This document shows positions 1 to 64,000 of a DNA stretch of 64,000 bases, one piece after another. Position numbers and translations under genes: made by a program. Within the stretch, counting starts at the first letter, position 1. Each line of letters begins with the position of its first letter. This DNA is from Bdellovibrio sp. ArHS (lineage in GTDB: Bacteria > Bdellovibrionota > Bdellovibrionia > Bdellovibrionales > Bdellovibrionaceae). Under the pieces are notes generated by a model that was given only the letters and a program-made list of their open reading frames with translations, was not told the DNA's origin and did not search any database. Location: contig NZ_JTEV01000001.1 of the NCBI RefSeq assembly GCF_000786105.1, positions 62,001 to 126,000 on the forward strand. The letters are read 5' to 3'.

Positions 1-81
1 GCACTTTAACTTAAAATATGAGCTTCGCGTCGGCTCGAACGGGCCGTAAAGTATCTTTACAAAGATGGGGTAAATAGTTTC
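1..81 (+). other. Structured leader upstream of metH
   Basis: No gene is visible in these 81 bases. Two adjacent small hairpins can be drawn. One is a 5-bp stem with a GAAC tetraloop at 32-45. The other is a perfect 6-bp stem with a 3-base loop at 46-60. This suggests a structured 5' leader, but the upstream part is cut off and no SAM, SAH or cobalamin riboswitch core can be recognised in what remains. Confidence 0.3.
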
Positions 82-3000
82 ATGAAAAAGTCAGTTCTCC
101 TCAGGGAATTAGAGCAGATACTTCAGAACAAGTTGTTGTTTTTAGATGGAGCAATGGGAACGATGATCCAGCTTCATAAACTCACTGAGGCTGACTATCG
201 TGGTGAAAGATTTCAAAATCATCCCAAGGATCTGAAAGGTAACAACGATCTTTTAGTTTTAACAAAGCCCGAGGTTATCTACGCCATCCATAAGCAGTAT
301 TTGGAGTCAGGTGCGGATATCATCGAGACAAATACATTCAATGGAACGTCGATCGCTCAAGCTGATTACGAGCTTTCGCATTTGGCTTATGAACTTAACG
401 TTGCTGCGGCAAAACTCGCAAAACAAGCCTGCCTTGATTTTGAAAAAGAAACCGGCAAACGATGTTATGTCGCCGGAGCCATTGGACCGACGAATAGGAC
501 TGCCTCGCTCAGTCCGGATGTTAACAATCCAGGATATCGCGCGGTTACTTATGACGAGCTGAAAAACGCGTACAAAGAGCAAGTATTAGGGCTTCTGGAT
601 GGTGGGGCAGATATCCTTCTGCCTGAAACAACTTTTGATACTCTGAACTTAAAAGCCGCTTTGTTTGCGATTTCTGAAGTCGAGGAAGAACGGGGAGAAA
701 AGCTGCCTTTGATGTTATCTGTGACGATCACGGATCTTTCAGGGCGCACTCTTTCTGGACAAACTGTTGAGGCCTTCTGGAATTCAGTTCGCCACTCCAA
801 ACCTTTAAGTGTGGGTATCAACTGCGCGTTGGGTGCAAAAGAAATGCATCCCTATATTCGTGAACTGGCGCGCGTTTCCGATTGTTTTGTATCTTGTTAT
901 CCCAATGCGGGATTGCCTAATCCGCTGAGCCCCACAGGCTATGATGAAACCCCAGAATCTCTGGCCTATCAGTTAGGATTGATGGCCGAAGAGGGCATTG
1001 TAAATATCTTGGGCGGCTGTTGCGGAACGACGCCTGCGCATATCAAAACTATCGCTGATCTTTTGAAAGACAAAAAGCCTCATGCCAAAACTACTGGGAA
1101 AAACGAAGGCATGAAGTTAAGTGGTCTGGAACCTTACAATTTGTCATGGGATCAAGTGCGCAATTTTGTGATGGTGGGGGAAAGAACCAACGTCACCGGA
1201 TCGCCGAAGTTTGCGAAACTTATCAAAGAAGATAAATATGAAGAAGCCGTGAATGTGGCTCGCAGTCAGGTTGAAAATGGTGCCAATATCCTGGATGTCA
1301 ACTTCGACGAAGGAATGATCGATGGCCCGAAGGCCATGACTCGTTTCTTGAACCTCTTGGCGGCGGAACCTGATGTCGCAAAAGTGCCTGTGATGGTTGA
1401 CTCTTCCAAATGGGAAGTGTTGGAAGCCGGTCTTAAATGTCTGCAAGGCAAGCCCATCGTAAACTCCATTTCTTTGAAAGAAGGCGAGGCTGAGTTTTTA
1501 CGTCAGGCGCGACTTCTGCAAAGATATGGGGCTGCTGTTGTCGTCATGGCTTTTGATGAAAAAGGTCAGGCTGTATCACGTGAAGACAAAGTGCGTATTT
1601 GCGAAAGAGCTTACAAGCTTCTGACTGAAAAGTTGGATTTTGATCCAGCGGATATCGTATTCGATCCGAATATTCTGACCGTCGCGACCGGCATGGAAGA
1701 ACACAACAATTACGCGGTGGACTTTATCGAGGCCGTTTCTGAAATTAAGAAAAGATGTCCGGGAGTCTACACTTCCGGAGGAATCTCAAATCTCAGTTTC
1801 AGTTTCCGGGGAAATAATAAAGTTCGCGAAGCGATGCACGCCGTCTTCTTATATCATGCCGTCAAAGCGGGTCTTGATATGGGGATCGTGAATGCGGGGA
1901 TGCTTGAAGTCTATGAACAAGTCGAGCCGCAATTGCGCACCCTGGTCGAAGACGTCGTACTTAATAAGTCTCCGGAATCATCAGAAAAGCTTCTGCGTAT
2001 CGCCGAGCAGTTCAAAGAGGAAAAAGGCGCGGCTAAATCTCAGCACGCGGAAGATTGGCGTAAGCTGTCGTTACAAGAACGGGTTACTCACGCCCTTGTG
2101 AATGGGATCGACACCTACATTGTTGAGGACACTGAAGAGGCCCGAAAGTCTTTGGATCGTCCCTTAAATGTCATCGAAGGTCCGTTGATGGAAGGCATGA
2201 AGGTTGTTGGCGAGCTTTTTGGCACGGGAAAAATGTTCCTGCCTCAAGTAGTAAAAAGCGCGCGGGTTATGAAGAAGGCGGTGGCCTATCTTGAACCTTT
2301 TATGGAAGAGGAAAAGAAATCCAAGTCGAGTCTGCAAAGTCGTGGCACCTTTGTGATCGCAACGGTGAAGGGGGACGTTCATGATATCGGTAAAAACATC
2401 GTTTCTGTCGTCTTGGCTTGTAACGGCTATAAAGTGGTCGATTTGGGGGTGATGACTCCCGTTCAGCAGATTATGAAGTCCATTGAAGAGCATCAAGCCG
2501 ACATGGTCGGTTTGAGTGGTCTGATCACGCCCTCTTTGGATGAAATGATTTTTAACTTGGGCGAGTTTCAGCGTGCGGGCTTGAAGTTGCCGGTGCTGAT
2601 TGGTGGCGCGACCACCAGTAAGATTCACACGGCGGTCAAACTTGACCCTCATTACGAAGGTGTCGTCGCGCACGTGGCGGATGCTTCTTTGGTTGTAGAG
2701 GTTTGTAATAAGCTTTTAAGCCCCAACAGCAAAGAGACCTACACCCAAGAAGTGAAACAAACAAATCACCGAATGAGAGAACAATATGTGACCTCACTCA
2801 ATGAGGCGGAAGCCTTGAGTTTACCAGAGGCTCGCAAGAAGAAGTTCAATTGTGATTGGCAGAACGTTGATATTGCGAAGCCTTCTAAGACGGGTGTTTT
2901 CGAGATCCCTGTTTCGGTTCGGGATGTTGTGGAATATATCGATTGGGGACCCTTTTTCTGGGCGTGGGAGCTTAAAGGCACCTTCCCTAATATTCTTAAA

Positions 3001-3675
3001 TCTGAAAAGTACGGTGAAGAGGCGACCAAGCTCTTTAACGATGCTCAACAAATGCTGAATAAAATCATGCAAGACGATCGCGTACGTCCGCAGGCGCGCG
3101 TGGGCATTTTTGCCGCGAAATCTCAAGAAGATGAGGTTTTTGTATATGATGAATCCGGGGCGACGCTAGAAAAACTTCGTTTTGACCGACAGACACGTAA
3201 AAAAGTAGCGAACAATGATACCTACTATTGTTTGGCCGACTTTGTGGCGCCAGTTGAAGTGCAAAGACAAGACTACATTGGCACTTTCGTAGTGACAGCC
3301 GGTGAAGAAATCGAAAAGATCGCGCGCGAATACGAAAAAGTCCATGACGACTATTCATCGATTTTGGTGAAAGCCATCGGAGATCGTATCGCCGAAGCTT
3401 TGGCCGAGTACACGCATAAGAAAGTGCGCGAAATATTCGGCATTCAAGAAAATCTTTCGAATGCGGATCTGATTGCGGAAAAATATCGCGGCATTCGCCC
3501 GGCGCCGGGTTATCCTGCGTGTCCGGATCACAGCGAAAAAGGCAAATTGTGGAAGCTTCTGCAGGCCAATGAAAACACCTGTGTGCGCTTGACGGAAAAT
3601 TTTGCTATGACACCGCCTTCAAGTGTGTGCGGATATTACTTCATGCACCCACAGGCGAAGTACTTTGCTATCTAG
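82..3675 (+). CDS. metH: Cobalamin-dependent methionine synthase MetH
   Basis: Transfers the methyl group of 5-methyltetrahydrofolate to homocysteine through protein-bound cobalamin, in the cytoplasm. At 1197 residues it has the full four-module length of the family. The modules in order are: a homocysteine/zinc domain (GGCCGT near residue 310 supplies two zinc cysteines), a pterin-binding domain (about 350-620), a cap plus B12 domain with the cobalt-binding motif DVHDIGKN near 767, and a C-terminal AdoMet reactivation domain with [12 protein letters not shown] near 1138. All key motifs are intact. Its stop overlaps the convergent sugar reductase gene by 8 bases. The ribosome binding site is weak (GATGGGG). 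Function is very secure. Confidence 0.97.
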
Positions 3676-4570
3676 CTCGTGTTTTGTGATATTCCACAGT
3701 CTCGACTAACCCCACATCTAAAGGAGTTTGCGGCTCCCAGCCGTAAACTCTTTTAAGCTTTGAAATGTCAGCCTCAAGATGCATATTCTGATTCGCAGAA
3801 TAGGGGACAGCTCCAAAATGCAGGTCCTCAATATTTGTCCCGATAATTTCTGCAATTTTCAAAACAACGTTCTTTAGAGGTTGGGCTTGCCCTCCCCCCA
3901 GATTGTAAAATCCTGATTCTTTGAGTTCGGCTGTCATAGTCGCAATAAGACGCCCAATATCCCTGGCATGTACATAGTCCCAAATCTGTTTGCACTCTGA
4001 AAGATTCATCGGTTCTTTCTTAAGCAAGGTTTGGATTAGCAGGGACATAAGGGAGCCTTGACGATCTCCGGGGCCATAGGAAGAAAAAAGTCTGAGCCAA
4101 GCGAACTTGATCCCTTGCTCTTTGCAGATTTTTTCGCAAACCAATCCCGTCGCCAGCTTCGCGATCGCATATTTCGTTTGCGGAAGAGTGCTGGTGTTTT
4201 CATCGATTTTTTTGTTATGAACGCCGTACTCGGACTCAGACCCCATGCCGATAAAACTTTTAACTGAGTATTTTCGCGCCAAATTTAACAGGTCGACCGC
4301 CACCTGCAGATTTACTATTTGCGAGTCACTGCCTTTTTCCTTCTGGTCGACGCCGATCCAGCCTAAGTGAACGATGGTATCAGGTCTGAAATTGGCAAAA
4401 GCGTCTTCTATTTTTGCTATCTCACTCAAATCACCCTGAATCGCATAGGCTTGAGGATTTAATTTATCAGGGGTTCGAACAAGACAGGCAACTTCGCAAT
4501 TTCGGTTCAAGAGCTCTTGAACAACAAATCGGCCTATGCCTCCGGTAGCACCTGTTACAAAAACCCTCAT
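3668..4570 (-). CDS. NAD(P)-dependent sugar epimerase/reductase, probably CDP-4-keto-6-deoxyhexose reductase
   Basis: Extended short-chain dehydrogenase of 300 residues. It has the N-terminal Rossmann motif TGATGGIG (GxxGxxG) and the catalytic YxxxK seen as YAIAK. Its start codon overlaps the rfbG stop by one base, so it is translationally coupled to the CDP-glucose pathway genes upstream. The family converts nucleotide-bound 4-ketosugars by reduction or epimerisation, and the context makes the 4-keto product of RfbG the likely substrate. Which stereochemical product forms (abequose-, paratose- or 6-deoxyhexose-type) cannot be read from the sequence. No 3-dehydratase (RfbH/DdhC) gene is present in the window, which argues for a 6-deoxy rather than a 3,6-dideoxy sugar unless that gene lies elsewhere. 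Confidence 0.8.
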
Positions 4571-5643
4571 TAGTCCTCACTCAATTTAAGATAGTCTTGG
4601 ATCTGTTTCAGCGTGACCGCTTTAAGGTTGTCCTTGTTTTTTAGGAACTCACCATACCAAGCCGCAGTGAATGCCACTGTTTCATCCGGAGAAAACGTCG
4701 GGGTCCATCCCAGAAATTCCATCGCTTTACTCGGGTCCAGGCGTAACAGGTTGGCTTCGTGAAATTTACCTGAAGTCGGATCAATTTGATATTCACCATG
4801 GCCAAGGACTTCGATGAATTTTTTCGTTATATACAAGACATTGTGTTTGTTAAGTACGCCCTGGGGTGCCAAGTTATATGGGGTTGAGTGTTTCACGGGA
4901 TCAAGATGGCAGTGCATTCCTAAAGTCAAATATCCTCGCGCAACATCTAAGACGTGTTGCCAGGGGCGAACAGCCTGCGGGTTGCGAAGAATAACGGGTC
5001 TTCTCTCGTCCATGGCTTGAACTATATCGGGGATAATGCGGTCCTTAGCGAAATCGCCGCCGCCGATAACATTGCCAGCTCGCGCAGAGGCGACACCAAC
5101 ACCGATTTTTTTAAAGTAGGAGCGATAATAAGCCGAGATTGCGATTTCGGCCATGGCTTTACTTGCGGAATAAGGATCATGCCCCCCCAATGTCTCGGTT
5201 TCTCGATAGGGCCACAGCCATTCCTGGTTTTCATAACATTTATCACTGGTAATAAAAACACCTGTTTTTATGAAATCAGTCTTGCGCATGATTTCTAAAA
5301 GGTGAATTGTCCCCATGGCATTGGACTGAAATGTTTCAACCGGGTCTTCGTACGAGACGTTGACAATAGGTTGGGCTGCCAAGTGGAGAATAATCTCTGG
5401 CTTTTCCGAGGTGATCACTTTGTGGAACTTTTCATAATCCAGCGTGTTGCCCTCATAAGAGGCCATTTCTTTAGAAAGATTTGTTAAATTGAAGTGATTG
5501 CCGCGATAGTCAATAGGAGCTTTAGAGTAGCCCACGACTTTGGCGCCTAGATCCAAAAGAAGCCAGCTCAGCCAGGAGCCCTTAAATCCCGTGTGACCTG
5601 TAACAAGTACTTTTTTTCCGTTATAAAAAGATCTTAAGTCCAT
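4570..5643 (-). CDS. rfbG: CDP-glucose 4,6-dehydratase
   Basis: Converts CDP-glucose to CDP-4-keto-6-deoxyglucose. The N-terminus carries the signature GHTGFKGSWL of the RfbG/DdhB family, and the length (357 residues from this start) is normal. A further in-frame TTG lies at 5652, but the ATG at 5643 gives the N-terminus typical of the family and is preferred. The gene overlaps the end of rfbF by 10 bases, and its own stop overlaps the start of the reductase gene. The three genes therefore form one tightly coupled operon making a CDP-linked deoxysugar for surface polysaccharide. Confidence 0.93.
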   Translation of the reverse strand: MDLRSFYNGKKVLVTGHTGFKGSWLSWLLLDLGAKVVGYSKAPIDYRGNHFNLTNLSKEMASYEGNTLDYEKFHKVITSEKPEIILHLAAQPIVNVSYEDPVETFQSNAMGTIHLLEIMRKTDFIKTGVFITSDKCYENQEWLWPYRETETLGGHDPYSASKAMAEIAISAYYRSYFKKIGVGVASARAGNVIGGGDFAKDRIIPDIVQAMDERRPVILRNPQAVRPWQHVLDVARGYLTLGMHCHLDPVKHSTPYNLAPQGVLNKHNVLYITKKFIEVLGHGEYQIDPTSGKFHEANLLRLDPSKAMEFLGWTPTFSPDETVAFTAAWYGEFLKNKDNLKAVTLKQIQDYLKLSED

Positions 5644-6410
5644 TTTATCCAAGGTGCTTTTCCGTTTTTAATAAGTTCTTCAAGAAGTGTTTTATCGCGC
5701 AAAGTATCCATGCATTGCCAGAACCCTGAATGCTTATAAGCGTAAAGGTTCTCGCTTCGAGCGATGGTCTCTAGGGGTTCCCTTTCCCACATGATATTGT
5801 CGCCCGAAATATGCTCGAGGACTTTGTTCGAAAGAACAAAGAAGCCACCGTTAATGTAGGTGTGGGTGTTTTCAGGTTTTTCCTTAAATGAAGAAATTCG
5901 GTTGTGGTCGTCAAACTCCAAGACACCGTAACGCTCTGCGGGCTGAACTGCCGTTAAGGTCGCCATTTTACCGTGTTTTTGATGAGACTCAATCAAGTCG
6001 GAGATGTTCACGTCACAGACGCCATCGCCGTAGGTCATACAGAAGGTGTCTTCATTTATTAAATGCTCCTTCAGGCGCTTTAAACGTCCCCCTGTCATGG
6101 TATGTTCGCCCGTATCGACCAATGTCACCTTCCAGGGCTCACTTCGATTGTTGTGGAAGGTCGCCTGATTAGTTGAAAGATCTACGGTCAGATCGCTCAT
6201 GTGTGCACTGTAATTCAAAAAAAAATCTTTGATCATATAGCCTTTATAGCCAAGGCAAATAATGAAATCGTTGATGCCGTAGTGAGAATAGATTTTCATG
6301 ATATGCCAAAGAATCGGTTTTCCACCAATCTCAACCATCGGTTTTGGGCGAAGGGATGTTTCCTCGCTAAGGCGAGTGCCTAATCCTCCTGCTAAAATAA
6401 CTGCTTTCAT
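5634..6410 (-). CDS. rfbF: Glucose-1-phosphate cytidylyltransferase
   Basis: Makes CDP-glucose from CTP and glucose-1-phosphate, the committed step to CDP-deoxysugars. The protein of 258 residues begins with the nucleotidyltransferase signature AGGLGTRL followed by RPKPMVEIGGKPILWHI, which is characteristic of RfbF/DdhA rather than of dTDP- or UDP-specific enzymes. First gene of the rfbF-rfbG-reductase operon; a Shine-Dalgarno AAAGG precedes the ATG. It diverges from the GtrB-like glycosyltransferase across a 69-base intergenic region that must hold both promoters. Confidence 0.95.
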   Translation of the reverse strand: MKAVILAGGLGTRLSEETSLRPKPMVEIGGKPILWHIMKIYSHYGINDFIICLGYKGYMIKDFFLNYSAHMSDLTVDLSTNQATFHNNRSEPWKVTLVDTGEHTMTGGRLKRLKEHLINEDTFCMTYGDGVCDVNISDLIESHQKHGKMATLTAVQPAERYGVLEFDDHNRISSFKEKPENTHTYINGGFFVLSNKVLEHISGDNIMWEREPLETIARSENLYAYKHSGFWQCMDTLRDKTLLEELIKNGKAPWIKWT

Positions 6411-6479
6411 GTCGACCTTTTCTCTGTTATGAAATAAATTCAGTAAAGTTTGTCGTAAACTATAGTTGGGCTTTTAATC

Positions 6480-7427
6480 ATGTCAAACGGAAAACTAATC
6501 AGCGTTGTTACGCCTTGTTTTAACGAAGAAGAGAATGTTCAAGATTGCTACAAAGCGATTAAGAAGATTTTTGAAACGCAGTTGTCGGACTATGACTATG
6601 AGCACATTTTTTGCGACAATGCCTCTGAAGACAGAACCGTCTTCGAGCTAGAGAAAATCGCAGCAAAGGACGCCCGAGTCAAAGTCATCGTCAATGCCAG
6701 TAACTTCGGCTTTTTAAGATCTATGTTCAATGGCGTCATTAGTGCAAAGGGTGATGCTGTGATTCCCATGATGCCAGCGGATCTGCAAGATCCACCTGAA
6801 TTAATTCCTACATTTGTGGAGTATTGGAAAAAAGGCTATAAGGTCGTTTACGGTCAGCGCGACAAAAGAGATGAGCCCTTTCTTATCGAAACTGCTCGGA
6901 AGCTTTACTACAAGTTCGTCAATCGATTTTCAAAAGCAAAAATTCCGCTGGATGCAGGCGAATTTCAGCTTATCGACCGTAAAGTGGTTGAAGCACTGAA
7001 ACTTTTCGATGACTATGAGCCTTATCTGCGCGGTCTTATTGCGCAGTGTGGTTTTAAATCGATTGGTGTTAAGTACTTCATGAAGGCGCGAGAAAAAGGC
7101 ACAGCCAAGGGACGCTTGGGACTCCTTTTTGATCTCGCTCTGAACGGCATAGTTTCTTCGACAACAGTCCCTATTCGCGTCGGACTGATTTTCGGTTTTG
7201 TGATGTCGTTGCTAAGCTTGGGTTATGCCGCTTTCTTGATGATTCTGTTTTTTGTGAATGGTCGTTCGAATGTCAACGCCGGCATGGCAAGCTTGATGGT
7301 TGGTTTATTCTTGTTGAGTGGAATTCAGCTCTTCTTTATCTCTTTGGTCGGAGAATACGTCGCATCAATACACAATCAGGTCCGAAAGGGCCCGTTAGTC
7401 ATAGAAGAGCGGCGAATCAATTTTTAG
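6480..7427 (+). CDS. GtrB-like family 2 glycosyltransferase
   Basis: Membrane-anchored GT2 enzyme of 315 residues, resembling GtrB/polyprenyl-phosphate hexose synthases. It has an N-terminal GT-A domain (SVVTPCFNEEENV near residue 8), the DLQDPP motif near 101 typical of DPM1/GtrB proteins, and two C-terminal transmembrane helices (about 235-265 and 270-300). The family loads a sugar onto a lipid carrier at the inner face of the cytoplasmic membrane. It lies next to CDP-deoxysugar genes and a GT-C-like membrane protein, so a surface-glycan modification role is likely. Its 3' end overlaps the convergent gene by 11 bases. Confidence 0.85.
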   Translation: MSNGKLISVVTPCFNEEENVQDCYKAIKKIFETQLSDYDYEHIFCDNASEDRTVFELEKIAAKDARVKVIVNASNFGFLRSMFNGVISAKGDAVIPMMPADLQDPPELIPTFVEYWKKGYKVVYGQRDKRDEPFLIETARKLYYKFVNRFSKAKIPLDAGEFQLIDRKVVEALKLFDDYEPYLRGLIAQCGFKSIGVKYFMKAREKGTAKGRLGLLFDLALNGIVSSTTVPIRVGLIFGFVMSLLSLGYAAFLMILFFVNGRSNVNAGMASLMVGLFLLSGIQLFFISLVGEYVASIHNQVRKGPLVIEERRINF

Positions 7428-8859
7428 TGGGCACTCTTTGGTAGACCCGAAAGTTTTCTACCTGCGGAATTGGCATGAAGCGAAATGATCCGTATGTGTT
7501 TTGGATCGTATTGAAGAAGTCCTGATTGCCTTTATTTAAAACGACGTAATCAATATCAAATTTATTTGCTTCGTTGAAGAGGGACTCTGGAGTTGCTTGT
7601 AAAAGGCCATTTTCAACCTTGTCACGATAGGTGACTAAAGACTGAATCCGCAACTTTTCGATACCTGGAAAAATAAGCATATGATGAGATAAAACATTCG
7701 CCTTTTCCGGCAAGATTTCTGTGATCACTTCGAGTTCCTGCATTTCTTTATGAGAATGAGTCTTGTAAGCGCCCCAAAATTTAGAAATGTCATAGCCCCA
7801 GGAAACAACTAAAAATACACCGATAGCCGCAACAGGAGTTTTCCAATGATTTACCGAAAGTCGTTCTTCAAATGACCATGTTGCAAGTACCAACATAAAA
7901 GGCAAAGCATACATCAAATAGTTTGTATTATGCCCGTGAGTGACTTGCGCCACACAAAGGGAAAGCAAACCCGTATAGTAGAGCGTTCTTTTATGAAATT
8001 GAATTACATGTTTTCTTGCTGGGAATATTAGTAAAAGCAGCATAATCGAGTAAACGATTTCAGGCGGACTGTGAAAGTATCGCGAGGTTTCAGAAAATAT
8101 TCTGAACACCGACTCCCAACCATATTTGCCCGAAGAGACATCGCGCCAATTCGTGAGTTGAAGATAAAGCTGGTGTAGGTCGGCCCACGATCTCACATCA
8201 AACGTGAAAAAGAATAGAAGACCCCATGTCGCAACAGTTCCAAAGACCAATCCAGCCCACCAACGGCGATAGAGCCAAAGTAGCAAAACAGATGCGCCAG
8301 TGAACACCACACCATTGAGATGAGTGGCGATGCCAATGCCAGAAATAAATGCTGATGTCAGTAGCAGCCATTTTTTGCGGGACTCGAAATAAGAATCCAA
8401 GAGCAGATATGAGAGCAGGCCCCAGAATACCAAATGGGTTTCCGGACGAAAAACAAAACCTAAGTTCATAGTATGAAAGAAGGCTAAAAACAGGGCGAAC
8501 AATAGAAAAATATATTTTTTATTAGAAGAACCACGGCGATACAGAAGTCCTAAAAGGGGTAAAGTGCCTAGGACGTAGATCAGGCTTAAAGATTTTAAAA
8601 CATAAGGTTTGAATCCAAACCAAGTTATCAACCAAGCGCCTTGGATTTGGAATAACTTATGATAGACAAAGAGCTGTTTCTCCGCCGTAAAGAATCCGCG
8701 CATGGCCTCGGATTTTACGTAACCCAATTTGCTAAGCCAATAAGAGTACTCTGCTAACCAGACGTCGTCGATGTGGATGGGGCGTCCCCATAAGCTACTA
8801 ATGAATAGAGCGGCAGAAATCAAAAAGCAGAGAGTGACGCAATTTCTTTTGAGAAACAT
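7417..8859 (-). CDS. Polytopic membrane protein, GT-C (GT39/ArnT-like) glycosyltransferase candidate
   Basis: Protein of 480 residues with an N-terminal helix, the acidic motif HIDDVW in the first extracytoplasmic loop (about residue 29) and roughly ten further hydrophobic helices, followed by a soluble C-terminal part. A DD/DE motif in the first loop is the usual catalytic acidic site of GT-C enzymes that take sugars from polyprenyl phosphate carriers. It could be the partner that uses the lipid-linked sugar made by the convergent GtrB-like enzyme. No strong Shine-Dalgarno is seen. The family call is by topology and motif only. Confidence 0.6.
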   Translation of the reverse strand: MFLKRNCVTLCFLISAALFISSLWGRPIHIDDVWLAEYSYWLSKLGYVKSEAMRGFFTAEKQLFVYHKLFQIQGAWLITWFGFKPYVLKSLSLIYVLGTLPLLGLLYRRGSSNKKYIFLLFALFLAFFHTMNLGFVFRPETHLVFWGLLSYLLLDSYFESRKKWLLLTSAFISGIGIATHLNGVVFTGASVLLLWLYRRWWAGLVFGTVATWGLLFFFTFDVRSWADLHQLYLQLTNWRDVSSGKYGWESVFRIFSETSRYFHSPPEIVYSIMLLLLIFPARKHVIQFHKRTLYYTGLLSLCVAQVTHGHNTNYLMYALPFMLVLATWSFEERLSVNHWKTPVAAIGVFLVVSWGYDISKFWGAYKTHSHKEMQELEVITEILPEKANVLSHHMLIFPGIEKLRIQSLVTYRDKVENGLLQATPESLFNEANKFDIDYVVLNKGNQDFFNTIQNTYGSFRFMPIPQVENFRVYQRVPTKN

Positions 8860-8919
8860 ACTCGAGGGAGTTTAGGACTCGGTGTGAAAATATACTAGTT
8901 TTTTTGTCCCCGTGGCGTG

Positions 8920-9381
8920 TCAAAATCTGACTCGTATACCAAGCCCCACATCCAGATCAACATCTGTTTTCGGGGCTAAATCCAAGGCTGCGGAGATTTC
9001 TCCGAAGACTTCCAGATTGGGATTGGTGAAATTATAAAGCAACCCTAAAGGGGCGCGGGGACCCACGGCTACGTCGCCGTCGTATTTCCCTTCTTGAATT
9101 GTTATCACGCGCACACCCAGGCCATAATACATTTCCAGGGGGCCTTCACTGGTCCCAATCGTGCGCGCCCGATCCCACAGGTATGTGGCATGTAAATGCA
9201 GGCCTTCATAGTGGCTTGAAGAGTAAGCCAGGGCTCCTTCTAAAGAGTGGCGGTTGTCCAGTCCCAAACGGCCCGAAATACCGGTGGGGTCGCCCAGAAC
9301 TATGCCAATCCCTGAATCCGCATATGCTCTGTAGGTGAGTAGTGTCGTGAGTAAGACCAGCAGAATAAAGAACTTCATCAT
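8920..9381 (-). CDS. Small exported, probably outer-membrane protein
   Basis: 153 residues. The start chosen is the first of two tandem ATGs behind GGAGG with a 6-base spacer. The N-terminus is a clear signal peptide ending YRAYA|DSG. The mature part alternates polar and hydrophobic residues, is rich in Gly, Tyr and Leu, and ends in a phenylalanine (GIRVRF), features of small beta-barrel outer-membrane proteins. The segment GIVLGDPTGISGRL near the mature N-terminus recalls uncharacterised outer-membrane-barrel families. No specific function can be assigned. Confidence 0.7.
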   Translation of the reverse strand: MMKFFILLVLLTTLLTYRAYADSGIGIVLGDPTGISGRLGLDNRHSLEGALAYSSSHYEGLHLHATYLWDRARTIGTSEGPLEMYYGLGVRVITIQEGKYDGDVAVGPRAPLGLLYNFTNPNLEVFGEISAALDLAPKTDVDLDVGLGIRVRF

Positions 9382-9520
9382 GATGTTCCTCCACAAGTTG
9401 ATTATGCCAAATCCGCGGCACGTGACCACAAAAACTCATCAACTCGTTTCAATATCAATCTTGCTGCCAAGACTTTTGACAAAATACTTAAAACTCTCTG
9501 CGGCTGTCTCAGAACCGTAA

Positions 9521-9943
9521 CTATTTATTTTTCACTACGAGCTCTTTATAACCAGTGTGGCCGTCTTGCTCGCGAGCGAAAGTAAGCTCGGTGTTTTCTA
9601 ACAAAATAATTTCTGCCGTGGTGTGAATCAGACACCCATCCATCAGATGTCCGCCGATGACGGTGCCTTCGAAGTTGCTTAAGGAGATATGCATGTGAAT
9701 GCCTTCCGCGCTCACGGTGCCATTCAAAGATATGATTTCAAAGGGACCCTGGAATTCGACCACATCTTTTCCACCAGCAAGGCGAATATGGGCTTTGGAC
9801 AGACTGCCTACGCTGCAAATAACAGTGGCCGCGTGAAGATGATGCATTTGACAGTAGTAAAGCAATTCCTTCTTTAGATCCTGCTGAGGGCGCAAACGGA
9901 AGCAATGACTGACAACAGAACTTGTATGAGATTGAGTCGCCAT
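9521..9943 (-). CDS. PPC/DUF296-domain protein
   Basis: A 140-residue single-domain protein matching the PPC (plant and prokaryote conserved, DUF296) fold. Visible landmarks are HMHISLSN near residue 84 and GGHLMDGCLIHTTAEI near 98-113. They carry the conserved histidines and the glycine-rich turn that form the trimer metal-binding site in structurally studied members. Bacterial members are small soluble trimers of unknown function; in plants the domain is fused to AT-hooks. A good Shine-Dalgarno (GAGAGGAC) precedes the ATG. It stands alone, with no operon partner. Confidence 0.85.
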   Translation of the reverse strand: MATQSHTSSVVSHCFRLRPQQDLKKELLYYCQMHHLHAATVICSVGSLSKAHIRLAGGKDVVEFQGPFEIISLNGTVSAEGIHMHISLSNFEGTVIGGHLMDGCLIHTTAEIILLENTELTFAREQDGHTGYKELVVKNK

Positions 9944-10072
9944 ATTTGTCCTCTCTTTAAAAGAATATTTTCGGAGCCCTTTGCAGAATCGTCAACGTCT
10001 ATAAAGAGGGAATGTAAAGGTTGAACTTCTGCACGTCGTTCTGAATCTGTCCGCAGGAAGATCTGTTCGCGA

Positions 10073-13000
10073 TTAAGGCGCATAGTTTGCGGGATCTAGG
10101 AATTCTGAAATTCCGTAAATTCCGTTTTGCTGAATAGGGAAGACCAGGCGATCCGGTTCGGTTCCCGAGCCATTTTTGAAGATAATTTTAGAGCTGGCAC
10201 AAGTACTTCCGTGAGGAAGAATAAGTTCGACCTCTGTGTATGGCGAGCTAAAGTTTTTACGATAAAGCTTGGCCGGACCGTTTTCAGGGGCAGAGCAATA
10301 ATACAGGTAAGGAGATTTGTATAAAATGGATCTTGCGCGCGTAGCAAGAGAGAAAAGCTTGGTCGCAGTTCCGCCACCCACACGCATGATGTCTTTTTGG
10401 TTATTGTGCAAGAAGAGCCAATAGTTGACGCCCGCGGTATTTACTTGATGCACCGGACTGCCAACGCCGATACCCCAGCCAAAATAAGCAGACTCTGGAA
10501 CGCAAGAGGCGGACGATCCGTTATTGCAGGACGTAGAGGATATAGGATTGCCATTTCCTAAAACAAAACGTCCATATCCGTTGCTCACGTCAAATTCGCG
10601 CCAGACCCTTCTGTAGTGTTCATATCCATTCCAGGAATCGAACCCCACTAATAAAGAATTATTGTAGAAGCCCAACGGAGCCAAAGGATACGTGGGATTA
10701 TCAAGATCGTAAGAATAATATGCGGCTGGTGTTTCATATGGAACTGCTCCGCCTGTTCCAAAAACATTTTGCCATATATTCGAGGCGCGATTCAGACGAC
10801 AAATACTGGAGGAGCCTCCGCAATACCAATAAACATCACCTGTTGCAGGATTGGTAGCAAAACGTCCCGGTGTCGCCCAGAACATACCAATGGGATTGGT
10901 ATTGGCGGCGACTCCCAATGGAGTCACCGAGCCTGGAGCATCTGAGCCGTTGCCTGCGATTGTTTTCATTCCGGGTGAGCCTTTAAAATCCACTTCTCTA
11001 AATCGTCCGGCTTGGGTGTCGAGAAGTACGACTTTGTCATTGACCCCATGGTCGATCGACGCAATCTCGTTCAAACGAGCTTCCATGGGGTGGCCGCCAT
11101 CGCCGCTGCTTAAGTTGTAACCATAAAGCGTGTAAATGCGATTGTCGCTGCCGACGATGCGAATTTGTCCATCATCTTTGAAGTACACTTGCCCGGTTTG
11201 GGAAACGAAGACATCATTTGGAATAATGGAACATGACGTGGCCAAAGTTCCATCCACACAACTGCTGCGAGCGCCGGTCCCTGCAACTACCGACCAGCTC
11301 GAAACGCCATCGAATTTAACAATTTGAAAGGCCCAAGGGTTGCTGCGATTCATCGAGTAAATTTGTCCGTTCATTCCTTGAATATGGTAAGGCGCCGTAC
11401 AGGTTTCAAAAGGAACATTGGGATGGCCTCCTCCCAACGACTGAAGATTTGCAATATTAACTTTGGCATTGCTGAAATAGCTACAGCCGGGATAAATCGG
11501 ATGATTGGTCGTAACGTAGGCGCCTTGAATAACGTAAGAGAAAGGATCGAAAAGGAATTTCAGGTGCGCAAATTGCCAAGCACCAATGTCCGTCGAAGCA
11601 TCGCCATAATCGCCCGCGCCACCGACGCGAAGTGTATCAACATAGGGCTCGACGGCGCTTCCGCGATAGACCCTGATACGAGTGCCCGCAGCTCGTGTTG
11701 TGAAAAGAGCCTCTGTTTGGAAGTAAATATCCCCATTAGGTAAAGCCAGGAAGTTCAAATAAGGGGAACCCATGCCGTATAAAACGGTCGTGGGATGCAG
11801 TTTTATTTTAACGTCGTGAGGATCGGCGACATAGTCGGCCGTGTTATTGCCGACACGTCCATCATTGAATGCACCGATAATGGATTCGATCGTCATCGGT
11901 GAAGCCCGTGTATCGATACGGCGAATGCGCTCTGGCTCAAATACTAAAACACGATCTTCAAAATCAAGGGCGATCTTTAAAATTCCCTGAGATGTCGCGT
12001 TTGCCAAAGGACCGCCGTCACCGGTGGTTGTTTCCGCCAGCTTCAGAGCAATTTTTTGTACGCCGTCGCTCGGATCGACCATCAAAAGACCGCGCGCAAT
12101 GTCTCGATAAAAAAGAATCCCGTTGCGGGTGACAACAAAGGACCCGCTATCAGGAGCGCCCCCGCGAAACGCTGCTTTCTTCGCGGACCCATTCGTCCCT
12201 GGGTCTGTATTCCCGGCGATAGGTCTGAAGTTAGGGTTGCTGATGTAAACGGTGTTTTTGATGGTCGTCTGATCAATACCATCTTTCACCCGGACTTGAA
12301 CCTTATAGCTTGTATTGACAGGAACCGGTGAATTCCAACTGTAAGTGCAGGCATCCACGGCTCCGGCGTTACTGCAAGAAAGCGCGCTGCCTGATTCTGC
12401 GTTATCCTCGATCAGGATGTATTCATTGCCATCAATCGTGTACCACAGACTGACTTTCGCAGTTCCCAGATAGACTTTTTGATTCCATTTTAAATAAAGC
12501 TGAGTCCCCGGAGTTGTCACCAGATCCCAAGGGTCCGGTTGCACAGTGTCTGCGGGATTTTTTGAAATAATAAGATCTGTTAAAGTCGGGTCCGGCACTG
12601 GTGAATATGTGACAGCAATTCTATCGGTGCCGGCATTGATCGGACCTAAGTTGCTTGAAACATTTCCTGCCTGATCGCGCACCCACAGATACACTGTGTA
12701 CGAGCCTTGGCGCCAGTCGACAAGATGATCATAATCAGTCAAAGCGACACTTAAATCCACAGGTACACCCACGCCAGGGGCATCAATGGCAATCCAACAT
12801 GGGTTGCTCAGTGCCGGGGCTGCAGAATCATTCTTAAGACAAAACTGGGTCACGGGCGTTTGATTGTCTGTCGCGGCAAAGCTGACTTTGACAAAGGGAT
12901 CATACACTGTGACGGGGCCTTGCAAGCCTTCGATCAAATAGCTGTTCGGCGTGATCTCAGGAGGCGTGATATCGTAAAGCAGAAGCGCCGACTGACTTCC

Positions 13001-14869
13001 ATACCCAGTTTGCCCAGTGCTATCAGTTAACTTCACGCGAAAACTTGTCGGCCCCGGCGTCGAAGGCAGAAACTGTTTGTACTTATAGATCTTGCTATTA
13101 ACGGCTCCAGTGATGCCCACCGGGGTCGTTGCAAGACCCGTCCAAGAGGCGCCGCCATTTTGGCTGTATTCCAAAGCGAAGCTGGCACCCGCCGGTACAT
13201 TTCCTTCTGTCAAAGTCCACTTAAATTCATAATAGCTGTTGGTCCCCAAGAACCCCGGAATCGCCTCTAAAGAAATTGCCGGTGGAAGCGTGTCGTAGTC
13301 CACAAGCACGCTGGCAAAAGAAGGTTGAATATTTCCCGTGGCATCGCGAACGAAAACGCGGATATTGCGAGTTCCTTGCGTGGGCGTCGTACTTAAATCA
13401 AACGAGATTCCGCCCGCAGTCGTTGTGCAAGAGACCCAAGCGGGCTCTGTGCCCGTCGGAATCGTCGAATTTTCTTTAACTAACACTCCTGCGATGTCTG
13501 CGCAGGAACTGGCCGTTATCGTCATAATTGCGGCTGACGTAGGACTGGCTGATGCGCGCGTAAAGGTCGGGAGCACAGGGGGCGTGGTGTCTTTAAACAG
13601 ATTGATATTCGCGGTCGTCGTATTTCCCGCAGCATCAGTCGCAACGACCTGGATATTTTTTGTGCCATCAACGCCAGCTAAGGACAATGGGATGTTCAAA
13701 CTTCCGCCCGAACAGTTTGCAGTGGCCGAAGAGGAAATACCGCCGGTGACTGCGATAAGGGCCGCATCCTCGCAAGTCAGACCCAAGGTAAAGTACCCTT
13801 GGAATGCCGAGTTTGCAGTGGGTGAAGAGATCGAAAGAGCGGGCGGTGTCACATCAAAAAGATAAGGTTGTTTTTGCGCCGTAAAGCACTCGGCATTGCC
13901 AAGATCGTCCGTGACTTTCACTGTGAAGTCATAAAGACCTTCAGCGGTTAATACAGAATCCAAAGCGAGATGGAACGTCGTAAGAGAGTTGGTGTCATAC
14001 GAAGCAAGGACGACCCCAGAACAAGTGGCGGAGTTGAAAAGCTCAACGGAAGAGTTTACTTCTGTAGTTCCATCAATGGTCGGAGAGTCATTGTTTGAAG
14101 GACTTGCTGGAACAATCGCCTGGAGGACTGTCGGCGAAATCATCGTGTCTAAAATATAACCCAACGCTGGTGAGCAGCGAGTATTTCCCAGGATATCTGT
14201 TGCTAAAATAGAGTAGTTAAAGTTGCCATCGATTAAAATGGAATTCTGAATAGAGAGGGGCATCACAAAGTTGCCCGTGCTATCTGTTGCCAGATATTCA
14301 AGCGCAGTGCCTGAACAAACTGTCCCTGCGTGCAGAGTGAGGCGTGCCTCGGCCTCGGCCGTTCCCACAAACTGGGGTTGTCGCGAGGTGCTTCGGGGCG
14401 CGGGTAAAATTTGTAATCCTGAAAAAGCCTGCACGGATCTTTTGATGATGATTTCAGTCAGCTTGGCGGTGGAAGTACCTGCGGGATTTTCAACATACAT
14501 GCAGATCGTATGGCGGCCTTCGGGAAGAGTTGTCAGATCGATATTGAAATCAATTCCTTTTGTGCCGCCCGTTCCGATCACGTCTGAATCCTGCGGCGGA
14601 TTTTGGCAAAGCGGATCCGCAGGGGAGGTGTAAATCTTGATCGTCGATCCAGGTTTAGAGACGCCAATGATTCTTAAATTTGTATCTTTCGTAAGTAGTG
14701 AAGAATCACCCACCGGCAATTTTTTCGAGATGCCACCGTCTATGATGGTGAGTTCTGCTGGAATGAACGACATATTATTGAACATGCTCGTGTCAATACA
14801 CGACCCCAGCCCTAGAAAAAGGACGTAGAAGAGGCTTGTACCAAAAACGGACCGAATAAGCTTTTCCAC
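10073..14869 (-). CDS. Giant lipoprotein with Ig-like repeats and an NHL/beta-propeller-like C-terminus
   Basis: 1598 residues. The N-terminal hydrophobic stretch ends in a lipobox (LGSC, Cys near residue 24), so it is probably anchored in the outer membrane. Residues about 30-850 are serial Ig-like modules marked by recurrent D-x-T-P-P and S-x-x-S junctions and the pattern A-x-D-x-x-G-N. Residues about 940-1598 contain GDGGP/GDGGH segments (near 950 and 1258) followed by blade-like repeats, as in NHL propellers. The start is a GTG without a strong ribosome binding site, so it is uncertain, though the lipobox context supports it. Such repeat proteins usually act in adhesion or extracellular binding. 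The ligand is unknown. Confidence 0.85.
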   Translation of the reverse strand: MEKLIRSVFGTSLFYVLFLGLGSCIDTSMFNNMSFIPAELTIIDGGISKKLPVGDSSLLTKDTNLRIIGVSKPGSTIKIYTSPADPLCQNPPQDSDVIGTGGTKGIDFNIDLTTLPEGRHTICMYVENPAGTSTAKLTEIIIKRSVQAFSGLQILPAPRSTSRQPQFVGTAEAEARLTLHAGTVCSGTALEYLATDSTGNFVMPLSIQNSILIDGNFNYSILATDILGNTRCSPALGYILDTMISPTVLQAIVPASPSNNDSPTIDGTTEVNSSVELFNSATCSGVVLASYDTNSLTTFHLALDSVLTAEGLYDFTVKVTDDLGNAECFTAQKQPYLFDVTPPALSISSPTANSAFQGYFTLGLTCEDAALIAVTGGISSSATANCSGGSLNIPLSLAGVDGTKNIQVVATDAAGNTTTANINLFKDTTPPVLPTFTRASASPTSAAIMTITASSCADIAGVLVKENSTIPTGTEPAWVSCTTTAGGISFDLSTTPTQGTRNIRVFVRDATGNIQPSFASVLVDYDTLPPAISLEAIPGFLGTNSYYEFKWTLTEGNVPAGASFALEYSQNGGASWTGLATTPVGITGAVNSKIYKYKQFLPSTPGPTSFRVKLTDSTGQTGYGSQSALLLYDITPPEITPNSYLIEGLQGPVTVYDPFVKVSFAATDNQTPVTQFCLKNDSAAPALSNPCWIAIDAPGVGVPVDLSVALTDYDHLVDWRQGSYTVYLWVRDQAGNVSSNLGPINAGTDRIAVTYSPVPDPTLTDLIISKNPADTVQPDPWDLVTTPGTQLYLKWNQKVYLGTAKVSLWYTIDGNEYILIEDNAESGSALSCSNAGAVDACTYSWNSPVPVNTSYKVQVRVKDGIDQTTIKNTVYISNPNFRPIAGNTDPGTNGSAKKAAFRGGAPDSGSFVVTRNGILFYRDIARGLLMVDPSDGVQKIALKLAETTTGDGGPLANATSQGILKIALDFEDRVLVFEPERIRRIDTRASPMTIESIIGAFNDGRVGNNTADYVADPHDVKIKLHPTTVLYGMGSPYLNFLALPNGDIYFQTEALFTTRAAGTRIRVYRGSAVEPYVDTLRVGGAGDYGDASTDIGAWQFAHLKFLFDPFSYVIQGAYVTTNHPIYPGCSYFSNAKVNIANLQSLGGGHPNVPFETCTAPYHIQGMNGQIYSMNRSNPWAFQIVKFDGVSSWSVVAGTGARSSCVDGTLATSCSIIPNDVFVSQTGQVYFKDDGQIRIVGSDNRIYTLYGYNLSSGDGGHPMEARLNEIASIDHGVNDKVVLLDTQAGRFREVDFKGSPGMKTIAGNGSDAPGSVTPLGVAANTNPIGMFWATPGRFATNPATGDVYWYCGGSSSICRLNRASNIWQNVFGTGGAVPYETPAAYYSYDLDNPTYPLAPLGFYNNSLLVGFDSWNGYEHYRRVWREFDVSNGYGRFVLGNGNPISSTSCNNGSSASCVPESAYFGWGIGVGSPVHQVNTAGVNYWLFLHNNQKDIMRVGGGTATKLFSLATRARSILYKSPYLYYCSAPENGPAKLYRKNFSSPYTEVELILPHGSTCASSKIIFKNGSGTEPDRLVFPIQQNGIYGISEFLDPANYAP

Positions 14870-15113
14870 GAATAACTTATCGGAGTTTCATGAGCTTTTT
14901 TAAAGGGACAAAAGACGGGGGAATCCCTCGGAAATCCAATAATGAGACGGATTTCCGAGGGAGTTTCCTTACAAAACTCAAATAGAAGGCACTGTAGGGA
15001 AGGTAGGGAGGTTTGTTCGCGTGGTGACTTAATTGCTTTTTTCGGGACTCGACATCTCAATGAGAAGTCATAACCTGACAGAGGTTTCATTTTGCTATTT
15101 GAAGGGGGTCACC

Positions 15114-16013
15114 TTGATTCTAAAGACTGCGGCAATTGTTTTCGTGTCACTGTTTGTAGTGAACTCTTATGCCGAGAATTGCCTAGAGATAAGTGGCGGG
15201 GTATTGAATAAAGATGTGTATTGCGTAAAGCGTGATTACAATTCTAATGCCAAAGAGCGCTGGAGTATTCAATTGAACTCAGCCGAAGAGAGAGAGGGTG
15301 ACATCAAGAAACCCAACAGGCAGACGATCTTGGCTATGTCAGGAATGCCAGGATATTCTGCTCAGGTCAGAACAATAAATGAACCAAATTTCTCAGACTC
15401 TAAGGAAGAAACACTCCAGATTACTTCGATTGAACCTGCGAGAGGCTTCTCGGAAGATTCTGTGATCAGAACTTTAGAGCTCAAAGATGGTGTAGAGGCG
15501 ACCTCCTATACGGAATGTATAGCTTCAAAAGATCGAAAAAGAGCGAATGGTTGTATATCTGTGTCGCCAGAAGTTTGTGAGCAGTATATGGCGCCAAAAG
15601 ATTCTCCACGTCATGAGGTGGGGCTTGAGTGTTGGAATAACTATCCAAATGTCTTCAACTCTCCAGCTGCGCTCATTGAGGCCAAGAAAGATAAGAAGGC
15701 TCATCAGTGCATACAAATAATCGAAAGTATGAGTAAAACTTACGATCTTAAAGAGCTTTCGGAGCAACTAGGAACAAGTAACTATCTTAAGGCGTGGTTT
15801 CAAACCAAAGAAAAAGGCGTCTTTGCATCCAAGTTTGATGCAGATGTGTTTCGTAATCCCGATAAAGAGCCTTCAGTAAAGACACGATACGAGGTGATTC
15901 AAAGAGTTCGAAATGGATGTGGAATACTCGCCCAGCAGAACCGCCTCACCTTGAACAACAGATCTGCGGCGCCAAGCTCAGGTTCGACCCAAAGAAGCGG
16001 AGCTATAAGATAA
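15114..16013 (+). CDS. Exported protein of unknown function
   Basis: An in-frame ATG exists at 15033, but the TTG at 15114 is preferred. It is preceded by AAGGGGG at a 5-base spacing and starts a clean signal peptide that would be cleaved at NSYA|EN. The mature protein of about 280 residues contains several cysteines (for example CLEISGG and ECIASKDRKRANGCISV), suggesting disulphides in the periplasm. No domain is recognised. It converges with the resB gene with only two bases between stops. Confidence 0.7.
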   Translation: MILKTAAIVFVSLFVVNSYAENCLEISGGVLNKDVYCVKRDYNSNAKERWSIQLNSAEEREGDIKKPNRQTILAMSGMPGYSAQVRTINEPNFSDSKEETLQITSIEPARGFSEDSVIRTLELKDGVEATSYTECIASKDRKRANGCISVSPEVCEQYMAPKDSPRHEVGLECWNNYPNVFNSPAALIEAKKDKKAHQCIQIIESMSKTYDLKELSEQLGTSNYLKAWFQTKEKGVFASKFDADVFRNPDKEPSVKTRYEVIQRVRNGCGILAQQNRLTLNNRSAAPSSGSTQRSGAIR

Positions 16014-16015
16014 AG

Positions 16016-17377
16016 CTATTGTGCTTTTCTTTTTCGGAAGTAAAACAAAAGCACAATTCCCAGACACATCACAGCTGATCCCAGGTACTTCCACACGCGG
16101 CCTGGGTCATGGTTAACCGATAGAATGGATGCTTTCACAAGACCATTAGGTCCTTCTTCAAAGCTCGCCTGATAGAAATAGAATTTTTTGTACTTCAAGG
16201 GCTCGTTCATCGAGATCAAGGCTTTATTGCCGCCATCATATTCGACAGAACTTTGGTAAGCCATCGCGCGCATGGTGCCGGGATAGTCTGTTTTTTTAAA
16301 TTCATCTAAAGAAATCTCAAAACCCAAAGGCAGTCGACGATTCTGATAGGACACCAAGTACACACGATTTTCTGTGAATACTTTTACGTAGTCGTTCAAG
16401 AATAGATAACTTTCCTGCCCGTTGTAGCGAACTCTTAGCGACGGGGAGCTTCCGGGAACAGGGTGATCCAAGCGAGTCAGTTCATATTTTTGGACAGCCT
16501 TAGGCAAGTAGCGAAGAATGCGAAGCTGCAATCCCATCCAGCCGGTTTCAACCAAGTCACCTTCTTTGGCGAGGCCCTGTTTAAAAGGAGTTGCCGAGTC
16601 CTTTGCATAAAGCGCATAGGACAAGGCCCCTTTTTCTGAAATCGTAAAACGAATTTCATTAATGGCTTTGTTGCGATCCCACAGTCCACCCAGAGTCATC
16701 AGAACCGGGCCCACTTGCGCTTCCACTTTTTCAAAGACATTGCGTTGAACAAGCCAATCTACTTGGCTGACATTGGGGTTCGCCAGTTGAAAACGGACGG
16801 CCGCGCCACTTTGCGGTTGGGGGGACGCCTCGACCTGAAGTTTGGGCAAAGAATAGGGGATGGATTCAAGGATCTCAAAATTCAAATCACGGCTTTTGAT
16901 AAGGACTGGTTTATCAGAAGTCACCGGCTTCTTAAGAAAGTTCACTTCTTCAGAGTAGATTTTTTCATAGTCCGAGCCATCAGGAGAACGATAGACGATA
17001 AGATCGGTTTCCTGAACAGTCACTTCTTTCACCGGGCCGTCTGTTTTGGCAAGGCGAATGGTGCCATCGATGCCAAAAATCTGAGTCAGCAAAGAGCCGT
17101 AAATAAGAATAATAATTCCCACATGGGCGAAGATGAAGGACGCGTGACGAGGCTTCCAAGGCCAGCGATCCGCGATCACTGCGATCAAGCTCGTAACCAA
17201 AGCGCCCAAAGCAAGGTACATCCAGATGGATGAATAGACGAGATTCTTCGCCGTCCAAGCATCATATTTGGATTCGACAACGGTGCCGATGGCAATGATC
17301 ACCGCGATGGAGGCGATAATCAGAACCGCTAACTCCATCGAGGCTAATTTTTTAATAAGACGTCGATACCAGGGCAT
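16016..17377 (-). CDS. resB: ResB/CcsB-like cytochrome c biogenesis protein
   Basis: 453 residues. Three N-terminal transmembrane helices (about 12-30, 47-67 and 83-103) are followed by a large extracytoplasmic domain and one C-terminal helix (about 428-446). This is the layout of the ResB/Ccs1 half of the System II haem-delivery and attachment complex for c-type cytochromes. Its ATG overlaps the nrfA stop by one base (TAATG), so it is translationally coupled to the nitrite reductase. In epsilonproteobacterial nrf operons the corresponding gene (nrfI) encodes a fused CcsB-CcsA; here only the ResB half is present and no CcsA half is in the window. Confidence 0.85.
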   Translation of the reverse strand: MPWYRRLIKKLASMELAVLIIASIAVIIAIGTVVESKYDAWTAKNLVYSSIWMYLALGALVTSLIAVIADRWPWKPRHASFIFAHVGIIILIYGSLLTQIFGIDGTIRLAKTDGPVKEVTVQETDLIVYRSPDGSDYEKIYSEEVNFLKKPVTSDKPVLIKSRDLNFEILESIPYSLPKLQVEASPQPQSGAAVRFQLANPNVSQVDWLVQRNVFEKVEAQVGPVLMTLGGLWDRNKAINEIRFTISEKGALSYALYAKDSATPFKQGLAKEGDLVETGWMGLQLRILRYLPKAVQKYELTRLDHPVPGSSPSLRVRYNGQESYLFLNDYVKVFTENRVYLVSYQNRRLPLGFEISLDEFKKTDYPGTMRAMAYQSSVEYDGGNKALISMNEPLKYKKFYFYQASFEEGPNGLVKASILSVNHDPGRVWKYLGSAVMCLGIVLLFYFRKRKAQ

Positions 17378-18765
17378 TACTTCCCAGTCTTTAATTCTCT
17401 GCGAAGCTCAGCCACAAGTTTTTGGCCTTCGCGCACTTTTTCAATAGAAAGGCCTAGAACGCGAGCCGACTCTTGCGGCGCATGGAAGCCGGAAGAGTTT
17501 TCCGCTTCAACGAAGTCAAAAAGGAACTGGGCTTGTTTTTGCAAATCACGCGCATCCGCTAACTTCTTATTCGGCGTTTTCGTCAAATCGATATCTTTAA
17601 ACTCTTTAAGGTCTTTGATGTAATCGATCAAAGCATCAAACGCGACATTACGAAGTTCCATGTGGCGATCTTGGATCGTTTCCGCTCGGGCCTTCAACTC
17701 GTTTTCAGGCACGTTGTGGCAAGTCTGACAGGCTTTGTTGATGTTCAACAAAGGACTTTGTACGTGGTGGTTTGTGACCTTCATCGCACCCACACGCTCA
17801 TACGGCATATGACAGTCTACGCAAGCAACACCAGCACGGGCATGGGTTCCTTGATTGAACATTTCAAACTCGGGATGTTGGGCTTTAAGTACGCTCGCAC
17901 CTGTATCCGCATGAACCCAGTCTTTATGTCCGTCTTTTTTGTAGTACTCAAGAATTTGATCGGCTTTAAGGCCGTCCGCCCAAGGATAAGTCAAACGCTT
18001 GTCCTGGCCTTTGAAGTAGTATTCAACGTGACATTGACCGCACACGAAAGTGCGCATCTCTTGACGAGTGGCCATTTTGTTAACGTCGTACTCTTTGATG
18101 CCCTGAGTGGCTTTAAAGGCTTTAATACCTTCAATAAACGCGGGACGAGTCACACGCAAAGACATGGTCGAAGGGTCATGACAGTCGATGCAAGAAACAG
18201 GGTGATTCACAGAATGAACGATCTCTTTGTAAGGGACCTTGTTCATTTCCTCGAAACCTTTGGTGATGTCACCGTTACCCAATTTTTTATAAAGCACATA
18301 AGTGGAAGCATGACAGTTCAAGCACGTGCCCGGCTGTTTTGCGACATTTTGTCGTTCGGTGAAAATCTGGTCAGAAAGCATGTAAGCGTGACCACGCTCT
18401 TCACGGAAGTCTTTTGAAAACGCGTAACCCGCCCACATAATCTTTAAGCGCGGATCTTCGTCCAATTTCTGTTGAGAAACCGTGTCGCGCGGATCCTTTT
18501 CAGTCGGAACGTGCGGGAAAGCTTCTGAGCCGCCGTACTTGGTTCTGCGCATGTCCGCCGTGCGAAGATAAGAGTCATACTGGTGCGGGAAGTTTTTTCC
18601 CCAAATCGCTGGATCATCCATGTCATCGGTGATTTCAACGACACGATAGAAGACATTTTTAGCTTCGCTCTTGCGTTCAAAGATATTTACTAACAGAGCT
18701 GTCAATAACACCGTGACGACGGCAGCACCGCCTACGGCCAGAAAAATCGTCTTTGATTTTGTCAT
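17377..18765 (-). CDS. nrfA: Cytochrome c nitrite reductase catalytic subunit NrfA (CXXCH-type)
   Basis: Pentahaem enzyme that reduces nitrite to ammonium in the periplasm. It has 462 residues with an N-terminal signal/anchor helix. Five haem motifs are visible: CLNCH (near residue 147), CIDCH, CGQCH, CVDCH and CQTCH. The NrfA active-site surroundings are intact: CGQCHVEYYF supplies the catalytic Tyr, and HPEFEMFNQG-THA precedes haem 4 as in known NrfA. The classical catalytic haem motif CXXCK is replaced by CXXCH, so the haem-iron ligand would be His rather than Lys, as described for some other NrfA lineages such as Campylobacter. It lies 9 bases behind nrfH and overlaps resB. Confidence 0.95.
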   Translation of the reverse strand: MTKSKTIFLAVGGAAVVTVLLTALLVNIFERKSEAKNVFYRVVEITDDMDDPAIWGKNFPHQYDSYLRTADMRRTKYGGSEAFPHVPTEKDPRDTVSQQKLDEDPRLKIMWAGYAFSKDFREERGHAYMLSDQIFTERQNVAKQPGTCLNCHASTYVLYKKLGNGDITKGFEEMNKVPYKEIVHSVNHPVSCIDCHDPSTMSLRVTRPAFIEGIKAFKATQGIKEYDVNKMATRQEMRTFVCGQCHVEYYFKGQDKRLTYPWADGLKADQILEYYKKDGHKDWVHADTGASVLKAQHPEFEMFNQGTHARAGVACVDCHMPYERVGAMKVTNHHVQSPLLNINKACQTCHNVPENELKARAETIQDRHMELRNVAFDALIDYIKDLKEFKDIDLTKTPNKKLADARDLQKQAQFLFDFVEAENSSGFHAPQESARVLGLSIEKVREGQKLVAELRRELKTGK

Positions 18766-18774
18766 ACTGTACTC

Positions 18775-19221
18775 CTATTTCGCGTGTCCCACATTCCGAT
18801 GACAGTGCAGGCAATTGGTCTCTTCGTTAATATTTTTACCGCCATGGTTCATTGCTTGAACCATGGGTTGGTGGCAACTTAAGCAGGAATTCTTAACTAC
18901 TTTTAAACTGTGCTCCCGAATGCGAATAGGATCCGGGAAGTTCTGCAAAGTAAAAGCAGCCGAGTGATTAAAGCCATTCAAAGCTTTGACAGCATATTTT
19001 CCGATGATGTTGTGAGGAAGATGGCAGTCGTTGCACTTGGCAACGTGGTGGTGGGTGGCCTTGATCCATGAGTCCATATTTTCATTCATGATATGACAAT
19101 TCACACAGGCTTTAGGGTCATCCGACATGTACGAGTAACCCTTGGCATAAATAAACGAGTAGCATCCCAGTCCAAGGACAACACCGAAGAGGATAAGAAA
19201 AAGGGCGTTCAATTTACTCAT
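18775..19221 (-). CDS. nrfH: Tetrahaem quinol dehydrogenase subunit NrfH
   Basis: Membrane-anchored NapC/NirT-type cytochrome that passes electrons from menaquinol to NrfA. From the ATG at 19221 (AGGAG upstream) the protein has 148 residues. A single N-terminal transmembrane helix (about 6-26) is followed by four haem sites: CVNCH, CNDCH, CLSCH and CLHCH. A longer in-frame start at 19251 would add ten residues before the helix and lacks a ribosome binding site. It is the first gene of the nrfH-nrfA-resB operon; a nitrite- or oxygen-responsive promoter is expected in 19222-19436, but I could not identify a convincing FNR- or NsrR-type site. Confidence 0.95.
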   Translation of the reverse strand: MSKLNALFLILFGVVLGLGCYSFIYAKGYSYMSDDPKACVNCHIMNENMDSWIKATHHHVAKCNDCHLPHNIIGKYAVKALNGFNHSAAFTLQNFPDPIRIREHSLKVVKNSCLSCHQPMVQAMNHGGKNINEETNCLHCHRNVGHAK

Positions 19222-19436
19222 GTAGTTTTTTGCTCCTACAAACAAATTCACATTAATATCGGGACAATTTCAATCCCAAAAAGCACTTGGACTGTCTGCA
19301 ATATGACAGATGTGGATTCTCAATACAAGACAACGCTTTTATTTTTCCGGACTGCTGGAAGTAAGTCTTTAACATCTACCAACCTTGGGAGTATTCTTAA
19401 AGACAGCCCTTTCGAACATTATTGAGGCAGGCATTC

Positions 19437-20426
19437 ATGAAAATATATTCTGACATCACGAAGACAATTGGCCAAACTCCATTGGTAGAAATGCAAAGAA
19501 TCGGAAAAGATCTTCCGGGAAAATTGCTTTTGAAGCTAGAGTTCTTCAACCCCTTAGGCTCCGTAAAAGATCGCATCGGTCTGGCGATGATAGAAGAGGC
19601 CGAACGCACAGGAAAACTCAAACCCGGGGTGGAGATTTTAGAGCCGACATCGGGGAACACCGGAATTGCACTGGCCTTCGTGGCTGCGGCGAAAGGCTAC
19701 GCCATTACCTTGGTAATGCCAGAAACCATGTCGCAGGAAAGAAGAACGTTGCTTCTGCTTTTAGGCGCAAAACTTATTCTGACGCCAGGACCTTTGGGGA
19801 TGAAGGGCGCGATCGCCAAAGCGCTGGAGCTTGCCGAAAAAAATCCCAATGCCTGGAGTCCGCGACAGTTCGATAATCCCGCGAATCCGGAAATTCACAA
19901 AAAAACCACAGCTCTGGAAATTTGGAATGACACTGACGGCACCGTCGACATCGTCGTGAGTGGCGTGGGGACTTCCGGAACCATCACGGGGGTGGGCCAA
20001 GTTCTAAAAGCCAAAAAGCCCAGCGTGAAGATGATTGCGGTGGAACCTGTAGAAAGTCCGGTTCTTTCCGGTGGCAAACCGGGGCCTCATAAGATTCAAG
20101 GCCTGGGAGCCGGTTTCGTTCCTAGTGTGATGGATCGCGCTGTGGTTGACGGTGTTGAGCAAGTCTCGTCAGAAGAATCTATGAAGGTGGCTAAGGAAGT
20201 GATAAAAATGGAAGGCATCCCGGTGGGGATTTCTTCGGGCGCGGCGATTGCGGCGGGACTCCGGTTGGCGGCGAAAGAAGAAAATCGCGGGAAAAACATT
20301 GTTGTGATCGTTCCTAGTTATACAGAGCGTTATCTTTCAACACTGTTAGCGGAGCAAGAACGCCAAGAAGCCCAGTCTTTGCCAATCGCTACTGTTGATG
20401 AAAGTTATTTAAGTCGGGTGAAATAA
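19437..20426 (+). CDS. cysK: Cysteine synthase A (O-acetylserine sulfhydrylase)
   Basis: PLP enzyme making cysteine from O-acetylserine and sulfide. The start at 19437 (ATGAAAATAT, preceded by GAGGCAGG) is preferred over the in-frame ATG at 19422. The protein has 329 residues. The PLP lysine lies in PLGSVKDR (near 42), the phosphate- and substrate-binding loop in PTSGNTGIA (near 68-76), and the glycine-rich phosphate loop in GVGTSGTITGVG (near 175-186). It is followed after three bases by an EEP-family hydrolase gene, probably co-transcribed. Confidence 0.93.
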   Translation: MKIYSDITKTIGQTPLVEMQRIGKDLPGKLLLKLEFFNPLGSVKDRIGLAMIEEAERTGKLKPGVEILEPTSGNTGIALAFVAAAKGYAITLVMPETMSQERRTLLLLLGAKLILTPGPLGMKGAIAKALELAEKNPNAWSPRQFDNPANPEIHKKTTALEIWNDTDGTVDIVVSGVGTSGTITGVGQVLKAKKPSVKMIAVEPVESPVLSGGKPGPHKIQGLGAGFVPSVMDRAVVDGVEQVSSEESMKVAKEVIKMEGIPVGISSGAAIAAGLRLAAKEENRGKNIVVIVPSYTERYLSTLLAEQERQEAQSLPIATVDESYLSRVK

Positions 20427-20429
20427 AGA

Positions 20430-21197
20430 ATGGTTCCCTATATCATACCAGCGAAAGAAAAAGTTCTTCTGAAAATCGGTGAGGCCCAAAAACTGGCCGC
20501 ACCGTCCTCAGAGTTCGACATCTTTGTTTGGAATGTGTTTAAGGGACAAAAGGCCCATATCTTTGAAAAAGACTTTAAGAAGCTGGGCGAGGGAAAAGAT
20601 TTTATTCTTCTTCAAGAGGCCTTGGTCGACGACAAGATGCCCAAGATCTGGCAGCAGGATTTTGCGACTTACGAATGGCATTTGGCCCAGAGTTTTCACT
20701 ACAAAAAAGATTTAAGAAGTACGGGTGTTGCCATCGGGGCCAAGCTGCAGCCAGCTTCGGTGGATTTCATTCGCGCAAAAACACGCGAGCTCTTTTGGCT
20801 GACTCCGAAGCTGACGCTTTTTAATGAATATGATTTTGGTGGCACGAAGGCTCTTTTTGTCTGCACGCACGTTCTTAACTTTGTAACCTTAAAAGCCTTC
20901 ACGGCCTCTTTGTATGAAATCGCGGCAAAGATGAGCGAGTTCAAGGGGCCGGTTGTTTTGGCGGGGGATTTCAATACCTGGAACGTCAAACGCTACCTGA
21001 TTATGAAAAGTATTTTTCGAGATTTGAATTTAGAGCATTTGGATTTGGAAAACGACGGACGACTTTTAAAGCTCGATCATGTTTTCGTCAGAGGCTTTGA
21101 TGTCATCAAAGCCCAAGTGCATCACACCATCATCAGTTCAGATCATTTTCCCTTGGAAATCCGCCTGAAGATTGCAGACCCCAACAAGCCTTATTGA
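20430..21197 (+). CDS. Endonuclease/exonuclease/phosphatase (EEP) family protein
   Basis: 255-residue hydrolase of the DNase I/synaptojanin-like fold. Active-site blocks in order: WNVFKG (Asn), LLQEA (metal-binding Glu), AGDFNTWN (Asp/Asn pair), LDHVF and SSDHFP (catalytic Asp-His). There is no signal peptide, so it is probably cytoplasmic, acting on a nucleic acid or phosphodiester substrate that cannot be predicted. It begins three bases after cysK and converges with the YiiX-like gene with a 7-base overlap. Confidence 0.85.
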   Translation: MVPYIIPAKEKVLLKIGEAQKLAAPSSEFDIFVWNVFKGQKAHIFEKDFKKLGEGKDFILLQEALVDDKMPKIWQQDFATYEWHLAQSFHYKKDLRSTGVAIGAKLQPASVDFIRAKTRELFWLTPKLTLFNEYDFGGTKALFVCTHVLNFVTLKAFTASLYEIAAKMSEFKGPVVLAGDFNTWNVKRYLIMKSIFRDLNLEHLDLENDGRLLKLDHVFVRGFDVIKAQVHHTIISSDHFPLEIRLKIADPNKPY

Positions 21198-21688
21198 CTT
21201 TGTTGCCGAGCCCAGGCGTAAACGGAATCGGGAGAAAGTCCCGGTGTGCCTTCAAGATCCCAATAATTCTTTGGCCACACTTGTTTATTAAACTTCATCG
21301 GATGCGTGGGAATATTCAAAAGTTTCCCGATCAATTCCGTGCAGTACAGAGCCTTGTCATTCCAAGAATACCAAAAATCAAAAGGCCGTCCCATATAGGG
21401 TTGCACTTGCGATAAGCGAACATCCTGCGGGATTTCGACGATTTCGGCAATCACGCCCCGGTGCTCCAGATCTTCCCAGGAAATAATCGCGACCCCTTCG
21501 CCGGGATAGGCGTTGAGCCATTTGTCACCGATGTCATCAAACTGAATGGCGGTGTGGGCAAATCTTCCGCCGGGTTCGTATTGAACCAAACGACCATGAC
21601 GATCATAAAGTTCTAAGAAAGCGATTCGTGTTTTCGCAAACGAAGAAGTCGCTGCTAATAAAAAGAGAAAGAAAAAGGCCAAACGCAT
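21191..21688 (-). CDS. YiiX/YebB-like permuted NlpC/P60 cysteine hydrolase
   Basis: 165 residues with a signal peptide (MRLAFFFLFLLAATSSFA). The permuted papain fold is suggested by the catalytic His in FAHTAIQ (near residue 46) coming before the catalytic Cys in LYCTELIGK (near 123). This is the order in YiiX-like enzymes, reversed relative to classical NlpC/P60. Likely periplasmic, acting on peptidoglycan peptides, lipids or amides; the substrate is unknown. The start codon follows a strong hairpin (21693-21714) by only four bases, and no Shine-Dalgarno is visible. Confidence 0.75.
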   Translation of the reverse strand: MRLAFFFLFLLAATSSFAKTRIAFLELYDRHGRLVQYEPGGRFAHTAIQFDDIGDKWLNAYPGEGVAIISWEDLEHRGVIAEIVEIPQDVRLSQVQPYMGRPFDFWYSWNDKALYCTELIGKLLNIPTHPMKFNKQVWPKNYWDLEGTPGLSPDSVYAWARQQSQ

Positions 21689-21692
21689 GCAA

Positions 21693-21714
21693 GGGGTTTT
21701 GACTTAAAAACCCC
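21693..21714 (-). repeat. 8-bp inverted repeat abutting a start codon
   Basis: Perfect arms GGGGTTTT (21693-21700) and AAAACCCC (21707-21714) with a 6-base loop. It sits between the sigma-factor operon and the YiiX-like gene, both read leftwards. It may end the upstream transcript, although no U-run follows, or fold in the leader of the downstream gene and hide its start. Confidence 0.5.
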
Positions 21715-21752
21715 GCAAAATCAAGTTTAATAAAAGTCGGAGGACGTATCGT

Positions 21753-22274
21753 TTATCGTCGCGCCAACCAGAGCAGGGGAGATTTTACAAGAGTCATCAT
21801 TTCGCCTCCCAAAGCGGCACCAAAGAACCACAAAACCCCGGATTCCCAAGTGACCTCATGGCTGACGACCGAAAGAGCCCCCAAAGTGATCAGGGATAAG
21901 GCCGCCAGACTCAGAGAGCGGGACCTCATCACACGAATCCACTCGTCATGATTTAAAATCAGGCGGGCAAAGAAAACGGAAATGGACAGATACAAAGCGC
22001 CGCAGAAGAAAAGACAGAAGGTCGGGCTGATTTTCATAAAATAATGCATCAATCCGCCGCCATCGAAAAATAATTGCACGCCGAATTGTGAACAGCTCAT
22101 CAGTGTGACAACAGACCCGAAGGTATGCGCCAAACCCATTTTCGCAATCACTTTCCAAGGCGGCGATTTTTCTGCCGCCAATTGCGCATGGATTTTTTGG
22201 AGAACAAAAGAAGAGCCACCAACATCTGCGGTGTCATTGATAAAAGACTCAAAATCTTTTTTTACGTCTTTCAT
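21753..22274 (-). CDS. Four-helix membrane protein, probable anti-sigma partner
   Basis: 173 residues. A short cytoplasmic N-terminal region (about 1-45) is followed by four predicted transmembrane helices (about 47-65, 75-103, 115-137 and 142-165). It starts eight bases after the ECF sigma gene, the usual position for a membrane-bound anti-sigma factor. It has no zinc-binding HxxxCxxC motif, so it is not a ZAS-type protein. A conserved-looking Cys sits in LMSCSQFG within the first loop. The anti-sigma role is inferred from position and topology only. Confidence 0.6.
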   Translation of the reverse strand: MKDVKKDFESFINDTADVGGSSFVLQKIHAQLAAEKSPPWKVIAKMGLAHTFGSVVTLMSCSQFGVQLFFDGGGLMHYFMKISPTFCLFFCGALYLSISVFFARLILNHDEWIRVMRSRSLSLAALSLITLGALSVVSHEVTWESGVLWFFGAALGGEMMTLVKSPLLWLARR

Positions 22275-22282
22275 AAAGTCTC

Positions 22283-22816
22283 CTAACTCTTCTTTCCTAG
22301 GCTGCGCAGCACTTTTAAACTGCGACTGACGATTTGCCGGATATTGCTTTCCGAGATCTTAAGCACTTCGGCAATTTCCTCGTACTCAAGTTCATCTAGA
22401 TAGCGCAGTTTCATGACCTCTTGTTCTCGAGGTTTCAATTCAGCCAGTAAGGTGGCCGCTTCTTCTTTCTCTTCGAGTATAGGAACTGAGCCCTCGGTTT
22501 GTGACAAAGAATCATCCCATTCCGAGAAGTCTTTGATTTCTCGGTTGCGATAATCCTTCAACTCGCTGCGGGTGATGACATAGATCCAGGCCAAGGCCTT
22601 GTAGCGAGAGTCATAAAGGTGTTTTTTGCGGTGAATTTGCAAAAAAACGATCTGCAAAAGATCCTCAGCCCGCTCCTGCGGTAAGCCGCGCTTTAAAGCA
22701 TAGGATAAAACACGGCCGGAATGTCTTAAATAGAGAATGTCCAAAGCTTTATTTTCGCCTTCGGCAAGCTTTAGCAAAAGTTCTTCGTCTGTACATTCCT
22801 GCAAATTAATTTTCAT
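22283..22816 (-). CDS. ECF-type RNA polymerase sigma factor
   Basis: 177 residues from the ATG at 22816. Longer in-frame translation up to 22993 would run across the divergent gene and is rejected. Region 2 lies at about 15-85, with LLQIVFLQIHRKKHLYD and a WIYVITRSELKDYRN-like 2.4 helix. Region 4 lies at about 120-175, with the helix-turn-helix LEYEEIAEVLKISESNIRQIVSR. It heads a two-gene unit with the four-helix membrane protein and is divergent from an exported protein and MerP/MerT-like genes across 70 bases. Sigma and anti-sigma may therefore control that metal-linked set. Confidence 0.9.
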   Translation of the reverse strand: MKINLQECTDEELLLKLAEGENKALDILYLRHSGRVLSYALKRGLPQERAEDLLQIVFLQIHRKKHLYDSRYKALAWIYVITRSELKDYRNREIKDFSEWDDSLSQTEGSVPILEEKEEAATLLAELKPREQEVMKLRYLDELEYEEIAEVLKISESNIRQIVSRSLKVLRSLGKKS

Positions 22817-22886
22817 AGACCTGTCACAAGTTATAGATCTCCATCCTAATGAAGGTTGAAAGAGCACACAAGAAGGAAGTTTTAAG

Positions 22887-23519
22887 ATGAGTAAAATGTG
22901 GATTTGGTTTTTCGCGCCGGTATTTCTTTTTGCTGGTGGTGTGCAGGCACATCCGGTCTCTTTTGCCGGTGCCTTTTCTTTAATGTCATACAATAAAGAT
23001 GACGAGAATGAACTTTTTCTGGGTTATTCAATGACCAGTCGAACGGCGCTGGCCGTAAGTTACGTCAAAACTGCCGAGGCTGAATACACGTTGCCGCGAA
23101 TGAATTTTCTGGCAAAACGCTGGAACAACGAAGACTCTCAGGGGAATGTCTATTTGAGTGCCGGTTACGGCACGGATCGCTCTTTTGACGAGGTCAAAGG
23201 TGTGGCGATGGCCTCTGCCGATCTTGATTGGGAGTCTCGCAAATACTACACAGCCTTTCAATACACCAAATTCTTTCGTCAGGATTCCGATGCCATTGAC
23301 CGCACGGATTTTGAACAGACGAAATTGCGGGCAGGCGTGGCCCCTTATTTGGCAGAGTTTAACGAATTGAACACCTGGTTGATTGTGCAGTTTGAAAAAA
23401 AGAATGACTCAGCCATCGAGACCACCCAGTTCGTCAGACTTTTTTATCGCAATATTCTTATCGAGGTGGGTGCTCGTATCGGCGGCGGCGCTGCCTTTAA
23501 CTTTATGACTCATTTCTAG
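22887..23519 (+). CDS. Exported protein of unknown function, possibly outer-membrane
   Basis: 210 residues with a signal peptide ending VQA|HPVSF. The mature protein is rich in aromatic residues and alternating beta strands (for example YYTAFQYTKFFR, LAVSYVKT) and ends with Phe (FMTHF), which fits a small outer-membrane beta-barrel. It is divergent from the ECF sigma gene and followed 44 bases later by a MerP-like metallochaperone gene, so a role in metal passage or sensing is possible but unproven. Confidence 0.65.
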   Translation: MSKMWIWFFAPVFLFAGGVQAHPVSFAGAFSLMSYNKDDENELFLGYSMTSRTALAVSYVKTAEAEYTLPRMNFLAKRWNNEDSQGNVYLSAGYGTDRSFDEVKGVAMASADLDWESRKYYTAFQYTKFFRQDSDAIDRTDFEQTKLRAGVAPYLAEFNELNTWLIVQFEKKNDSAIETTQFVRLFYRNILIEVGARIGGGAAFNFMTHF

Positions 23520-23563
23520 GGTAAAAGTTTTACTAGTAAGTTTTTTAAAAAAAGGATCTTAAT

Positions 23564-23833
23564 ATGAAAAAGATGGTCTTCGCTCTTCTTCTTACTTTTT
23601 CTTTCGCGTTTGCCAGTGAAGTTGAAACGGTTGGCGTGAAGGGGATGGTTTGTTCTTTCTGCGCGCAAGGCATTACGAAGAAATTCAAAGAACAGCCGGA
23701 AATTGCGGAGGTGCAGGTCAGTCTTGAAAATAAATTTGTAAAGCTGACTTATAAGGACGGGCAGAAGCTTTCTCGTGAAAAGATTGCCACTCTTTTAAAA
23801 GAGGCGGGATATGAAGTCTCTTTCGACAAATAA
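23564..23833 (+). CDS. Exported heavy-metal-associated (MerP-like) protein
   Basis: 89 residues. The signal peptide (MKKMVFALLLTFSFAFA) is followed by one HMA ferredoxin-like domain. The metal site is GMVCSFCAQG (CxxC, residues about 28-37); the usual GMTCxxC is recognisable. In MerP such a domain binds Hg(II) in the periplasm; related proteins bind Cu(I). Its stop lies 23 bases inside the MerT-like gene, indicating coupled translation. A Shine-Dalgarno AAAGGA precedes the ATG. Confidence 0.88.
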   Translation: MKKMVFALLLTFSFAFASEVETVGVKGMVCSFCAQGITKKFKEQPEIAEVQVSLENKFVKLTYKDGQKLSREKIATLLKEAGYEVSFDK

Positions 23834-24188
23834 ATTTTTTACCTTTCTAACGCTTTTTGGGTCCGCCAGCACTCTGATCTGTTGTGCCCTTCCAGCCCTC
23901 TTGGTCAGTTTAGGGATGGGCGCCGTTTTGGCCGGTGTGGCTGCGCAAATGCCCGGGCTTATTTGGGTGTCTGAAAATAAAATGGCTGTCTTTATATTTG
24001 CTGGCAGCATGTTGGCCTTCAATGGTTTTTGGCTTTGGAAAAACCGCAACGCCCCGTGTCCGCTAGATCCGCAGCTTCGAGATGCCTGTATTTCAGGCAG
24101 AAAGTTCTCGGCGCGTGTCTATATTCTTTCTCTGGTCGTTTTTCTGACAGGATTCTTTTTCGCATTCATCGCCCCCAGCCTCTTTTAA
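23811..24188 (+). CDS. MerT-like membrane metal transporter
   Basis: 125 residues with three hydrophobic segments (about 10-45, 55-75 and 100-122). The vicinal cysteines in LICCALPALL of the first helix are the metal-binding pair of MerT/MerC-type importers. A further Cys-containing loop (APCPLDPQLRDACIS) follows the second helix. It overlaps the MerP-like gene. No mercuric reductase (merA) or merR is visible, so the metal may be something other than mercury. Confidence 0.8.
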   Translation: MKSLSTNKFFTFLTLFGSASTLICCALPALLVSLGMGAVLAGVAAQMPGLIWVSENKMAVFIFAGSMLAFNGFWLWKNRNAPCPLDPQLRDACISGRKFSARVYILSLVVFLTGFFFAFIAPSLF

Positions 24189-24225
24189 TGCGCCGCACTT
24201 CGGATGAAAGTACGACGACTCTCCA

Positions 24226-24255
24226 TTGACTAATTGCAATGAAGTCGGGTACCTC
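24226..24255 (+). promoter_or_regulatory. Possible promoter of hppA
   Basis: A TTGACT element (24226-24231) and TACCTC (24250-24255) stand 18 bases apart, about 45 bases before the hppA start. The -35 is good and the -10 is poor. Confidence 0.3.
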
Positions 24256-24300
24256 TAAGTCTTCGTAATTTAAACGAGAAATCAAACACGGAGTGCAACA

Positions 24301-26367
24301 ATGTTTAGTGAATCTTTACTGATTTCTCCGGCTATTGCTGGGGTTGTTGGTTTGTTCGTTGCTTTGGCGCTTTACCTTCGCGTAAAGGCTCAGCCCGCAG
24401 GCAATGAAACTATGAATCGCATCGCGACTTACGTTCGTGAAGGCTCAATGGCTTTCTTGGTTCGTGAGTACAAAGTTCTTTTCGTCTACGCGATCGTCGT
24501 AGGCGCAGCTCTTGCTTTTGCATTGGGCGGAATCGCAGCAGGATCTTTTGTTCTTGGTGCATTCTTGTCGTTGCTAGCAGGCTTCTTCGGTATGAAGGCT
24601 GCGACTTATGCCAATGTTCGCACTTCTCAGGCGGCAGCTGGTGGCTCTAAAGCGGCGGCTCTTCTTGTCGCTCTTGATGGCGGCGCTGTGATGGGTCTTT
24701 CCGTTGCGGGTCTAGGTCTTATCGGTCTTGGCGTCCTTTACTGGATCTTCCAAGGTCAAGAGGTGTTGGGCACGATTCTTCACTCTTTCGCAGTGGGCGC
24801 TTCTTCAATCGCTCTTTTCGCTCGTATCGGTGGCGGTATCTATACTAAAGCTGCTGACGTGGGTGCGGATATCGCTGGTAAAGTGGTCGAAAACATTCCT
24901 GAAGACGATCCTCGCAATCCAGGTGTTATCGCTGATAACGTGGGTGACAACGTCGGTGACGTTGCGGGAATGGGCGCTGATATCTATGAGTCAATGGTGG
25001 CGGCGATTGTTTCTGCCATGGCGATTGCTTTGACAATTCCAGCCGATGCTTTGACAACGTTGATGCCTTCTGCGGAAGCGGAAACCGTTCGTATCACAGG
25101 CGTGGCTTTGCCTCTTCTTCTTTCAACTTTAGGTCTAGTGATTTCAATCATCGTGATCTTTGCGGCGCGCGCTTTCAAAAACGGCAAGCCTGCAACTGTT
25201 CTTCGTAATGCGTTGATTGTTCCACCAATCCTTTTGACAATCGCTTCTTATATCTTGATGCCAATGTTTGGTATCAGCCAATCTGTGACTGTAGCTTTGG
25301 CTGCGGGTGCATTCGGTGGGGCCTTGATTGGTCTTATCACTGAGTACTACACAGCAGCTCGTCCCATCCGTCTAGTGGCTGAAGCTGCTTTGACTGGTGC
25401 GGGGACAGGTGTGATCCGTGGTCTTGCAGTAGGTATGGAATCAACGGCGATCCCAATGTTGATCGTTGTTATCGCTGCTTACGTTGCCGACCAAGCTTTG
25501 GGTCTTTATGGTATCGCTCTTTCTGCAGTAGGTATGTTGGCAGGTACAGCCGTTGTTATGACGGTGGATGCTTACGGTCCTATCGCTGACAATGCTGGTG
25601 GTATCTCTGAAATGTCAGGTCTTGGTAAAAACGTTCGCGACATCACTGACGAACTAGATGCCGTTGGTAACACAACAGCAGCTATCGGTAAGGGTTTTGC
25701 GATCGGTTCTGCGATCTTGACAGTTCTTGCCCTTTTCTCGGCTTTCAACATGGAAGTAAACCATGTGCGTGAAAAAGCAGGTCTTGCGAAAATGTCTTTG
25801 GATCTGACTTCTTCAGGCGTTTTGATCGGTATCTTGCTAGGTTCTATCCTGCCATTCCTAGTTGGTTCCACAACTATGACTGCGGTAGGTAAAGCGGCGC
25901 AAAAAATCGTCAAAGAAATTGCTCGTCAATTTAAAGAAATCCCAGGCCTTCGTGAAGGTAAAGCGGAACCACAACCGGCGGCGATCGTCGACATCGCTAC
26001 CCAAGCAGCTTTGTTCGAGATGATCTTGCCAGGTATGATCGCGGTTCTTGCTCCAGTTCTTGTTGGCTTCATCTTGGGCCCTCAAGCTCTTGCGGGTCTT
26101 CTAGCAGGTGGTTTGGCAGTCGGTGCGACAATGTCTCTTTATATGGCTAATGCCGGTGGAGCATGGGACAACGCTAAGAAATTCATCGAAAAAGGTGGAT
26201 TGCCTGGTCATCCAAAAGGTTCCGACGCTCACAAAGCGGCGGTCGTTGGTGACACAGTCGGCGACCCGTTCAAAGACACTTCTGGTCCAGGTATCGCTAT
26301 CTTGATCAAAGTTATGTCCGTTGTTTCTTTGTTGATTGCTCAATTGATCGCTACGATCGGTGGGTAA
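24301..26367 (+). CDS. hppA: Membrane pyrophosphatase (K+-dependent type)
   Basis: Couples PPi hydrolysis to H+ and/or Na+ pumping across the cytoplasmic membrane. It has 688 residues and about 16 helices. Substrate/Mg motifs are intact: [19 protein letters not shown] near residue 203 and [19 protein letters not shown] near 423. The position that separates subfamilies is Ala in [16 protein letters not shown] (near 456), the signature of K+-dependent enzymes; K+-independent ones have Lys. Whether H+ or Na+ is pumped cannot be settled from motifs alone. The gene uses GGT, CTT and GCT codons far more than its neighbours, which suggests high expression. A terminator follows. Confidence 0.96.
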
Positions 26368-26443
26368 TTAGAACTCGATGACTGCAGCTTCGGGCGTCTT
26401 GGCGCCCAACGCGGCAGCAACATCTTAACGAGTTGAAAAAAAT

Positions 26444-26476
26444 AAAAGCCCCAGGTCTAGGTGACATGGGGCTTTT
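26444..26476 (+). terminator. Rho-independent terminator after hppA
   Basis: Perfect 10-bp stem AAAAGCCCCA (26444-26453) with TGGGGCTTTT (26467-26476), a 13-base loop and a T-rich tail. Confidence 0.85.
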
Positions 26477-26557
26477 GTGTTTCTGGTAGGCTCGACGAAC
26501 CTCTAAATCATGCCGCGAAGCAATGACAAGCTATTCTCATAAATCTATAAATGAATT

Positions 26558-27082
26558 ATGAGAATATTTCATGCACTTTCCTGGACCTGCGCAACTCTCA
26601 TTATTTCTTCTTGTGGAGAACTCACGTCTTCAATCACAACCTCAGAAACCTGGATTCCCGAAAGTTTCTTTTATAAAACTTTGGGATCTTGTGAACAGGG
26701 CACCCTGGGCTTTCCTGTCTTGATTGGTGGTGGAACGCAGTTGTGGACTGACCCTGCGCAAGTCCGCGTCGGGCAGATCGAACTCTATCTGCAAAAAAAC
26801 GGGACCTACTCGGCTCGTTACCGAGAATTCGACTTTACGACACAACTCTTCGAAAAAAACTTTCAGTCAACGTACTCTCTGGATCACAGACGAAAAGAGA
26901 TTTATTTAGCGGGCCTCGGTGTTGCAAAGGTTCTGCAGACGGGAAGAGGCCGTTCTTATATGCATTTGCTATATTCAGAAAACTACAATTCAACTCTTCT
27001 GGCGGGGAGTACAGGGGATTTATACCTCTATAAAGGCCAGAAGGGAGTTGGTGAAACAGCGGCAGATCGCTGCGGTTGGTGA
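26558..27082 (+). CDS. Small lipoprotein of unknown function
   Basis: 174 residues with a hydrophobic N-terminus ending in a lipobox (ISSC, Cys near residue 19). The mature part contains GELTSSITTSETW and no recognised domain. A further cysteine pair (LGSCEQG and the near-terminal DRCGW) could form a disulphide. The stop lies two bases from the convergent UPF0016 gene. No strong ribosome binding site is seen. Confidence 0.65.
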   Translation: MRIFHALSWTCATLIISSCGELTSSITTSETWIPESFFYKTLGSCEQGTLGFPVLIGGGTQLWTDPAQVRVGQIELYLQKNGTYSARYREFDFTTQLFEKNFQSTYSLDHRRKEIYLAGLGVAKVLQTGRGRSYMHLLYSENYNSTLLAGSTGDLYLYKGQKGVGETAADRCGW

Positions 27083-27084
27083 AG

Positions 27085-27357
27085 CTACCCTTTCGCTGTC
27101 AGGACCCAGATACCGACTAAAATAAATAAAGATCCGGAAACGTACTTCATAATTTGGGGATTTAACAGGGTTCCCAGGAATTTCCCAAAGATAACGCCCA
27201 AAACCCCGGCAAGTCCCAAGGCAAGAACGACAGCAATCATCACCGTTAATGTGGATTTTGATTGTGAAGAAGCAGCAAGGGCCGCGAACTGCGTTTTGTC
27301 ACCCATTTCAGCCAAAAAAATAGTGATAAAAGTGCTCGCAAAAATCTTCCAATCCAT
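27085..27357 (-). CDS. Half-size UPF0016 (GDT1/MneA-like) cation transporter
   Basis: 90 residues from the ATG at 27357, preceded by AAAGGAC. A longer reading frame to 27558 runs across the divergent gene and is rejected. Three helices are visible, the first with the family motif EMGDKTQ (near residue 17) that forms the cation site. Full-length GDT1/MneA proteins have two such halves; single-half bacterial members probably work as dimers. Known members export Mn2+ or exchange Ca2+/Mn2+ for H+. No second half lies next to it. No yybP-ykoY Mn riboswitch is recognised upstream, only a short palindrome. Confidence 0.88.
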   Translation of the reverse strand: MDWKIFASTFITIFLAEMGDKTQFAALAASSQSKSTLTVMIAVVLALGLAGVLGVIFGKFLGTLLNPQIMKYVSGSLFILVGIWVLTAKG

Positions 27358-27380
27358 ACCAAGTCCTTTAAAATAAACCA

Positions 27381-27395
27381 GGCCGTTTAACGGCC
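27381..27395. repeat. Palindrome between the UPF0016 and exoD genes
   Basis: GGCCGTT and AACGGCC arms (7 bp) around a single central T at 27388, lying between two divergent starts. It is a candidate operator for either gene. It is too short and lacks a U-tail for a terminator. Confidence 0.5.
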
Positions 27396-27448
27396 GTTGA
27401 ATTAATTTGAAAGCATATTGATAAAATCGGACAGGTGGGAAAGCAAGT

Positions 27449-28039
27449 TTGAAAAGCCGTTTTATTACTGCCATGGATCTTTTGCAGGCAGAAGCAGCCA
27501 AAGGGGACCTGACGTTGCGCCGAATCTTCCAACTTTTGGGGGAAGAGGGGCACGCCATGCTTATGCTTTTTCTAAGTCTGCCTTTTTTGCAGCCGATCCC
27601 TATTCCTGGACTCTCAACTCCCTTGGGACTTCTTATTGCCGTGGTGGCGGTTTTTCTTTATCGAAACAAACCGCCATGGTTGCCACAAAGGTTTGAAAAT
27701 CTGAAGGTCTCGGCCGAAGTGCTTTTGAAGGTCTCTGAAATCGCCGAAAAAATCTGGGGCCATGCCGTTAAGATTATAAAACAACGACTGGTCTTTTTGC
27801 ATGATCACTGGTTTTTCAGAATCTTGAATCTTGGTGTCTTTGTGACGAACTCTTTGCTTTTATCGCTGCCGCTGCCCATTCCTTTTTCCAACACTGTTCC
27901 CGTTGTCGGCATCATTTTGTGCGCCATTGGGCACATGGAAAAAGACGGCGTTTTTATCCTTTTTAGCTACTTATGGTGTCTGATAGTTGCGTCGTTCTTT
28001 GCAACTTTAACCATGGGAGCTGTCCACTTTACTTTATAA
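27449..28039 (+). CDS. ExoD-family membrane protein
   Basis: 196 residues. It starts at a TTG preceded by AGGTGGGAA; an internal ATG at codon 8 has no ribosome binding site. It matches the ExoD family: FLSLPFLQPIPIPGLSTPLG (about residues 45-64) and the repeat-like PLPIPFSNTVPVVGIILCAIG near 145-165, within several transmembrane helices. ExoD was named from a rhizobial exopolysaccharide/invasion phenotype; its biochemistry is unknown. It is divergent from the UPF0016 transporter gene. Confidence 0.85.
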   Translation: MKSRFITAMDLLQAEAAKGDLTLRRIFQLLGEEGHAMLMLFLSLPFLQPIPIPGLSTPLGLLIAVVAVFLYRNKPPWLPQRFENLKVSAEVLLKVSEIAEKIWGHAVKIIKQRLVFLHDHWFFRILNLGVFVTNSLLLSLPLPIPFSNTVPVVGIILCAIGHMEKDGVFILFSYLWCLIVASFFATLTMGAVHFTL

Positions 28040-28147
28040 CCCACGAAGGTCCAGGCTTGGGTGCTTCATAACAAAGGACCATAGGACCTCAATCTCTTTG
28101 TGCGCCTGAAAAGGCTGCTGCTACAATTTGATCTAAAAGGAGTCACC

Positions 28148-28525
28148 ATGGGTAAGTATGTTTTAGCTTGTATGATGGTTTTAGGATTTTCCTCGTTTGC
28201 TCAGCCTGGCGGAGGCGGGGTGTGCGCAAAGGATCGTGAAACTCTTTGCGGAAATGTAGAACACGGCGGCGGCAAAGTCGCGCAATGTATGAAAGACAAT
28301 CAGGATAAGCTTTCTCCAGAGTGTAAAGCGCACATGGAAAAAGCTAAAGAGACAATGAAAGAAGTCCGAGAAGCTTGTCACGATGAGATGCAAAAGTTTT
28401 GTGGCGACATGAAGCCCGGAAAAGGTCGCATGATGAAGTGTATGAAAGAGAATAAAGAAAAATTCTCGGCAGCCTGCCAGGAAGAAATGGCCTCTGCAAA
28501 AGAAATGCGCAAAAAACGTAAATAA
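28148..28525 (+). CDS. Exported cysteine-rich-repeat (GLG1-type) protein
   Basis: 125 residues from the ATG at 28148, which has an excellent AAAGGAGT. The signal peptide ends SSFA|QP. Two copies of a four-cysteine module follow, spaced about 55 residues apart: C-AKDRETLCGN-...-QCMKDN-...-ECKAHM, then ACHDEMQKFCGD-...-KCMKEN-...-ACQEEM. This is the Cys-rich repeat found in Golgi apparatus protein 1 and many bacterial periplasmic proteins. It is strongly charged (Lys/Glu). Function unknown; metal or envelope-stress roles have been proposed for the family but not shown here. Confidence 0.8.
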   Translation: MGKYVLACMMVLGFSSFAQPGGGGVCAKDRETLCGNVEHGGGKVAQCMKDNQDKLSPECKAHMEKAKETMKEVREACHDEMQKFCGDMKPGKGRMMKCMKENKEKFSAACQEEMASAKEMRKKRK

Positions 28526-28543
28526 GGAATCCAGTCAGTATTC

Positions 28544-29800
28544 ATGAGAGAAAAAAGTCTTCGTCTTAGTTTGATTGACGCCTTCTTATGTTCTCTCATG
28601 GTTGGAGCCGGCGAAACCTATCTGCCGGCTTATTCTCTTTCCATCGGCATGGGCGAGGTCTTCGCCGGTATTCTTGCCAGTCTTCCGATTGTCAGTGGCG
28701 CCATTTTACAATTAATCACCCCGCGGGGTTTGCAAAGAGTGCAATCGCACAAGCACTGGGTGGTGGCCTCGAGTGTGATGCAGGCCCTGACGTTTATTCC
28801 GTTGATTTATTTTTCGGCGACACGGGCTCCGAACTTCTGGATGCTTTTCGGTATTCTGACTTTGTATTGGGGATCGGGTTTTTCTTCGGGCCTTGCCTGG
28901 AATTACTGGATGGGACGTCTGGTGCAGGTGGATGAAGGCAACACTTTCTTTGCCAAACGCGCTCGTATTTCCCAATTAGGTATTCTATTGGGATTGATCG
29001 GCGGCGGTCTGGCGTTGAATTACAAGGTGGAGCTAGGGCCTTTTTCGTCTGTATTCACTTTGCTCTTCTTATTCGCAGCGACTTGTCGTCTGTTGTCTTC
29101 CGCAATTCTATCGACCCAGTGGTTTGATCCCGAATGGAGAAGTGAACCGCGTCTGGGTTTCAGGGCCTCATGGAATGTCTTCTGGAACAATACGCAGAAG
29201 CGACAGTTTTTCTTTTATCTAGTGCCCTTTCAGGCCGCTGTCTTTGTGTCTTCCCCGTTTGTGACGCCCTATATGCTGGCGCAAGTAAAAATGGGGTATG
29301 GCCATTACATGGTGGCGATTGCCCTTTTATTTGTGGGTAAAATTTTGGCTTTAACGGCCATTGAAAGATTCCGCGGCAAAACTTCAGGTTTTAATCTGTT
29401 GCTTTTTGGCGCGGGGGCCATCGTGCCTTTGCCAGCGATGTGGGCTTTAAGCACGGGCGCATATTTTATTTATTTTCTGCAGCTTATTAGTGGTTTTGCT
29501 TGGGCCTTTGTTGAAGTGGGTCTTTCTTTGATTTTCTTTAAAGATCTAAAGCAGGAAGAAAAAGTTCCGGTACTAACGGTGTATAATCTTTTAAACTCGG
29601 TGGCGATTATTTTAGGCACCTATGTCGGCGGAAAATTTCTGTGGTTCTTTGGTGAAAAGATCACAAGCTATTATGCGGTCTTCATTCTCGGTTCGGTCAG
29701 TCGCGGTTTAGGATTTTTACCACTTTACTTATTATTGAAAAATCAGGTTTTTGGACAGGCCGCTGCCTCTACGGACGAGCCGACGGAAAAAGCTTCTTGA
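28544..29800 (+). CDS. Major facilitator superfamily transporter
   Basis: 418 residues with about 12 hydrophobic helices in two halves and a basic loop in the middle, the MFS pattern. Substrate cannot be predicted: no antibiotic-efflux motif C or sugar-transporter signature is seen. It starts 18 bases after the Cys-rich-repeat gene. The 3' end overlaps trmO, on the opposite strand, by 32 bases. Confidence 0.8.
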   Translation: MREKSLRLSLIDAFLCSLMVGAGETYLPAYSLSIGMGEVFAGILASLPIVSGAILQLITPRGLQRVQSHKHWVVASSVMQALTFIPLIYFSATRAPNFWMLFGILTLYWGSGFSSGLAWNYWMGRLVQVDEGNTFFAKRARISQLGILLGLIGGGLALNYKVELGPFSSVFTLLFLFAATCRLLSSAILSTQWFDPEWRSEPRLGFRASWNVFWNNTQKRQFFFYLVPFQAAVFVSSPFVTPYMLAQVKMGYGHYMVAIALLFVGKILALTAIERFRGKTSGFNLLLFGAGAIVPLPAMWALSTGAYFIYFLQLISGFAWAFVEVGLSLIFFKDLKQEEKVPVLTVYNLLNSVAIILGTYVGGKFLWFFGEKITSYYAVFILGSVSRGLGFLPLYLLLKNQVFGQAAASTDEPTEKAS

Positions 29801-30560
29801 ACTCTTTGTGCAAAGCTTTGTCGTGATAGGTGTCTTCTTCCACGGCCAGATCGCTTTCGCTATAACCAGAAAAAATCTTAAATACTTCGACTTCGTGTTC
29901 GTTGATTGTGAAGGCCGCGCGCCAAGTGCGATAGGCGATAACAAAATGACTATTTTGCGCTTTCACTCGCTTCTTTTTCGAATTCGTGGGCTCATACTCA
30001 AGCTGGTGCTGAAGAAATCCCCGCAATTGTTCGACCCCGGCATTGTCCAGCCATTCTAGTTGCTCTAAAGCTTCGCCGGTGAACGAGACCGTGTATTTGC
30101 TGACATCGGCAAGCCAGTCAGGCTCCACACCAGGAAAGGAATCGGCATAGGCCACGTAGGGTTTAATATCCAGCACGGGAGTTCCATCTAAGATATCTGC
30201 CGCCTCGACGTATATTTTAAGCTTATCAATGCGGCGGATTTTTACACAGCTCATACCCAGACCGTTGGGGCGGTAAGGGGAGCGCGTGGCAAAGACGCCG
30301 ATTTTCGTGGTTCTTCCTCTTGGCGGTAGCACCATCGGATTCCAATGAGTGTTGTGGTGAAACTGGAAAATCACCCAGATATGCGAACAACCTTCAAGAC
30401 CGATCAGCGCCTGTTCAAAATTCTGTCCTGAAGACAATTCGATAACACCTTCAGAGTGAAACTCGTCAGTTTGTCTTCCCGCTTCGTAGGGCTCTTTTTG
30501 CGAGCTGTGAAAAATTCCGATCGGGGTCAGAGTTATTTGTTCCGCCATTGCCTCATCCAT
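29769..30560 (-). CDS. trmO: tRNA m6t6A37 methyltransferase TrmO
   Basis: N6-methylates t6A at position 37 of threonine tRNAs, using SAM bound to a beta-barrel domain. It has 263 residues (E. coli about 235). The YaeB/TsaA signature is clear: ITLTPIGIFHSS at the start, LEGCSHIWVIFQFH near 54, and ATRSPYRPNGLGMS near 91-104, the conserved SAM/active-site block. It overlaps the SpoU methyltransferase gene by 28 bases, forming the metG-spoU-trmO translation-related unit. Confidence 0.92.
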   Translation of the reverse strand: MDEAMAEQITLTPIGIFHSSQKEPYEAGRQTDEFHSEGVIELSSGQNFEQALIGLEGCSHIWVIFQFHHNTHWNPMVLPPRGRTTKIGVFATRSPYRPNGLGMSCVKIRRIDKLKIYVEAADILDGTPVLDIKPYVAYADSFPGVEPDWLADVSKYTVSFTGEALEQLEWLDNAGVEQLRGFLQHQLEYEPTNSKKKRVKAQNSHFVIAYRTWRAAFTINEHEVEVFKIFSGYSESDLAVEEDTYHDKALHKEFKKLFPSARP

Positions 30561-31312
30561 TCAAAACCCGCAATCGCCGCGGTGACACCGACATTGAGAG
30601 AGTTTTTACGACCCCGTAAAGGAATGATGCGGACTTCATCGATGACTTTAAGTATTTCCGGGTCCAGGCCAAAGCGTTCATTACCTAAGACAAAAGCCGT
30701 CGGCTCCAGTTCGAAGCTTGTAAAAAGATCCACAGCACTGGCGGCGGTTTCAAGCGCGACAATACGATAGCCAGCCTCTTTAAGTTCTTCCAGGCACTCC
30801 AAAAGTTTTGGCGCTTCTTCCCAAGGCAAATAGTCTTGCGTACCCATGGCGGTCTTTTCAACCTTCCATTGGGTCGGATTGGGGGTGTAGCCACAAAGAT
30901 AAATCTTTTGCGCCCCCAGGCATTCTGCGGTTCTAAAAATCGAACCGACGTTGAATGCCGAACGAATATTATCCAAAACAAAAACCAAGGGCAAAGGCTC
31001 CAGCGGCGAGGCATGTTTGTCGTTTTCAATAACCAGAAAATCATCGTCCTGAAGATTTTTGTGCAAAAGACGTTCGAAAGGAATCGCAAATGAAACAAAA
31101 TGTTTCAGTGTCATATCAGCGACAAGATGTTTGTTTAGATCCGCAAGGCGGGTGACATCAGGATTTTCTGATGCTTCAAGAGCGGCAATTTTATTTTTGA
31201 GTTCTAAGAGGGGTTCAGGCTCAAAAGAAAAATTCCTTGAGGATTTTTCCAGCGACACAAAAAGCCGATGGATCTCTTCAAGGGATTTTTTATCTTGAGC
31301 AGAAAGTGCCAT
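30533..31312 (-). CDS. SpoU/TrmH-family RNA 2'-O-methyltransferase
   Basis: 259 residues with a C-terminal SPOUT knot. Motif 1 is DNIRSAFNVGSIFRTAE (conserved Asn and Arg), motif 2 is VLGNERFGLD, and motif 3 is PLRGRKNSLNVGVTAAI. The N-terminal helical extension of about 110 residues is unlike short TrmL proteins. It may methylate rRNA or tRNA; the target is uncertain. Its ATG overlaps the metG stop by one base and its end overlaps trmO. Confidence 0.9.
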   Translation of the reverse strand: MALSAQDKKSLEEIHRLFVSLEKSSRNFSFEPEPLLELKNKIAALEASENPDVTRLADLNKHLVADMTLKHFVSFAIPFERLLHKNLQDDDFLVIENDKHASPLEPLPLVFVLDNIRSAFNVGSIFRTAECLGAQKIYLCGYTPNPTQWKVEKTAMGTQDYLPWEEAPKLLECLEELKEAGYRIVALETAASAVDLFTSFELEPTAFVLGNERFGLDPEILKVIDEVRIIPLRGRKNSLNVGVTAAIAGFEWMRQWRNK

Positions 31313-33372
31313 TATTTCACTCGTTGGCCGACTTGCGCGCCTTCGTCAGCAGCCAGTACGAAAAGATCGCTGCCGCCGCTTCCTGCTGCCAAGACCATTC
31401 CTTCTGACATACCAAACTTCATCTTGCGCGGTTTTAGATTCACGCAAACCAGAATCTTCCGTCCCAGAAGCTGTTCCGGCTTGTAAGCGGATTTGATTCC
31501 CGCAATGATCTGGCGAATCTGTCCATCCCCAATATCGACTTTCAAGCGAAGAAGTTTATCGGCTTCTTTGATTTCTTCAGCTTCGATGACCTGACCGATG
31601 CGAAGATCCACTTTTTCAAAATCAGCAAACTCGATTTCCGCAGGACGCTCACCGTTGCGATCCTCTGTCTTGCCAGCCGCCGCTTTCGGTGCAGCAGTCG
31701 AAGCTGCTTTTTTTGTCGCTTGAATCTCTTCGTTGATTTTACGACTTTCTTCCACCATCGCTTTAACTTTGTCAGCCTCCACGCGAGTGGCTAAATGCTC
31801 ATAATCCGCAATCGGACGATGGGTCAGAACTGTGTTAATATCAGACCACTTGTAGTTGGACTCGCCCAAAAGCTTTTCCACTTTTTCAGTGTACAGGGGC
31901 AGAACCGGCTTCAGATAAATCGCCAACATGCGGAACACATTCAAGGTCGTGGTAATCACCTGTTTGGTTTCCACGGGGTGCGACTCTAAGGTTTTCCATG
32001 GGGCTTTTTCATCAAAGTATTTATTCGCATCATCTGCCAAAGAACGAATTTCATTCAAAGCTTTTGCAAAATCCCGGGCTTCGTAATGGGCCGCGATAGT
32101 TTCTGCCTTCTTTTGCGCATGCGCGATAAGGTTTGCCCCTTCCGCGTCGGGCGTGCTCATGATGCCGTCCATTTTCTTTTTCAACATCTGACCGCCACGA
32201 GATCCCAGATTTGTGATTTTACCCACAAGTTCTGAGTTCACGCGATTGACGAACTCTTCCAGGTTCAAATCAATGTCATCGACAGAGCTATTTAGCTTCG
32301 TCGAGTAGTAATAGCGAAGGTATTCCGGATTTAAATGATTCAAATAAGTTCTTGCGGCAATAAAAGTCCCTTTAGACTTGGACATCTTTTCACCGTTGAC
32401 CATCAAGTGGCCATGAACAAAAACCTGATCCGGAGATCTAAAACCTGCGGATTTTAAAAACGCCGGCCAGAAAATAGTGTGGAAGCGGGCGATGTCTTTG
32501 CCGATGAAGTGATAGACTTCACGCTTTGGATCATCCCAAACGTCTTTTAAAGACAGATTGTTCTTCTGCGCCCATTGCTGAGTCGTAGACATGTATCCCA
32601 TAGGGGCATCCACCCACACATAGAAGAATTTTTTATTGTTGGTTCCCGGAATCGCAAAGCCAAAATACGGCTCGTCCCGAGAAATATCCAGATCGTGAAG
32701 ATCCTCGTTGAACCATTCCAGCATTTTTTTAGAAATGTCTGAAGAGCAGTGTTGAGGAATCCACTCTTCCAGATATTTTTTAAAGTCGTTTAATTTAAAG
32801 AAAATACTTTCGCTGTCTTTCAGAACAGGGGTATTTCCACACAGAGAACAGTGAACCTCTTTCATGTCACTGGGGGAATAGGTCGAACCACACACATCAC
32901 AAGAATCACCGTATTGTTCTTTCGCGCCGCACTTCGGGCAAGTGCCCTTTACAAAGCGGTCTGGCAGGAACATTTTATCGTGATTGCAGTAAAGCTGTTG
33001 GATCAGTTGTTTGCGGGTGTGACCACCTTCCACCATTTTGTGATAGAAGTATTCGCAAAGATTTTTATTTTCTTCCGAGTTCGTAGAGCCGTACAAAGAA
33101 AACTTCACTTGAAAGTCAGCGAAGTCTTGCGTGTGCTCTTCATAACTTTTCGCAATCAAAGCTTCCGGCGTGATGCCCAGTTCACGGGCTTTAACCATGA
33201 TCGGAGTTCCATGCGTGTCGTCTGCGCAGATATAAACACATTCATTGCCGCGCATCTCTTGAAAGCGTGCCCAGAAGTCAGCTTGAAGATATTCCACCAA
33301 GTGACCCAAGTGGATATAGCCGTTGGCGTAGGGAAGAGCACAAGTTATGAGGATTTTACGGTTTTGGTTCAT
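31312..33372 (-). CDS. metG: Methionyl-tRNA synthetase
   Basis: Charges tRNA-Met. 686 residues with all parts of the long bacterial form: the HIGH box as HLGH near residue 24, a four-cysteine zinc knuckle (CPKC, CDVC, CSLC pairs at about 145-180), KMSKS near 330, an anticodon-binding helical domain, a Lys/Ala-rich linker (about 540-570) and a C-terminal EMAPII-like tRNA-binding domain (FEKVDLRIGQVIEAEEI near 585). First gene of a three-gene overlapping unit with spoU and trmO. Confidence 0.97.
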   Translation of the reverse strand: MNQNRKILITCALPYANGYIHLGHLVEYLQADFWARFQEMRGNECVYICADDTHGTPIMVKARELGITPEALIAKSYEEHTQDFADFQVKFSLYGSTNSEENKNLCEYFYHKMVEGGHTRKQLIQQLYCNHDKMFLPDRFVKGTCPKCGAKEQYGDSCDVCGSTYSPSDMKEVHCSLCGNTPVLKDSESIFFKLNDFKKYLEEWIPQHCSSDISKKMLEWFNEDLHDLDISRDEPYFGFAIPGTNNKKFFYVWVDAPMGYMSTTQQWAQKNNLSLKDVWDDPKREVYHFIGKDIARFHTIFWPAFLKSAGFRSPDQVFVHGHLMVNGEKMSKSKGTFIAARTYLNHLNPEYLRYYYSTKLNSSVDDIDLNLEEFVNRVNSELVGKITNLGSRGGQMLKKKMDGIMSTPDAEGANLIAHAQKKAETIAAHYEARDFAKALNEIRSLADDANKYFDEKAPWKTLESHPVETKQVITTTLNVFRMLAIYLKPVLPLYTEKVEKLLGESNYKWSDINTVLTHRPIADYEHLATRVEADKVKAMVEESRKINEEIQATKKAASTAAPKAAAGKTEDRNGERPAEIEFADFEKVDLRIGQVIEAEEIKEADKLLRLKVDIGDGQIRQIIAGIKSAYKPEQLLGRKILVCVNLKPRKMKFGMSEGMVLAAGSGGSDLFVLAADEGAQVGQRVK

Positions 33373-33389
33373 CGAATGCCTTTCAAGAA

Positions 33390-34154
33390 TTAGCGCCAGT
33401 CCACGATTCCAGAATCCAGGTGGTAAATGGCCTGAACAATCTTTACCTCACCCGACGCAATGCCGTCACGCAGAAGTGCAGAGCGTTCAGCAAGTTCTTG
33501 GGTCACCGTTTGCAGACCGCTCGAGGTGCGACCCGTGCCGCAGGCTTCGTGACCTAGGACGACGACCAGATTAGAACCCAATTCGCCCACGGCGTATTCA
33601 GCGCTTGCGAGGACATCAGAAGAAGCTGCAAGTTCAACGGTGCGGATAACGAAGATCTCGCCCAATTTCTGATCAAAAATCACCTCGGGCGGGACGCGTG
33701 AGTCACTGCAAGTCACGATCACCGCGTGGGGCTTTTGCCCACCCAGCAAACGCTGACGGTCTTTGGCGGAGGCGCCATCGGCGCGAAACTTGCCTTTCAC
33801 GAAGCGCGTGTTTCCATTTTTTAACCAACCCAAGGATTTTTCCGCAGGGACAGGACCCAGTGTGCGGGTCATGGGTTCTTTGCCATGGTTTGCAGAAATA
33901 TGTTGAGCAGCAGCGGCGACGGCGTTCTTCATTTCCGCGGCTTGCGCTTGGGCTTCGTCCATTTCCTGATCGTTGGGGCTGACTTTGGTGATTTCTTTTG
34001 CGTCATTGGAAGTGGCCTCGGCCGGAGCCTCTTTTTGTCCGCCTTGCTGATCTTTCAGAACGACTTTGGTTTCCTGCTGTGGAGATCGGCGCAGCAAGGA
34101 AGAGCAGGCCGTCATAGTAAGTAAAATAACACCTATGGTGAAAGCTTTTAGCAT
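33390..34154 (-). CDS. Exported beta-carbonic anhydrase lipoprotein
   Basis: 254 residues from the ATG at 34154, which has GGAGG at a 5-base spacing. The N-terminus is a lipoprotein signal (LLTMTAC, Cys near 17). A Gln/Lys/Ala-rich linker covers about 25-90. The beta-class anhydrase domain follows, with CSDSR (zinc Cys plus the Asp-Arg pair, near 147) and GHEACG (zinc His and Cys, near 200), so all three zinc ligands are present. Most bacterial beta-anhydrases are cytoplasmic; this one should sit in the envelope and handle CO2/bicarbonate outside the cytoplasm. Confidence 0.9.
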   Translation of the reverse strand: MLKAFTIGVILLTMTACSSLLRRSPQQETKVVLKDQQGGQKEAPAEATSNDAKEITKVSPNDQEMDEAQAQAAEMKNAVAAAAQHISANHGKEPMTRTLGPVPAEKSLGWLKNGNTRFVKGKFRADGASAKDRQRLLGGQKPHAVIVTCSDSRVPPEVIFDQKLGEIFVIRTVELAASSDVLASAEYAVGELGSNLVVVLGHEACGTGRTSSGLQTVTQELAERSALLRDGIASGEVKIVQAIYHLDSGIVDWR

Positions 34155-34273
34155 TTTGTCCTCCGTCATGCTGTTCTTATTCTCAGGACCTCCATCGAGA
34201 GACGTCAATTTAAAAACAAAAAAACTTTTACCCTGATAAGGAGCTGACTAGAATGTTTGTTGAGGAGACTATC

Positions 34274-35248
34274 ATGTCCGTTGCAGTTCTTTCCCCCTCG
34301 GAAATTCAAGCCAAACTTCAAGAGCGTTCTTACGCCGCACAGAAAACATATTTAGCCATGTACAGCACGTGGTTGGGCGGTATCACAACAGAGCCCGCGT
34401 TGATGATGGTGCCGATTGACGACCACCTGGTGCATCGTGGGGACGGCGTGTTTGAAGCAATTAAAGTTGTCGATGGCAAAGCCTTTCTTATGCAAGAGCA
34501 CCTAGAGCGACTTGAGCTTTCCGCCGCAAAAATCGGATTGCAATTACCCATGCCTCTCGACGAAATGCGCGAGGTGATTTTTCAAACGGTGCAGGTGGCG
34601 GCGACGAAGAACGCTGTTTTGCGCCTTTATATTTCGCGCGGCCCCGGCGGTTTCACGACGAATCCCTATGAATGTGTTTCGTCGCAAATGTATTTGGTGG
34701 TTACGGCTTACACGCCGTATCCAGACGAACGCTATATCAACGGTGTCAGGGCAGGGCGCAGTCAGATTCCACCCAAAGATCCATGGTTTGCGACCATCAA
34801 AACCTGCAACTATCTTCAGAATGTTTTAATGAAGAAAGAAAGTGTGGATCGCAAACTTGATTTTACGATCGGTGTGGATTCTCAAGGATATCTGACAGAA
34901 AGTTCGACTGAAAACATCGTGATGATCGATAAGAATCGCACGCTGGTTCGGCCTCGGTTGCGCCAGATCCTGAAGGGGACCACAATGATGCGAACTTTTG
35001 AGTTGGCTCAAGGGTTGCTGTCAGCAGGGGCTTTAACAGGTATTCAGGAAAAGGATCTGACGGAAATGGACCTTTACGAAGCGCAAGAAGTGATGATGAT
35101 TGGCACTACTTTGGATGTTTTGCCTGTGACCGAATACGAGGGTAAGAAAATCGGGACGGGAAAACAAGGTCCCGTGTCAGCGCAACTTCTTAAACTTCTT
35201 CGGGACGATATGAAACAGGGGCCGAAGTCGACCCCTGTGGCTCTTTAA
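34274..35248 (+). CDS. Class IV (fold type IV) PLP aminotransferase
   Basis: 324 residues from the ATG at 34274, six bases after GAGGAG; an upstream in-frame ATG at 34253 has no good site. It is similar to branched-chain or D-amino-acid aminotransferases. HRGDGVFEAIKV lies near 57, the PLP lysine in TIKTCNYLQN near 177, and YLTESSTENIVMI near 207 holds the cofactor-binding Glu. The motifs do not decide between IlvE-, DAAT- and aminodeoxychorismate-lyase-like function. The 3' end overlaps the convergent mreB by four bases. Confidence 0.85.
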   Translation: MSVAVLSPSEIQAKLQERSYAAQKTYLAMYSTWLGGITTEPALMMVPIDDHLVHRGDGVFEAIKVVDGKAFLMQEHLERLELSAAKIGLQLPMPLDEMREVIFQTVQVAATKNAVLRLYISRGPGGFTTNPYECVSSQMYLVVTAYTPYPDERYINGVRAGRSQIPPKDPWFATIKTCNYLQNVLMKKESVDRKLDFTIGVDSQGYLTESSTENIVMIDKNRTLVRPRLRQILKGTTMMRTFELAQGLLSAGALTGIQEKDLTEMDLYEAQEVMMIGTTLDVLPVTEYEGKKIGTGKQGPVSAQLLKLLRDDMKQGPKSTPVAL

Positions 35249-36288
35249 ACTTCCAATTGAATTTTATCCAGCAATTCCGGATCGCTCAAGACAGCTTCGC
35301 CGCCGCGGGCGATAGCTGTCAGAGGGTTTTCCGCAATTCGCACCGGCAGGCGCACTTCATTCTGAATGCGCAAATCGAAATCGCGAATCAAAGCACCACC
35401 GCCAGCTAAAACAACGCCTCGTTCGATAATGTCAGAGACAAGCTCAGGGGGCGTGTGTTCCAGCGCCCGGTGGATGGCATTGATAACTTCTTGAATAGAG
35501 TTATTCATGGCAAGCCCGACGTCTTCAGAACTGACTTCGATGGTTTTGTTCATTCCCGTATCAGCGTCCCGGCCTGTCACGGTAGCCGTCTTAATATCTT
35601 TTTTAGGAACGGCAGTGCCGATAGAGACTTTCAGCGTTTCCGCCGTAGTTTCCGAGATGATCATTTTTTTGTATTTGCGGAAGTAATCGATAATAGCATC
35701 ATCGATTCGATGTCCACCGACGCGAGCAGCTTCGCAATAAACAATATCCGCAAGCGCGATCACGGCCACTTCTGTGGTGCCACCGCCAATATCAATGATC
35801 ATATTGCCTTCAGCGGATTTGATATTTAGCCCCGAGCCTATCGCCGCAGCCATAGGTTCATCGATCAAGAAGACTTCTTTGGCGCCAGCCGCTTTGCAGG
35901 ATTGGATCACGGCCTTCTTTTCAACTTCCGTGACACCATAGGGAAGAGAGACAACAACACGCGGGCGGGAAAACGCTGATTTGACTCCAGGAGCAGACAG
36001 AAAATGTCTTAGCATCACTTCTGTGGTTTCAAAGTCCGCGATAACTCCGTCGCGAATGGGCTTTTGCGGAAAGATGCTGCCGGGATTGTTAGCCAATTTT
36101 TCTTTGGCGTCTGTGCCGACGGCGATCACTCTTTTTTTACCCGGACTTGTTTGTTGGTACGCGATGAGCGAAGGCTCATTTAAAATGATCCCTTTTCCGC
36201 GACCCGCGATCAGCGTGTTCGCGGTTCCCAGGTCGACGTACAAATCAGCGGCCGTTCCGGCTTCATCCTTAAATAACCAAGACAACAT
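35245..36288 (-). CDS. mreB: Rod shape-determining actin homologue MreB
   Basis: 347 residues with the actin-fold nucleotide motifs: VDLGTANTLIAG (phosphate 1, near 18), DIGGGTTEVAV (phosphate 2, near 165) and LAGGGALIRDF (adenosine, near 291). It forms membrane-associated filaments that direct lateral wall synthesis. The usual mreC/mreD genes are absent here, so this may be a second, solitary mreB copy of the kind known in Bdellovibrio (two mreB genes). An envelope-protein gene lies immediately upstream on the same strand. Confidence 0.93.
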   Translation of the reverse strand: MLSWLFKDEAGTAADLYVDLGTANTLIAGRGKGIILNEPSLIAYQQTSPGKKRVIAVGTDAKEKLANNPGSIFPQKPIRDGVIADFETTEVMLRHFLSAPGVKSAFSRPRVVVSLPYGVTEVEKKAVIQSCKAAGAKEVFLIDEPMAAAIGSGLNIKSAEGNMIIDIGGGTTEVAVIALADIVYCEAARVGGHRIDDAIIDYFRKYKKMIISETTAETLKVSIGTAVPKKDIKTATVTGRDADTGMNKTIEVSSEDVGLAMNNSIQEVINAIHRALEHTPPELVSDIIERGVVLAGGGALIRDFDLRIQNEVRLPVRIAENPLTAIARGGEAVLSDPELLDKIQLEV

Positions 36289-36290
36289 AT

Positions 36291-36905
36291 TTATTTACCG
36301 AATCCTTTGTGGCTCTCGAAAGGGAAGGTCGCGAAAATAGAAATATACGAATAGGATTTGTTCAAATCAACACCCAACTCGGCGCCTAAGGTCACTTGAT
36401 TCCAGTCGACATAGTGAAACTCTGTGCCGATTGCCAGATTAGACGCCACATAGTTTTCTTCTTTGGTATTCAGGAAGGTGAAGGGGATGGCGAAGTAGGG
36501 AACGGTCATGCCGTACTCGGTGTCCCATTTTTTACTCAGCATCGGAGCAAATTGCAGTTGAATCAGATTTTCTTCCTCATCGCGTGCGATACCAGCACCG
36601 GCGCGAAAGCCCATCGCTGGTTGATTGTCGACGTCAGGAATAGGAATCCATTTTAGCGATGCGAAGGCGTTGAAATCGACAGCACCAGCGCCCATTGAAA
36701 TACGACCGCTCATGGATTCATTGATCGCCGTATCAACAAAGACGTTGAAGTTAGCGCCGTTTCCTTTGTTCGTTAAAAGCTGAGGTTCAACTCCAACCTG
36801 ATATTTTCCAGGCGCCAGCAATTCGCCGGATTCAGCGATGCTTAAGTAGGCATTCGCCGTGGAACTTAAAAACAGACCTAAAACGAAGTATTTAGCAAAT
36901 TTCAT
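36291..36905 (-). CDS. Exported, probably outer-membrane beta-barrel protein
   Basis: 204 residues from the ATG at 36905 (AAAGG upstream). The signal peptide is cleaved at STANA|YLS. The mature part is composed of alternating strands such as FHYVDWNQVTLGAELGVDL and YISIFATFPF, consistent with an eight- to ten-strand barrel. Its stop lies two bases before the mreB ATG, so the two may be co-transcribed. No specific function is known to me. Confidence 0.7.
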   Translation of the reverse strand: MKFAKYFVLGLFLSSTANAYLSIAESGELLAPGKYQVGVEPQLLTNKGNGANFNVFVDTAINESMSGRISMGAGAVDFNAFASLKWIPIPDVDNQPAMGFRAGAGIARDEEENLIQLQFAPMLSKKWDTEYGMTVPYFAIPFTFLNTKEENYVASNLAIGTEFHYVDWNQVTLGAELGVDLNKSYSYISIFATFPFESHKGFGK

Positions 36906-36996
36906 GAAATTAAAGCCTTTCAAATCATCCGATCTAAAAATGGTAGCCATTCGCGAATCGTTTGACAAGACCTTGATCCAAAGAGACCTTTAAGAA

Positions 36997-37764
36997 GTGA
37001 CGAAACTTCCCATATCTTTAGTGATCATTACCTTAAACGAAGAGGCGCATATAGAGCGCTGTATTCGTTCGGCTCCCTTTGTCGACGACATTGTCGTGGT
37101 GGACAGCTTTTCGACGGATCGCACGGTGGAACTTGCTAAAAACTGCGGGGCTCGTGTTTTTCAGGAAAAGTGGAAGGGGTTTGGTCCGCAAAAAGCTTTT
37201 GCCACCGCTCAAGCCAAGAACCCGTGGATTTTGGCTTTGGATGCCGACGAGGCTTTAAGCCCCGAGTTGGCTGATGAAATCTGTGCTCGTTTTTCCGAAT
37301 TGAACCCCGAAGCGGGATATCTTTTCCCGCGCAAATCCTATCATCTAGGACGTTGGATTTCGCACGGAGGGTGGTACCCGGATTATCAGCTGCGCCTGTT
37401 TAATAAATCGATTTCTCAGTGGGATTCCGCAGATGTACACGAAAAAGTGCAAGTAAAGTTAAAGTTGAAAATGAAGAAAGATCTTCTGCACTGGGTTTTT
37501 GATGGCATCAGTGATCAGGTGATCACGAACGACCGCTATTCCACCTTGGGCGCCAAAGAGCTGGCCGCCGCCGGAAAGAAGTTTTCTTACTTAAAGATGA
37601 TCTTTAAGCCTTGGGGTAAGTTCGTGGAAACCTATTTTGTTAAAGCGGGATTCCTTGATGGCCTGCCGGGTTTTATTATCGCTGTCGGCGCGGCTTATTC
37701 TTTGTTTCTGAAATTCGCCAAGCTTTGGGAGATTGAACGTGCTCAGAAAAAAGCTTCTAAGTAA
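36997..37764 (+). CDS. WaaE/KdtX-like family 2 glycosyltransferase
   Basis: 255 residues starting at GTG. The GT-A domain begins SLVIITLNEEAHIERCI, has the metal-binding LDADEAL near 81, and the family-typical sequence KWKGFGPQKAFA near 58. WaaE-type enzymes add glucose to the LPS inner core heptose at the cytoplasmic membrane. A C-terminal hydrophobic helix (about 222-242) could anchor it. The FecR-domain gene starts inside its last 26 bases. Confidence 0.88.
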   Translation: MTKLPISLVIITLNEEAHIERCIRSAPFVDDIVVVDSFSTDRTVELAKNCGARVFQEKWKGFGPQKAFATAQAKNPWILALDADEALSPELADEICARFSELNPEAGYLFPRKSYHLGRWISHGGWYPDYQLRLFNKSISQWDSADVHEKVQVKLKLKMKKDLLHWVFDGISDQVITNDRYSTLGAKELAAAGKKFSYLKMIFKPWGKFVETYFVKAGFLDGLPGFIIAVGAAYSLFLKFAKLWEIERAQKKASK

Positions 37765-38710
37765 AACTCTGCTTTTTATTTCTTCAATGCTGGTGACGAA
37801 CACCTTGTTTGCCGCAGCTCCCAAGTATCCTGCGATCCGCGACATCTTTGGTCAGGTGTGGTTGACCGGCAAGGATGGCAAAAGAGTCCTCGTGAAAAAC
37901 CGGCAGATTCTTCGTGAAAAAGCGCTGCTTGAAACCTCTTTATCTGGCCGAGTTAAAGTGGAACTTGATGAAAAGCGCAGTTTTGTTTTGTTAGGTTCAG
38001 GAGAAGTCTTACTGCCGGTGATCAGTTGGGAATCGGGCGAGGCTCCGGTTGTTATTCTGAAAAGTGGTGATCTGCATTGGAGCCAGAAGGACAAAGGCTC
38101 TTATAATATAGCCTTGCGTTCGGATCTTTTTGAGTTCCTGGCTGTTCCCGGGGATTATGTTCTTTCGGTCTATCCGCAAAAGGCCTTCACCGGCGTGAAA
38201 GTGTTTGCAGGCAGCATGGAATTTTCGGCCTTGAACGGGGAAGAATCCGTGACCGTAAAAAAGGGGCAGCAGGCCGGATTTCAAGGAGTCATTGAAAACG
38301 GCGAGATTTCTTACGATGTTCTTTTGCAGGGAAAGAAAATCCCTAAAGGTCGTTTGACCGCTGTGACCGCCATCGATGCAGGGGAATTAGATAAGGCCGC
38401 TTCGGAAGAAAAAAAACGCCTGGCCGACCTGGCTCATCTGCGCGCGAAAGAACAAGCCCGTCTGGCGAAAGAAAAGCGCGAGGGAGTGATTTGTTCTCAA
38501 CCCGCAGGTAAATTTAATGAGTGCGTTTGGACGTGCCTCAACAATCCCAAGAAAGAAAAGAAGACCTGCCTTGTGCAAAACCCTGGGACGACCTGCGTGC
38601 GCCGCCGTTGCAACGCCAACGGGGAGTGGGCCGAGGAAACGACTTTAGATGCTGAAAAAGCCAGCATTCTTTGTAAGGCGCAACCCGTCGTAGCCCCTTG
38701 TGATTACTAA
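37739..38710 (+). CDS. Exported FecR-domain protein with a cysteine-rich tail
   Basis: 323 residues from a GTG seven bases behind GGGAG, inside the end of the glycosyltransferase gene; the upstream TTG at 37733 is too close to that site. A signal peptide ends LFA|AAP. A FecR-type beta domain occupies about 35-205. A charged, probably coiled-coil stretch (EEKKRLADLAHLRAKEQARL) lies at about 220-250, and a cysteine-rich C-terminus (nine Cys in the last 70 residues) completes it. No transmembrane sigma-signalling helix is present, so it is not a classical FecR regulator; it may be a periplasmic binding or scaffold protein. Confidence 0.75.
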   Translation: MLRKKLLSKTLLFISSMLVTNTLFAAAPKYPAIRDIFGQVWLTGKDGKRVLVKNRQILREKALLETSLSGRVKVELDEKRSFVLLGSGEVLLPVISWESGEAPVVILKSGDLHWSQKDKGSYNIALRSDLFEFLAVPGDYVLSVYPQKAFTGVKVFAGSMEFSALNGEESVTVKKGQQAGFQGVIENGEISYDVLLQGKKIPKGRLTAVTAIDAGELDKAASEEKKRLADLAHLRAKEQARLAKEKREGVICSQPAGKFNECVWTCLNNPKKEKKTCLVQNPGTTCVRRRCNANGEWAEETTLDAEKASILCKAQPVVAPCDY

Positions 38711-38748
38711 GCTTTTCAAGTTTTCCTAAAGCCCCGCAAATTTCCTGC

Positions 38749-38777
38749 TTGCCATTTCCACCACAAAATCCTATAAA
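38749..38777 (+). promoter_or_regulatory. Sigma-70 type promoter of tRNA-His
   Basis: TTGCCA (38749-38754) and TATAAA (38772-38777) are separated by exactly 17 bases and stand about 14 bases before the tRNA gene. A perfect 10-bp inverted repeat (38758-38767 with 38787-38796) brackets the -10 region. Confidence 0.75.
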
Positions 38778-38791
38778 GGTTCTTCCTTTGT

Positions 38792-38868
38792 GGTGGGTAT
38801 AGCTCAGTTGGTAGAGCATCGGATTGTGATTCCGAGTGTCGCGGGTTCAAGCCCCGTTACTCACCCCA
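38792..38868 (+). tRNA. tRNA-His (anticodon GTG)
   Basis: Full cloverleaf: acceptor pairs 38793-38799 with 38858-38864, D-arm containing AGCTCAGTTGGTAGAGC, anticodon loop TTGTGAT with GTG at 38826-38828, T-arm GCGGG-TTCAAGC-CCCGT, and an encoded CCA. The extra 5' G (38792) opposite discriminator C is diagnostic of histidine tRNA. It marks the left edge of an accessory island and could be an integration site. Confidence 0.97.
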
Positions 38869-38925
38869 ATTTTCTTTCCTAGGAAATTGAATAAGGTCCT
38901 CCAAAAATCATAAGGTTCTCTTCAC

Positions 38926-39105
38926 GGCTCTTGCCCATTAACGGGGGCAGTCGAACTTTTGCTATCCAAGATATAACTTTGCTCGTAATCGGAAATTTTC
39001 AAATTTTCTAAATCCATAAGCTCTTCTGATCAATTCCTCCATTCGGGTATGCATCCCTTCAACAACCGAATTTGTCTTCGCTTTGAATGGGCTAGGTCCA
39101 GGCTT
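38926..39105 (-). pseudogene. Remnant of an ISL3-family transposase (3' end only)
   Basis: The minus strand from 39105 to the TAG at 38962 encodes about 47 residues including NSVVEGMHTR and RRAYGFRKFENFRLR. This is the C-terminal signature of ISL3-type DDE transposases (NG-VEG-N-KIK-IKRRAYGFRNFENFRLR). A TAA precedes it and the rest of the gene is missing. GGCTCTT at 38926-38932, 30 bases beyond the stop, resembles an IS terminal repeat end. The element is decayed and cannot be active. Confidence 0.75.
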
Positions 39106-39164
39106 TTAAGATCCGTCACAACTATATGTAAATACAGGATAATACTATATTTTTATTTAAATTT

Positions 39165-39201
39165 GTCCTATTTTTAATAGTTTAAATATTAAAAATAGGA
39201 C
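39165..39201. promoter_or_regulatory. Perfect 15-bp inverted repeat upstream of abiE, probable AbiEi operator
   Basis: Arms GTCCTATTTTTAATA (39165-39179) and TATTAAAAATAGGAC (39187-39201) with a 7-base spacer, 53 bases before the antitoxin gene. AbiEi antitoxins are known to bind inverted repeats in their own promoter and repress it. An AT-rich GATAAT-like -10 lies just upstream, near 39139. Confidence 0.7.
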
Positions 39202-39254
39202 TAAATCAAACAGCCACTCTTGCCGAAGTTTATTTTGGAGCTATAATTGATATT

Positions 39255-40034
39255 ATGGATATGAAAAATAGAACCAAAATAAATGAACTAATGACAAGCT
39301 GGATCCCCGGCGCTGTCTACTCTGTGAAGTGGCTCAAAGAGAATGGCTACACGTATTCGAACCTACAGATCTACAAAAAGAGCGGATGGGTAAAGGCCAT
39401 AGGGGCGGGGGCCCTCATAAAGAGCGGTGATGAGGTTGGGTGGCCTGGGGCTGTTTGGGCTTTGCAAGAGCAACTAAAGTTCCCGGTTCATGTTGGCGGC
39501 AAAACTGCAATCGAGCAGGCCGGCAGCGCTCAATATCTTACGATGGGCAAGGAAAGAGTTTTTCTTATAGCGGAGCCCAAAACGAAGCTACCAACATGGT
39601 TCAAGAATAAGAAATGGGATGCAGAAATAGTCTACCTACAGTCTTCGCTGTTTGATGAAGGCCTTAAGTCGCTGTCAATTGCAGAGCAAGGTTTAACGTC
39701 CGTAGAGCTTGGCCGCTTAAAGCTCGTTTATTCCTCAAGAGAGAGAGCTATGCTCGAATACTTAGATCAGGTCCCAGAAAGACACTCGTTTACAGAAGCG
39801 CACGAGATAATGGAAAACCTGCTAACGCTAAGGCCAAAGCTTGTTCAAACATTGTTAGCTCACTGCACTTCAGTGAAAGCAAAAAGACTTTTTTTAGCAA
39901 TGGCAGACAGAGTAAATCATCCATGGCTCAAAAAGCTTGATCTATCGAAAGTAGATTTAGGAAGTGGCAGTCGCCAGCTTGTGAGTGGCGGTGAGTTTGA
40001 TAGTAAGTATAAGATCACAATAGGAAATCCCTAA
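39255..40034 (+). CDS. abiEi: AbiEi-family antitoxin / transcriptional repressor
   Basis: 259 residues. The N-terminal winged-helix-like region (about 8-60: VYSVKWLKENGYTYSNLQIYKKSGWVKAIG, broken here by known variable sites) is followed by the AbiEi core and C-terminal domain (SLFDEGLKSL, LGRLKLVYSSRERAMLEYL). In type IV AbiE systems it neutralises the nucleotidyltransferase toxin without binding it and represses the operon. The nearest GGAG is 14 bases from this ATG, so the exact start is uncertain. It lies 11 bases before the toxin gene. Confidence 0.85.
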   Translation: MDMKNRTKINELMTSWIPGAVYSVKWLKENGYTYSNLQIYKKSGWVKAIGAGALIKSGDEVGWPGAVWALQEQLKFPVHVGGKTAIEQAGSAQYLTMGKERVFLIAEPKTKLPTWFKNKKWDAEIVYLQSSLFDEGLKSLSIAEQGLTSVELGRLKLVYSSRERAMLEYLDQVPERHSFTEAHEIMENLLTLRPKLVQTLLAHCTSVKAKRLFLAMADRVNHPWLKKLDLSKVDLGSGSRQLVSGGEFDSKYKITIGNP

Positions 40035-40045
40035 AGGATACTTCG

Positions 40046-40963
40046 ATGAGTAGAGAAAAATATGTAGCCTATGTCGATTTGATGTTGAAAGTGCTTCCTT
40101 ACGTAGCAAAAGAAGAATGCTTCAGTCTAAAAGGTGGCACAGCAATCAATCTTTTTGTCAGAGATATGCCTCGATTGAGCATTGATATTGATTTGGCCTA
40201 TGTCGGCTTGGAGTCAAGAGCGAAGGCTATCGCAAATGCAGAGGCCGCAGTTAAAAGAATCAAGAGTGATATTGAGAAAAGTCTTTCAAGGACAAAAGTT
40301 TTGGCGCCAACAAAATCCGGCCCTGACAACATTGGGAAGTTGCTTGTGGTGAAAGATGGCATTCAGATTAAAATAGAAGCCAATCCAGTAATCAGAGGCA
40401 CTGCATTTGAGAGTGAACGTCGAGATTTGGTTGAGAGCGCTGAAAATCAATTTAAAGTGGCCTTCGATGTTCCGGTGGTCTCCATCCCTGACTTGTACGG
40501 TGGAAAAATTGTCGCAGCCCTTGATCGTCAGCATCCGCGAGATATTTTCGATGTTAAGTTACTTATGGAAAACGAAGGCCTGACTTCAGATATTTTAAAA
40601 GGTTTTTTGGTCTATTTATCCAGCCACAATCGCCCATTGCCTGAAGTTATAAGCCCAACAAAAAGAAATATGAAAGAGGCTTTCTCCAGTGAGTTTGAAG
40701 GTATGACAAATGTCGATTTTTCATATTCTGACTTTGAGAAAGTTCGGGAAGAGTTAATTGCAAATATTCAGGAAAAGTTAAGCAATAACCAAAGGAAGTA
40801 TCTTCTTTCTCTTCAGCGAGGCGAACCTGATTGGAGTCTTTTAGATGTTGCCAATCTCTCAAGCTTGCCTGCCGTGCAGTGGAAACTTGAGAATATCCAA
40901 AAAATGAATCCTGATAGACGAGCTAAGGAATTGAGTGCATTGGAGCAAATTCTTAAACTATAA
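40046..40963 (+). CDS. abiEii: AbiEii/AbiGii-family nucleotidyltransferase toxin
   Basis: 305 residues. DNA polymerase-beta-like NTase core: LKGGTAINLF (near residue 28), RLSIDIDLAYV (near 43; the catalytic Asp pair), and IPDLYGGKIVAALDRQHPRDIFDVKLL near 155-180, all diagnostic of the AbiEii (DUF1814) family. The toxin is thought to transfer nucleotides to tRNA or related targets; in phage-infected cells this causes abortive infection. Shine-Dalgarno AAAGGA. It is followed 30 bases later by an unrecognised gene in the same direction. Confidence 0.93.
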   Translation: MSREKYVAYVDLMLKVLPYVAKEECFSLKGGTAINLFVRDMPRLSIDIDLAYVGLESRAKAIANAEAAVKRIKSDIEKSLSRTKVLAPTKSGPDNIGKLLVVKDGIQIKIEANPVIRGTAFESERRDLVESAENQFKVAFDVPVVSIPDLYGGKIVAALDRQHPRDIFDVKLLMENEGLTSDILKGFLVYLSSHNRPLPEVISPTKRNMKEAFSSEFEGMTNVDFSYSDFEKVREELIANIQEKLSNNQRKYLLSLQRGEPDWSLLDVANLSSLPAVQWKLENIQKMNPDRRAKELSALEQILKL

Positions 40964-40993
40964 AGAGCGCCAACAATATGGAGTCATTTTCGT

Positions 40994-41569
40994 ATGAGTC
41001 ATAATAAAGAAAAATCTAATAGCCTGGGGCGGGGTTTACTAAAGGCTCTAAAAGAAGTTGTCCTATTTGAGAGCGGAAAGGGGAATTTGCGAACGACATC
41101 CGTTGAAAAAACTAAGGCGTTTGTTGATTCTCTTCTGAAGGGCATCGGCTGCAATATGATGGCTGAACCTCCTTTAGATATGTCACCTGAAGAATGCCTT
41201 GTTGAGTTATCGCCATTTCTTTTGCAAGATCCAAAGGCGTTAGTATTGGCGATTGGTGCCGTGACTACACATGCTCAGGCTTTTAATGCTGAGATTCTTT
41301 TGAAGGCAACGAAGTCTCGAAAGTGTGATTTCAATGTTATTGGTGCCCTGATGATAAAAGCTGATGAAGAGCGATTTCGAAAAGTGATTGAGTTTTGTCG
41401 AGACCAGAATTTTGTATCCCCTGCGCCAGCGAAAACGCTAAATCTCGCACTGCAACTCGGGCAAAGCGGTGCTGATCGAGAGTTTCAGTGTTTTGGACTT
41501 CAGATCTCTCAATTCGACCCTGTTGATGAGAAAAAGATCACCAAATCGGAGCTGTTTCGGAGGTTTTAA
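40994..41569 (+). CDS. Unknown third gene of the AbiE operon
   Basis: 191 residues; I do not recognise a family. It starts with a basic, helix-forming stretch (GRGLLKALKEVVLFESGKGNLRTTSVEK) that loosely recalls the N-termini of HTH antitoxins, followed by an all-helical body (about 45-150) without transmembrane or signal sequence. The same orientation and short gap suggest co-transcription with abiEi-abiEii, where it could be a regulator, an additional antitoxin, or an accessory of the defence function. Confidence 0.65.
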   Translation: MSHNKEKSNSLGRGLLKALKEVVLFESGKGNLRTTSVEKTKAFVDSLLKGIGCNMMAEPPLDMSPEECLVELSPFLLQDPKALVLAIGAVTTHAQAFNAEILLKATKSRKCDFNVIGALMIKADEERFRKVIEFCRDQNFVSPAPAKTLNLALQLGQSGADREFQCFGLQISQFDPVDEKKITKSELFRRF

Positions 41570-41945
41570 GAAGTACGGCGACTCGTGTGCTACACCCAAT
41601 GCATTCTAGGATTTTAGCGAAAAGTGCTAAAAAATGAAAACGTAAGATAAAGTTTTATTGGTTACCTAACGATTGCGTCAATGCTTCCGAATTTGTTTTA
41701 GCAAAGCCTGAGTCCGCGCTCCTGTTTTTATACCGCATGCTCCGTTGTGGCCCCTGAATCGCCGCCGTACACAGTCTTCGCTTTGCAGGCTTCACGCCAG
41801 GGCTTGCAGCGCCTGTCATTCGCTCTGCCGCTTGGGCTGAGTCGGGGCGGGGGTCTCTGCCTGCGTTCGCTTTTCCCTTTTCAAGGTTCCTGAGCCTTTG
41901 GTGAAGGAACCTCGAAACAGGGAAAATAACAAAACAGGAGGCAAT
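41570..41945. other. Non-coding stretch rich in secondary structure
   Basis: No gene is seen in 376 bases. A 7-bp inverted repeat (TTTTAGC / GCTAAAA, 41612-41632) follows the AbiE-linked gene. A GC-rich, patchily repetitive stretch (about 41690-41870) differs in composition from the AT-rich genes beside it. The large hairpin at 41871-41926 leads into the small CxxC-protein gene. The composition break suggests a separate mobile-element origin. Confidence 0.4.
41871..41926 (+). repeat. Long imperfect hairpin (20 bp of stem)
   Basis: TTTTCCCT (41871-41878) pairs with AGGGAAAA (41919-41926), TTTC (41879-41882) with GAAA (41914-41917), and AGGTTCCT (41884-41891) with AGGAACCT (41905-41912). One bulged C and one mismatch interrupt 20 pairs, and the loop is 13 bases. 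It ends ten bases before the AGGAGG site of the next gene. Candidate cis-regulatory RNA, protein-binding palindrome or element-transfer site. Confidence 0.75.
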
Positions 41946-42170
41946 ATGAACTCAGAAATGAAACAACAACTTAGAAATTTCGCCCTTAAGCGTACAATTC
42001 CATTCTGCTACTCTTGCTATCAGCAAGCTCCATCTGGTGTCGATAAGTCATGTCATTCGGATGATCTTATGAGATTAGTGCCGGGCCATGGGTGTGAGTA
42101 TGGTCTTGATTGGGTGATCACTGCCATTATTGAGGAGGAAATGTGCTCTTTAAATACGCAGTCTCGTTAA
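41946..42170 (+). CDS. Small CxxC (zinc-ribbon-like) accessory protein
   Basis: 74 residues, with an excellent AGGAGG four bases before the ATG. FCYSCYQ (CxxC) and SCHSDDLMR spaced about 13 residues later could hold one zinc atom. The segment HSDDLMRLVPGHGCEYGLDWVI resembles short proteins carried by integrative elements and plasmids, to the best of my recollection. Those are often longer, so this copy may be truncated after EEEMCSL. Function unknown. It supports a mobile origin for the region. Confidence 0.65.
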   Translation: MNSEMKQQLRNFALKRTIPFCYSCYQQAPSGVDKSCHSDDLMRLVPGHGCEYGLDWVITAIIEEEMCSLNTQSR

Positions 42171-42177
42171 GCTCAGA

Positions 42178-42882
42178 TTAACAAAGTATCTTAAGATATT
42201 TGTGCTGTTTCGCTTTGACAGAGAAGATGTGAATCGTTCTGCCATAAAAGCTTTCAGGAGAGAATGGTCTGGCGTCGACTGACAAATCTAGGGAATCAAA
42301 TACGTCTTCAAGGGTCAGCGCTTGATAACTCTTTCCGCCAAATCCGGCAATATTGAAGTGTAGTGAAAATTCAAGCTTACTTTTAGATCCTTCATGAGGC
42401 TCATATTTAAGTTCTAACTGAGGTGTGCGATTTCTAAATTGCTCGCTTAAGGTATATGATTGTAAAATTACGAGTGGTATGGCCCTTAGACGGTGTACAA
42501 ATGACCAATGAACTCTGAAGCCTCCTCCGAGCATCTGTGCATCTTCATAAAGCGTGACTGCAATCTTAGTATCTTCCTTTATCTTTTTTAGATTCGTGTG
42601 GTGCAGAGTTGTTTCTTGAGCTGAGCTTTTTGGAATAAGTTCTGCGAGATAGAAACGAAGCCAGTAAAGAACAAAGAAAAGAAATAGAAAGATGAATCTA
42701 TTATTGTTAGCAAGTTCTAAGAGCCAATTCTTATTTTCTGCTACGAGTAGGGTGATACCCGCAAGAATAGCTGCTTTCCCCCATTTTTGGGTGCAAAACT
42801 CAATAAACATCAGATGAAGAAATATTTTAAGTTTTTCGACTTCGGCTCTAATTTGACTTGAGGCTTGTATTACATTGAACAT
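42178..42882 (-). CDS. Orphan membrane protein of the island
   Basis: 234 residues, not recognised. Two hydrophobic segments (about 36-48 and 60-80) are followed by a soluble C-terminal domain of about 150 residues with many aromatic and beta-prone stretches. The gene is AT-rich compared with housekeeping neighbours. No Shine-Dalgarno precedes the ATG; a TATTATAAC sequence lies directly in front, so the message may be nearly leaderless. It converges with the small CxxC gene. Its island position makes a defence or element-linked role possible, without direct support. Confidence 0.6.
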   Translation of the reverse strand: MFNVIQASSQIRAEVEKLKIFLHLMFIEFCTQKWGKAAILAGITLLVAENKNWLLELANNNRFIFLFLFFVLYWLRFYLAELIPKSSAQETTLHHTNLKKIKEDTKIAVTLYEDAQMLGGGFRVHWSFVHRLRAIPLVILQSYTLSEQFRNRTPQLELKYEPHEGSKSKLEFSLHFNIAGFGGKSYQALTLEDVFDSLDLSVDARPFSPESFYGRTIHIFSVKAKQHKYLKILC

Positions 42883-43344
42883 GTTATAATAGTAGTATAT
42901 TGAAATTTGTTTGGTCTAATAAAAACAAAGAATCTTATGCAGAGGATATAATTAGAGCTTTTTCGTGAAAGACTGGGCGTCGAAAAGGCGCATTTTTTTT
43001 CAGTCGTAGGGAGGCAGGCCTAACTGATTGAAAATCAGAATGGCGTCGATATTCACCCCATTTTTCCTGTCTTACCCCAAACAACCAAACCAACCAAAAT
43101 CATCACTTCAACCACAAACATCCAACAACATCCCACAGCCCCAGGATTCCCCATCCCCAAGTAGAAAGTTCCCAATCACGTAAAAACACCGTCGCTCTAT
43201 CGCGAAAACGAGCGCTATAACGAGTACTTTCACGCGAAGGCATTGTGTTGCGTTGCTTCTCTAAACTATAGCCTTACCTCGAAATGCTGTTCCCACGTTC
43301 TTATAATATTTTGGAACTACCAAATTAATGAAAAGGAATAATAA
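42883..43344. other. Intergenic region with a G-free tract and a tRNA-end-like repeat
   Basis: No gene is seen. From 43070 to 43137 the plus strand has no G at all. Just before it, 43053-43071 repeats the tRNA-His 3' end and flank with 15 of 19 matches. CTGA-TTGAAAA-TCAG near 43023 looks like an anticodon arm without the rest of a tRNA. The right part holds the promoter of the gene at 43345. Confidence 0.45.
43279..43307 (+). promoter_or_regulatory. Probable promoter of the gene at 43345
   Basis: TCGAAA (43279-43284), a 17-base spacer and a perfect TATAAT (43302-43307), about 38 bases before the start codon. Confidence 0.6.
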
Positions 43345-43797
43345 ATGAAAGCAGTAAAGGCTTTATTAACAATCGCAAGTATTGGACTGATGTCTTTAAA
43401 CTCGTTGGCGGCGTCACCGGTTAAAAAATGTTCTGTCGTTTATTTAAATGGCCCCTTCAAGTTAAGTTTTACACAATATACTTATGCCAATGGGGCGACT
43501 TCAGAATCGACCTTGGTTTCTGAAGTTGCAGGAAATAAAGTTTTATCAGTAGAACTTAGTCCAACAAAAAAATCTTCTTTAAAGATTATCAAAGACAAAC
43601 TTCAAGTTGTTTCTTCCATTTCTGCGTTTAGCGCCACCGGTGGCGTATCTAAAGAGCAAAGCGTAACCATCACTGCGGATCTTAAAAGTTTGCAGGATAT
43701 AAAACCTGGCGTCGCGATGGCAGAAGGATCTATTTCCTCCATCGATATTTCGATGGAAGGTCCTCTGTTAATTTCCAAAGACTGCCTAGTTAAATAG
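43345..43797 (+). CDS. Small exported protein of unknown function
   Basis: 150 residues with a signal peptide ending SLAA|SPV. The mature protein is Ser/Lys-rich and strand-forming, with two cysteines (KKCSVVY near its start, SKDCLVK at its end) that could pair in a disulphide. A clear sigma-70 promoter lies upstream, AAGGA precedes the ATG, and a strong terminator follows, so it is a single-gene transcription unit. Confidence 0.75.
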   Translation: MKAVKALLTIASIGLMSLNSLAASPVKKCSVVYLNGPFKLSFTQYTYANGATSESTLVSEVAGNKVLSVELSPTKKSSLKIIKDKLQVVSSISAFSATGGVSKEQSVTITADLKSLQDIKPGVAMAEGSISSIDISMEGPLLISKDCLVK

Positions 43798-43820
43798 TTG
43801 TTACAAACTATAGTAAAACG

Positions 43821-43856
43821 AAGCCCCGTAATTAAAAATAACTACGGGGTTTTTTC
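43821..43856 (+). terminator. Rho-independent terminator
   Basis: CCCCGTA (43824-43830) pairs with TACGGGG (43843-43849), extended by a G-T wobble and two A-T pairs, and runs into TTTTTTC. Confidence 0.85.
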
Positions 43857-43923
43857 TTAATCATTCGAATCAGCAGCGTTCCAACCTGACCGCCAGAGGA
43901 CCGCCTAAGATCCCTCTGCAATC

Positions 43924-45075
43924 TCACAAATCCCGAACAAACCCATCCAACAGATGATTAAACTTTGCCGGTCTTTCAAAATGAGGCGCATGTCCCGCAT
44001 CTTTGATCACATGGATTTTATTTTTCCACAGTGTTGGCAAAAGTCCGTTCGTTTTTAACGCCTTTAAATAGTCCAAATTGACGAAGGCATCTTCTTCTCC
44101 ATGCAGGACAGCAATCTTGATATCGTCCGCGCTGGTCGCAGGTGAGCCCGCCAGATTCTGAAGAACTTGAATCTCATCAGGGAAGGCGATGGGCCCTTGG
44201 GGAGCAAATCCCAAAACAATAGCACCCAAAGAAGCACGAGCTCGCGCGTCGGCACGATACATTCCATCTTCATAGAAGATCCAAGGAACTTGACCGCTCA
44301 AGCGAGTGCTCTCTTTAAAGAAAGCTCTGACATAAGCCGTACCAACATTCGGCGCTTGATTAATAGGCGCGGGTGCATAAGCGGGCACGGGGTCCAAGAA
44401 GCTTGCACCCAAATCAAAGCCATAAAGAGCCGCAGGGTTCATTTGGAAAGCGAAACCGAAAGAGGGAAGGATTCCCAGCGTGAATGGCAGACCGGGAATG
44501 TTAGGTTCTTTAAAGGGTTGAATGCCCGCAGGGGATTGCGCCCCCGCCGGAGCCGTTCCAAACATCATGATGCCTTTCACATTGGGAAGAAGTCCCAAGC
44601 CTTGTGTCAGAAGCGTTAAATCTCCTCCCAAGCTCCAGCCCACGACGACCTCGGCGTTAACAGCCGCGTCGTTGGCCACCAAACTGATCGCCTCGACAAG
44701 ACCACTTTGGTATTGAGGAAATCCAAGGGGTAAACCTTGAGCATCGACGGGCAAGGGAAGGTGAACAGGCATTTTTCCGGATTGGCCATACCCAGGTAAA
44801 TCCAAAGCAAAAATCTTTCGATGAACACCCAAGGAACCCAAGATCTGCTTCACATAAGATCGACTGGAAGAAGAATTGCCGTGCACCAAAAGAATCGCAG
44901 GACCGTGATGCCCTGAACTCTTGTAAATAGGAATTGTGATACTGGGGGCGCTGGATAGAGCGATGGTTTTAAAAGGGACTAGATCAAAGCTAGCGGAAGA
45001 GCCATGGGCGTAGGCCTCATGACTCAGACCTCCAACAACTAACGCGAACATCGTGCAAAAAATCGAGAGTCTCAT
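43924..45075 (-). CDS. Exported alpha/beta hydrolase
   Basis: 383 residues from the ATG at 45075 (AAAGGAG, 5-base spacer). The signal peptide ends EAYA|HGS. The alpha/beta-hydrolase fold shows LLVHGNSSSS (oxyanion region), the nucleophile elbow GWSLGG, VLHGEEDAFV (acid Asp) and DAGHAPHFE (catalytic His). An insert with many Pro and Ala (about 190-270) forms a lid-like cap. Probably a periplasmic or secreted esterase or lipase; the substrate is not predictable. Confidence 0.87.
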   Translation of the reverse strand: MRLSIFCTMFALVVGGLSHEAYAHGSSASFDLVPFKTIALSSAPSITIPIYKSSGHHGPAILLVHGNSSSSRSYVKQILGSLGVHRKIFALDLPGYGQSGKMPVHLPLPVDAQGLPLGFPQYQSGLVEAISLVANDAAVNAEVVVGWSLGGDLTLLTQGLGLLPNVKGIMMFGTAPAGAQSPAGIQPFKEPNIPGLPFTLGILPSFGFAFQMNPAALYGFDLGASFLDPVPAYAPAPINQAPNVGTAYVRAFFKESTRLSGQVPWIFYEDGMYRADARARASLGAIVLGFAPQGPIAFPDEIQVLQNLAGSPATSADDIKIAVLHGEEDAFVNLDYLKALKTNGLLPTLWKNKIHVIKDAGHAPHFERPAKFNHLLDGFVRDL

Positions 45076-45248
45076 TCGTTCTCCTTTAATGTCTTGGTAA
45101 ACACCAGGAGATGTTTCGGAGAACCCGCTTACGAACTTAATCAAAAAGCTGTTTAAACTTAAAATAATTTACTATTTGTTTATTTTGAAACAGGCAAAAG
45201 GTCCCTGGTGTTTCAAAATGAAGAAAATAGCAGGGCTGGTCGCGCCTG

Positions 45249-46670
45249 CTATTTTCCATTAAGAAGGGTTTTGCTCAGACCTAAAGAGATGGAAGCTCCC
45301 GTGCAAAGTTCGCCCACTGCTGTAGGGCCATCAATAAACCCGGCGTAAGGAGCCGTAAGATCGGCACCTAAAAGGAATCGGGGAAGGCGATCCCAAGCGA
45401 AATAATAACAAACACCCATCTGCATTCCACCAATGGCAAGATCGGCCGATTCATAGCCTTTTAGCGCGAGCGAACTCATCAGAGGTTTTACCTGATCGAC
45501 GCCTCGATCAGTCATATAGGTAAGGTCGTAGTAAGCATCATTTCCTCCGGCCGTGCGGCCCATGTCCATCCACTCACCCCAGCCTTGGAAGATTTGCAGG
45601 AACATCAGTTGACCGGCCTCTTCTCCGTCAGAGCCGCCATTGATGTAGCCGATCATTTTCATCGGTAGATAATTGTACCAATAACGAGTTTTTTGAGTGC
45701 CTTGCGGCTCGGAAACCAAACCGCCGCCACGCATGCGCCAGTAAATGCCACCCAGATACATCGAGATAAACTGACGATCCTTGTCCGTCAGTGTAGGAAA
45801 TGGAAGCGTAGCTCGTTGTTTGCCAGCATTTCTTATTCTTTGCGAGTCCGCAAGGGCTTGTGCTTGTCCTTGGGTCTCGAGGTTTTGAATATAATTTCCT
45901 GCTTGAGTCACTTCCTGATAAAGGTCGTGGATCTTTGTGTAAATAAGTTTTCTATCATCCTCTGCATAACATCCGTCGGTCATTTCAAGAGATGACAGCA
46001 CGCCCTCTAAGCGAGTTCTTTCGGCAGCCACAAGGCCTCGTAACTTTTGGGCTCGTACTTTAACGATAATTTCACGAAGTTGATTTTTCTGTTCTGGGGT
46101 CATTAGATTGGTCGGCGACGGGATTCTACGAAGAGCCTCCAGCGGAACTGCCAAAAGACCTTCTAGATTTTCAAGGTCTTCCTCGCGAACGGACCCAGGC
46201 GCGCGCTCTTCGACGAAAGCTTCCGGCAAATAAGTGTAGCGGCAACTTTTCAGACTTTCTGAAGAAAAGAAGGCTGCCAACTGACTGTTAATATTCACGC
46301 AGCGAGGTTCAAAGGACGCCAAAGCCGGAACAGCAAAGTGATTTTTTTGAAGATGCGCCTGGCAACTTCTTTCGTAAGGCGAGGGAACGACAGACCAATC
46401 AGGCTGTGTCGTTCGTTCCAGCATTTCCGCTATTTCCGTGAACATCACAAGCTTCACATCACTTGTTTCAACATAGACCAGCGAAGGAAGTGGATTGCGC
46501 GACGTCTGCACGCGGAAGGATTTGATTTTTTTCTTGATGTCTTTTCGTTCGTGCGACTGACCGTCTTTAAAATGAAAGGGAGGACCAAAGACCGCGCCAA
46601 AGCTATTATTGAAAGGAAGAAGGGCGCTTAAGGCGATTACGAAAATTTGTGGACTTAGCTTTTTAAACAT
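45249..46670 (-). CDS. Exported protein of unknown function
   Basis: 473 residues with a signal peptide ending SFG|AVF. Two parts can be seen. The N-terminal half holds several cysteines (RSCQAHL, PRCVNI, KSCRYTY, DGCYAED) and a long charged helix (about 195-290). The C-terminal half contains YLGGIYWRMRGGGL and repeated Gly-rich, aromatic stretches. No family is recognised. A perfect hairpin (46756-46784) lies 86 bases upstream and might regulate it. Confidence 0.65.
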   Translation of the reverse strand: MFKKLSPQIFVIALSALLPFNNSFGAVFGPPFHFKDGQSHERKDIKKKIKSFRVQTSRNPLPSLVYVETSDVKLVMFTEIAEMLERTTQPDWSVVPSPYERSCQAHLQKNHFAVPALASFEPRCVNINSQLAAFFSSESLKSCRYTYLPEAFVEERAPGSVREEDLENLEGLLAVPLEALRRIPSPTNLMTPEQKNQLREIIVKVRAQKLRGLVAAERTRLEGVLSSLEMTDGCYAEDDRKLIYTKIHDLYQEVTQAGNYIQNLETQGQAQALADSQRIRNAGKQRATLPFPTLTDKDRQFISMYLGGIYWRMRGGGLVSEPQGTQKTRYWYNYLPMKMIGYINGGSDGEEAGQLMFLQIFQGWGEWMDMGRTAGGNDAYYDLTYMTDRGVDQVKPLMSSLALKGYESADLAIGGMQMGVCYYFAWDRLPRFLLGADLTAPYAGFIDGPTAVGELCTGASISLGLSKTLLNGK

Positions 46671-46755
46671 CGAGCCTATTCCTTGAAAGAGTTTTTATTT
46701 GCCCGAAGTCGAAGAAGAGACACAATAGAAGAAGATCTTCGCCGAGCAAACCGAG

Positions 46756-46784
46756 AAGGTGATACTTTAAAACCGTATCACCTT
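46756..46784. repeat. Perfect 10-bp inverted repeat
   Basis: AAGGTGATAC (46756-46765) and GTATCACCTT (46775-46784) with a 9-base spacer, between two leftward genes. No U-run follows on the minus strand. It may be an operator for the exported-protein gene, or part of the end of the upstream DUF2892 transcript. Confidence 0.6.
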
Positions 46785-46879
46785 ACAAGCTGCTTTTTTT
46801 TGTAGTTTCAAGGATTAAAAAAACGATAGGGAATGTGTTCGCTCAGAGATTGCAAAGCCTTTGCTGGTAGCAGTCGATC

Positions 46880-47077
46880 TTATCCCTTTTTTCCCAATCT
46901 GCACGTGTTAATACCCAACAACGCATAAGGTGGGCACCACCCTAAAAGACCAGTGATAAGGGGAACTAGTCCTAATAAGAACCACGGGTTTGCGGGTCCC
47001 CAAAAGGCCAAGGAAGTCAAAGCAGCGCCAAGGACGATGCGAATAATTCTTTCAACGGGATGAATATTCTTTTTCAT
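46880..47077 (-). CDS. DUF2892 (YgaP-like) inner-membrane protein
   Basis: 65 residues from the ATG at 47077, preceded by AGAGGAA. It begins NIHPVERIIRIVLG, has two transmembrane helices and ends with the family motif GWCPPYALLGINTC, the CP-containing turn and terminal Cys typical of DUF2892. In YgaP the module anchors a rhodanese; alone its role is unknown. Confidence 0.85.
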   Translation of the reverse strand: MKKNIHPVERIIRIVLGAALTSLAFWGPANPWFLLGLVPLITGLLGWCPPYALLGINTCRLGKKG

Positions 47078-47552
47078 GTGTTTCCTCTTTAAATCATTGT
47101 TGCACAAAAAAATCGTGCGAAGCAAATGCTGCGTCCGCAGTCGCCCTCTGGTTGGCGACGCAAGTCCAAAGTAACATTGTCGATGGGTGGAAGACCATGT
47201 GCTGGATCATGATTCAAAAAATAATGTCCTCGCGGGCGGCCGGTTGATCCCCGTTGAAAGGTATAGATTATTGTTACAATCCAAGGGCGGTCCCTTTTTC
47301 CATGACTTAATTTGAGACGACCTAGTGAAGAAAATGAAAGAAGTTGAAAAATTTAATAAAAGGCCAGGCCGGCAATGATAACAAAATAAAGTGCCTTTCA
47401 GAGCGGTTTTTCTGACGATACACTAGTATTATCAAAAAAATCTCTTTTCGAGATTGCAGCCTTCAAACCCTCGTAAGTTGACCTTATGTGTTTCTTCGTT
47501 AGAATTTAAGAATCTAAATCTTATTCGGGTCCACTTTAACAAAGAGAGAATC
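47078..47552. other. Intergenic region with several small inverted repeats
   Basis: No gene is seen in 475 bases. GTCGCC and GGCGAC (47140-47159) form a hairpin that competes with TGCGTC-GACGCA pairing (47130-47162). The rest is AT-rich and contains the promoters for the flanking divergent genes, which I could not pinpoint. Confidence 0.4.
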
Positions 47553-48425
47553 ATGGCGCGTTATCTTATTGTTCTGTCGGCGTTGCTACTCGGTTATTCA
47601 CAAACCCAAGCAGCCGCCTTGTTCGGTCGTCCCTCAAAAATCATAGAAAGCAATGATATTAATTCAAACAGTGCGCGAGACACTTATTACTCGTCGTATT
47701 CCTCATCGCCCTCATATTCTAGTGCGGGAGGCGGGTGTGGCTCTGTTCCTTCGCAAGTAAAATCGGCGTTTGCGGAAGCAAAGAAATTCACGCAGACCTG
47801 TTCTTATGCACGGTTATCCCCAGGTAAAATGATCGCCATCAACGACTATTCCGGCGATGGCAAACCGACCATGTACATATTTGATCAGGAAGGGAACTGT
47901 GTAAAAGGCTTTCCGATCAGTTGGGGGGTTGGTGCAGACCGCAGCGGCCGTCTTGAGGCCTGCAGTACTGAGAACTCGCGTAAAACACCGCCAGGATTTC
48001 ACTTGACCGCGGTTCACAATGGGGCACGCTATAATAGTTCCAATTCTTTGGGAATGGCGGGTCTTTCGGGGCAAGACAGTCTGGGGCAGCGGGGTGTTGT
48101 GATTCACGGTACAAGCCCAGCAGGAACCTCCAATACGTGGGGTTGCACCGGAGTAAACTATGAAGATTTGTCGACCGTTATGAAAACTCTCGGAATCGGA
48201 TCGTTAGTTTATAATTACTTTGGTGGCGCCCGTGCTTCCAAATGTAGTGACAACTCTGGTATGGAGCGCCCGGCTTCCTGTGAACCCGAAGCCGCTGCCG
48301 TCGCCGCAGCTCGTGCCAATGGAGTTTCGTCATCGAAGTATGGCGGTAATAGCAAGTACTCGACAAAATCGGCCACGGGCGGATCGACAAAGGGTTCTTC
48401 AACTAAGAAACAAGGAGCAAAATAA
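47553..48425 (+). CDS. Exported L,D-transpeptidase-like murein enzyme
   Basis: 290 residues from the ATG at 47553; an in-frame start at 47454 would place residues before the signal peptide. The signal peptide ends QTQA|AAL. A Ser-rich linker precedes the YkuD_2-type catalytic domain: VVIHGT (His) and NTWGCTGV (catalytic Cys), near residue 187 and 202. The enzyme would cross-link or edit peptidoglycan. The C-terminus is a long Ser/Thr/Gly/Lys tail. Its stop overlaps the next start (TAATG). Confidence 0.83.
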   Translation: MARYLIVLSALLLGYSQTQAAALFGRPSKIIESNDINSNSARDTYYSSYSSSPSYSSAGGGCGSVPSQVKSAFAEAKKFTQTCSYARLSPGKMIAINDYSGDGKPTMYIFDQEGNCVKGFPISWGVGADRSGRLEACSTENSRKTPPGFHLTAVHNGARYNSSNSLGMAGLSGQDSLGQRGVVIHGTSPAGTSNTWGCTGVNYEDLSTVMKTLGIGSLVYNYFGGARASKCSDNSGMERPASCEPEAAAVAAARANGVSSSKYGGNSKYSTKSATGGSTKGSSTKKQGAK

Positions 48426-48829
48426 TGAAGTCTTTCACTGCTATAGTTCTAACACTTTTGATTTCAGCATTTGCTCTGGCTGTGGATAAAGCTCCCACCA
48501 AAGAAGTGGCAGCGCCCAAAAAAGAAGCCAAAGAAAATCGCAGCCCTTCGCAAGCCGAGTTGGAAGCTTTAAAAATCATGAAGGGGACTGAGATTGAGAT
48601 CTCTCACTATGATGATGATACAGATACCTTTGAAGTGACGATCATCAAAGAGCCCGGCGTAGGCCCGAATGTCACGACTCCGGAAGAGCTGTATCGTGCA
48701 ACAGAGATGAACGTAGATTTTGCAACGTTCAGTGCAAAAAAGCGTGATTATATCGGTTCGGAATTTCCATTGAAAGAGGATCTGATTCTGATTGGTCCTG
48801 AGCAAATTCAAAAGCGCGCTAAAAAATAA
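48425..48829 (+). CDS. Small exported protein coupled to the L,D-transpeptidase gene
   Basis: 134 residues with a signal peptide (MKSFTAIVLTLLISAFALA), then a Lys/Ala/Glu-rich segment and a compact C-terminal part with an acidic patch (HYDDDTDTFEV). The start overlaps the upstream stop by one base, so it is probably translated together with the transpeptidase and may be a partner or inhibitor. No family recognised. Confidence 0.7.
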   Translation: MKSFTAIVLTLLISAFALAVDKAPTKEVAAPKKEAKENRSPSQAELEALKIMKGTEIEISHYDDDTDTFEVTIIKEPGVGPNVTTPEELYRATEMNVDFATFSAKKRDYIGSEFPLKEDLILIGPEQIQKRAKK

Positions 48830-48835
48830 TTCTTA

Positions 48836-48868
48836 CTGGGAAGTTCTTTCTGTCAGAGGACTTCCCAG
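48836..48868 (-). terminator. Hairpin at the end of the eight-gene secreted cluster
   Basis: Perfect 9-bp stem CTGGGAAGT (48836-48844) with ACTTCCCAG (48860-48868). The loop contains the stop codon of the last minus-strand gene. On the minus strand it is followed by TAAGAATTATTTTTTA, as expected for a terminator. Confidence 0.6.
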
Positions 48869-49257
48869 CCTTCGACGGGCTCCCACGTTGTCTCGCAGGT
48901 GGGATTTAAAGTAACTTCCGGGCAAGCAATAAGAGCACGAAAAACAACGCCATCCTTATCTTCAAAAAGAAGAGCTCCTTTGGTGTATCCTGCCGGACCT
49001 GTGTAAAGTCCTTTCAGCGCGGCCAAGTGGCCTTTGCGGTCCTTCGCGACCACGGCGCCAGGGCAGGCCTCGGAGTTGTCTTGAATAATTTTAAATTCCA
49101 AGTGCTCTACTTCAGAATTTTGATTCAAAGACGTCGTGCGAAGAGTGCCCTCACTGATTTGCAGGGGCTGAAGTATTTTGTAAAGGTTTAGGTTCTCACT
49201 CGTCTCGGCGGGTCCATAAACCAGGCAGGTCATTGTTAAAGCAGAAATTAGCGACAT
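48853..49257 (-). CDS. Secreted-cluster gene 8: small exported protein
   Basis: 134 residues from the ATG at 49257 (AGAGGTG upstream), overlapping the preceding gene by ten bases. A short hydrophobic N-terminus (MSLISALTMTCLVYGPA) may be a signal peptide. The mature protein has three cysteines (SEACPGAV, LIACPEV, NPTCETTW). No family is recognised. It is the last gene of the leftward cluster. Confidence 0.65.
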   Translation of the reverse strand: MSLISALTMTCLVYGPAETSENLNLYKILQPLQISEGTLRTTSLNQNSEVEHLEFKIIQDNSEACPGAVVAKDRKGHLAALKGLYTGPAGYTKGALLFEDKDGVVFRALIACPEVTLNPTCETTWEPVEGWEVL

Positions 49258-50444
49258 CGAACACCTCTTTGCGGGGAGGTCTCTCCCCAACGGACGGCCG
49301 GGTGCCAAGCAGCATCGGGACTTAAGTGGCCATCAATCATCTTGAGAAACAGTTCCCAGGCATCTGTGTTTGCGACTCCGGTTATTACCTGGCAACGTCG
49401 CAAAACCTCTTTGGCATCTCGGATTGAACCATCTGTATTTTCATCAGCGGGATAGTTTTGTTTCTTCCAGTAAGTCAGATCGTTCAATTGACCATAGGCC
49501 TCGCGCAGGCGGGCATCTCGTTTATGAGTCGAGTGTTCATCCATGAGGCTCGCTGAAAGACAACGGCCTCCATTATTTTGAATGCTGTCCCAAGCGGCGC
49601 TGACGGCCAGAACACGACCTTGCCAAAGATTGCAGATACTTTCCACGACAACATCAATGCGTTCATCCACAGTGGGCGGTCTTACGCGTAAGATTTTACG
49701 AATGCTTTCATGCCACTGGTAAATCTGCTTGCGCGTCGGCGCCACATTCTCGCGCCAATCCGCCATAGAAAACTGCTCATTGCTTATAAAGGGTTTGGGG
49801 GCTGCGGTTTTCCAGGCGCGATATCCACCCAGGCGACTCAGGGGCCACGAGTAGGGATTGCGAGTGGTGATAAGATCTCGGACTTTCATGGGTGTTGTCG
49901 AATAAAGTGTACGAATATATCCGTTCTCTTCAATTTCCGTCACGATTTCCGCGTGCCCCCCTCGGGTACCAACGATGTTTTCTTCTTCGCGGGTCAAAGC
50001 GGGATTTAGAAAAATGACACCCGGGCGAAAGATCGTACGATCGATTTTAATCGGATAAGTGTCATAGCCCAAAGTTTTTGTACTCGTCAGATAGGACACC
50101 TGGTTGATGAAGGCACGCAGGCGTTGCTTTTCCGGCAAGTGATCCCAGTTCGACATTGTGTTTGTCAGGGTGGGACGCATGTTTTCAATGTTGGTGAACG
50201 CAACGGGGAGGGCGTTTTCGTAAGCGAAGATAATACGAACCGCATAAACGGCATCAGCGCAGTCCGTGGCGATGCCATACCAGGGGCTGGAAGGGTTGGA
50301 GAAAATATTATACTTATAATTTTCCTGCACCCATTCAGAATAAAGGCTCTCGTAGTGTTCATCCCACGCATTCACGGCCTGCCACACTTTGGCGTGGGCC
50401 ATGCTTGTCGTTATTAGAAAGAACAGGCTTAAAAGAGTGCGCAA
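49248..50444 (-). CDS. Secreted-cluster gene 7: exported NlpC/P60-like cysteine hydrolase candidate
   Basis: 398 residues starting from a TTG at 50444, eight bases behind AGAAGG; an in-frame GTG at 50453 overlaps that site. The signal peptide ends SMAHA|KVW. GIATDCADAVYAV (Cys near 66) at the start of a hydrophobic helix and TRGGHAEIVTEI (His near 166) before a strand reproduce the Cys-then-His order and local pattern of NlpC/P60-type amidases. The C-terminal half (about 230-398) is helical and unrecognised. It could cleave peptidoglycan peptides. The gap to the upstream gene is about a dozen bases. Confidence 0.6.
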   Translation of the reverse strand: MRTLLSLFFLITTSMAHAKVWQAVNAWDEHYESLYSEWVQENYKYNIFSNPSSPWYGIATDCADAVYAVRIIFAYENALPVAFTNIENMRPTLTNTMSNWDHLPEKQRLRAFINQVSYLTSTKTLGYDTYPIKIDRTIFRPGVIFLNPALTREEENIVGTRGGHAEIVTEIEENGYIRTLYSTTPMKVRDLITTRNPYSWPLSRLGGYRAWKTAAPKPFISNEQFSMADWRENVAPTRKQIYQWHESIRKILRVRPPTVDERIDVVVESICNLWQGRVLAVSAAWDSIQNNGGRCLSASLMDEHSTHKRDARLREAYGQLNDLTYWKKQNYPADENTDGSIRDAKEVLRRCQVITGVANTDAWELFLKMIDGHLSPDAAWHPAVRWGETSPQRGVRCR

Positions 50445-50456
50445 CGAAGCCACCTT

Positions 50457-51215
50457 CTAGTAAACGTCGACACCAAGATTGACTTCGGTGTACTTAAGAT
50501 CATTAGGACGAGCTTCCGTGCTACCTTCTTTAAATTGAAAAATCACTTCACAGAAGCGCGGCGTATTCTTGGGGCGATTGCTATTTAAAACCGCGATGGT
50601 TTCCTTGTAAGAGCCATCAAAGGCCGCCCAATTGGAGGCGTAGGTGTAGTCAACTTCCATTTCGCCAGAGGGGCGACGTTGGTTTTTTGGACGAGCCGAA
50701 GACTGCGAGCCCAAACCGCGCAAGTCACAGCGTGTGATCGTCCGATAGTAAAGTTGCGCAAACTTCGCATAATCCTGCAACGAGTGATAGACCGAGTTGG
50801 CGATTGTGTAGACCTGTTCAGATTGATCGTTGCGACCGTTTTTCTTTTCTGTCGGACCGACATAACAGACGTGGACGTTGTAACCTACGCCCATCTGCTC
50901 GGTTGAAAAAGAAAGCTTCAAATTATTAATGGCCGCATTCCATTGGCCTGAGGAATCAAAAATGGCCGAAGTTTCGTCACTAAGAACATAGCCACCGGAA
51001 CGCGTTCTATTGATAGAGTTTTCCGAAACTGTCAGATCTTCCCAGATCAAAGAGCCCATGATTTTTCCGACCGGATTATCGGTGGGAACGGCATTCAAAC
51101 TCAGATTGCATGCGTAGATGTCTTCAGATGTTGAAGCCGCATTCACACCGGCTTGCTGAGCGAAAACCGAAGAGGCTGAAAAGATCAAAATGAAGCTTAT
51201 TAGAAATGGTTTCAT
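50457..51215 (-). CDS. Secreted-cluster gene 6: four-cysteine exported protein (paralogue of gene 4)
   Basis: 252 residues; the ATG at 51215 follows directly on the stop of the previous gene. The signal peptide ends VFA|QQA. Four landmark cysteines: DIYACN (C36), VHVCYVGPT (C117), TRCDLRGLGS (C163) and TPRFCEV (C222). The same four motifs, in the same order and spacing, occur in gene 4 (52856-53866), so the two are paralogues. No known family is recognised. Confidence 0.75.
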   Translation of the reverse strand: MKPFLISFILIFSASSVFAQQAGVNAASTSEDIYACNLSLNAVPTDNPVGKIMGSLIWEDLTVSENSINRTRSGGYVLSDETSAIFDSSGQWNAAINNLKLSFSTEQMGVGYNVHVCYVGPTEKKNGRNDQSEQVYTIANSVYHSLQDYAKFAQLYYRTITRCDLRGLGSQSSARPKNQRRPSGEMEVDYTYASNWAAFDGSYKETIAVLNSNRPKNTPRFCEVIFQFKEGSTEARPNDLKYTEVNLGVDVY

Positions 51216-51216
51216 T

Positions 51217-52791
51217 TTAGAAAGGCTCACAAGTGTACCGCGGAAGGTTTTTAATTTTTTTATCCATGATCACTTTGTTCGGAGACTCTTTCACCACACG
51301 GATGTTCTCAAGCTTGAACGTTCCCTGCTCATCAAGATCTCCGACAGTGAATGTTGTCGTAAAACGATTCCAGAATTTCTGTTTGCTGGCCTGGAAACAC
51401 TGTCCATGCGTCGGGTCGCATAGATTTCCGTAAAAAGTCGGCCACAAGCGAGTCGCGCCTAGCTGTTTAAAGAAGGCCAGGGATGTTGCCAGATCTCCGT
51501 TAATGTCATTGGAAGTGATATTCGGCAGTCCCAATAAATTTGGCAGGTGAGGGAGCAGATGCAAAGAGTTTAGAGCAGGAATTGAATCCAAACCAGCCAC
51601 GCCATTGGCGCCCTTTAAATCCACTAGAAGTTGTTCGGCGCGGTTCAAGAAGATATAGAAATCTTCAAAGGGATCAATCATCGTCACGACCACTTTATAA
51701 GCCTGACCTTTTTCAAAACTAGCACCATCAATGGATTGTTGAGGCAAGCGTAAAAGCCCCTGCCAGCTTCCTTGAGCGATTCCGCCGGTGGACCAGCCAT
51801 CGACAAAACTAAGTTTGCCGGATGATTCCACTTTAAAGATCTCGACCTCGGCGGCAACGGGAACATTGTAATTCGATGGATTGACACAAAGACCATCTTT
51901 GCACACAGATTTGTGAAAGTTGTCGACGGAAATATACATGTTCAGGTCTAAACGCTGCTCACCTGCTGGCGAAAATTGCAGGTCGCCCATATTCAGTTCG
52001 ACATTATAAGTATCAGGAAAACGGGGAGCATCAGGTCCCAAGTCTTCGCTCAGTTTCAACATCGATTCTTGCGCTTGGAAAGTATATCGATAGCGGGACG
52101 AGCCGATCGGATCCACTTCTGTGGATAAGCCCGTATCATCACCCGTAACATAAGTATTCAAGGCTGCTTCGATGTCTCCGAACTCAAGACCCAACTCCTG
52201 CATTTTCTCAATGTGAAGGCATTCGGGTTTCACGCCCAGTGAGATGGCCAAGTTGTAGCTTGGATTGATGTTTAAGAAGCAGTAGTCTCCTTCAAGTTGC
52301 ACGATGCTAGGGCCTTGGTTGCTCACTTTACAGCGCGGCTGTTCAAACTTATAGCGAAGCGGGCGGCCATTTAATTCCGCGACAGAAATATAGGTACATT
52401 GTTTAAGAAAGTTCTGTTGGCGCAGAACCAGAGATTTCTTTTGATCGAAATCCACACCCTTTGCAAAGACGGGGCTGTCTATACGGCAAAGGTTTGGCTT
52501 GGGAATATCTCCATCAAGAAAAATATCTGCAACGTCGGATACTTGAGTCGGCATGAAAATGCCCTTGCTCAGCATCAGAAATTTTCCGGCACTCTCGGTG
52601 CACTTTTCGACCATTTGGGGAAGAATTGTCGAATTGCTGCCGTCGCCATAGGGGCGAATAGCGGGTGTTTGGGCAAAGTCGATAACGAAACTGTGTTTCA
52701 AGTCACGCGTCGTACGGCAGGCGATCGCCTCGCCCGCCATAAGTAGGAAAGCTCCTAAAAGAAAGATCGATTTGGTATTTAACGATTTCAT
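51217..52791 (-). CDS. Secreted-cluster gene 5: exported protein of unknown function
   Basis: 524 residues with AGAAGGA before the ATG and a signal peptide (SIFLLGAFLLMAGEAIA) followed by Cys. The mature protein contains at least ten cysteines, among them EKCTES, NLCRID, KQCTYIS, PRCKVS and GDYCFLN. The C-terminal region is beta-rich, with a CDPTHGQCFQASK pair. No domain recognised. Large size and position suggest a scaffold or surface component. Confidence 0.7.
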   Translation of the reverse strand: MKSLNTKSIFLLGAFLLMAGEAIACRTTRDLKHSFVIDFAQTPAIRPYGDGSNSTILPQMVEKCTESAGKFLMLSKGIFMPTQVSDVADIFLDGDIPKPNLCRIDSPVFAKGVDFDQKKSLVLRQQNFLKQCTYISVAELNGRPLRYKFEQPRCKVSNQGPSIVQLEGDYCFLNINPSYNLAISLGVKPECLHIEKMQELGLEFGDIEAALNTYVTGDDTGLSTEVDPIGSSRYRYTFQAQESMLKLSEDLGPDAPRFPDTYNVELNMGDLQFSPAGEQRLDLNMYISVDNFHKSVCKDGLCVNPSNYNVPVAAEVEIFKVESSGKLSFVDGWSTGGIAQGSWQGLLRLPQQSIDGASFEKGQAYKVVVTMIDPFEDFYIFLNRAEQLLVDLKGANGVAGLDSIPALNSLHLLPHLPNLLGLPNITSNDINGDLATSLAFFKQLGATRLWPTFYGNLCDPTHGQCFQASKQKFWNRFTTTFTVGDLDEQGTFKLENIRVVKESPNKVIMDKKIKNLPRYTCEPF

Positions 52792-52855
52792 ATTCCTTCT
52801 TCCTTTTCAAAGGAGAGCCCAGGCAGGCTCTCCACGAAGATCCTAAAAACTAAAA

Positions 52856-53866
52856 TTAAAGAGATTCTTCAATTTTAGTGTATGTGCAAAGCTCTGCACC
52901 GTGACGTTGCCATTTTCTCAAGTTTTTGTTCAAAACTTGTGAACCTGCAGCGCCGTCAGTTTCAGAGAAGATGTAACGAATGCGGCAGAAGCGAGGAGCT
53001 TTTGTGCTGCTATCGATAGTCGCATTGATCAAGTTAGCAACTGAGTTGATTTGAACTTGATTTGATTTAGTGTAGAAGTCGCCAGATGCTTGAAGTGGAG
53101 AATTCCAGTTAGAGAATGTCGCTTCATTATCAAGCGTGTTGTAAGAACCTGAATTGTTGCGAGACTTCTGGATTTGACCCATACCTTGAAGGTCACACAC
53201 TGTGATCGCTTGAACTTTCAAACCAGCCAAAGTTGTGTACTTGATGCCAGTTGGGTTCATAGTCAAACCGTCTTGAGTGTTGTCGCCGCCATTAACTGCG
53301 TTTGCGATGAAGTCAGTAGCCGTTGCTTGAGCTTGAAGGCCCCAGTTTGCAGTAACACCGTCTTCGAAGTACTCAATTTGTGGGCCACGATAGCACACGT
53401 CTACGAAGTACTCAGCGCCGTAAAGTTCAGAACCAAGATTGAAGCTCAACTCTTTAATTCTGTTTTTGAAAGCGTCAGCATGAGGAACAAGTGTGTTGTA
53501 GGTACCTTGACCTGCTTGAGCTGTTGTTGAAGTCCAAGTTTGGTTCCAAGCAACAGTAGATTGGTTCCAAGTGCTGTATGAACCTTTCATGTAATCCATA
53601 AGGTACTCACCACCATTGTCGTTAGTACAAACGCAACGAGTGTTACAAGTCGTACCGTTACACTCTTGTGGAGTACAAGCCGTCGTTGTGTCTTCGAAGT
53701 AGCACACTTTGTGTTGAGAAGCTTGGTGGCGAAGACCTGCGTTACACGCATAGATGTCTGGGCCAGAGCTGAAAGTTTTGAATTTGAAACGCAAAGAGAT
53801 TGCGTTCGCATTTTGAGCAGCGATAAAAAGCATTGCCGCTGCAGCAAGTTTCATAAAGTTAGTCAT
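52856..53866 (-). CDS. Secreted-cluster gene 4: four-cysteine exported protein, probably abundant
   Basis: 336 residues, with AAAGGAG before the ATG and a signal peptide ending QNANA|ISL. It shares with gene 6 the landmarks DIYACN (C41), VDVCYRGPQ (C158), TVCDLQGMG (C224) and APRFCRI (C294). It has an extra six-cysteine insert at residues 55-80 (spacing C-x8-C-x4-C-x4-C-x3-C-x-C) resembling a small disulphide knot. Codons are strongly biased to GGT, CGT, AAC and ACT, unlike genes 5 and 6, which points to high expression. Confidence 0.78.
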   Translation of the reverse strand: MTNFMKLAAAAMLFIAAQNANAISLRFKFKTFSSGPDIYACNAGLRHQASQHKVCYFEDTTTACTPQECNGTTCNTRCVCTNDNGGEYLMDYMKGSYSTWNQSTVAWNQTWTSTTAQAGQGTYNTLVPHADAFKNRIKELSFNLGSELYGAEYFVDVCYRGPQIEYFEDGVTANWGLQAQATATDFIANAVNGGDNTQDGLTMNPTGIKYTTLAGLKVQAITVCDLQGMGQIQKSRNNSGSYNTLDNEATFSNWNSPLQASGDFYTKSNQVQINSVANLINATIDSSTKAPRFCRIRYIFSETDGAAGSQVLNKNLRKWQRHGAELCTYTKIEESL

Positions 53867-53893
53867 AATTTCTCCTTTTGAGCTAACGTACCG

Positions 53894-54481
53894 TTAAGGT
53901 TTATTGTTTAATTTTAAGTTTCCGTTTCCAATTTGAGTCTGAGGCGCATATTCCAGAACATACATGTCCTGGTTATACTGTCCGTTGCCTTCGCAAATGA
54001 TGTATTTGATCTGCACCGGTTCATTGTTTGAGTTCTTACCCAGAACTACCAAAGGCTGCGCACTGTGGGTCGGGCAAAGACTTTGAAACAAGGTTTGAAC
54101 CTCATCCTTATTTAAATCCATGTAGAAGTTGTAGATACTTCGTGCCGCGATGAAGACATGGTCTTTGCGGAACACTTTCTCAACATCTTTCACCTCAATG
54201 ACTTGTCTTGTGTTTCTATACAGACGCTCCAACTCGGTGAAAACCGTGCGCAAGACATTGTTGGCCATCCCAAGGCAATTGAAGCAAACTTCCTGCTCTT
54301 TCCAGCAAGAGTTCGCATCATTGCAGACGTTTTTGCAAAGAGCCTCGTCGGGACGGCAGTAGAGAGTGACACTATCCTGAAACTGTCCTGTGGGGCTGAC
54401 TCTTACCTGAGAGCTCATGGACCACGCGTGACTTACGGATGTACTGAGGATGGCAATAATAAGAGCGAGTACGATCTTCAT
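53894..54481 (-). CDS. Secreted-cluster gene 3: exported cysteine-rich protein
   Basis: 195 residues; its ATG overlaps the stop of gene 2 by four bases (ATGA). The signal peptide ends SVSHA|WSM. A cluster of cysteines lies at residues about 40-70 (YCRPDEALCKNVCNDANSC, then CFNC), followed by a helical middle and a C-terminal strand-rich part. No family recognised. Translational coupling implies an obligate partner of the 908-residue gene 2 product. Confidence 0.7.
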   Translation of the reverse strand: MKIVLALIIAILSTSVSHAWSMSSQVRVSPTGQFQDSVTLYCRPDEALCKNVCNDANSCWKEQEVCFNCLGMANNVLRTVFTELERLYRNTRQVIEVKDVEKVFRKDHVFIAARSIYNFYMDLNKDEVQTLFQSLCPTHSAQPLVVLGKNSNNEPVQIKYIICEGNGQYNQDMYVLEYAPQTQIGNGNLKLNNKP

Positions 54482-57204
54482 GAGCGGTCTCCAATCGCCT
54501 GACGGCAGGACTTATGAAAGCCGCGCATCGAGTGAACTTTCGTATCCTCGAGCTTACGTTCGTTGCAGGTGAAGCGTACAATACTATCGCCTTTACATAG
54601 ATCGGAGCGAATCCACGCCTCGCGCGGGGAGCTGTCAGAAATATAACCGCGCTCTTGATTGTCGTCGACGATATAGACGGAATGCACTCTTGTATTAAAT
54701 GTCTCTTCAAAGATAGCCGCTGCTTTCGCCGCACAAGTGTCGCTGAAGCAGCGCAGGCCTTTACCTAATTGCTCCACACAGTGGGAAGGGATCTGTCCAT
54801 ATTTTTTATAGACTTCAGCAGCGTAAGCGGCGTTCACGTTCCAAGACTTGGGAATATTCACTTTGTCTTTCTTCGCGTTGAAGAACTTCTGAAAAGCTCG
54901 GACAATATAGACCACGAACTTCGCCGGATTGATCACGCCGAAGGAAGATGTCGATGCTCCGGCGACGGCCATGAAGTTCATCGTGCAGCCGCCGCAGAAT
55001 GAGCGGGCATTTTCTTTTCCATTGGCGAAATCGCTTGGATTGTTCGAAATGACTTCCGTCTGCTGTTTGCTATCACAATAATTCAAAGTGATGCCGGAAA
55101 AGGCGTAGAAGTTAAAGGTCCGAAGACCATTGTTATTTAATGAAACAGCACAAGGGGCGCCGACCAAAGGACCGAAGTCGGCAACTACGGAAGTTTGGAT
55201 CTTTGATTTCTCAAAACGCGGGTCAAACTTGATGGTGCCATCCTGAACTAACTGTTTGAAGGACGCCACACGCGGGGCTTTGTAGTTGACGTCGATGTAA
55301 ATCGGAAGAATGTTCCAGCCGAAAAGTGCGGTGTTGGCAAGATCGGCCATGAACACTTTATTCATTCTTTGTGTCTGAAACCAGGGATCGTACATCTTGC
55401 AGGTTTTCAACTCTGAATAAGGGTTGAAAAGATTGGGGTCCGAGGATTTCCCCGCTAAAGGAATCAAAGCGTCGGCATACGTGGATACGGCATAAAGATC
55501 CACCATGCTCTTGATCAAAAGACGGGTGCAGTCGATAGAGTTGTAACAAATAACCTGATTTGCGGAGGAAGACCCCGTTTGAGTCTTCCAGGAAAGAAGC
55601 GGCATTCCCGAAAACGTGGCCGGCACAAACTTCTCACCAGACTCTTCGTTTCCAGTGATTTGCAACATGTCCTTCGCCCAAGGGGCGAAGCCTTGCTTGT
55701 TAACGGTATAGCCTGATTTATTCCAGAAGTTGGTTTTTTCTAGCTCGTTGCATAGTGGAAGGATGCGTGATGAGACTTCTTTGAAGAAGTTTACATGCTC
55801 TGGCAGTGACCGTTTTTCAGAATAAGGCATTTGCGTCAGGTTTTTTAACTGCGCAATGCGCTCGATGTCCGTCTTTAAAAAGTCCAGCGTTTCATCACCA
55901 GCAAGACGAATTTCAGTACACATATAGTACAGTTCATTCATGACCTGGTCGGAAGAGCCTTCATTTTGTATTGCGGTTTGAACCAGGGTCGTGAGCCCTT
56001 GAACGCCTAACTGATCTTGAAGCAAATTTAAGTGAGTGATCGCGGACTGGTATTTATTTTTCATTATACCGCGAGACTGAATCAGGTTTTTTCTAAAACT
56101 TCCTAGCCACTCTTCGGCCTTATCGAAGGATTGAGTTCCTAAGAAGTCATTATTCACTCCGCGAACTCCCTTTTCTAAGAGCTCAGCATCTGTTCCTACG
56201 GGAACAGTATCGAAAAATTCATTGTTATTGCCGCCACTGGCTTTGGCGAGCTCACGCAGACTGTTGATAGAAAGATATTGGTTGTCGCACGACGGTGCCG
56301 TCATACTGCGGCAGCCATTGGGCGTATAAAGAACGGCTTCTTCTAAGGCGATCGATTTAAAGAGCTTTCCAAAGGTTGGACTCATCACCTCAAGCTCGTT
56401 AGTGTGTCTCCACGCCCAGGACATGTAGATCTTTAAACTGTTCCAGAAGTCGAAGCCCTGAATGTCCAAAGACTTCGGATTTGTCGCCCAGTCCAATTGT
56501 AGGGTGACGAAACGATTGCTTAGCGAATCATCGGTGTCAAAGCAACTCGTGATGTAATCCGCCTCGTTCATGTAGGCCAAGGCAATGTCTTGAAGATTTG
56601 CCGCCGTCACTTCCGCATTGTGGAGGTGCCCTTGCAGCGCTGAAAACTTTTTAACGTAGTAGCAACCTAAGCGATCTTTAGATGAGTGAAGAGGAAAGTT
56701 CGCGCTGGTGAAGCCATCCATCGACAAGATGGCAGAGCGATTGCCAGCATTCTGCCAAAGTTGGCTTAAATAGTCTTGAAGACCCGTGCAGGCTGCCCCT
56801 TTGGACTGTTCGCAGGCACGCGAAACCTGAAGATATCTCGGAAGAGAAGCGGCCTTCAAGTTGGCTGGTAATACCGGCAGGTAGCCGCGCACCATCTTGT
56901 TCATAATATTTAACGTCATGTAGGCAACAGAGAGTCGGAACTCTTTCATCGCCTTGGCGGAAAAGGCCGCCGTGTCTTGTCCGGAAAGTTTAGCCACAGA
57001 GTTTGCCACTTTCGCAGCATTATAGCCGTCAATCATCACGAAGATGGAAGTCGTGGGCTTCTCTGAATCCAGAGCGCATTGTGCACGGTTGGTAAAAGGC
57101 AAAGGACTCAGAAGACTGGTCTGATGCGCCGGAATTTGCTGCGCCGGACTGAGGGCCGGAGCAGAAGTTCCAATCAGTATGATAAGCGCAATAAGTTTCT
57201 TCAT
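54478..57204 (-). CDS. Secreted-cluster gene 2: 908-residue exported protein
   Basis: The ATG is preceded by GAGGA, and the signal peptide (MKKLIALIILIGTSAPALS) is clear. The protein is mainly helical, with many cysteines concentrated in the last third (CGGCTMNF, HCVEQLGKGLRCFSDTCAAKAA, SDLCKGD, FTCNERK). After the signal peptide FVMIDGYNAAKVANSV reads like a phosphatase- or VWA-like first strand (hydrophobics ending in D), but no complete active site can be drawn. No family recognised. Largest product of the cluster. Confidence 0.7.
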   Translation of the reverse strand: MKKLIALIILIGTSAPALSPAQQIPAHQTSLLSPLPFTNRAQCALDSEKPTTSIFVMIDGYNAAKVANSVAKLSGQDTAAFSAKAMKEFRLSVAYMTLNIMNKMVRGYLPVLPANLKAASLPRYLQVSRACEQSKGAACTGLQDYLSQLWQNAGNRSAILSMDGFTSANFPLHSSKDRLGCYYVKKFSALQGHLHNAEVTAANLQDIALAYMNEADYITSCFDTDDSLSNRFVTLQLDWATNPKSLDIQGFDFWNSLKIYMSWAWRHTNELEVMSPTFGKLFKSIALEEAVLYTPNGCRSMTAPSCDNQYLSINSLRELAKASGGNNNEFFDTVPVGTDAELLEKGVRGVNNDFLGTQSFDKAEEWLGSFRKNLIQSRGIMKNKYQSAITHLNLLQDQLGVQGLTTLVQTAIQNEGSSDQVMNELYYMCTEIRLAGDETLDFLKTDIERIAQLKNLTQMPYSEKRSLPEHVNFFKEVSSRILPLCNELEKTNFWNKSGYTVNKQGFAPWAKDMLQITGNEESGEKFVPATFSGMPLLSWKTQTGSSSANQVICYNSIDCTRLLIKSMVDLYAVSTYADALIPLAGKSSDPNLFNPYSELKTCKMYDPWFQTQRMNKVFMADLANTALFGWNILPIYIDVNYKAPRVASFKQLVQDGTIKFDPRFEKSKIQTSVVADFGPLVGAPCAVSLNNNGLRTFNFYAFSGITLNYCDSKQQTEVISNNPSDFANGKENARSFCGGCTMNFMAVAGASTSSFGVINPAKFVVYIVRAFQKFFNAKKDKVNIPKSWNVNAAYAAEVYKKYGQIPSHCVEQLGKGLRCFSDTCAAKAAAIFEETFNTRVHSVYIVDDNQERGYISDSSPREAWIRSDLCKGDSIVRFTCNERKLEDTKVHSMRGFHKSCRQAIGDRS

Positions 57205-57235
57205 GCGTCCTCGTTCAAGTTGCGTAGCTGGGTTG

Positions 57236-57772
57236 TTAGTTCGTTGGCTTGCAGTTATCTACTTTGTTCAACATTGTCGTGTAGAACAAAATCACAGTTT
57301 GATCCGCCGGAGAAAAGTTACGCTTAGTAGAACCGTCGGTGTTAACCATGTTGTACATGTAAGTGTTTACGAAGCGATACACGGAAGGTGTTACACGCAA
57401 AGTGGAATTACAAACATAATTTTTGTAAGTGACAGTGATACCTGCGTAGTAGTCACTGTTGTTCTGATTGCCGTTTTGGCTATCGCCGATGTAGAAGTTG
57501 TTACCAGTACCATTCGGAGTGTTGCCGTAACCAACTTGGAAGCTGACTGTCCAGCCAGAACCCGCGCTGTCGGTGCCTACGATAGAACAAAGATTGCCAC
57601 GGCAAGCAACAGCCATTTCGTTTTCAATTTTTCTTTGAATTTCGGTTTCAGAATAATGGGGATTGGGACGAGGATCATACTCGGGGCTGCCGCCGTCAAA
57701 TTCGTCAGCGTGAGCGCCACTTGTCGCAAGAATGAGCGACACCAATGTTAATTTCAAAAGGTTCTTAGTCAT
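57236..57772 (-). CDS. Secreted-cluster gene 1: small exported protein, probably abundant
   Basis: 178 residues from the ATG at 57772, six bases behind ACGGAG. The signal peptide ends GAHA|DEF. The mature protein is rich in Asn, Gly, Tyr and Thr, with repeats like NGNQNNSDYY, and has four cysteines (VACRGNLCS, YVCNST, DNCKPTN). Codon choice (GGT, AAC, ACT) is that of highly expressed genes. The composition resembles surface or fibre subunits. First gene of the leftward cluster, so it probably lies closest to the promoter. Confidence 0.72.
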   Translation of the reverse strand: MTKNLLKLTLVSLILATSGAHADEFDGGSPEYDPRPNPHYSETEIQRKIENEMAVACRGNLCSIVGTDSAGSGWTVSFQVGYGNTPNGTGNNFYIGDSQNGNQNNSDYYAGITVTYKNYVCNSTLRVTPSVYRFVNTYMYNMVNTDGSTKRNFSPADQTVILFYTTMLNKVDNCKPTN

Positions 57773-58267
57773 GAATAACTCCGTGGTTGCAGACGGCAAA
57801 GGATTCTCTCTAGGTACCGATGACGTTCATGTGTTTTCAATCGATGCTGTTTGTAAACGAGTTTGCGATTTTTTAAAAGAGTCTTTTTAACTATGTTTTT
57901 AAATTCTTAGTTCTCCCACGATCAAACGATGGGAGCGCAATTTTTTAGTGCGATATTCATTCGCAATATCAGTTTTTACAGAGTGAATACGATATTGTTT
58001 GTTTACGAATTTAAGTGTTTGTTATCTTAAGGAATTGCTTTCGAGTGTGTCTGCTCGAACGTGTAATTTCATAAAATGAAATTGCACTTGTTGTGCTTTT
58101 TCTACGTCGTGATTTTCTTACATGTCATTGTTCTAGTCAGAGAACATTTTTATGGTGATCCCATGATTCATCCACTCGGGGATTAGGGGATAAATGATGT
58201 TTTCTCTTTATGAAAGCTGAGTTTCTCTCTTCTTTTCTAAAGTGTTTCATGTTGAGTTTTTAAGATA
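57773..58267. other. Intergenic region dense in inverted repeats
   Basis: No gene is seen in 495 AT-rich bases. Hairpins in order: CTCCCA-TGGGAG (57912-57934), followed by CGCAATTTTTT; GATATT-AATATC (57951-57969); TCGAG-CTCGA (58041-58058); a 12-bp stem GTGTAATTTCAT with ATGAAATTGCAC around AAA (58061-58087); and TGTTCT-AGAACA followed by TTTTT (58129-58151). The pattern fits a structured RNA on the plus strand or dense regulatory sites for the cluster. Confidence 0.45.
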
Positions 58268-58600
58268 TTACTTCTCGATAAAATCTTTTTCGTGATCGTT
58301 GCGACGTAAAAAAAGCGGATGAATTTTCGAGCCTTCACGCACTCGACTGCGACTGATCAGATGAGAACTCACCGGAATTCCCAGTGCGAGGATGAGTGAA
58401 GATGCTAGCAATAACAATACGACTTCAAGTTCAGAAAAATACAAAGCACCGCCCAAACAGAAGCAGACGGCACCGAGTGTCGATGCCTTTGTGATCGCAG
58501 CGATGCGGGTTAAAGTATCGGGAAATTTAATAGCTCCTAAGGCGGCTAACAGTATTGCGATGGCACCTAAGAGTAATACAAAGTCGGCAAGGAAGTTCAT
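58268..58600 (-). CDS. mrpG: Mrp-type antiporter subunit G
   Basis: 110 residues with three helices; LGAIKFPDTLTRIAAITKASTLG is the family hallmark (FPD-x-x-x-R-x-H-A-x-x-K). Last gene of the operon; its start overlaps mrpF by four bases. Essential small subunit of the Mrp Na+/H+ antiporter in the cytoplasmic membrane. Confidence 0.92.
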   Translation of the reverse strand: MNFLADFVLLLGAIAILLAALGAIKFPDTLTRIAAITKASTLGAVCFCLGGALYFSELEVVLLLLASSLILALGIPVSSHLISRSRVREGSKIHPLFLRRNDHEKDFIEK

Positions 58601-58857
58601 TCGGTCTCCTTGGTCTTTTCGATATGGTAGGCAAAAAGGGACGTGCCTATAAAAGAAAGAATTGAAAGAACGATCACCAAGCTCATGGCCCTGACATCGT
58701 CCAACGCGATAGCGATAATTACTGTGACGGCAATAAGAATTGCCGTCAACAGATCGAAAACGATTGCTCGATCAGCTCGGGAGGGACCTAAAAGCAAACG
58801 CAGGCAACCAAGAATTAATGCGGCGAAAAGAATGATCGAGAGAGCAGTGATCATCAT
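58597..58857 (-). CDS. mrpF: Mrp-type antiporter subunit F
   Basis: 86 residues with three helices and the family motif LLLGPSRADRAIVFDLLTAI (GP-x-x-x-DR-x-x-x-D). Overlaps mrpE and mrpG by four bases each. Small membrane subunit contributing the conserved Asp to ion passage. Confidence 0.92.
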   Translation of the reverse strand: MMITALSIILFAALILGCLRLLLGPSRADRAIVFDLLTAILIAVTVIIAIALDDVRAMSLVIVLSILSFIGTSLFAYHIEKTKETE

Positions 58858-59192
58858 GAGTTCCTTTGTTGAAACAGTTCTAAAAGTCGTTCCTCATAAC
58901 GGCTTTTGAGTGTTTTGAGTGCGTCTTCGGGTCGAGGGGCATGAAAGAAGTGAATGTACAAAATCGCCTGGTCCCGCGAGATGTCCACGACCAGCGATCC
59001 CGGTGTCAGAGAAATTATGAACGATAGTATCCACAGAGCCCGGTGATTCTTCAGGCGAGTCGGCATACGCACAATGACCGGTTGCAAATGTTCATTTGAG
59101 CGAAAGAGAGCGGCCGCCACATGAAGGACTGCAATAAAAAAATCGTGTACAAAAAAAATGGCAATTTCCATAGAGATTCTAATTTTTTTCAT
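58854..59192 (-). CDS. mrpE: Mrp-type antiporter subunit E
   Basis: 112 residues. The family C-terminal motif is visible: LTPGSLVVDISRDQAILYIHFF. This is shorter than the usual 150-160 residues: the N-terminal helical part is reduced to one helix. Overlaps mrpD and mrpF by four bases each. Subunit of the Mrp complex needed for assembly. Confidence 0.85.
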   Translation of the reverse strand: MKKIRISMEIAIFFVHDFFIAVLHVAAALFRSNEHLQPVIVRMPTRLKNHRALWILSFIISLTPGSLVVDISRDQAILYIHFFHAPRPEDALKTLKSRYEERLLELFQQRNS

Positions 59193-60646
59193 AAAGGATT
59201 CTTCCGTTCAGGATGAAGTTCGGCGGCAATACTTTGTGCGACTACAAATACCTCATTGGCATAAAGCCCCATCAGTACGGTCCAGAAATTCAGAATGAGA
59301 AGAGGCACGACGAAGTACTTCCAACTACGAGGTTTTGGATATTGGCTAAAGTGTGGCGAAGGTTTAAAAAACACGCCCAGCCAAATTTTCAACATCGACA
59401 TCATAGTTAGAAGACTGACGCTCAGGCTAAACAGAACGCCCAGGACTTCTTTTGCTTCAAGAAGAGCTTTGAGGGTGAAGACTTTCGCCCAAAATCCCGA
59501 AAGTGGTGGAATGCCCGCCAAGGAAAGTGCAGGAATGGCAAACATGAGAGCTAAAAGGGGATCGCTTTGTAACAGACCGCCTATTCTTGAAATCTGATTG
59601 TTTTTCTCGCGCGCTTCAATATATGAGACGATAAAAAACAAATTGGTCTTCACAACCATATGATGCAAAAGATAGTAAATGCAGGCCGCCAAACCTAAAG
59701 AGGTCCCCAGAGCCAAGGCTAAGGCGATGTAGCCCACCTGAGAGATAATGTGAAAGGAAAGGATGCTCTTCATATTACCCTGAGAGATCGCGCCCAATGC
59801 CCCCAGAAGCATCGAGATCAACGCTACCGCTTGGATTAAAAATGTTAAAGAGGTGTCGATGACGGGAAGATGCGGAGCTAAAAGACGGACCAGTCCGTAC
59901 AATCCCACCTTCGTCAGGAGTCCTGAAAACACCGCAGCCATTGGCGTCACCGTGTAGGGGTAAGAGGCGGGAAGCCAAAAATAAAACGGAAAAAGCCCCG
60001 CCTTAATCATAAAGGCAAAACTCAAAAGGCCTAGCCCCACAGTGAATGTAGCAGAAAATGGTGTCGGCATCTTCGTTAATTGCTCAATATTTAAAGTACC
60101 TGTAGCACTATAGATAAGGGCGACAGCTCCCAGAAACAAGAACGATGAAATCACGCTCAGCACAGCATACTTGAACCCACCATACCGGGCATTTGGGGAC
60201 TTCAGCAGCGTCGCCAAAAAAAATGAAGACATCAAAAGAATCTCAAACCAGACATACAAATTAAAAAGATCTCCTGTTGAGAATGCCCCCAGAATCCCCA
60301 ACATAAGAAAGTGAAATAGCGGATAGTATCCGCGGCTCTCAACGCGCAGATTGCAATAGGCGATCGAGACGAGAACGCCGCACAAGTAAATTAATGAAGA
60401 AACCACGATCAGGGCGGCACTGAATAGATCCACTCTGAAGACGATACCAAACGGCGGGCTCCAGTTACCAAAAGCCAGTTGTATTGGTCCCGTTGACCAG
60501 ACACTCCAAAGAATAGATATGCTGACGCAGAGATTGATAAATGAACCTGCGAACGATAGCAGTCTTTGTGCCTTCAGGGCATTTCCCAAAAGCAGGGTGC
60601 TTAAAGCCATGAGAAATGAAATCGTTACCGGAAGAACCGTTATCAT
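59189..60646 (-). CDS. mrpD: Mrp-type antiporter subunit D (NuoM/N-like)
   Basis: 485 residues and about 14 helices, related to proton-pumping subunits of complex I. WFEILLMSS near residue 132 carries the conserved Glu, and MIKAGLFPFYFWLP near 213 the conserved Lys. Overlaps mrpC and mrpE by four bases each. It forms one of the two large ion-conducting subunits with MrpA. Confidence 0.94.
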   Translation of the reverse strand: MITVLPVTISFLMALSTLLLGNALKAQRLLSFAGSFINLCVSISILWSVWSTGPIQLAFGNWSPPFGIVFRVDLFSAALIVVSSLIYLCGVLVSIAYCNLRVESRGYYPLFHFLMLGILGAFSTGDLFNLYVWFEILLMSSFFLATLLKSPNARYGGFKYAVLSVISSFLFLGAVALIYSATGTLNIEQLTKMPTPFSATFTVGLGLLSFAFMIKAGLFPFYFWLPASYPYTVTPMAAVFSGLLTKVGLYGLVRLLAPHLPVIDTSLTFLIQAVALISMLLGALGAISQGNMKSILSFHIISQVGYIALALALGTSLGLAACIYYLLHHMVVKTNLFFIVSYIEAREKNNQISRIGGLLQSDPLLALMFAIPALSLAGIPPLSGFWAKVFTLKALLEAKEVLGVLFSLSVSLLTMMSMLKIWLGVFFKPSPHFSQYPKPRSWKYFVVPLLILNFWTVLMGLYANEVFVVAQSIAAELHPERKNPL

Positions 60647-60912
60647 TCGTCCTCTTTCATTTCATCTAGGTCAGTCAGCTTCTCAGATCTCTGTGCAAAA
60701 TAGGCAAACACCAAAAGAACTGTTTGGATCGCCAAGCCAATAACAATGGCTGTGAGTATTAAGGCCTGCGGTAAGATATCAGTGCGCGACCCGCTTTTAA
60801 GAATATACAAGTTGGTGGCGTGACCCAATAAAGAAATTCCTATGATTAGACGAAGCCAGTCTTTGGATAATACAAGCCACATACTAGCGGCAAATAGAAG
60901 AGCAATAATCAC
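60643..60912 (-). CDS. mrpC: Mrp-type antiporter subunit C (NuoK-like)
   Basis: 89 residues with three helices, including the family motif IIGISLLGHATNLYIL (NuoK-like G-x-x-L-x-x-x-A-x-N). Two overlaps of four bases with mrpA/B and mrpD. Confidence 0.92.
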   Translation of the reverse strand: MIIALLFAASMWLVLSKDWLRLIIGISLLGHATNLYILKSGSRTDILPQALILTAIVIGLAIQTVLLVFAYFAQRSEKLTDLDEMKEDE

Positions 60913-63536
60913 GATGACGTCCTTCCATTGATATTAAAAACAATCGCGGTCATGACTCCGACAATCACGCAGTAAACCCCGACATCAAAAATGAGCGGAA
61001 GACCTAGTGGAAGAGTTCCTGGCCACCAAAGGCCCGTCAACGGAGGCAGGGATTTCGCAATGACCGGGGTGAGGCCTGAGAAAAAGCTTAAAAGTAAGCC
61101 GCCCACAATCCATCTTTGGCAAGAGCCTCTAAGAAATGTCGCCGTGGATTCTTCACCGAAAACAAGAGCATGAAATATCAGAGCTATCGACAGAATGAGA
61201 CCCCCGACAAAACCTCCGCCGGGGTTGTTATGACCGCGCAGTAGAAGAAATAAAGAAACCAGCGCAAAAAGAAATATGAAAAATGTGGTCGATGTCTGGA
61301 TGAGCGGTGAAAAGTGAAAGCGACTTGGGGATTTTTTCTGCCGTCTAAAAAGAAAAACACAGCCCAAAGCAACAATGCTTAAGACGGTAATTTCACCCAT
61401 GGTATCCAGCGCCCTAAAGTCGACCAGGATGATGTTAACGATGTTTAAACCTTTGCCCAAGGGCAGGGCATTTTCCGTAAAGTATGGTGATACCAACGAG
61501 GGCACTTTGCCGTTCTCCAGAACTGAAACCAGCCAAAGCATGCTCACAAAAGACAAACCCGTAAACAAAAGTCTTAGGCTTTGATATCCTGTAGTAAAAG
61601 GAACTGACCGCGATCTTAACGGCATGATGAAATAGATTAAAATCACCAGCGACACCGTTTCGACTGTCATCTGTGTCATTGCCAGGTCCGGGGCCTCTGA
61701 AAGAAGAAATAAAAGTCCCACTCCGTATCCGACCAACCCCAATCCCATGACCTGTACCAGAGCCTGCGGGCTTCTTAAAATTGCCAGCAAACCTGCCAGA
61801 AGAAGGGCGACCGCAAGAAGTTCTGGTCCCGAAGAAATATCGAGGCCGTTAAAGCCCCACGGTGCTCCCAAATTCAGGGCCATCCAGAATAGCCAAATCC
61901 CAATGGGAAAAAACAACCACAACAGATAGCTGCTCAGTTTTCCATTTTGGAAAATCGCCGTCACCCAACTGGCCAGAACGGGTAAGACTTCATTTTTTTC
62001 TTTTCTTTGTTGATCAAAACGCAGCCAGATTTCGATATGTGAAAGACGTTTCATAAAAAAGTAGGAAATGAATCCCGCCAATAAGAACGAGCTGATACTT
62101 AGGACCAGGCCCATATTGAAACCGGTCCAAGCCTGAAGTTCCAGATCGGTTCTTTTTAGCAAAATAGAGGACACAATGGGTTTCAAGAAATAGTCATTAA
62201 AATCTTTTAGAAAAAAATTTGAAATCCATCCCGCCATCGCCAGGCCGAGAGCGGGTGCCCACATAGAAAATTTGGCCTCGCGCAAACCTCTGTTGGGACG
62301 GGGATCCTTTTTCAGAATTAATTTTAAAAGTCGATAGGCCACCACGATAGAAAGGGCCCCAGTGCAGACCAACACAGCTAACAGCAAAGAGTTTTCGCCT
62401 TTAAGCTGAAGAGCGGATGTCAGCAAATACTCTTTTCCCAGAAAACCCAATGTAAAGGGCAGTCCTATCATCGAGCCTAATGACAAAACCATCGCCAAGG
62501 AGGTGATGGGCATTCGCCGCATCAGATTAGTGATGCTATAAAGACTGCGAGTGCCGATCTGTTTATCGATGTTACCCACGCAAAGAAACAAACTGGCTTT
62601 GTAACAGCTATGGGCAAAGATGTAGGACACAAAAGATTTCCACGAGTACTCATGCGGAATTCCCAGAAGAATAAATATAGACCCGAGTGCACTCACGGTC
62701 GTCCAGGCGAAAAGTTGTTTAAGGTCCGTTTTAAATAGCGAAATAATCAGGGCTCCCAAAGAGGTGATGCCGCCGATGGTGACCAGTAAAACAATCCATA
62801 AAGTGGCTTCCTGAAACAGCGGTGAAAACCGCGCGAGCAAAACGGCGCCCAGCTTTACCATGGTGGCCGAATGTAAAAAGCAACTCGCTGGGGTGGGGGC
62901 TTTCATGGCGTTGGGAAGCCAAAAATGAAACGGAAACTGGGCCGACTTGGTGATGGCCGCAAACACGATCAGCCAGATCAATAATGAACTATTCTGGAGT
63001 TGCGTGTCTTGATGACGAATGATTTGATCCATGGACGTGCTTCCAGTCACCTGATTGAAAATAAGAAGAGCGGTTAGAAGTGACAGTCCGCCTGCCATAT
63101 TCACGATCAGGGCTTGACGTGCGCTCTTCCGGGTCTCTGCGTCCTCGTAGTGAAAAGCGATCAAAAGGAAGGAACAAAGGGCGGTGGCCTCCCAAAAAGT
63201 AAAGAACAGATAAATATTGTCCACCCATAAGATTCCCAACATGCTTCCGGTAAAGAAGAAAAGCATGGGAAAAAATCTTCTCGAATCATCCTTGGAAAAG
63301 TAAGCTCCGGCATAAATACTGACGCACATCCCAATGCCCATCACGATGCAGGCGAAGAAGTCGCTCAAACCATCGCGATGTTCGGGCCATTGTTGATTTA
63401 AGAAAGAACTGATCGCCTCGATGAAAGTGAAAAGGAACGGCAGAACGAAAAGGCCTCTCCAGATTGTGGTCGGGGCGCGCATAATCCAGCGGGAAAGAAT
63501 TGCATAGATGAAAAAAGAGAGGATCCACCAAGTCAT
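60909..63536 (-). CDS. mrpA: Fused Mrp antiporter subunits A and B
   Basis: 875 residues. Residues 1-500 are the NuoL-like MrpA core with VDNIYLFFTFWEATALCSF (conserved Glu near 115) and FPFHFWLPNAMKAPTPASCFLHSATMVK-type loops near 205. Residues about 600-720 form the MrpA C-terminal part with VDFRALDTMGEITVLS. Residues about 735-875 are MrpB: NNPGGGFVGGLI and FDVGVYCVIVGV. Such AB fusions occur in group 2 Mrp/Pha operons. The protein is shorter than typical fusions (about 950). First gene of a six-gene operon exporting Na+ or K+ in exchange for H+. Confidence 0.93.
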   Translation of the reverse strand: MTWWILSFFIYAILSRWIMRAPTTIWRGLFVLPFLFTFIEAISSFLNQQWPEHRDGLSDFFACIVMGIGMCVSIYAGAYFSKDDSRRFFPMLFFFTGSMLGILWVDNIYLFFTFWEATALCSFLLIAFHYEDAETRKSARQALIVNMAGGLSLLTALLIFNQVTGSTSMDQIIRHQDTQLQNSSLLIWLIVFAAITKSAQFPFHFWLPNAMKAPTPASCFLHSATMVKLGAVLLARFSPLFQEATLWIVLLVTIGGITSLGALIISLFKTDLKQLFAWTTVSALGSIFILLGIPHEYSWKSFVSYIFAHSCYKASLFLCVGNIDKQIGTRSLYSITNLMRRMPITSLAMVLSLGSMIGLPFTLGFLGKEYLLTSALQLKGENSLLLAVLVCTGALSIVVAYRLLKLILKKDPRPNRGLREAKFSMWAPALGLAMAGWISNFFLKDFNDYFLKPIVSSILLKRTDLELQAWTGFNMGLVLSISSFLLAGFISYFFMKRLSHIEIWLRFDQQRKEKNEVLPVLASWVTAIFQNGKLSSYLLWLFFPIGIWLFWMALNLGAPWGFNGLDISSGPELLAVALLLAGLLAILRSPQALVQVMGLGLVGYGVGLLFLLSEAPDLAMTQMTVETVSLVILIYFIMPLRSRSVPFTTGYQSLRLLFTGLSFVSMLWLVSVLENGKVPSLVSPYFTENALPLGKGLNIVNIILVDFRALDTMGEITVLSIVALGCVFLFRRQKKSPSRFHFSPLIQTSTTFFIFLFALVSLFLLLRGHNNPGGGFVGGLILSIALIFHALVFGEESTATFLRGSCQRWIVGGLLLSFFSGLTPVIAKSLPPLTGLWWPGTLPLGLPLIFDVGVYCVIVGVMTAIVFNINGRTSS

Positions 63537-63659
63537 AGGTCATGATCTCTAATCTCGGGTTTTAAAGTCAGGTTTCATTCTTGTCATAGTTCATTGGTCT
63601 TTGTTGATGTACATGGAATGAAAAAAAGGGCGGACTCGAAAGCATGTTATGCTTCAAGA

Positions 63660-64000
63660 ATGAGACGTGGAATGATTGCCTTAAACCCCATGGCCGGAGA
63701 AAGTCCCTCTATGGAGTCTTTCTGTGAACAACTTCGTCATCTTAAAAACGAGGGGTTGTTGGATGAGCTTTGTGTTGTTTCTGTTGTCCATAAAAGCTAT
63801 TTCCCCTTTTCCTCAGAAGTCTATCGCGAGCGTCAAGGTGAAATAATCAAAGACATCAAACAATCATTGGCTTCGGGGCTTCACGAAAGAATTCCCTATC
63901 GGGAAATACAGGTTCTGGAAGCGCCCACTTCGACTGATGAAGACGTGGTGCGCACGATTGGGAAGTGGATCTTTAAGAAACGAACTAACTTTCTAATTTT
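63660..64000 (+). CDS. Partial gene, possibly universal stress protein-like
   Basis: Open reading frame running off the window; 113 residues are visible from the ATG at 63660. It begins MRRGMIALNP and contains the stretch TDEDVVRTIGKWIFKKRTNFLI. The late segment KWIFKKRTNFLI looks like the helix-strand before the nucleotide-binding G-x-x-G of UspA domains, and the preceding alternation of helix and strand fits. The loop itself lies beyond the end, so the assignment stays open. The start is weakly supported: no Shine-Dalgarno. Confidence 0.5.
   Translation, partial: MRRGMIALNPMAGESPSMESFCEQLRHLKNEGLLDELCVVSVVHKSYFPFSSEVYRERQGEIIKDIKQSLASGLHERIPYREIQVLEAPTSTDEDVVRTIGKWIFKKRTNFLI

Follow-up and report, generated by a model that had tools for sequence, protein, structure and literature searches.

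A co-inherited set of exported proteins across Bdellovibrionota with a probably abundant, strand-bearing subunit that might polymerise

Introduction

Bdellovibrionota is the phylum best known for bacteria-eating bacteria. Prey handling in this phylum depends on surface structures that are known in part, and many of its exported proteins have no assigned function. What, then, is made by a run of eight minus-strand genes in Bdellovibrio sp. ArHS, which were predicted from their sequence to encode the subunits and assembly factors of a secreted complex? The genes lie in a stretch of 64,000 nucleotides (contig NZ_JTEV01000001.1, positions 62,001 to 126,000), hereafter the window, whose first letter is position 1. 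We report that they belong to a phylum-wide, co-inherited and exported gene set without known relatives, comprising a strongly expression-biased product, encoded by gene 4, and a paralogue that lacks the N-terminal strand of that product. What was a list of hypothetical proteins thereby becomes one testable structure, in which the members inherited together are defined and the subunit likely to be abundant is identified.

Results

Organisation of the locus

All eight predicted ORFs were found in the sequence, adjacent to each other and tightly packed from 57772 to 48853 on the minus strand (Table 1). Gaps of 31, 27, 64 and 3 nt separate genes 1/2, 3/4, 4/5 and 6/7, respectively, while genes 2 and 3 share an ATGA at 54478-54481 and genes 7 and 8 overlap by 10 nt (49248-49257). 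Gene 6 could start at a GTG (51230), with a 14-nt overlap with gene 5, or at an ATG (51215), with a 1-nt gap, and the ATG gives the better signal peptide. The single hairpin predicted at the end of the cluster is real; 5 of 200 shuffled sequences were equally stable, it is followed by ATTATTTTTT, and it is common to the cluster and a convergent gene (48425-48829, +). A promoter scan returned fewer sites than were found in shuffles.

Table 1 Features of the gene cluster in the window
Feature	Size	Position	Strand	Description
Gene 1	178 aa	57236..57772	-	Sec signal peptide; core component; codon bias second only to gene 4 in the cluster
Gene 2	908 aa	54478..57204	-	Sec signal peptide; 22 Cys; predicted fold mostly helical; core
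Gene 3	195 aa	53894..54481	-	Sec signal peptide; 8 invariant Cys; core; first 4 nt lie within gene 2
Gene 4	336 aa	52856..53866	-	Beta-sandwich model; codon bias at the level of ribosomal genes; proposed as major (backbone) subunit
Gene 4, residues 23-32		53771..53800	-	ISLRFKFKTF, candidate donor strand; immediately after ANA cleavage site
Gene 5	524 aa	51217..52791	-	Sec signal peptide; Cys at mature N-terminus; core
Gene 6	257 aa (alternative start: ATG 51215)	50457..51230	-	Gene 4 paralogue; no N-terminal strand, no codon bias; proposed tip/terminal subunit
Gene 7	401 aa	49248..50453	-	Optional; invariant Asp-Cys-Ala-Asp (64-67) and His167
Gene 8	134 aa	48853..49257	-	Close relatives only; no recognisable signal peptide
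Intrinsic-terminator-like hairpin		about 48835-48869	-	Cluster end; -17.7 kcal/mol; T-rich tract after

The cluster adjoins an Mrp/Mnh antiporter operon. One gene past the cluster end, a convergent gene (47454-48425, +) encodes an exported protein whose motif HGT..GCTGV is L,D-transpeptidase-like. Elsewhere in the window, two neighbouring genes (39255-40963, +) look by eye like an AbiEi/AbiEii-type toxin-antitoxin pair, NrfA/NrfH-like multihaem cytochromes of nitrite reduction (17377-19251, -) stand alongside a ResB-like protein (16016-17377), and the gene at 28100-28525 (+) encodes a small exported protein in which a Cys-rich motif is repeated.

Export signals and cysteine content

The original prediction assigned signal peptides to all eight proteins. 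This holds for the products of genes 1-7, in which Sec signal peptides were recognised by inspection and with a simple script, and fails for gene 8, in which neither recognised one. As many as 134 of 243 control ORFs also pass this permissive script, which therefore adds little over inspection. Counted with their signal peptides, the products of genes 1-8 contain 4, 22, 8, 11, 12, 4, 5 and 4 cysteine residues, respectively, so that the description of many of them as cysteine-rich is true of genes 2-5. The predicted paralogy of genes 4 and 6 was borne out by profile-profile comparison (99.9 %, E 4e-32). All gene 7 homologues retain Asp64-Cys65-Ala66-Asp67 and His167, and this Cys-His arrangement may be like that of papain/NlpC-P60 enzymes.

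Conservation and co-inheritance across Bdellovibrionota

Sixty neighbourhoods were fetched and every gene in them was mapped with iterated profiles. Of about 60 loci, gene 1 is present in 57, gene 2 in 59, gene 3 in 57, gene 4 in 59 and gene 5 in 57, contig ends accounting for some of the absences. Among 59 loci, spread over eight families (f1, f4, f7, f10, f12, f22, f26 and f29), virtually all complete ones carry the five genes together. Conservation of gene order had been set beforehand as the test on which the prediction of a common system could fall, and the order is kept far beyond close strains, across these 59 loci and eight families. In Bdellovibrio it runs 1-2-3-4-5-6(-7)(-8), and in other groups 4-5-1-2-3-7, or 4-5-paralogue-1-2-3, or 1-2-3 diverging from 4-5; the varied orders therefore resolve into two blocks, 1-2-3 and 4-5-paralogue, which have been reshuffled yet kept together. 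The gene-6 slot is common, 23 of the 59 loci have gene 7, and six, all from close relatives, have gene 8. With gene 7 thus optional and gene 8 restricted locally, the system consists of a five-gene core, genes 1-5, plus accessories, and not of the eight-gene unit first supposed.

Independent genome searches with genes 4 and 5 agreed with that for gene 2: genes 2, 4 and 5 are present or absent together across the phylum, being found in 75, 74 and 75 of 369 genomes searched, with 71 of the 78 genomes that hold any of them holding all three (pairwise hypergeometric 5e-67 or less, a statistic that ignores kinship). For genes 1, 2, 3 and 5, pairwise distances show correlations of 0.80-0.93; correlations that involve gene 4 are weaker (0.59-0.72), in part through admixture of its paralogue. 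In a pattern scan of 84,980 species, which was not exhaustive, relatives of gene 2 appeared only in records of this lineage or in loosely named neighbours, a result suggestive of a gene confined to this lineage. Seven members of the genus Bdellovibrio are without the set, which is therefore dispensable for the lineage.

Codon bias and expected abundance

Codon adaptation index (CAI) weights were derived from 24 translation genes (ribosomal and elongation-factor) of a congener, G004, which is probably B. bacteriovorus HD100. Gene 4 has a CAI of 0.742, the highest of 53 ORFs in the window (median 0.44) and within the range of the translation genes (0.54-0.83), and it carries a strong ribosome-binding site, AAGGAG. 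Gene 1 follows at 0.603, while the other cluster genes lie at 0.41-0.49, including gene 2 (0.457), gene 5 (0.476) and gene 6 (0.479), in keeping with the predicted bias of genes 1 and 4 as against the large genes 2 and 5. Averaged over 20 loci of the genus, CAI is 0.69 for gene 4, 0.56 for gene 1 and 0.45 for gene 6, compared to a median of 0.47 for flanking genes. Gene 4 is therefore likely to yield an abundant product, with gene 1 next and the paralogue not among them, and gene 4, more weakly gene 1, probably encodes an abundant structural component. The assignment of gene 6 as a variant subunit is supported.

The N-terminal strand of gene 4 and its strand-less paralogues

Right after the AxA cleavage site, gene 4 orthologues continue with ISLRFKFKVFSSGPxIYxCNAG or close variants. 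Among 32 distinct 10-mers from the mature N-termini of the eight families, alternate positions are hydrophobic at frequencies of 0.91, 0.78, 0.97, 0.94 and 0.91, against 0.06, 0.03, 0.00 and 0.00 at the positions in between. Two of the 32 are paralogues picked up by the search pattern, so that the true contrast is slightly stronger. In the AlphaFold2 monomer of gene 4 the N-terminal segment is modelled as coil, with moderate confidence, ahead of a first strand at residue 37.

Paralogues found in the slot that follows gene 5 bear both a signal peptide and, downstream, the YxCN motif, and are without the N-terminal strand. Those of family f12 are mostly 368-477 aa long and bear an extra Cys-rich domain where the strand would be; in one of them (L134:13131-14564, -) the added domain reads ICHAGS..NPH..ICVDF.A..GHL..H..DS.G.C and is a candidate for ligand binding. 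A strand-bearing backbone subunit together with a rarer strand-less subunit, sometimes with an extra domain, resembles the logic of donor-strand fibres. What is new here is this N-terminal strand evidence, from which we hypothesise a donor-strand backbone subunit and a strand-less paralogue. Against a fibre, beta-sandwich proteins that stay monomeric can likewise have a conserved edge strand behind the signal peptide.

Family and fold searches

As predicted, the proteins are almost devoid of family matches: single-sequence searches with all eight gave no significant match in Pfam, NCBIfam, PHROGs, PADLOC or PDB sequences, and neither did PDB profile searches with genes 1-5 and 7. Member-by-member Pfam scans of genes 2 and 5 returned scattered weak matches only. 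The sole repeated lead is DUF4846 (PF16138), which matched below the cut-off over the Cys-His domain in 7 of 21 gene 7 homologues (best E 1.6e-4), a distant resemblance that the window's own gene 7 protein does not share. TraH, TraU and TraN of F-type conjugation are likewise Cys-rich and periplasmic, and were dropped as candidates given no Pfam match whatever. Viral contigs scanned with gene 4 patterns and plasmids scanned with gene 2 gave no match, and a mobile-element or phage origin is therefore not suggested.

The AlphaFold2 monomer of gene 4, built from a 31-row alignment, is beta-sandwich-like (pLDDT 78, pTM 0.81). Its comparison with the PDB, by Foldseek and a second method, gave weak matches with a best Z of 6.0 and many unrelated sandwiches tied. 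Most of the top chains are sandwiches of glycan-binding proteins or sialidases (7kwc, Z 6.0; 2e33, Z 5.7; CBM61; CBM27), and the list also includes the TasA fibre (8aur, Z 5.0, 159 residues aligned at 5.2 A, a weak match) and, as weak and tied matches, the fimbrial adhesins CfaE and FedF and carbohydrate-binding modules. In a viral fold library, weak jelly-roll capsid and tail matches only were seen. These comparisons of a predicted model support a fold class and not a family. The model of gene 2 (pLDDT 76) is mostly helical, and Foldseek found nothing for it at E<=0.001; in the second comparison the best row pairs a small C-terminal domain (823-905) with 4gl6 (Z 7.3, 71 aligned), the remainder being weakly tested.

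Discussion

A possible fibre built mainly of gene 4

Our tentative reading, which we would place somewhat short of an even chance, is that the set is a Bdellovibrionota-specific, Sec-exported multi-protein system that builds a surface or envelope fibre, mainly of gene 4. In such a system Sec would carry all components into the periplasm, where signal peptidase I would cut them and their many cysteines would form disulfides. Gene 4, as the most abundant component, would expose its alternating hydrophobic N-terminal strand, which by donor-strand complementation would occupy a groove in the next copy's beta-sandwich. Able to accept a strand but with none to donate, the gene 6 paralogue would terminate the chain in the manner of a tip subunit. 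Anchoring, nucleation or escort of the chain may fall to genes 2, 5, 1 and 3, and processing of a component or of the local cell wall to gene 7. Polymerisation, the tip role, the anchoring and accessory roles and the surface location are all inferred, as is passage through the outer membrane, for which the cluster encodes no pore or usher. A search of the open-access literature turned up no fibre of this kind. It is possible, albeit somewhat improbable, that the set represents a new class of assembled extracellular structure, namely a disulfide-rich fibre or surface machine found only in Bdellovibrionota, made of five families that occur nowhere else, with an exit route of its own and acting in surface or prey contact. 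Of the original prediction, the conserved, co-inherited exported system with an abundant gene 4 and a variant gene 6 stands, and the single eight-gene unit does not.

Alternative explanations

The set might instead form a non-polymeric exported complex, in which gene 4 would be an abundant lectin-like beta-sandwich of the periplasm or surface and genes 1, 2, 3 and 5 would act around it in capture, adhesion or envelope remodelling. Disulfide-rich exported proteins with an optional hydrolase suit work on the envelope or the prey surface, and the glycan-binding and sialidase sandwiches that head the structural matches of gene 4 point the same way, although their scores are too low to infer glycan binding. 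This explanation, which we regard as serious but somewhat improbable, leaves unexplained why an alternating strand should be present in gene 4 phylum-wide and systematically missing in its paralogue.

It is also improbable that the set is a prey-directed weapon or invasion complex delivered in predation, in which genes 2 and 5 would supply the effectors and gene 7 a processing enzyme. The phylum is rich in predators, and the patchy distribution of the set suits a lifestyle trait. Furthermore, the probable HD100 genome carries two copies of the cluster, the first of which adjoins an FHA-GGDEF protein matching DgcB (Bd0742), a protein needed for predation (PMC6561027), with neighbours arranged as Bd0743 and Bd0745 in the published description (PMC3464611). 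The second adjoins a 505-aa acyl-CoA dehydrogenase fitting Bd2924 (PMC6851490), the Bd names at both loci being inferred from context; another neighbour of the second copy is a protein of 1051 aa (L062:15298-18453, -) that contains a long tract of Asn-Gly-Asn repeats. Adjacency to dgcB is not function, however, and the window's cluster lies elsewhere. Against a weapon, several Bdellovibrio genomes are without the whole set, no toxin or enzyme family was matched, and the main texts of predation-mutant studies do not mention these genes. Searches of the open-access literature, including the inferred HD100 gene tags, found no study describing them.

A divergent chaperone-usher pilus, with its chaperone and usher encoded elsewhere, is very unlikely. 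The N-terminus of gene 4 resembles a chaperone-usher N-terminal extension, and the window's genome does hold a separate divergent usher and PapD-like chaperone pair (G000 contig C15:25138-27008, -), the latter being the genome's only chaperone match. However, the cluster contains no usher (PF00577), none of its eight proteins has a Pfam match to a PapD-like chaperone, gene 4 has no pilin family match, and no usher was detected in six of ten cluster-carrying genomes tested, complete ones included, so that a chaperone-usher system was rejected by content. Least probable of all is an operon of unrelated exported proteins brought together by chance, with which the loose order implied by two-block reshuffling would agree, but which is contradicted by all-or-none presence across the phylum and by re-clustering after rearrangement.

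Comparison with known fibres and pili

Three further candidates were set aside. A type V (FimA/Mfa1) pilus needs a lipoprotein Cys at the mature N-terminus, where gene 4 orthologues have Ile, Val or Leu after the AxA site. A type IV pilin has a class III signal peptide and a long hydrophobic N-terminal helix that stays in the mature protein, and the mature N-terminus of gene 4 is a short segment of alternating polar and hydrophobic residues. TasA was rejected by sequence, as Pfam TasA/camelysin (PF12389) matched nothing in the window's genome or the eight proteins, with a positive B. subtilis control.

Chaperone-usher pili have backbone subunits with an N-terminal extension and two-domain tip subunits without one. 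The proposed fibre would be alike in that gene 4 has an N-terminal strand and its gene 6 paralogue has none, as in backbone versus tip. The chimeric adhesive fibres of Bdellovibrio and the MIDAS adhesin Bd0875 are likewise surface proteins exported by predatory bacteria, and have been described as proteins different from these (PMC10769870, PMC11003981).

TasA of Bacillus subtilis polymerises by donor-strand exchange without an usher, with its minor partner TapA in the same operon (PMC9674648). Like TasA, gene 4 is predicted to be a Sec-secreted, abundant beta-sandwich subunit with an N-terminal segment behind the signal peptide. Unlike TasA, it belongs to a Gram-negative host, is disulfide-rich and has large partners that are absent from the tasA operon, and its minor paralogue lacks a strand, whereas TapA is thought to provide one. 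The archaeal threads (Saci_0406) are formed by a signal peptidase I substrate with a conserved mature N-terminal tail, which assembles into a donor-strand chain with no known assembly machine (PMC9715654). Gene 4 similarly has a conserved mature N-terminal segment after a signal peptidase site; the threads differ in being archaeal and glycosylated, with no detectable homology to the cluster proteins, and their proposed cap has a tail and no groove, the opposite of gene 6. Fibres of secreted subunits joined by donor strands are possible without an usher, as both TasA and the archaeal threads show (PMC9674648, PMC9715654), and if the donor-strand reading of gene 4 is true, the set described here would give a Gram-negative fibre of this type, built without an usher and with unrelated, disulfide-rich partners.
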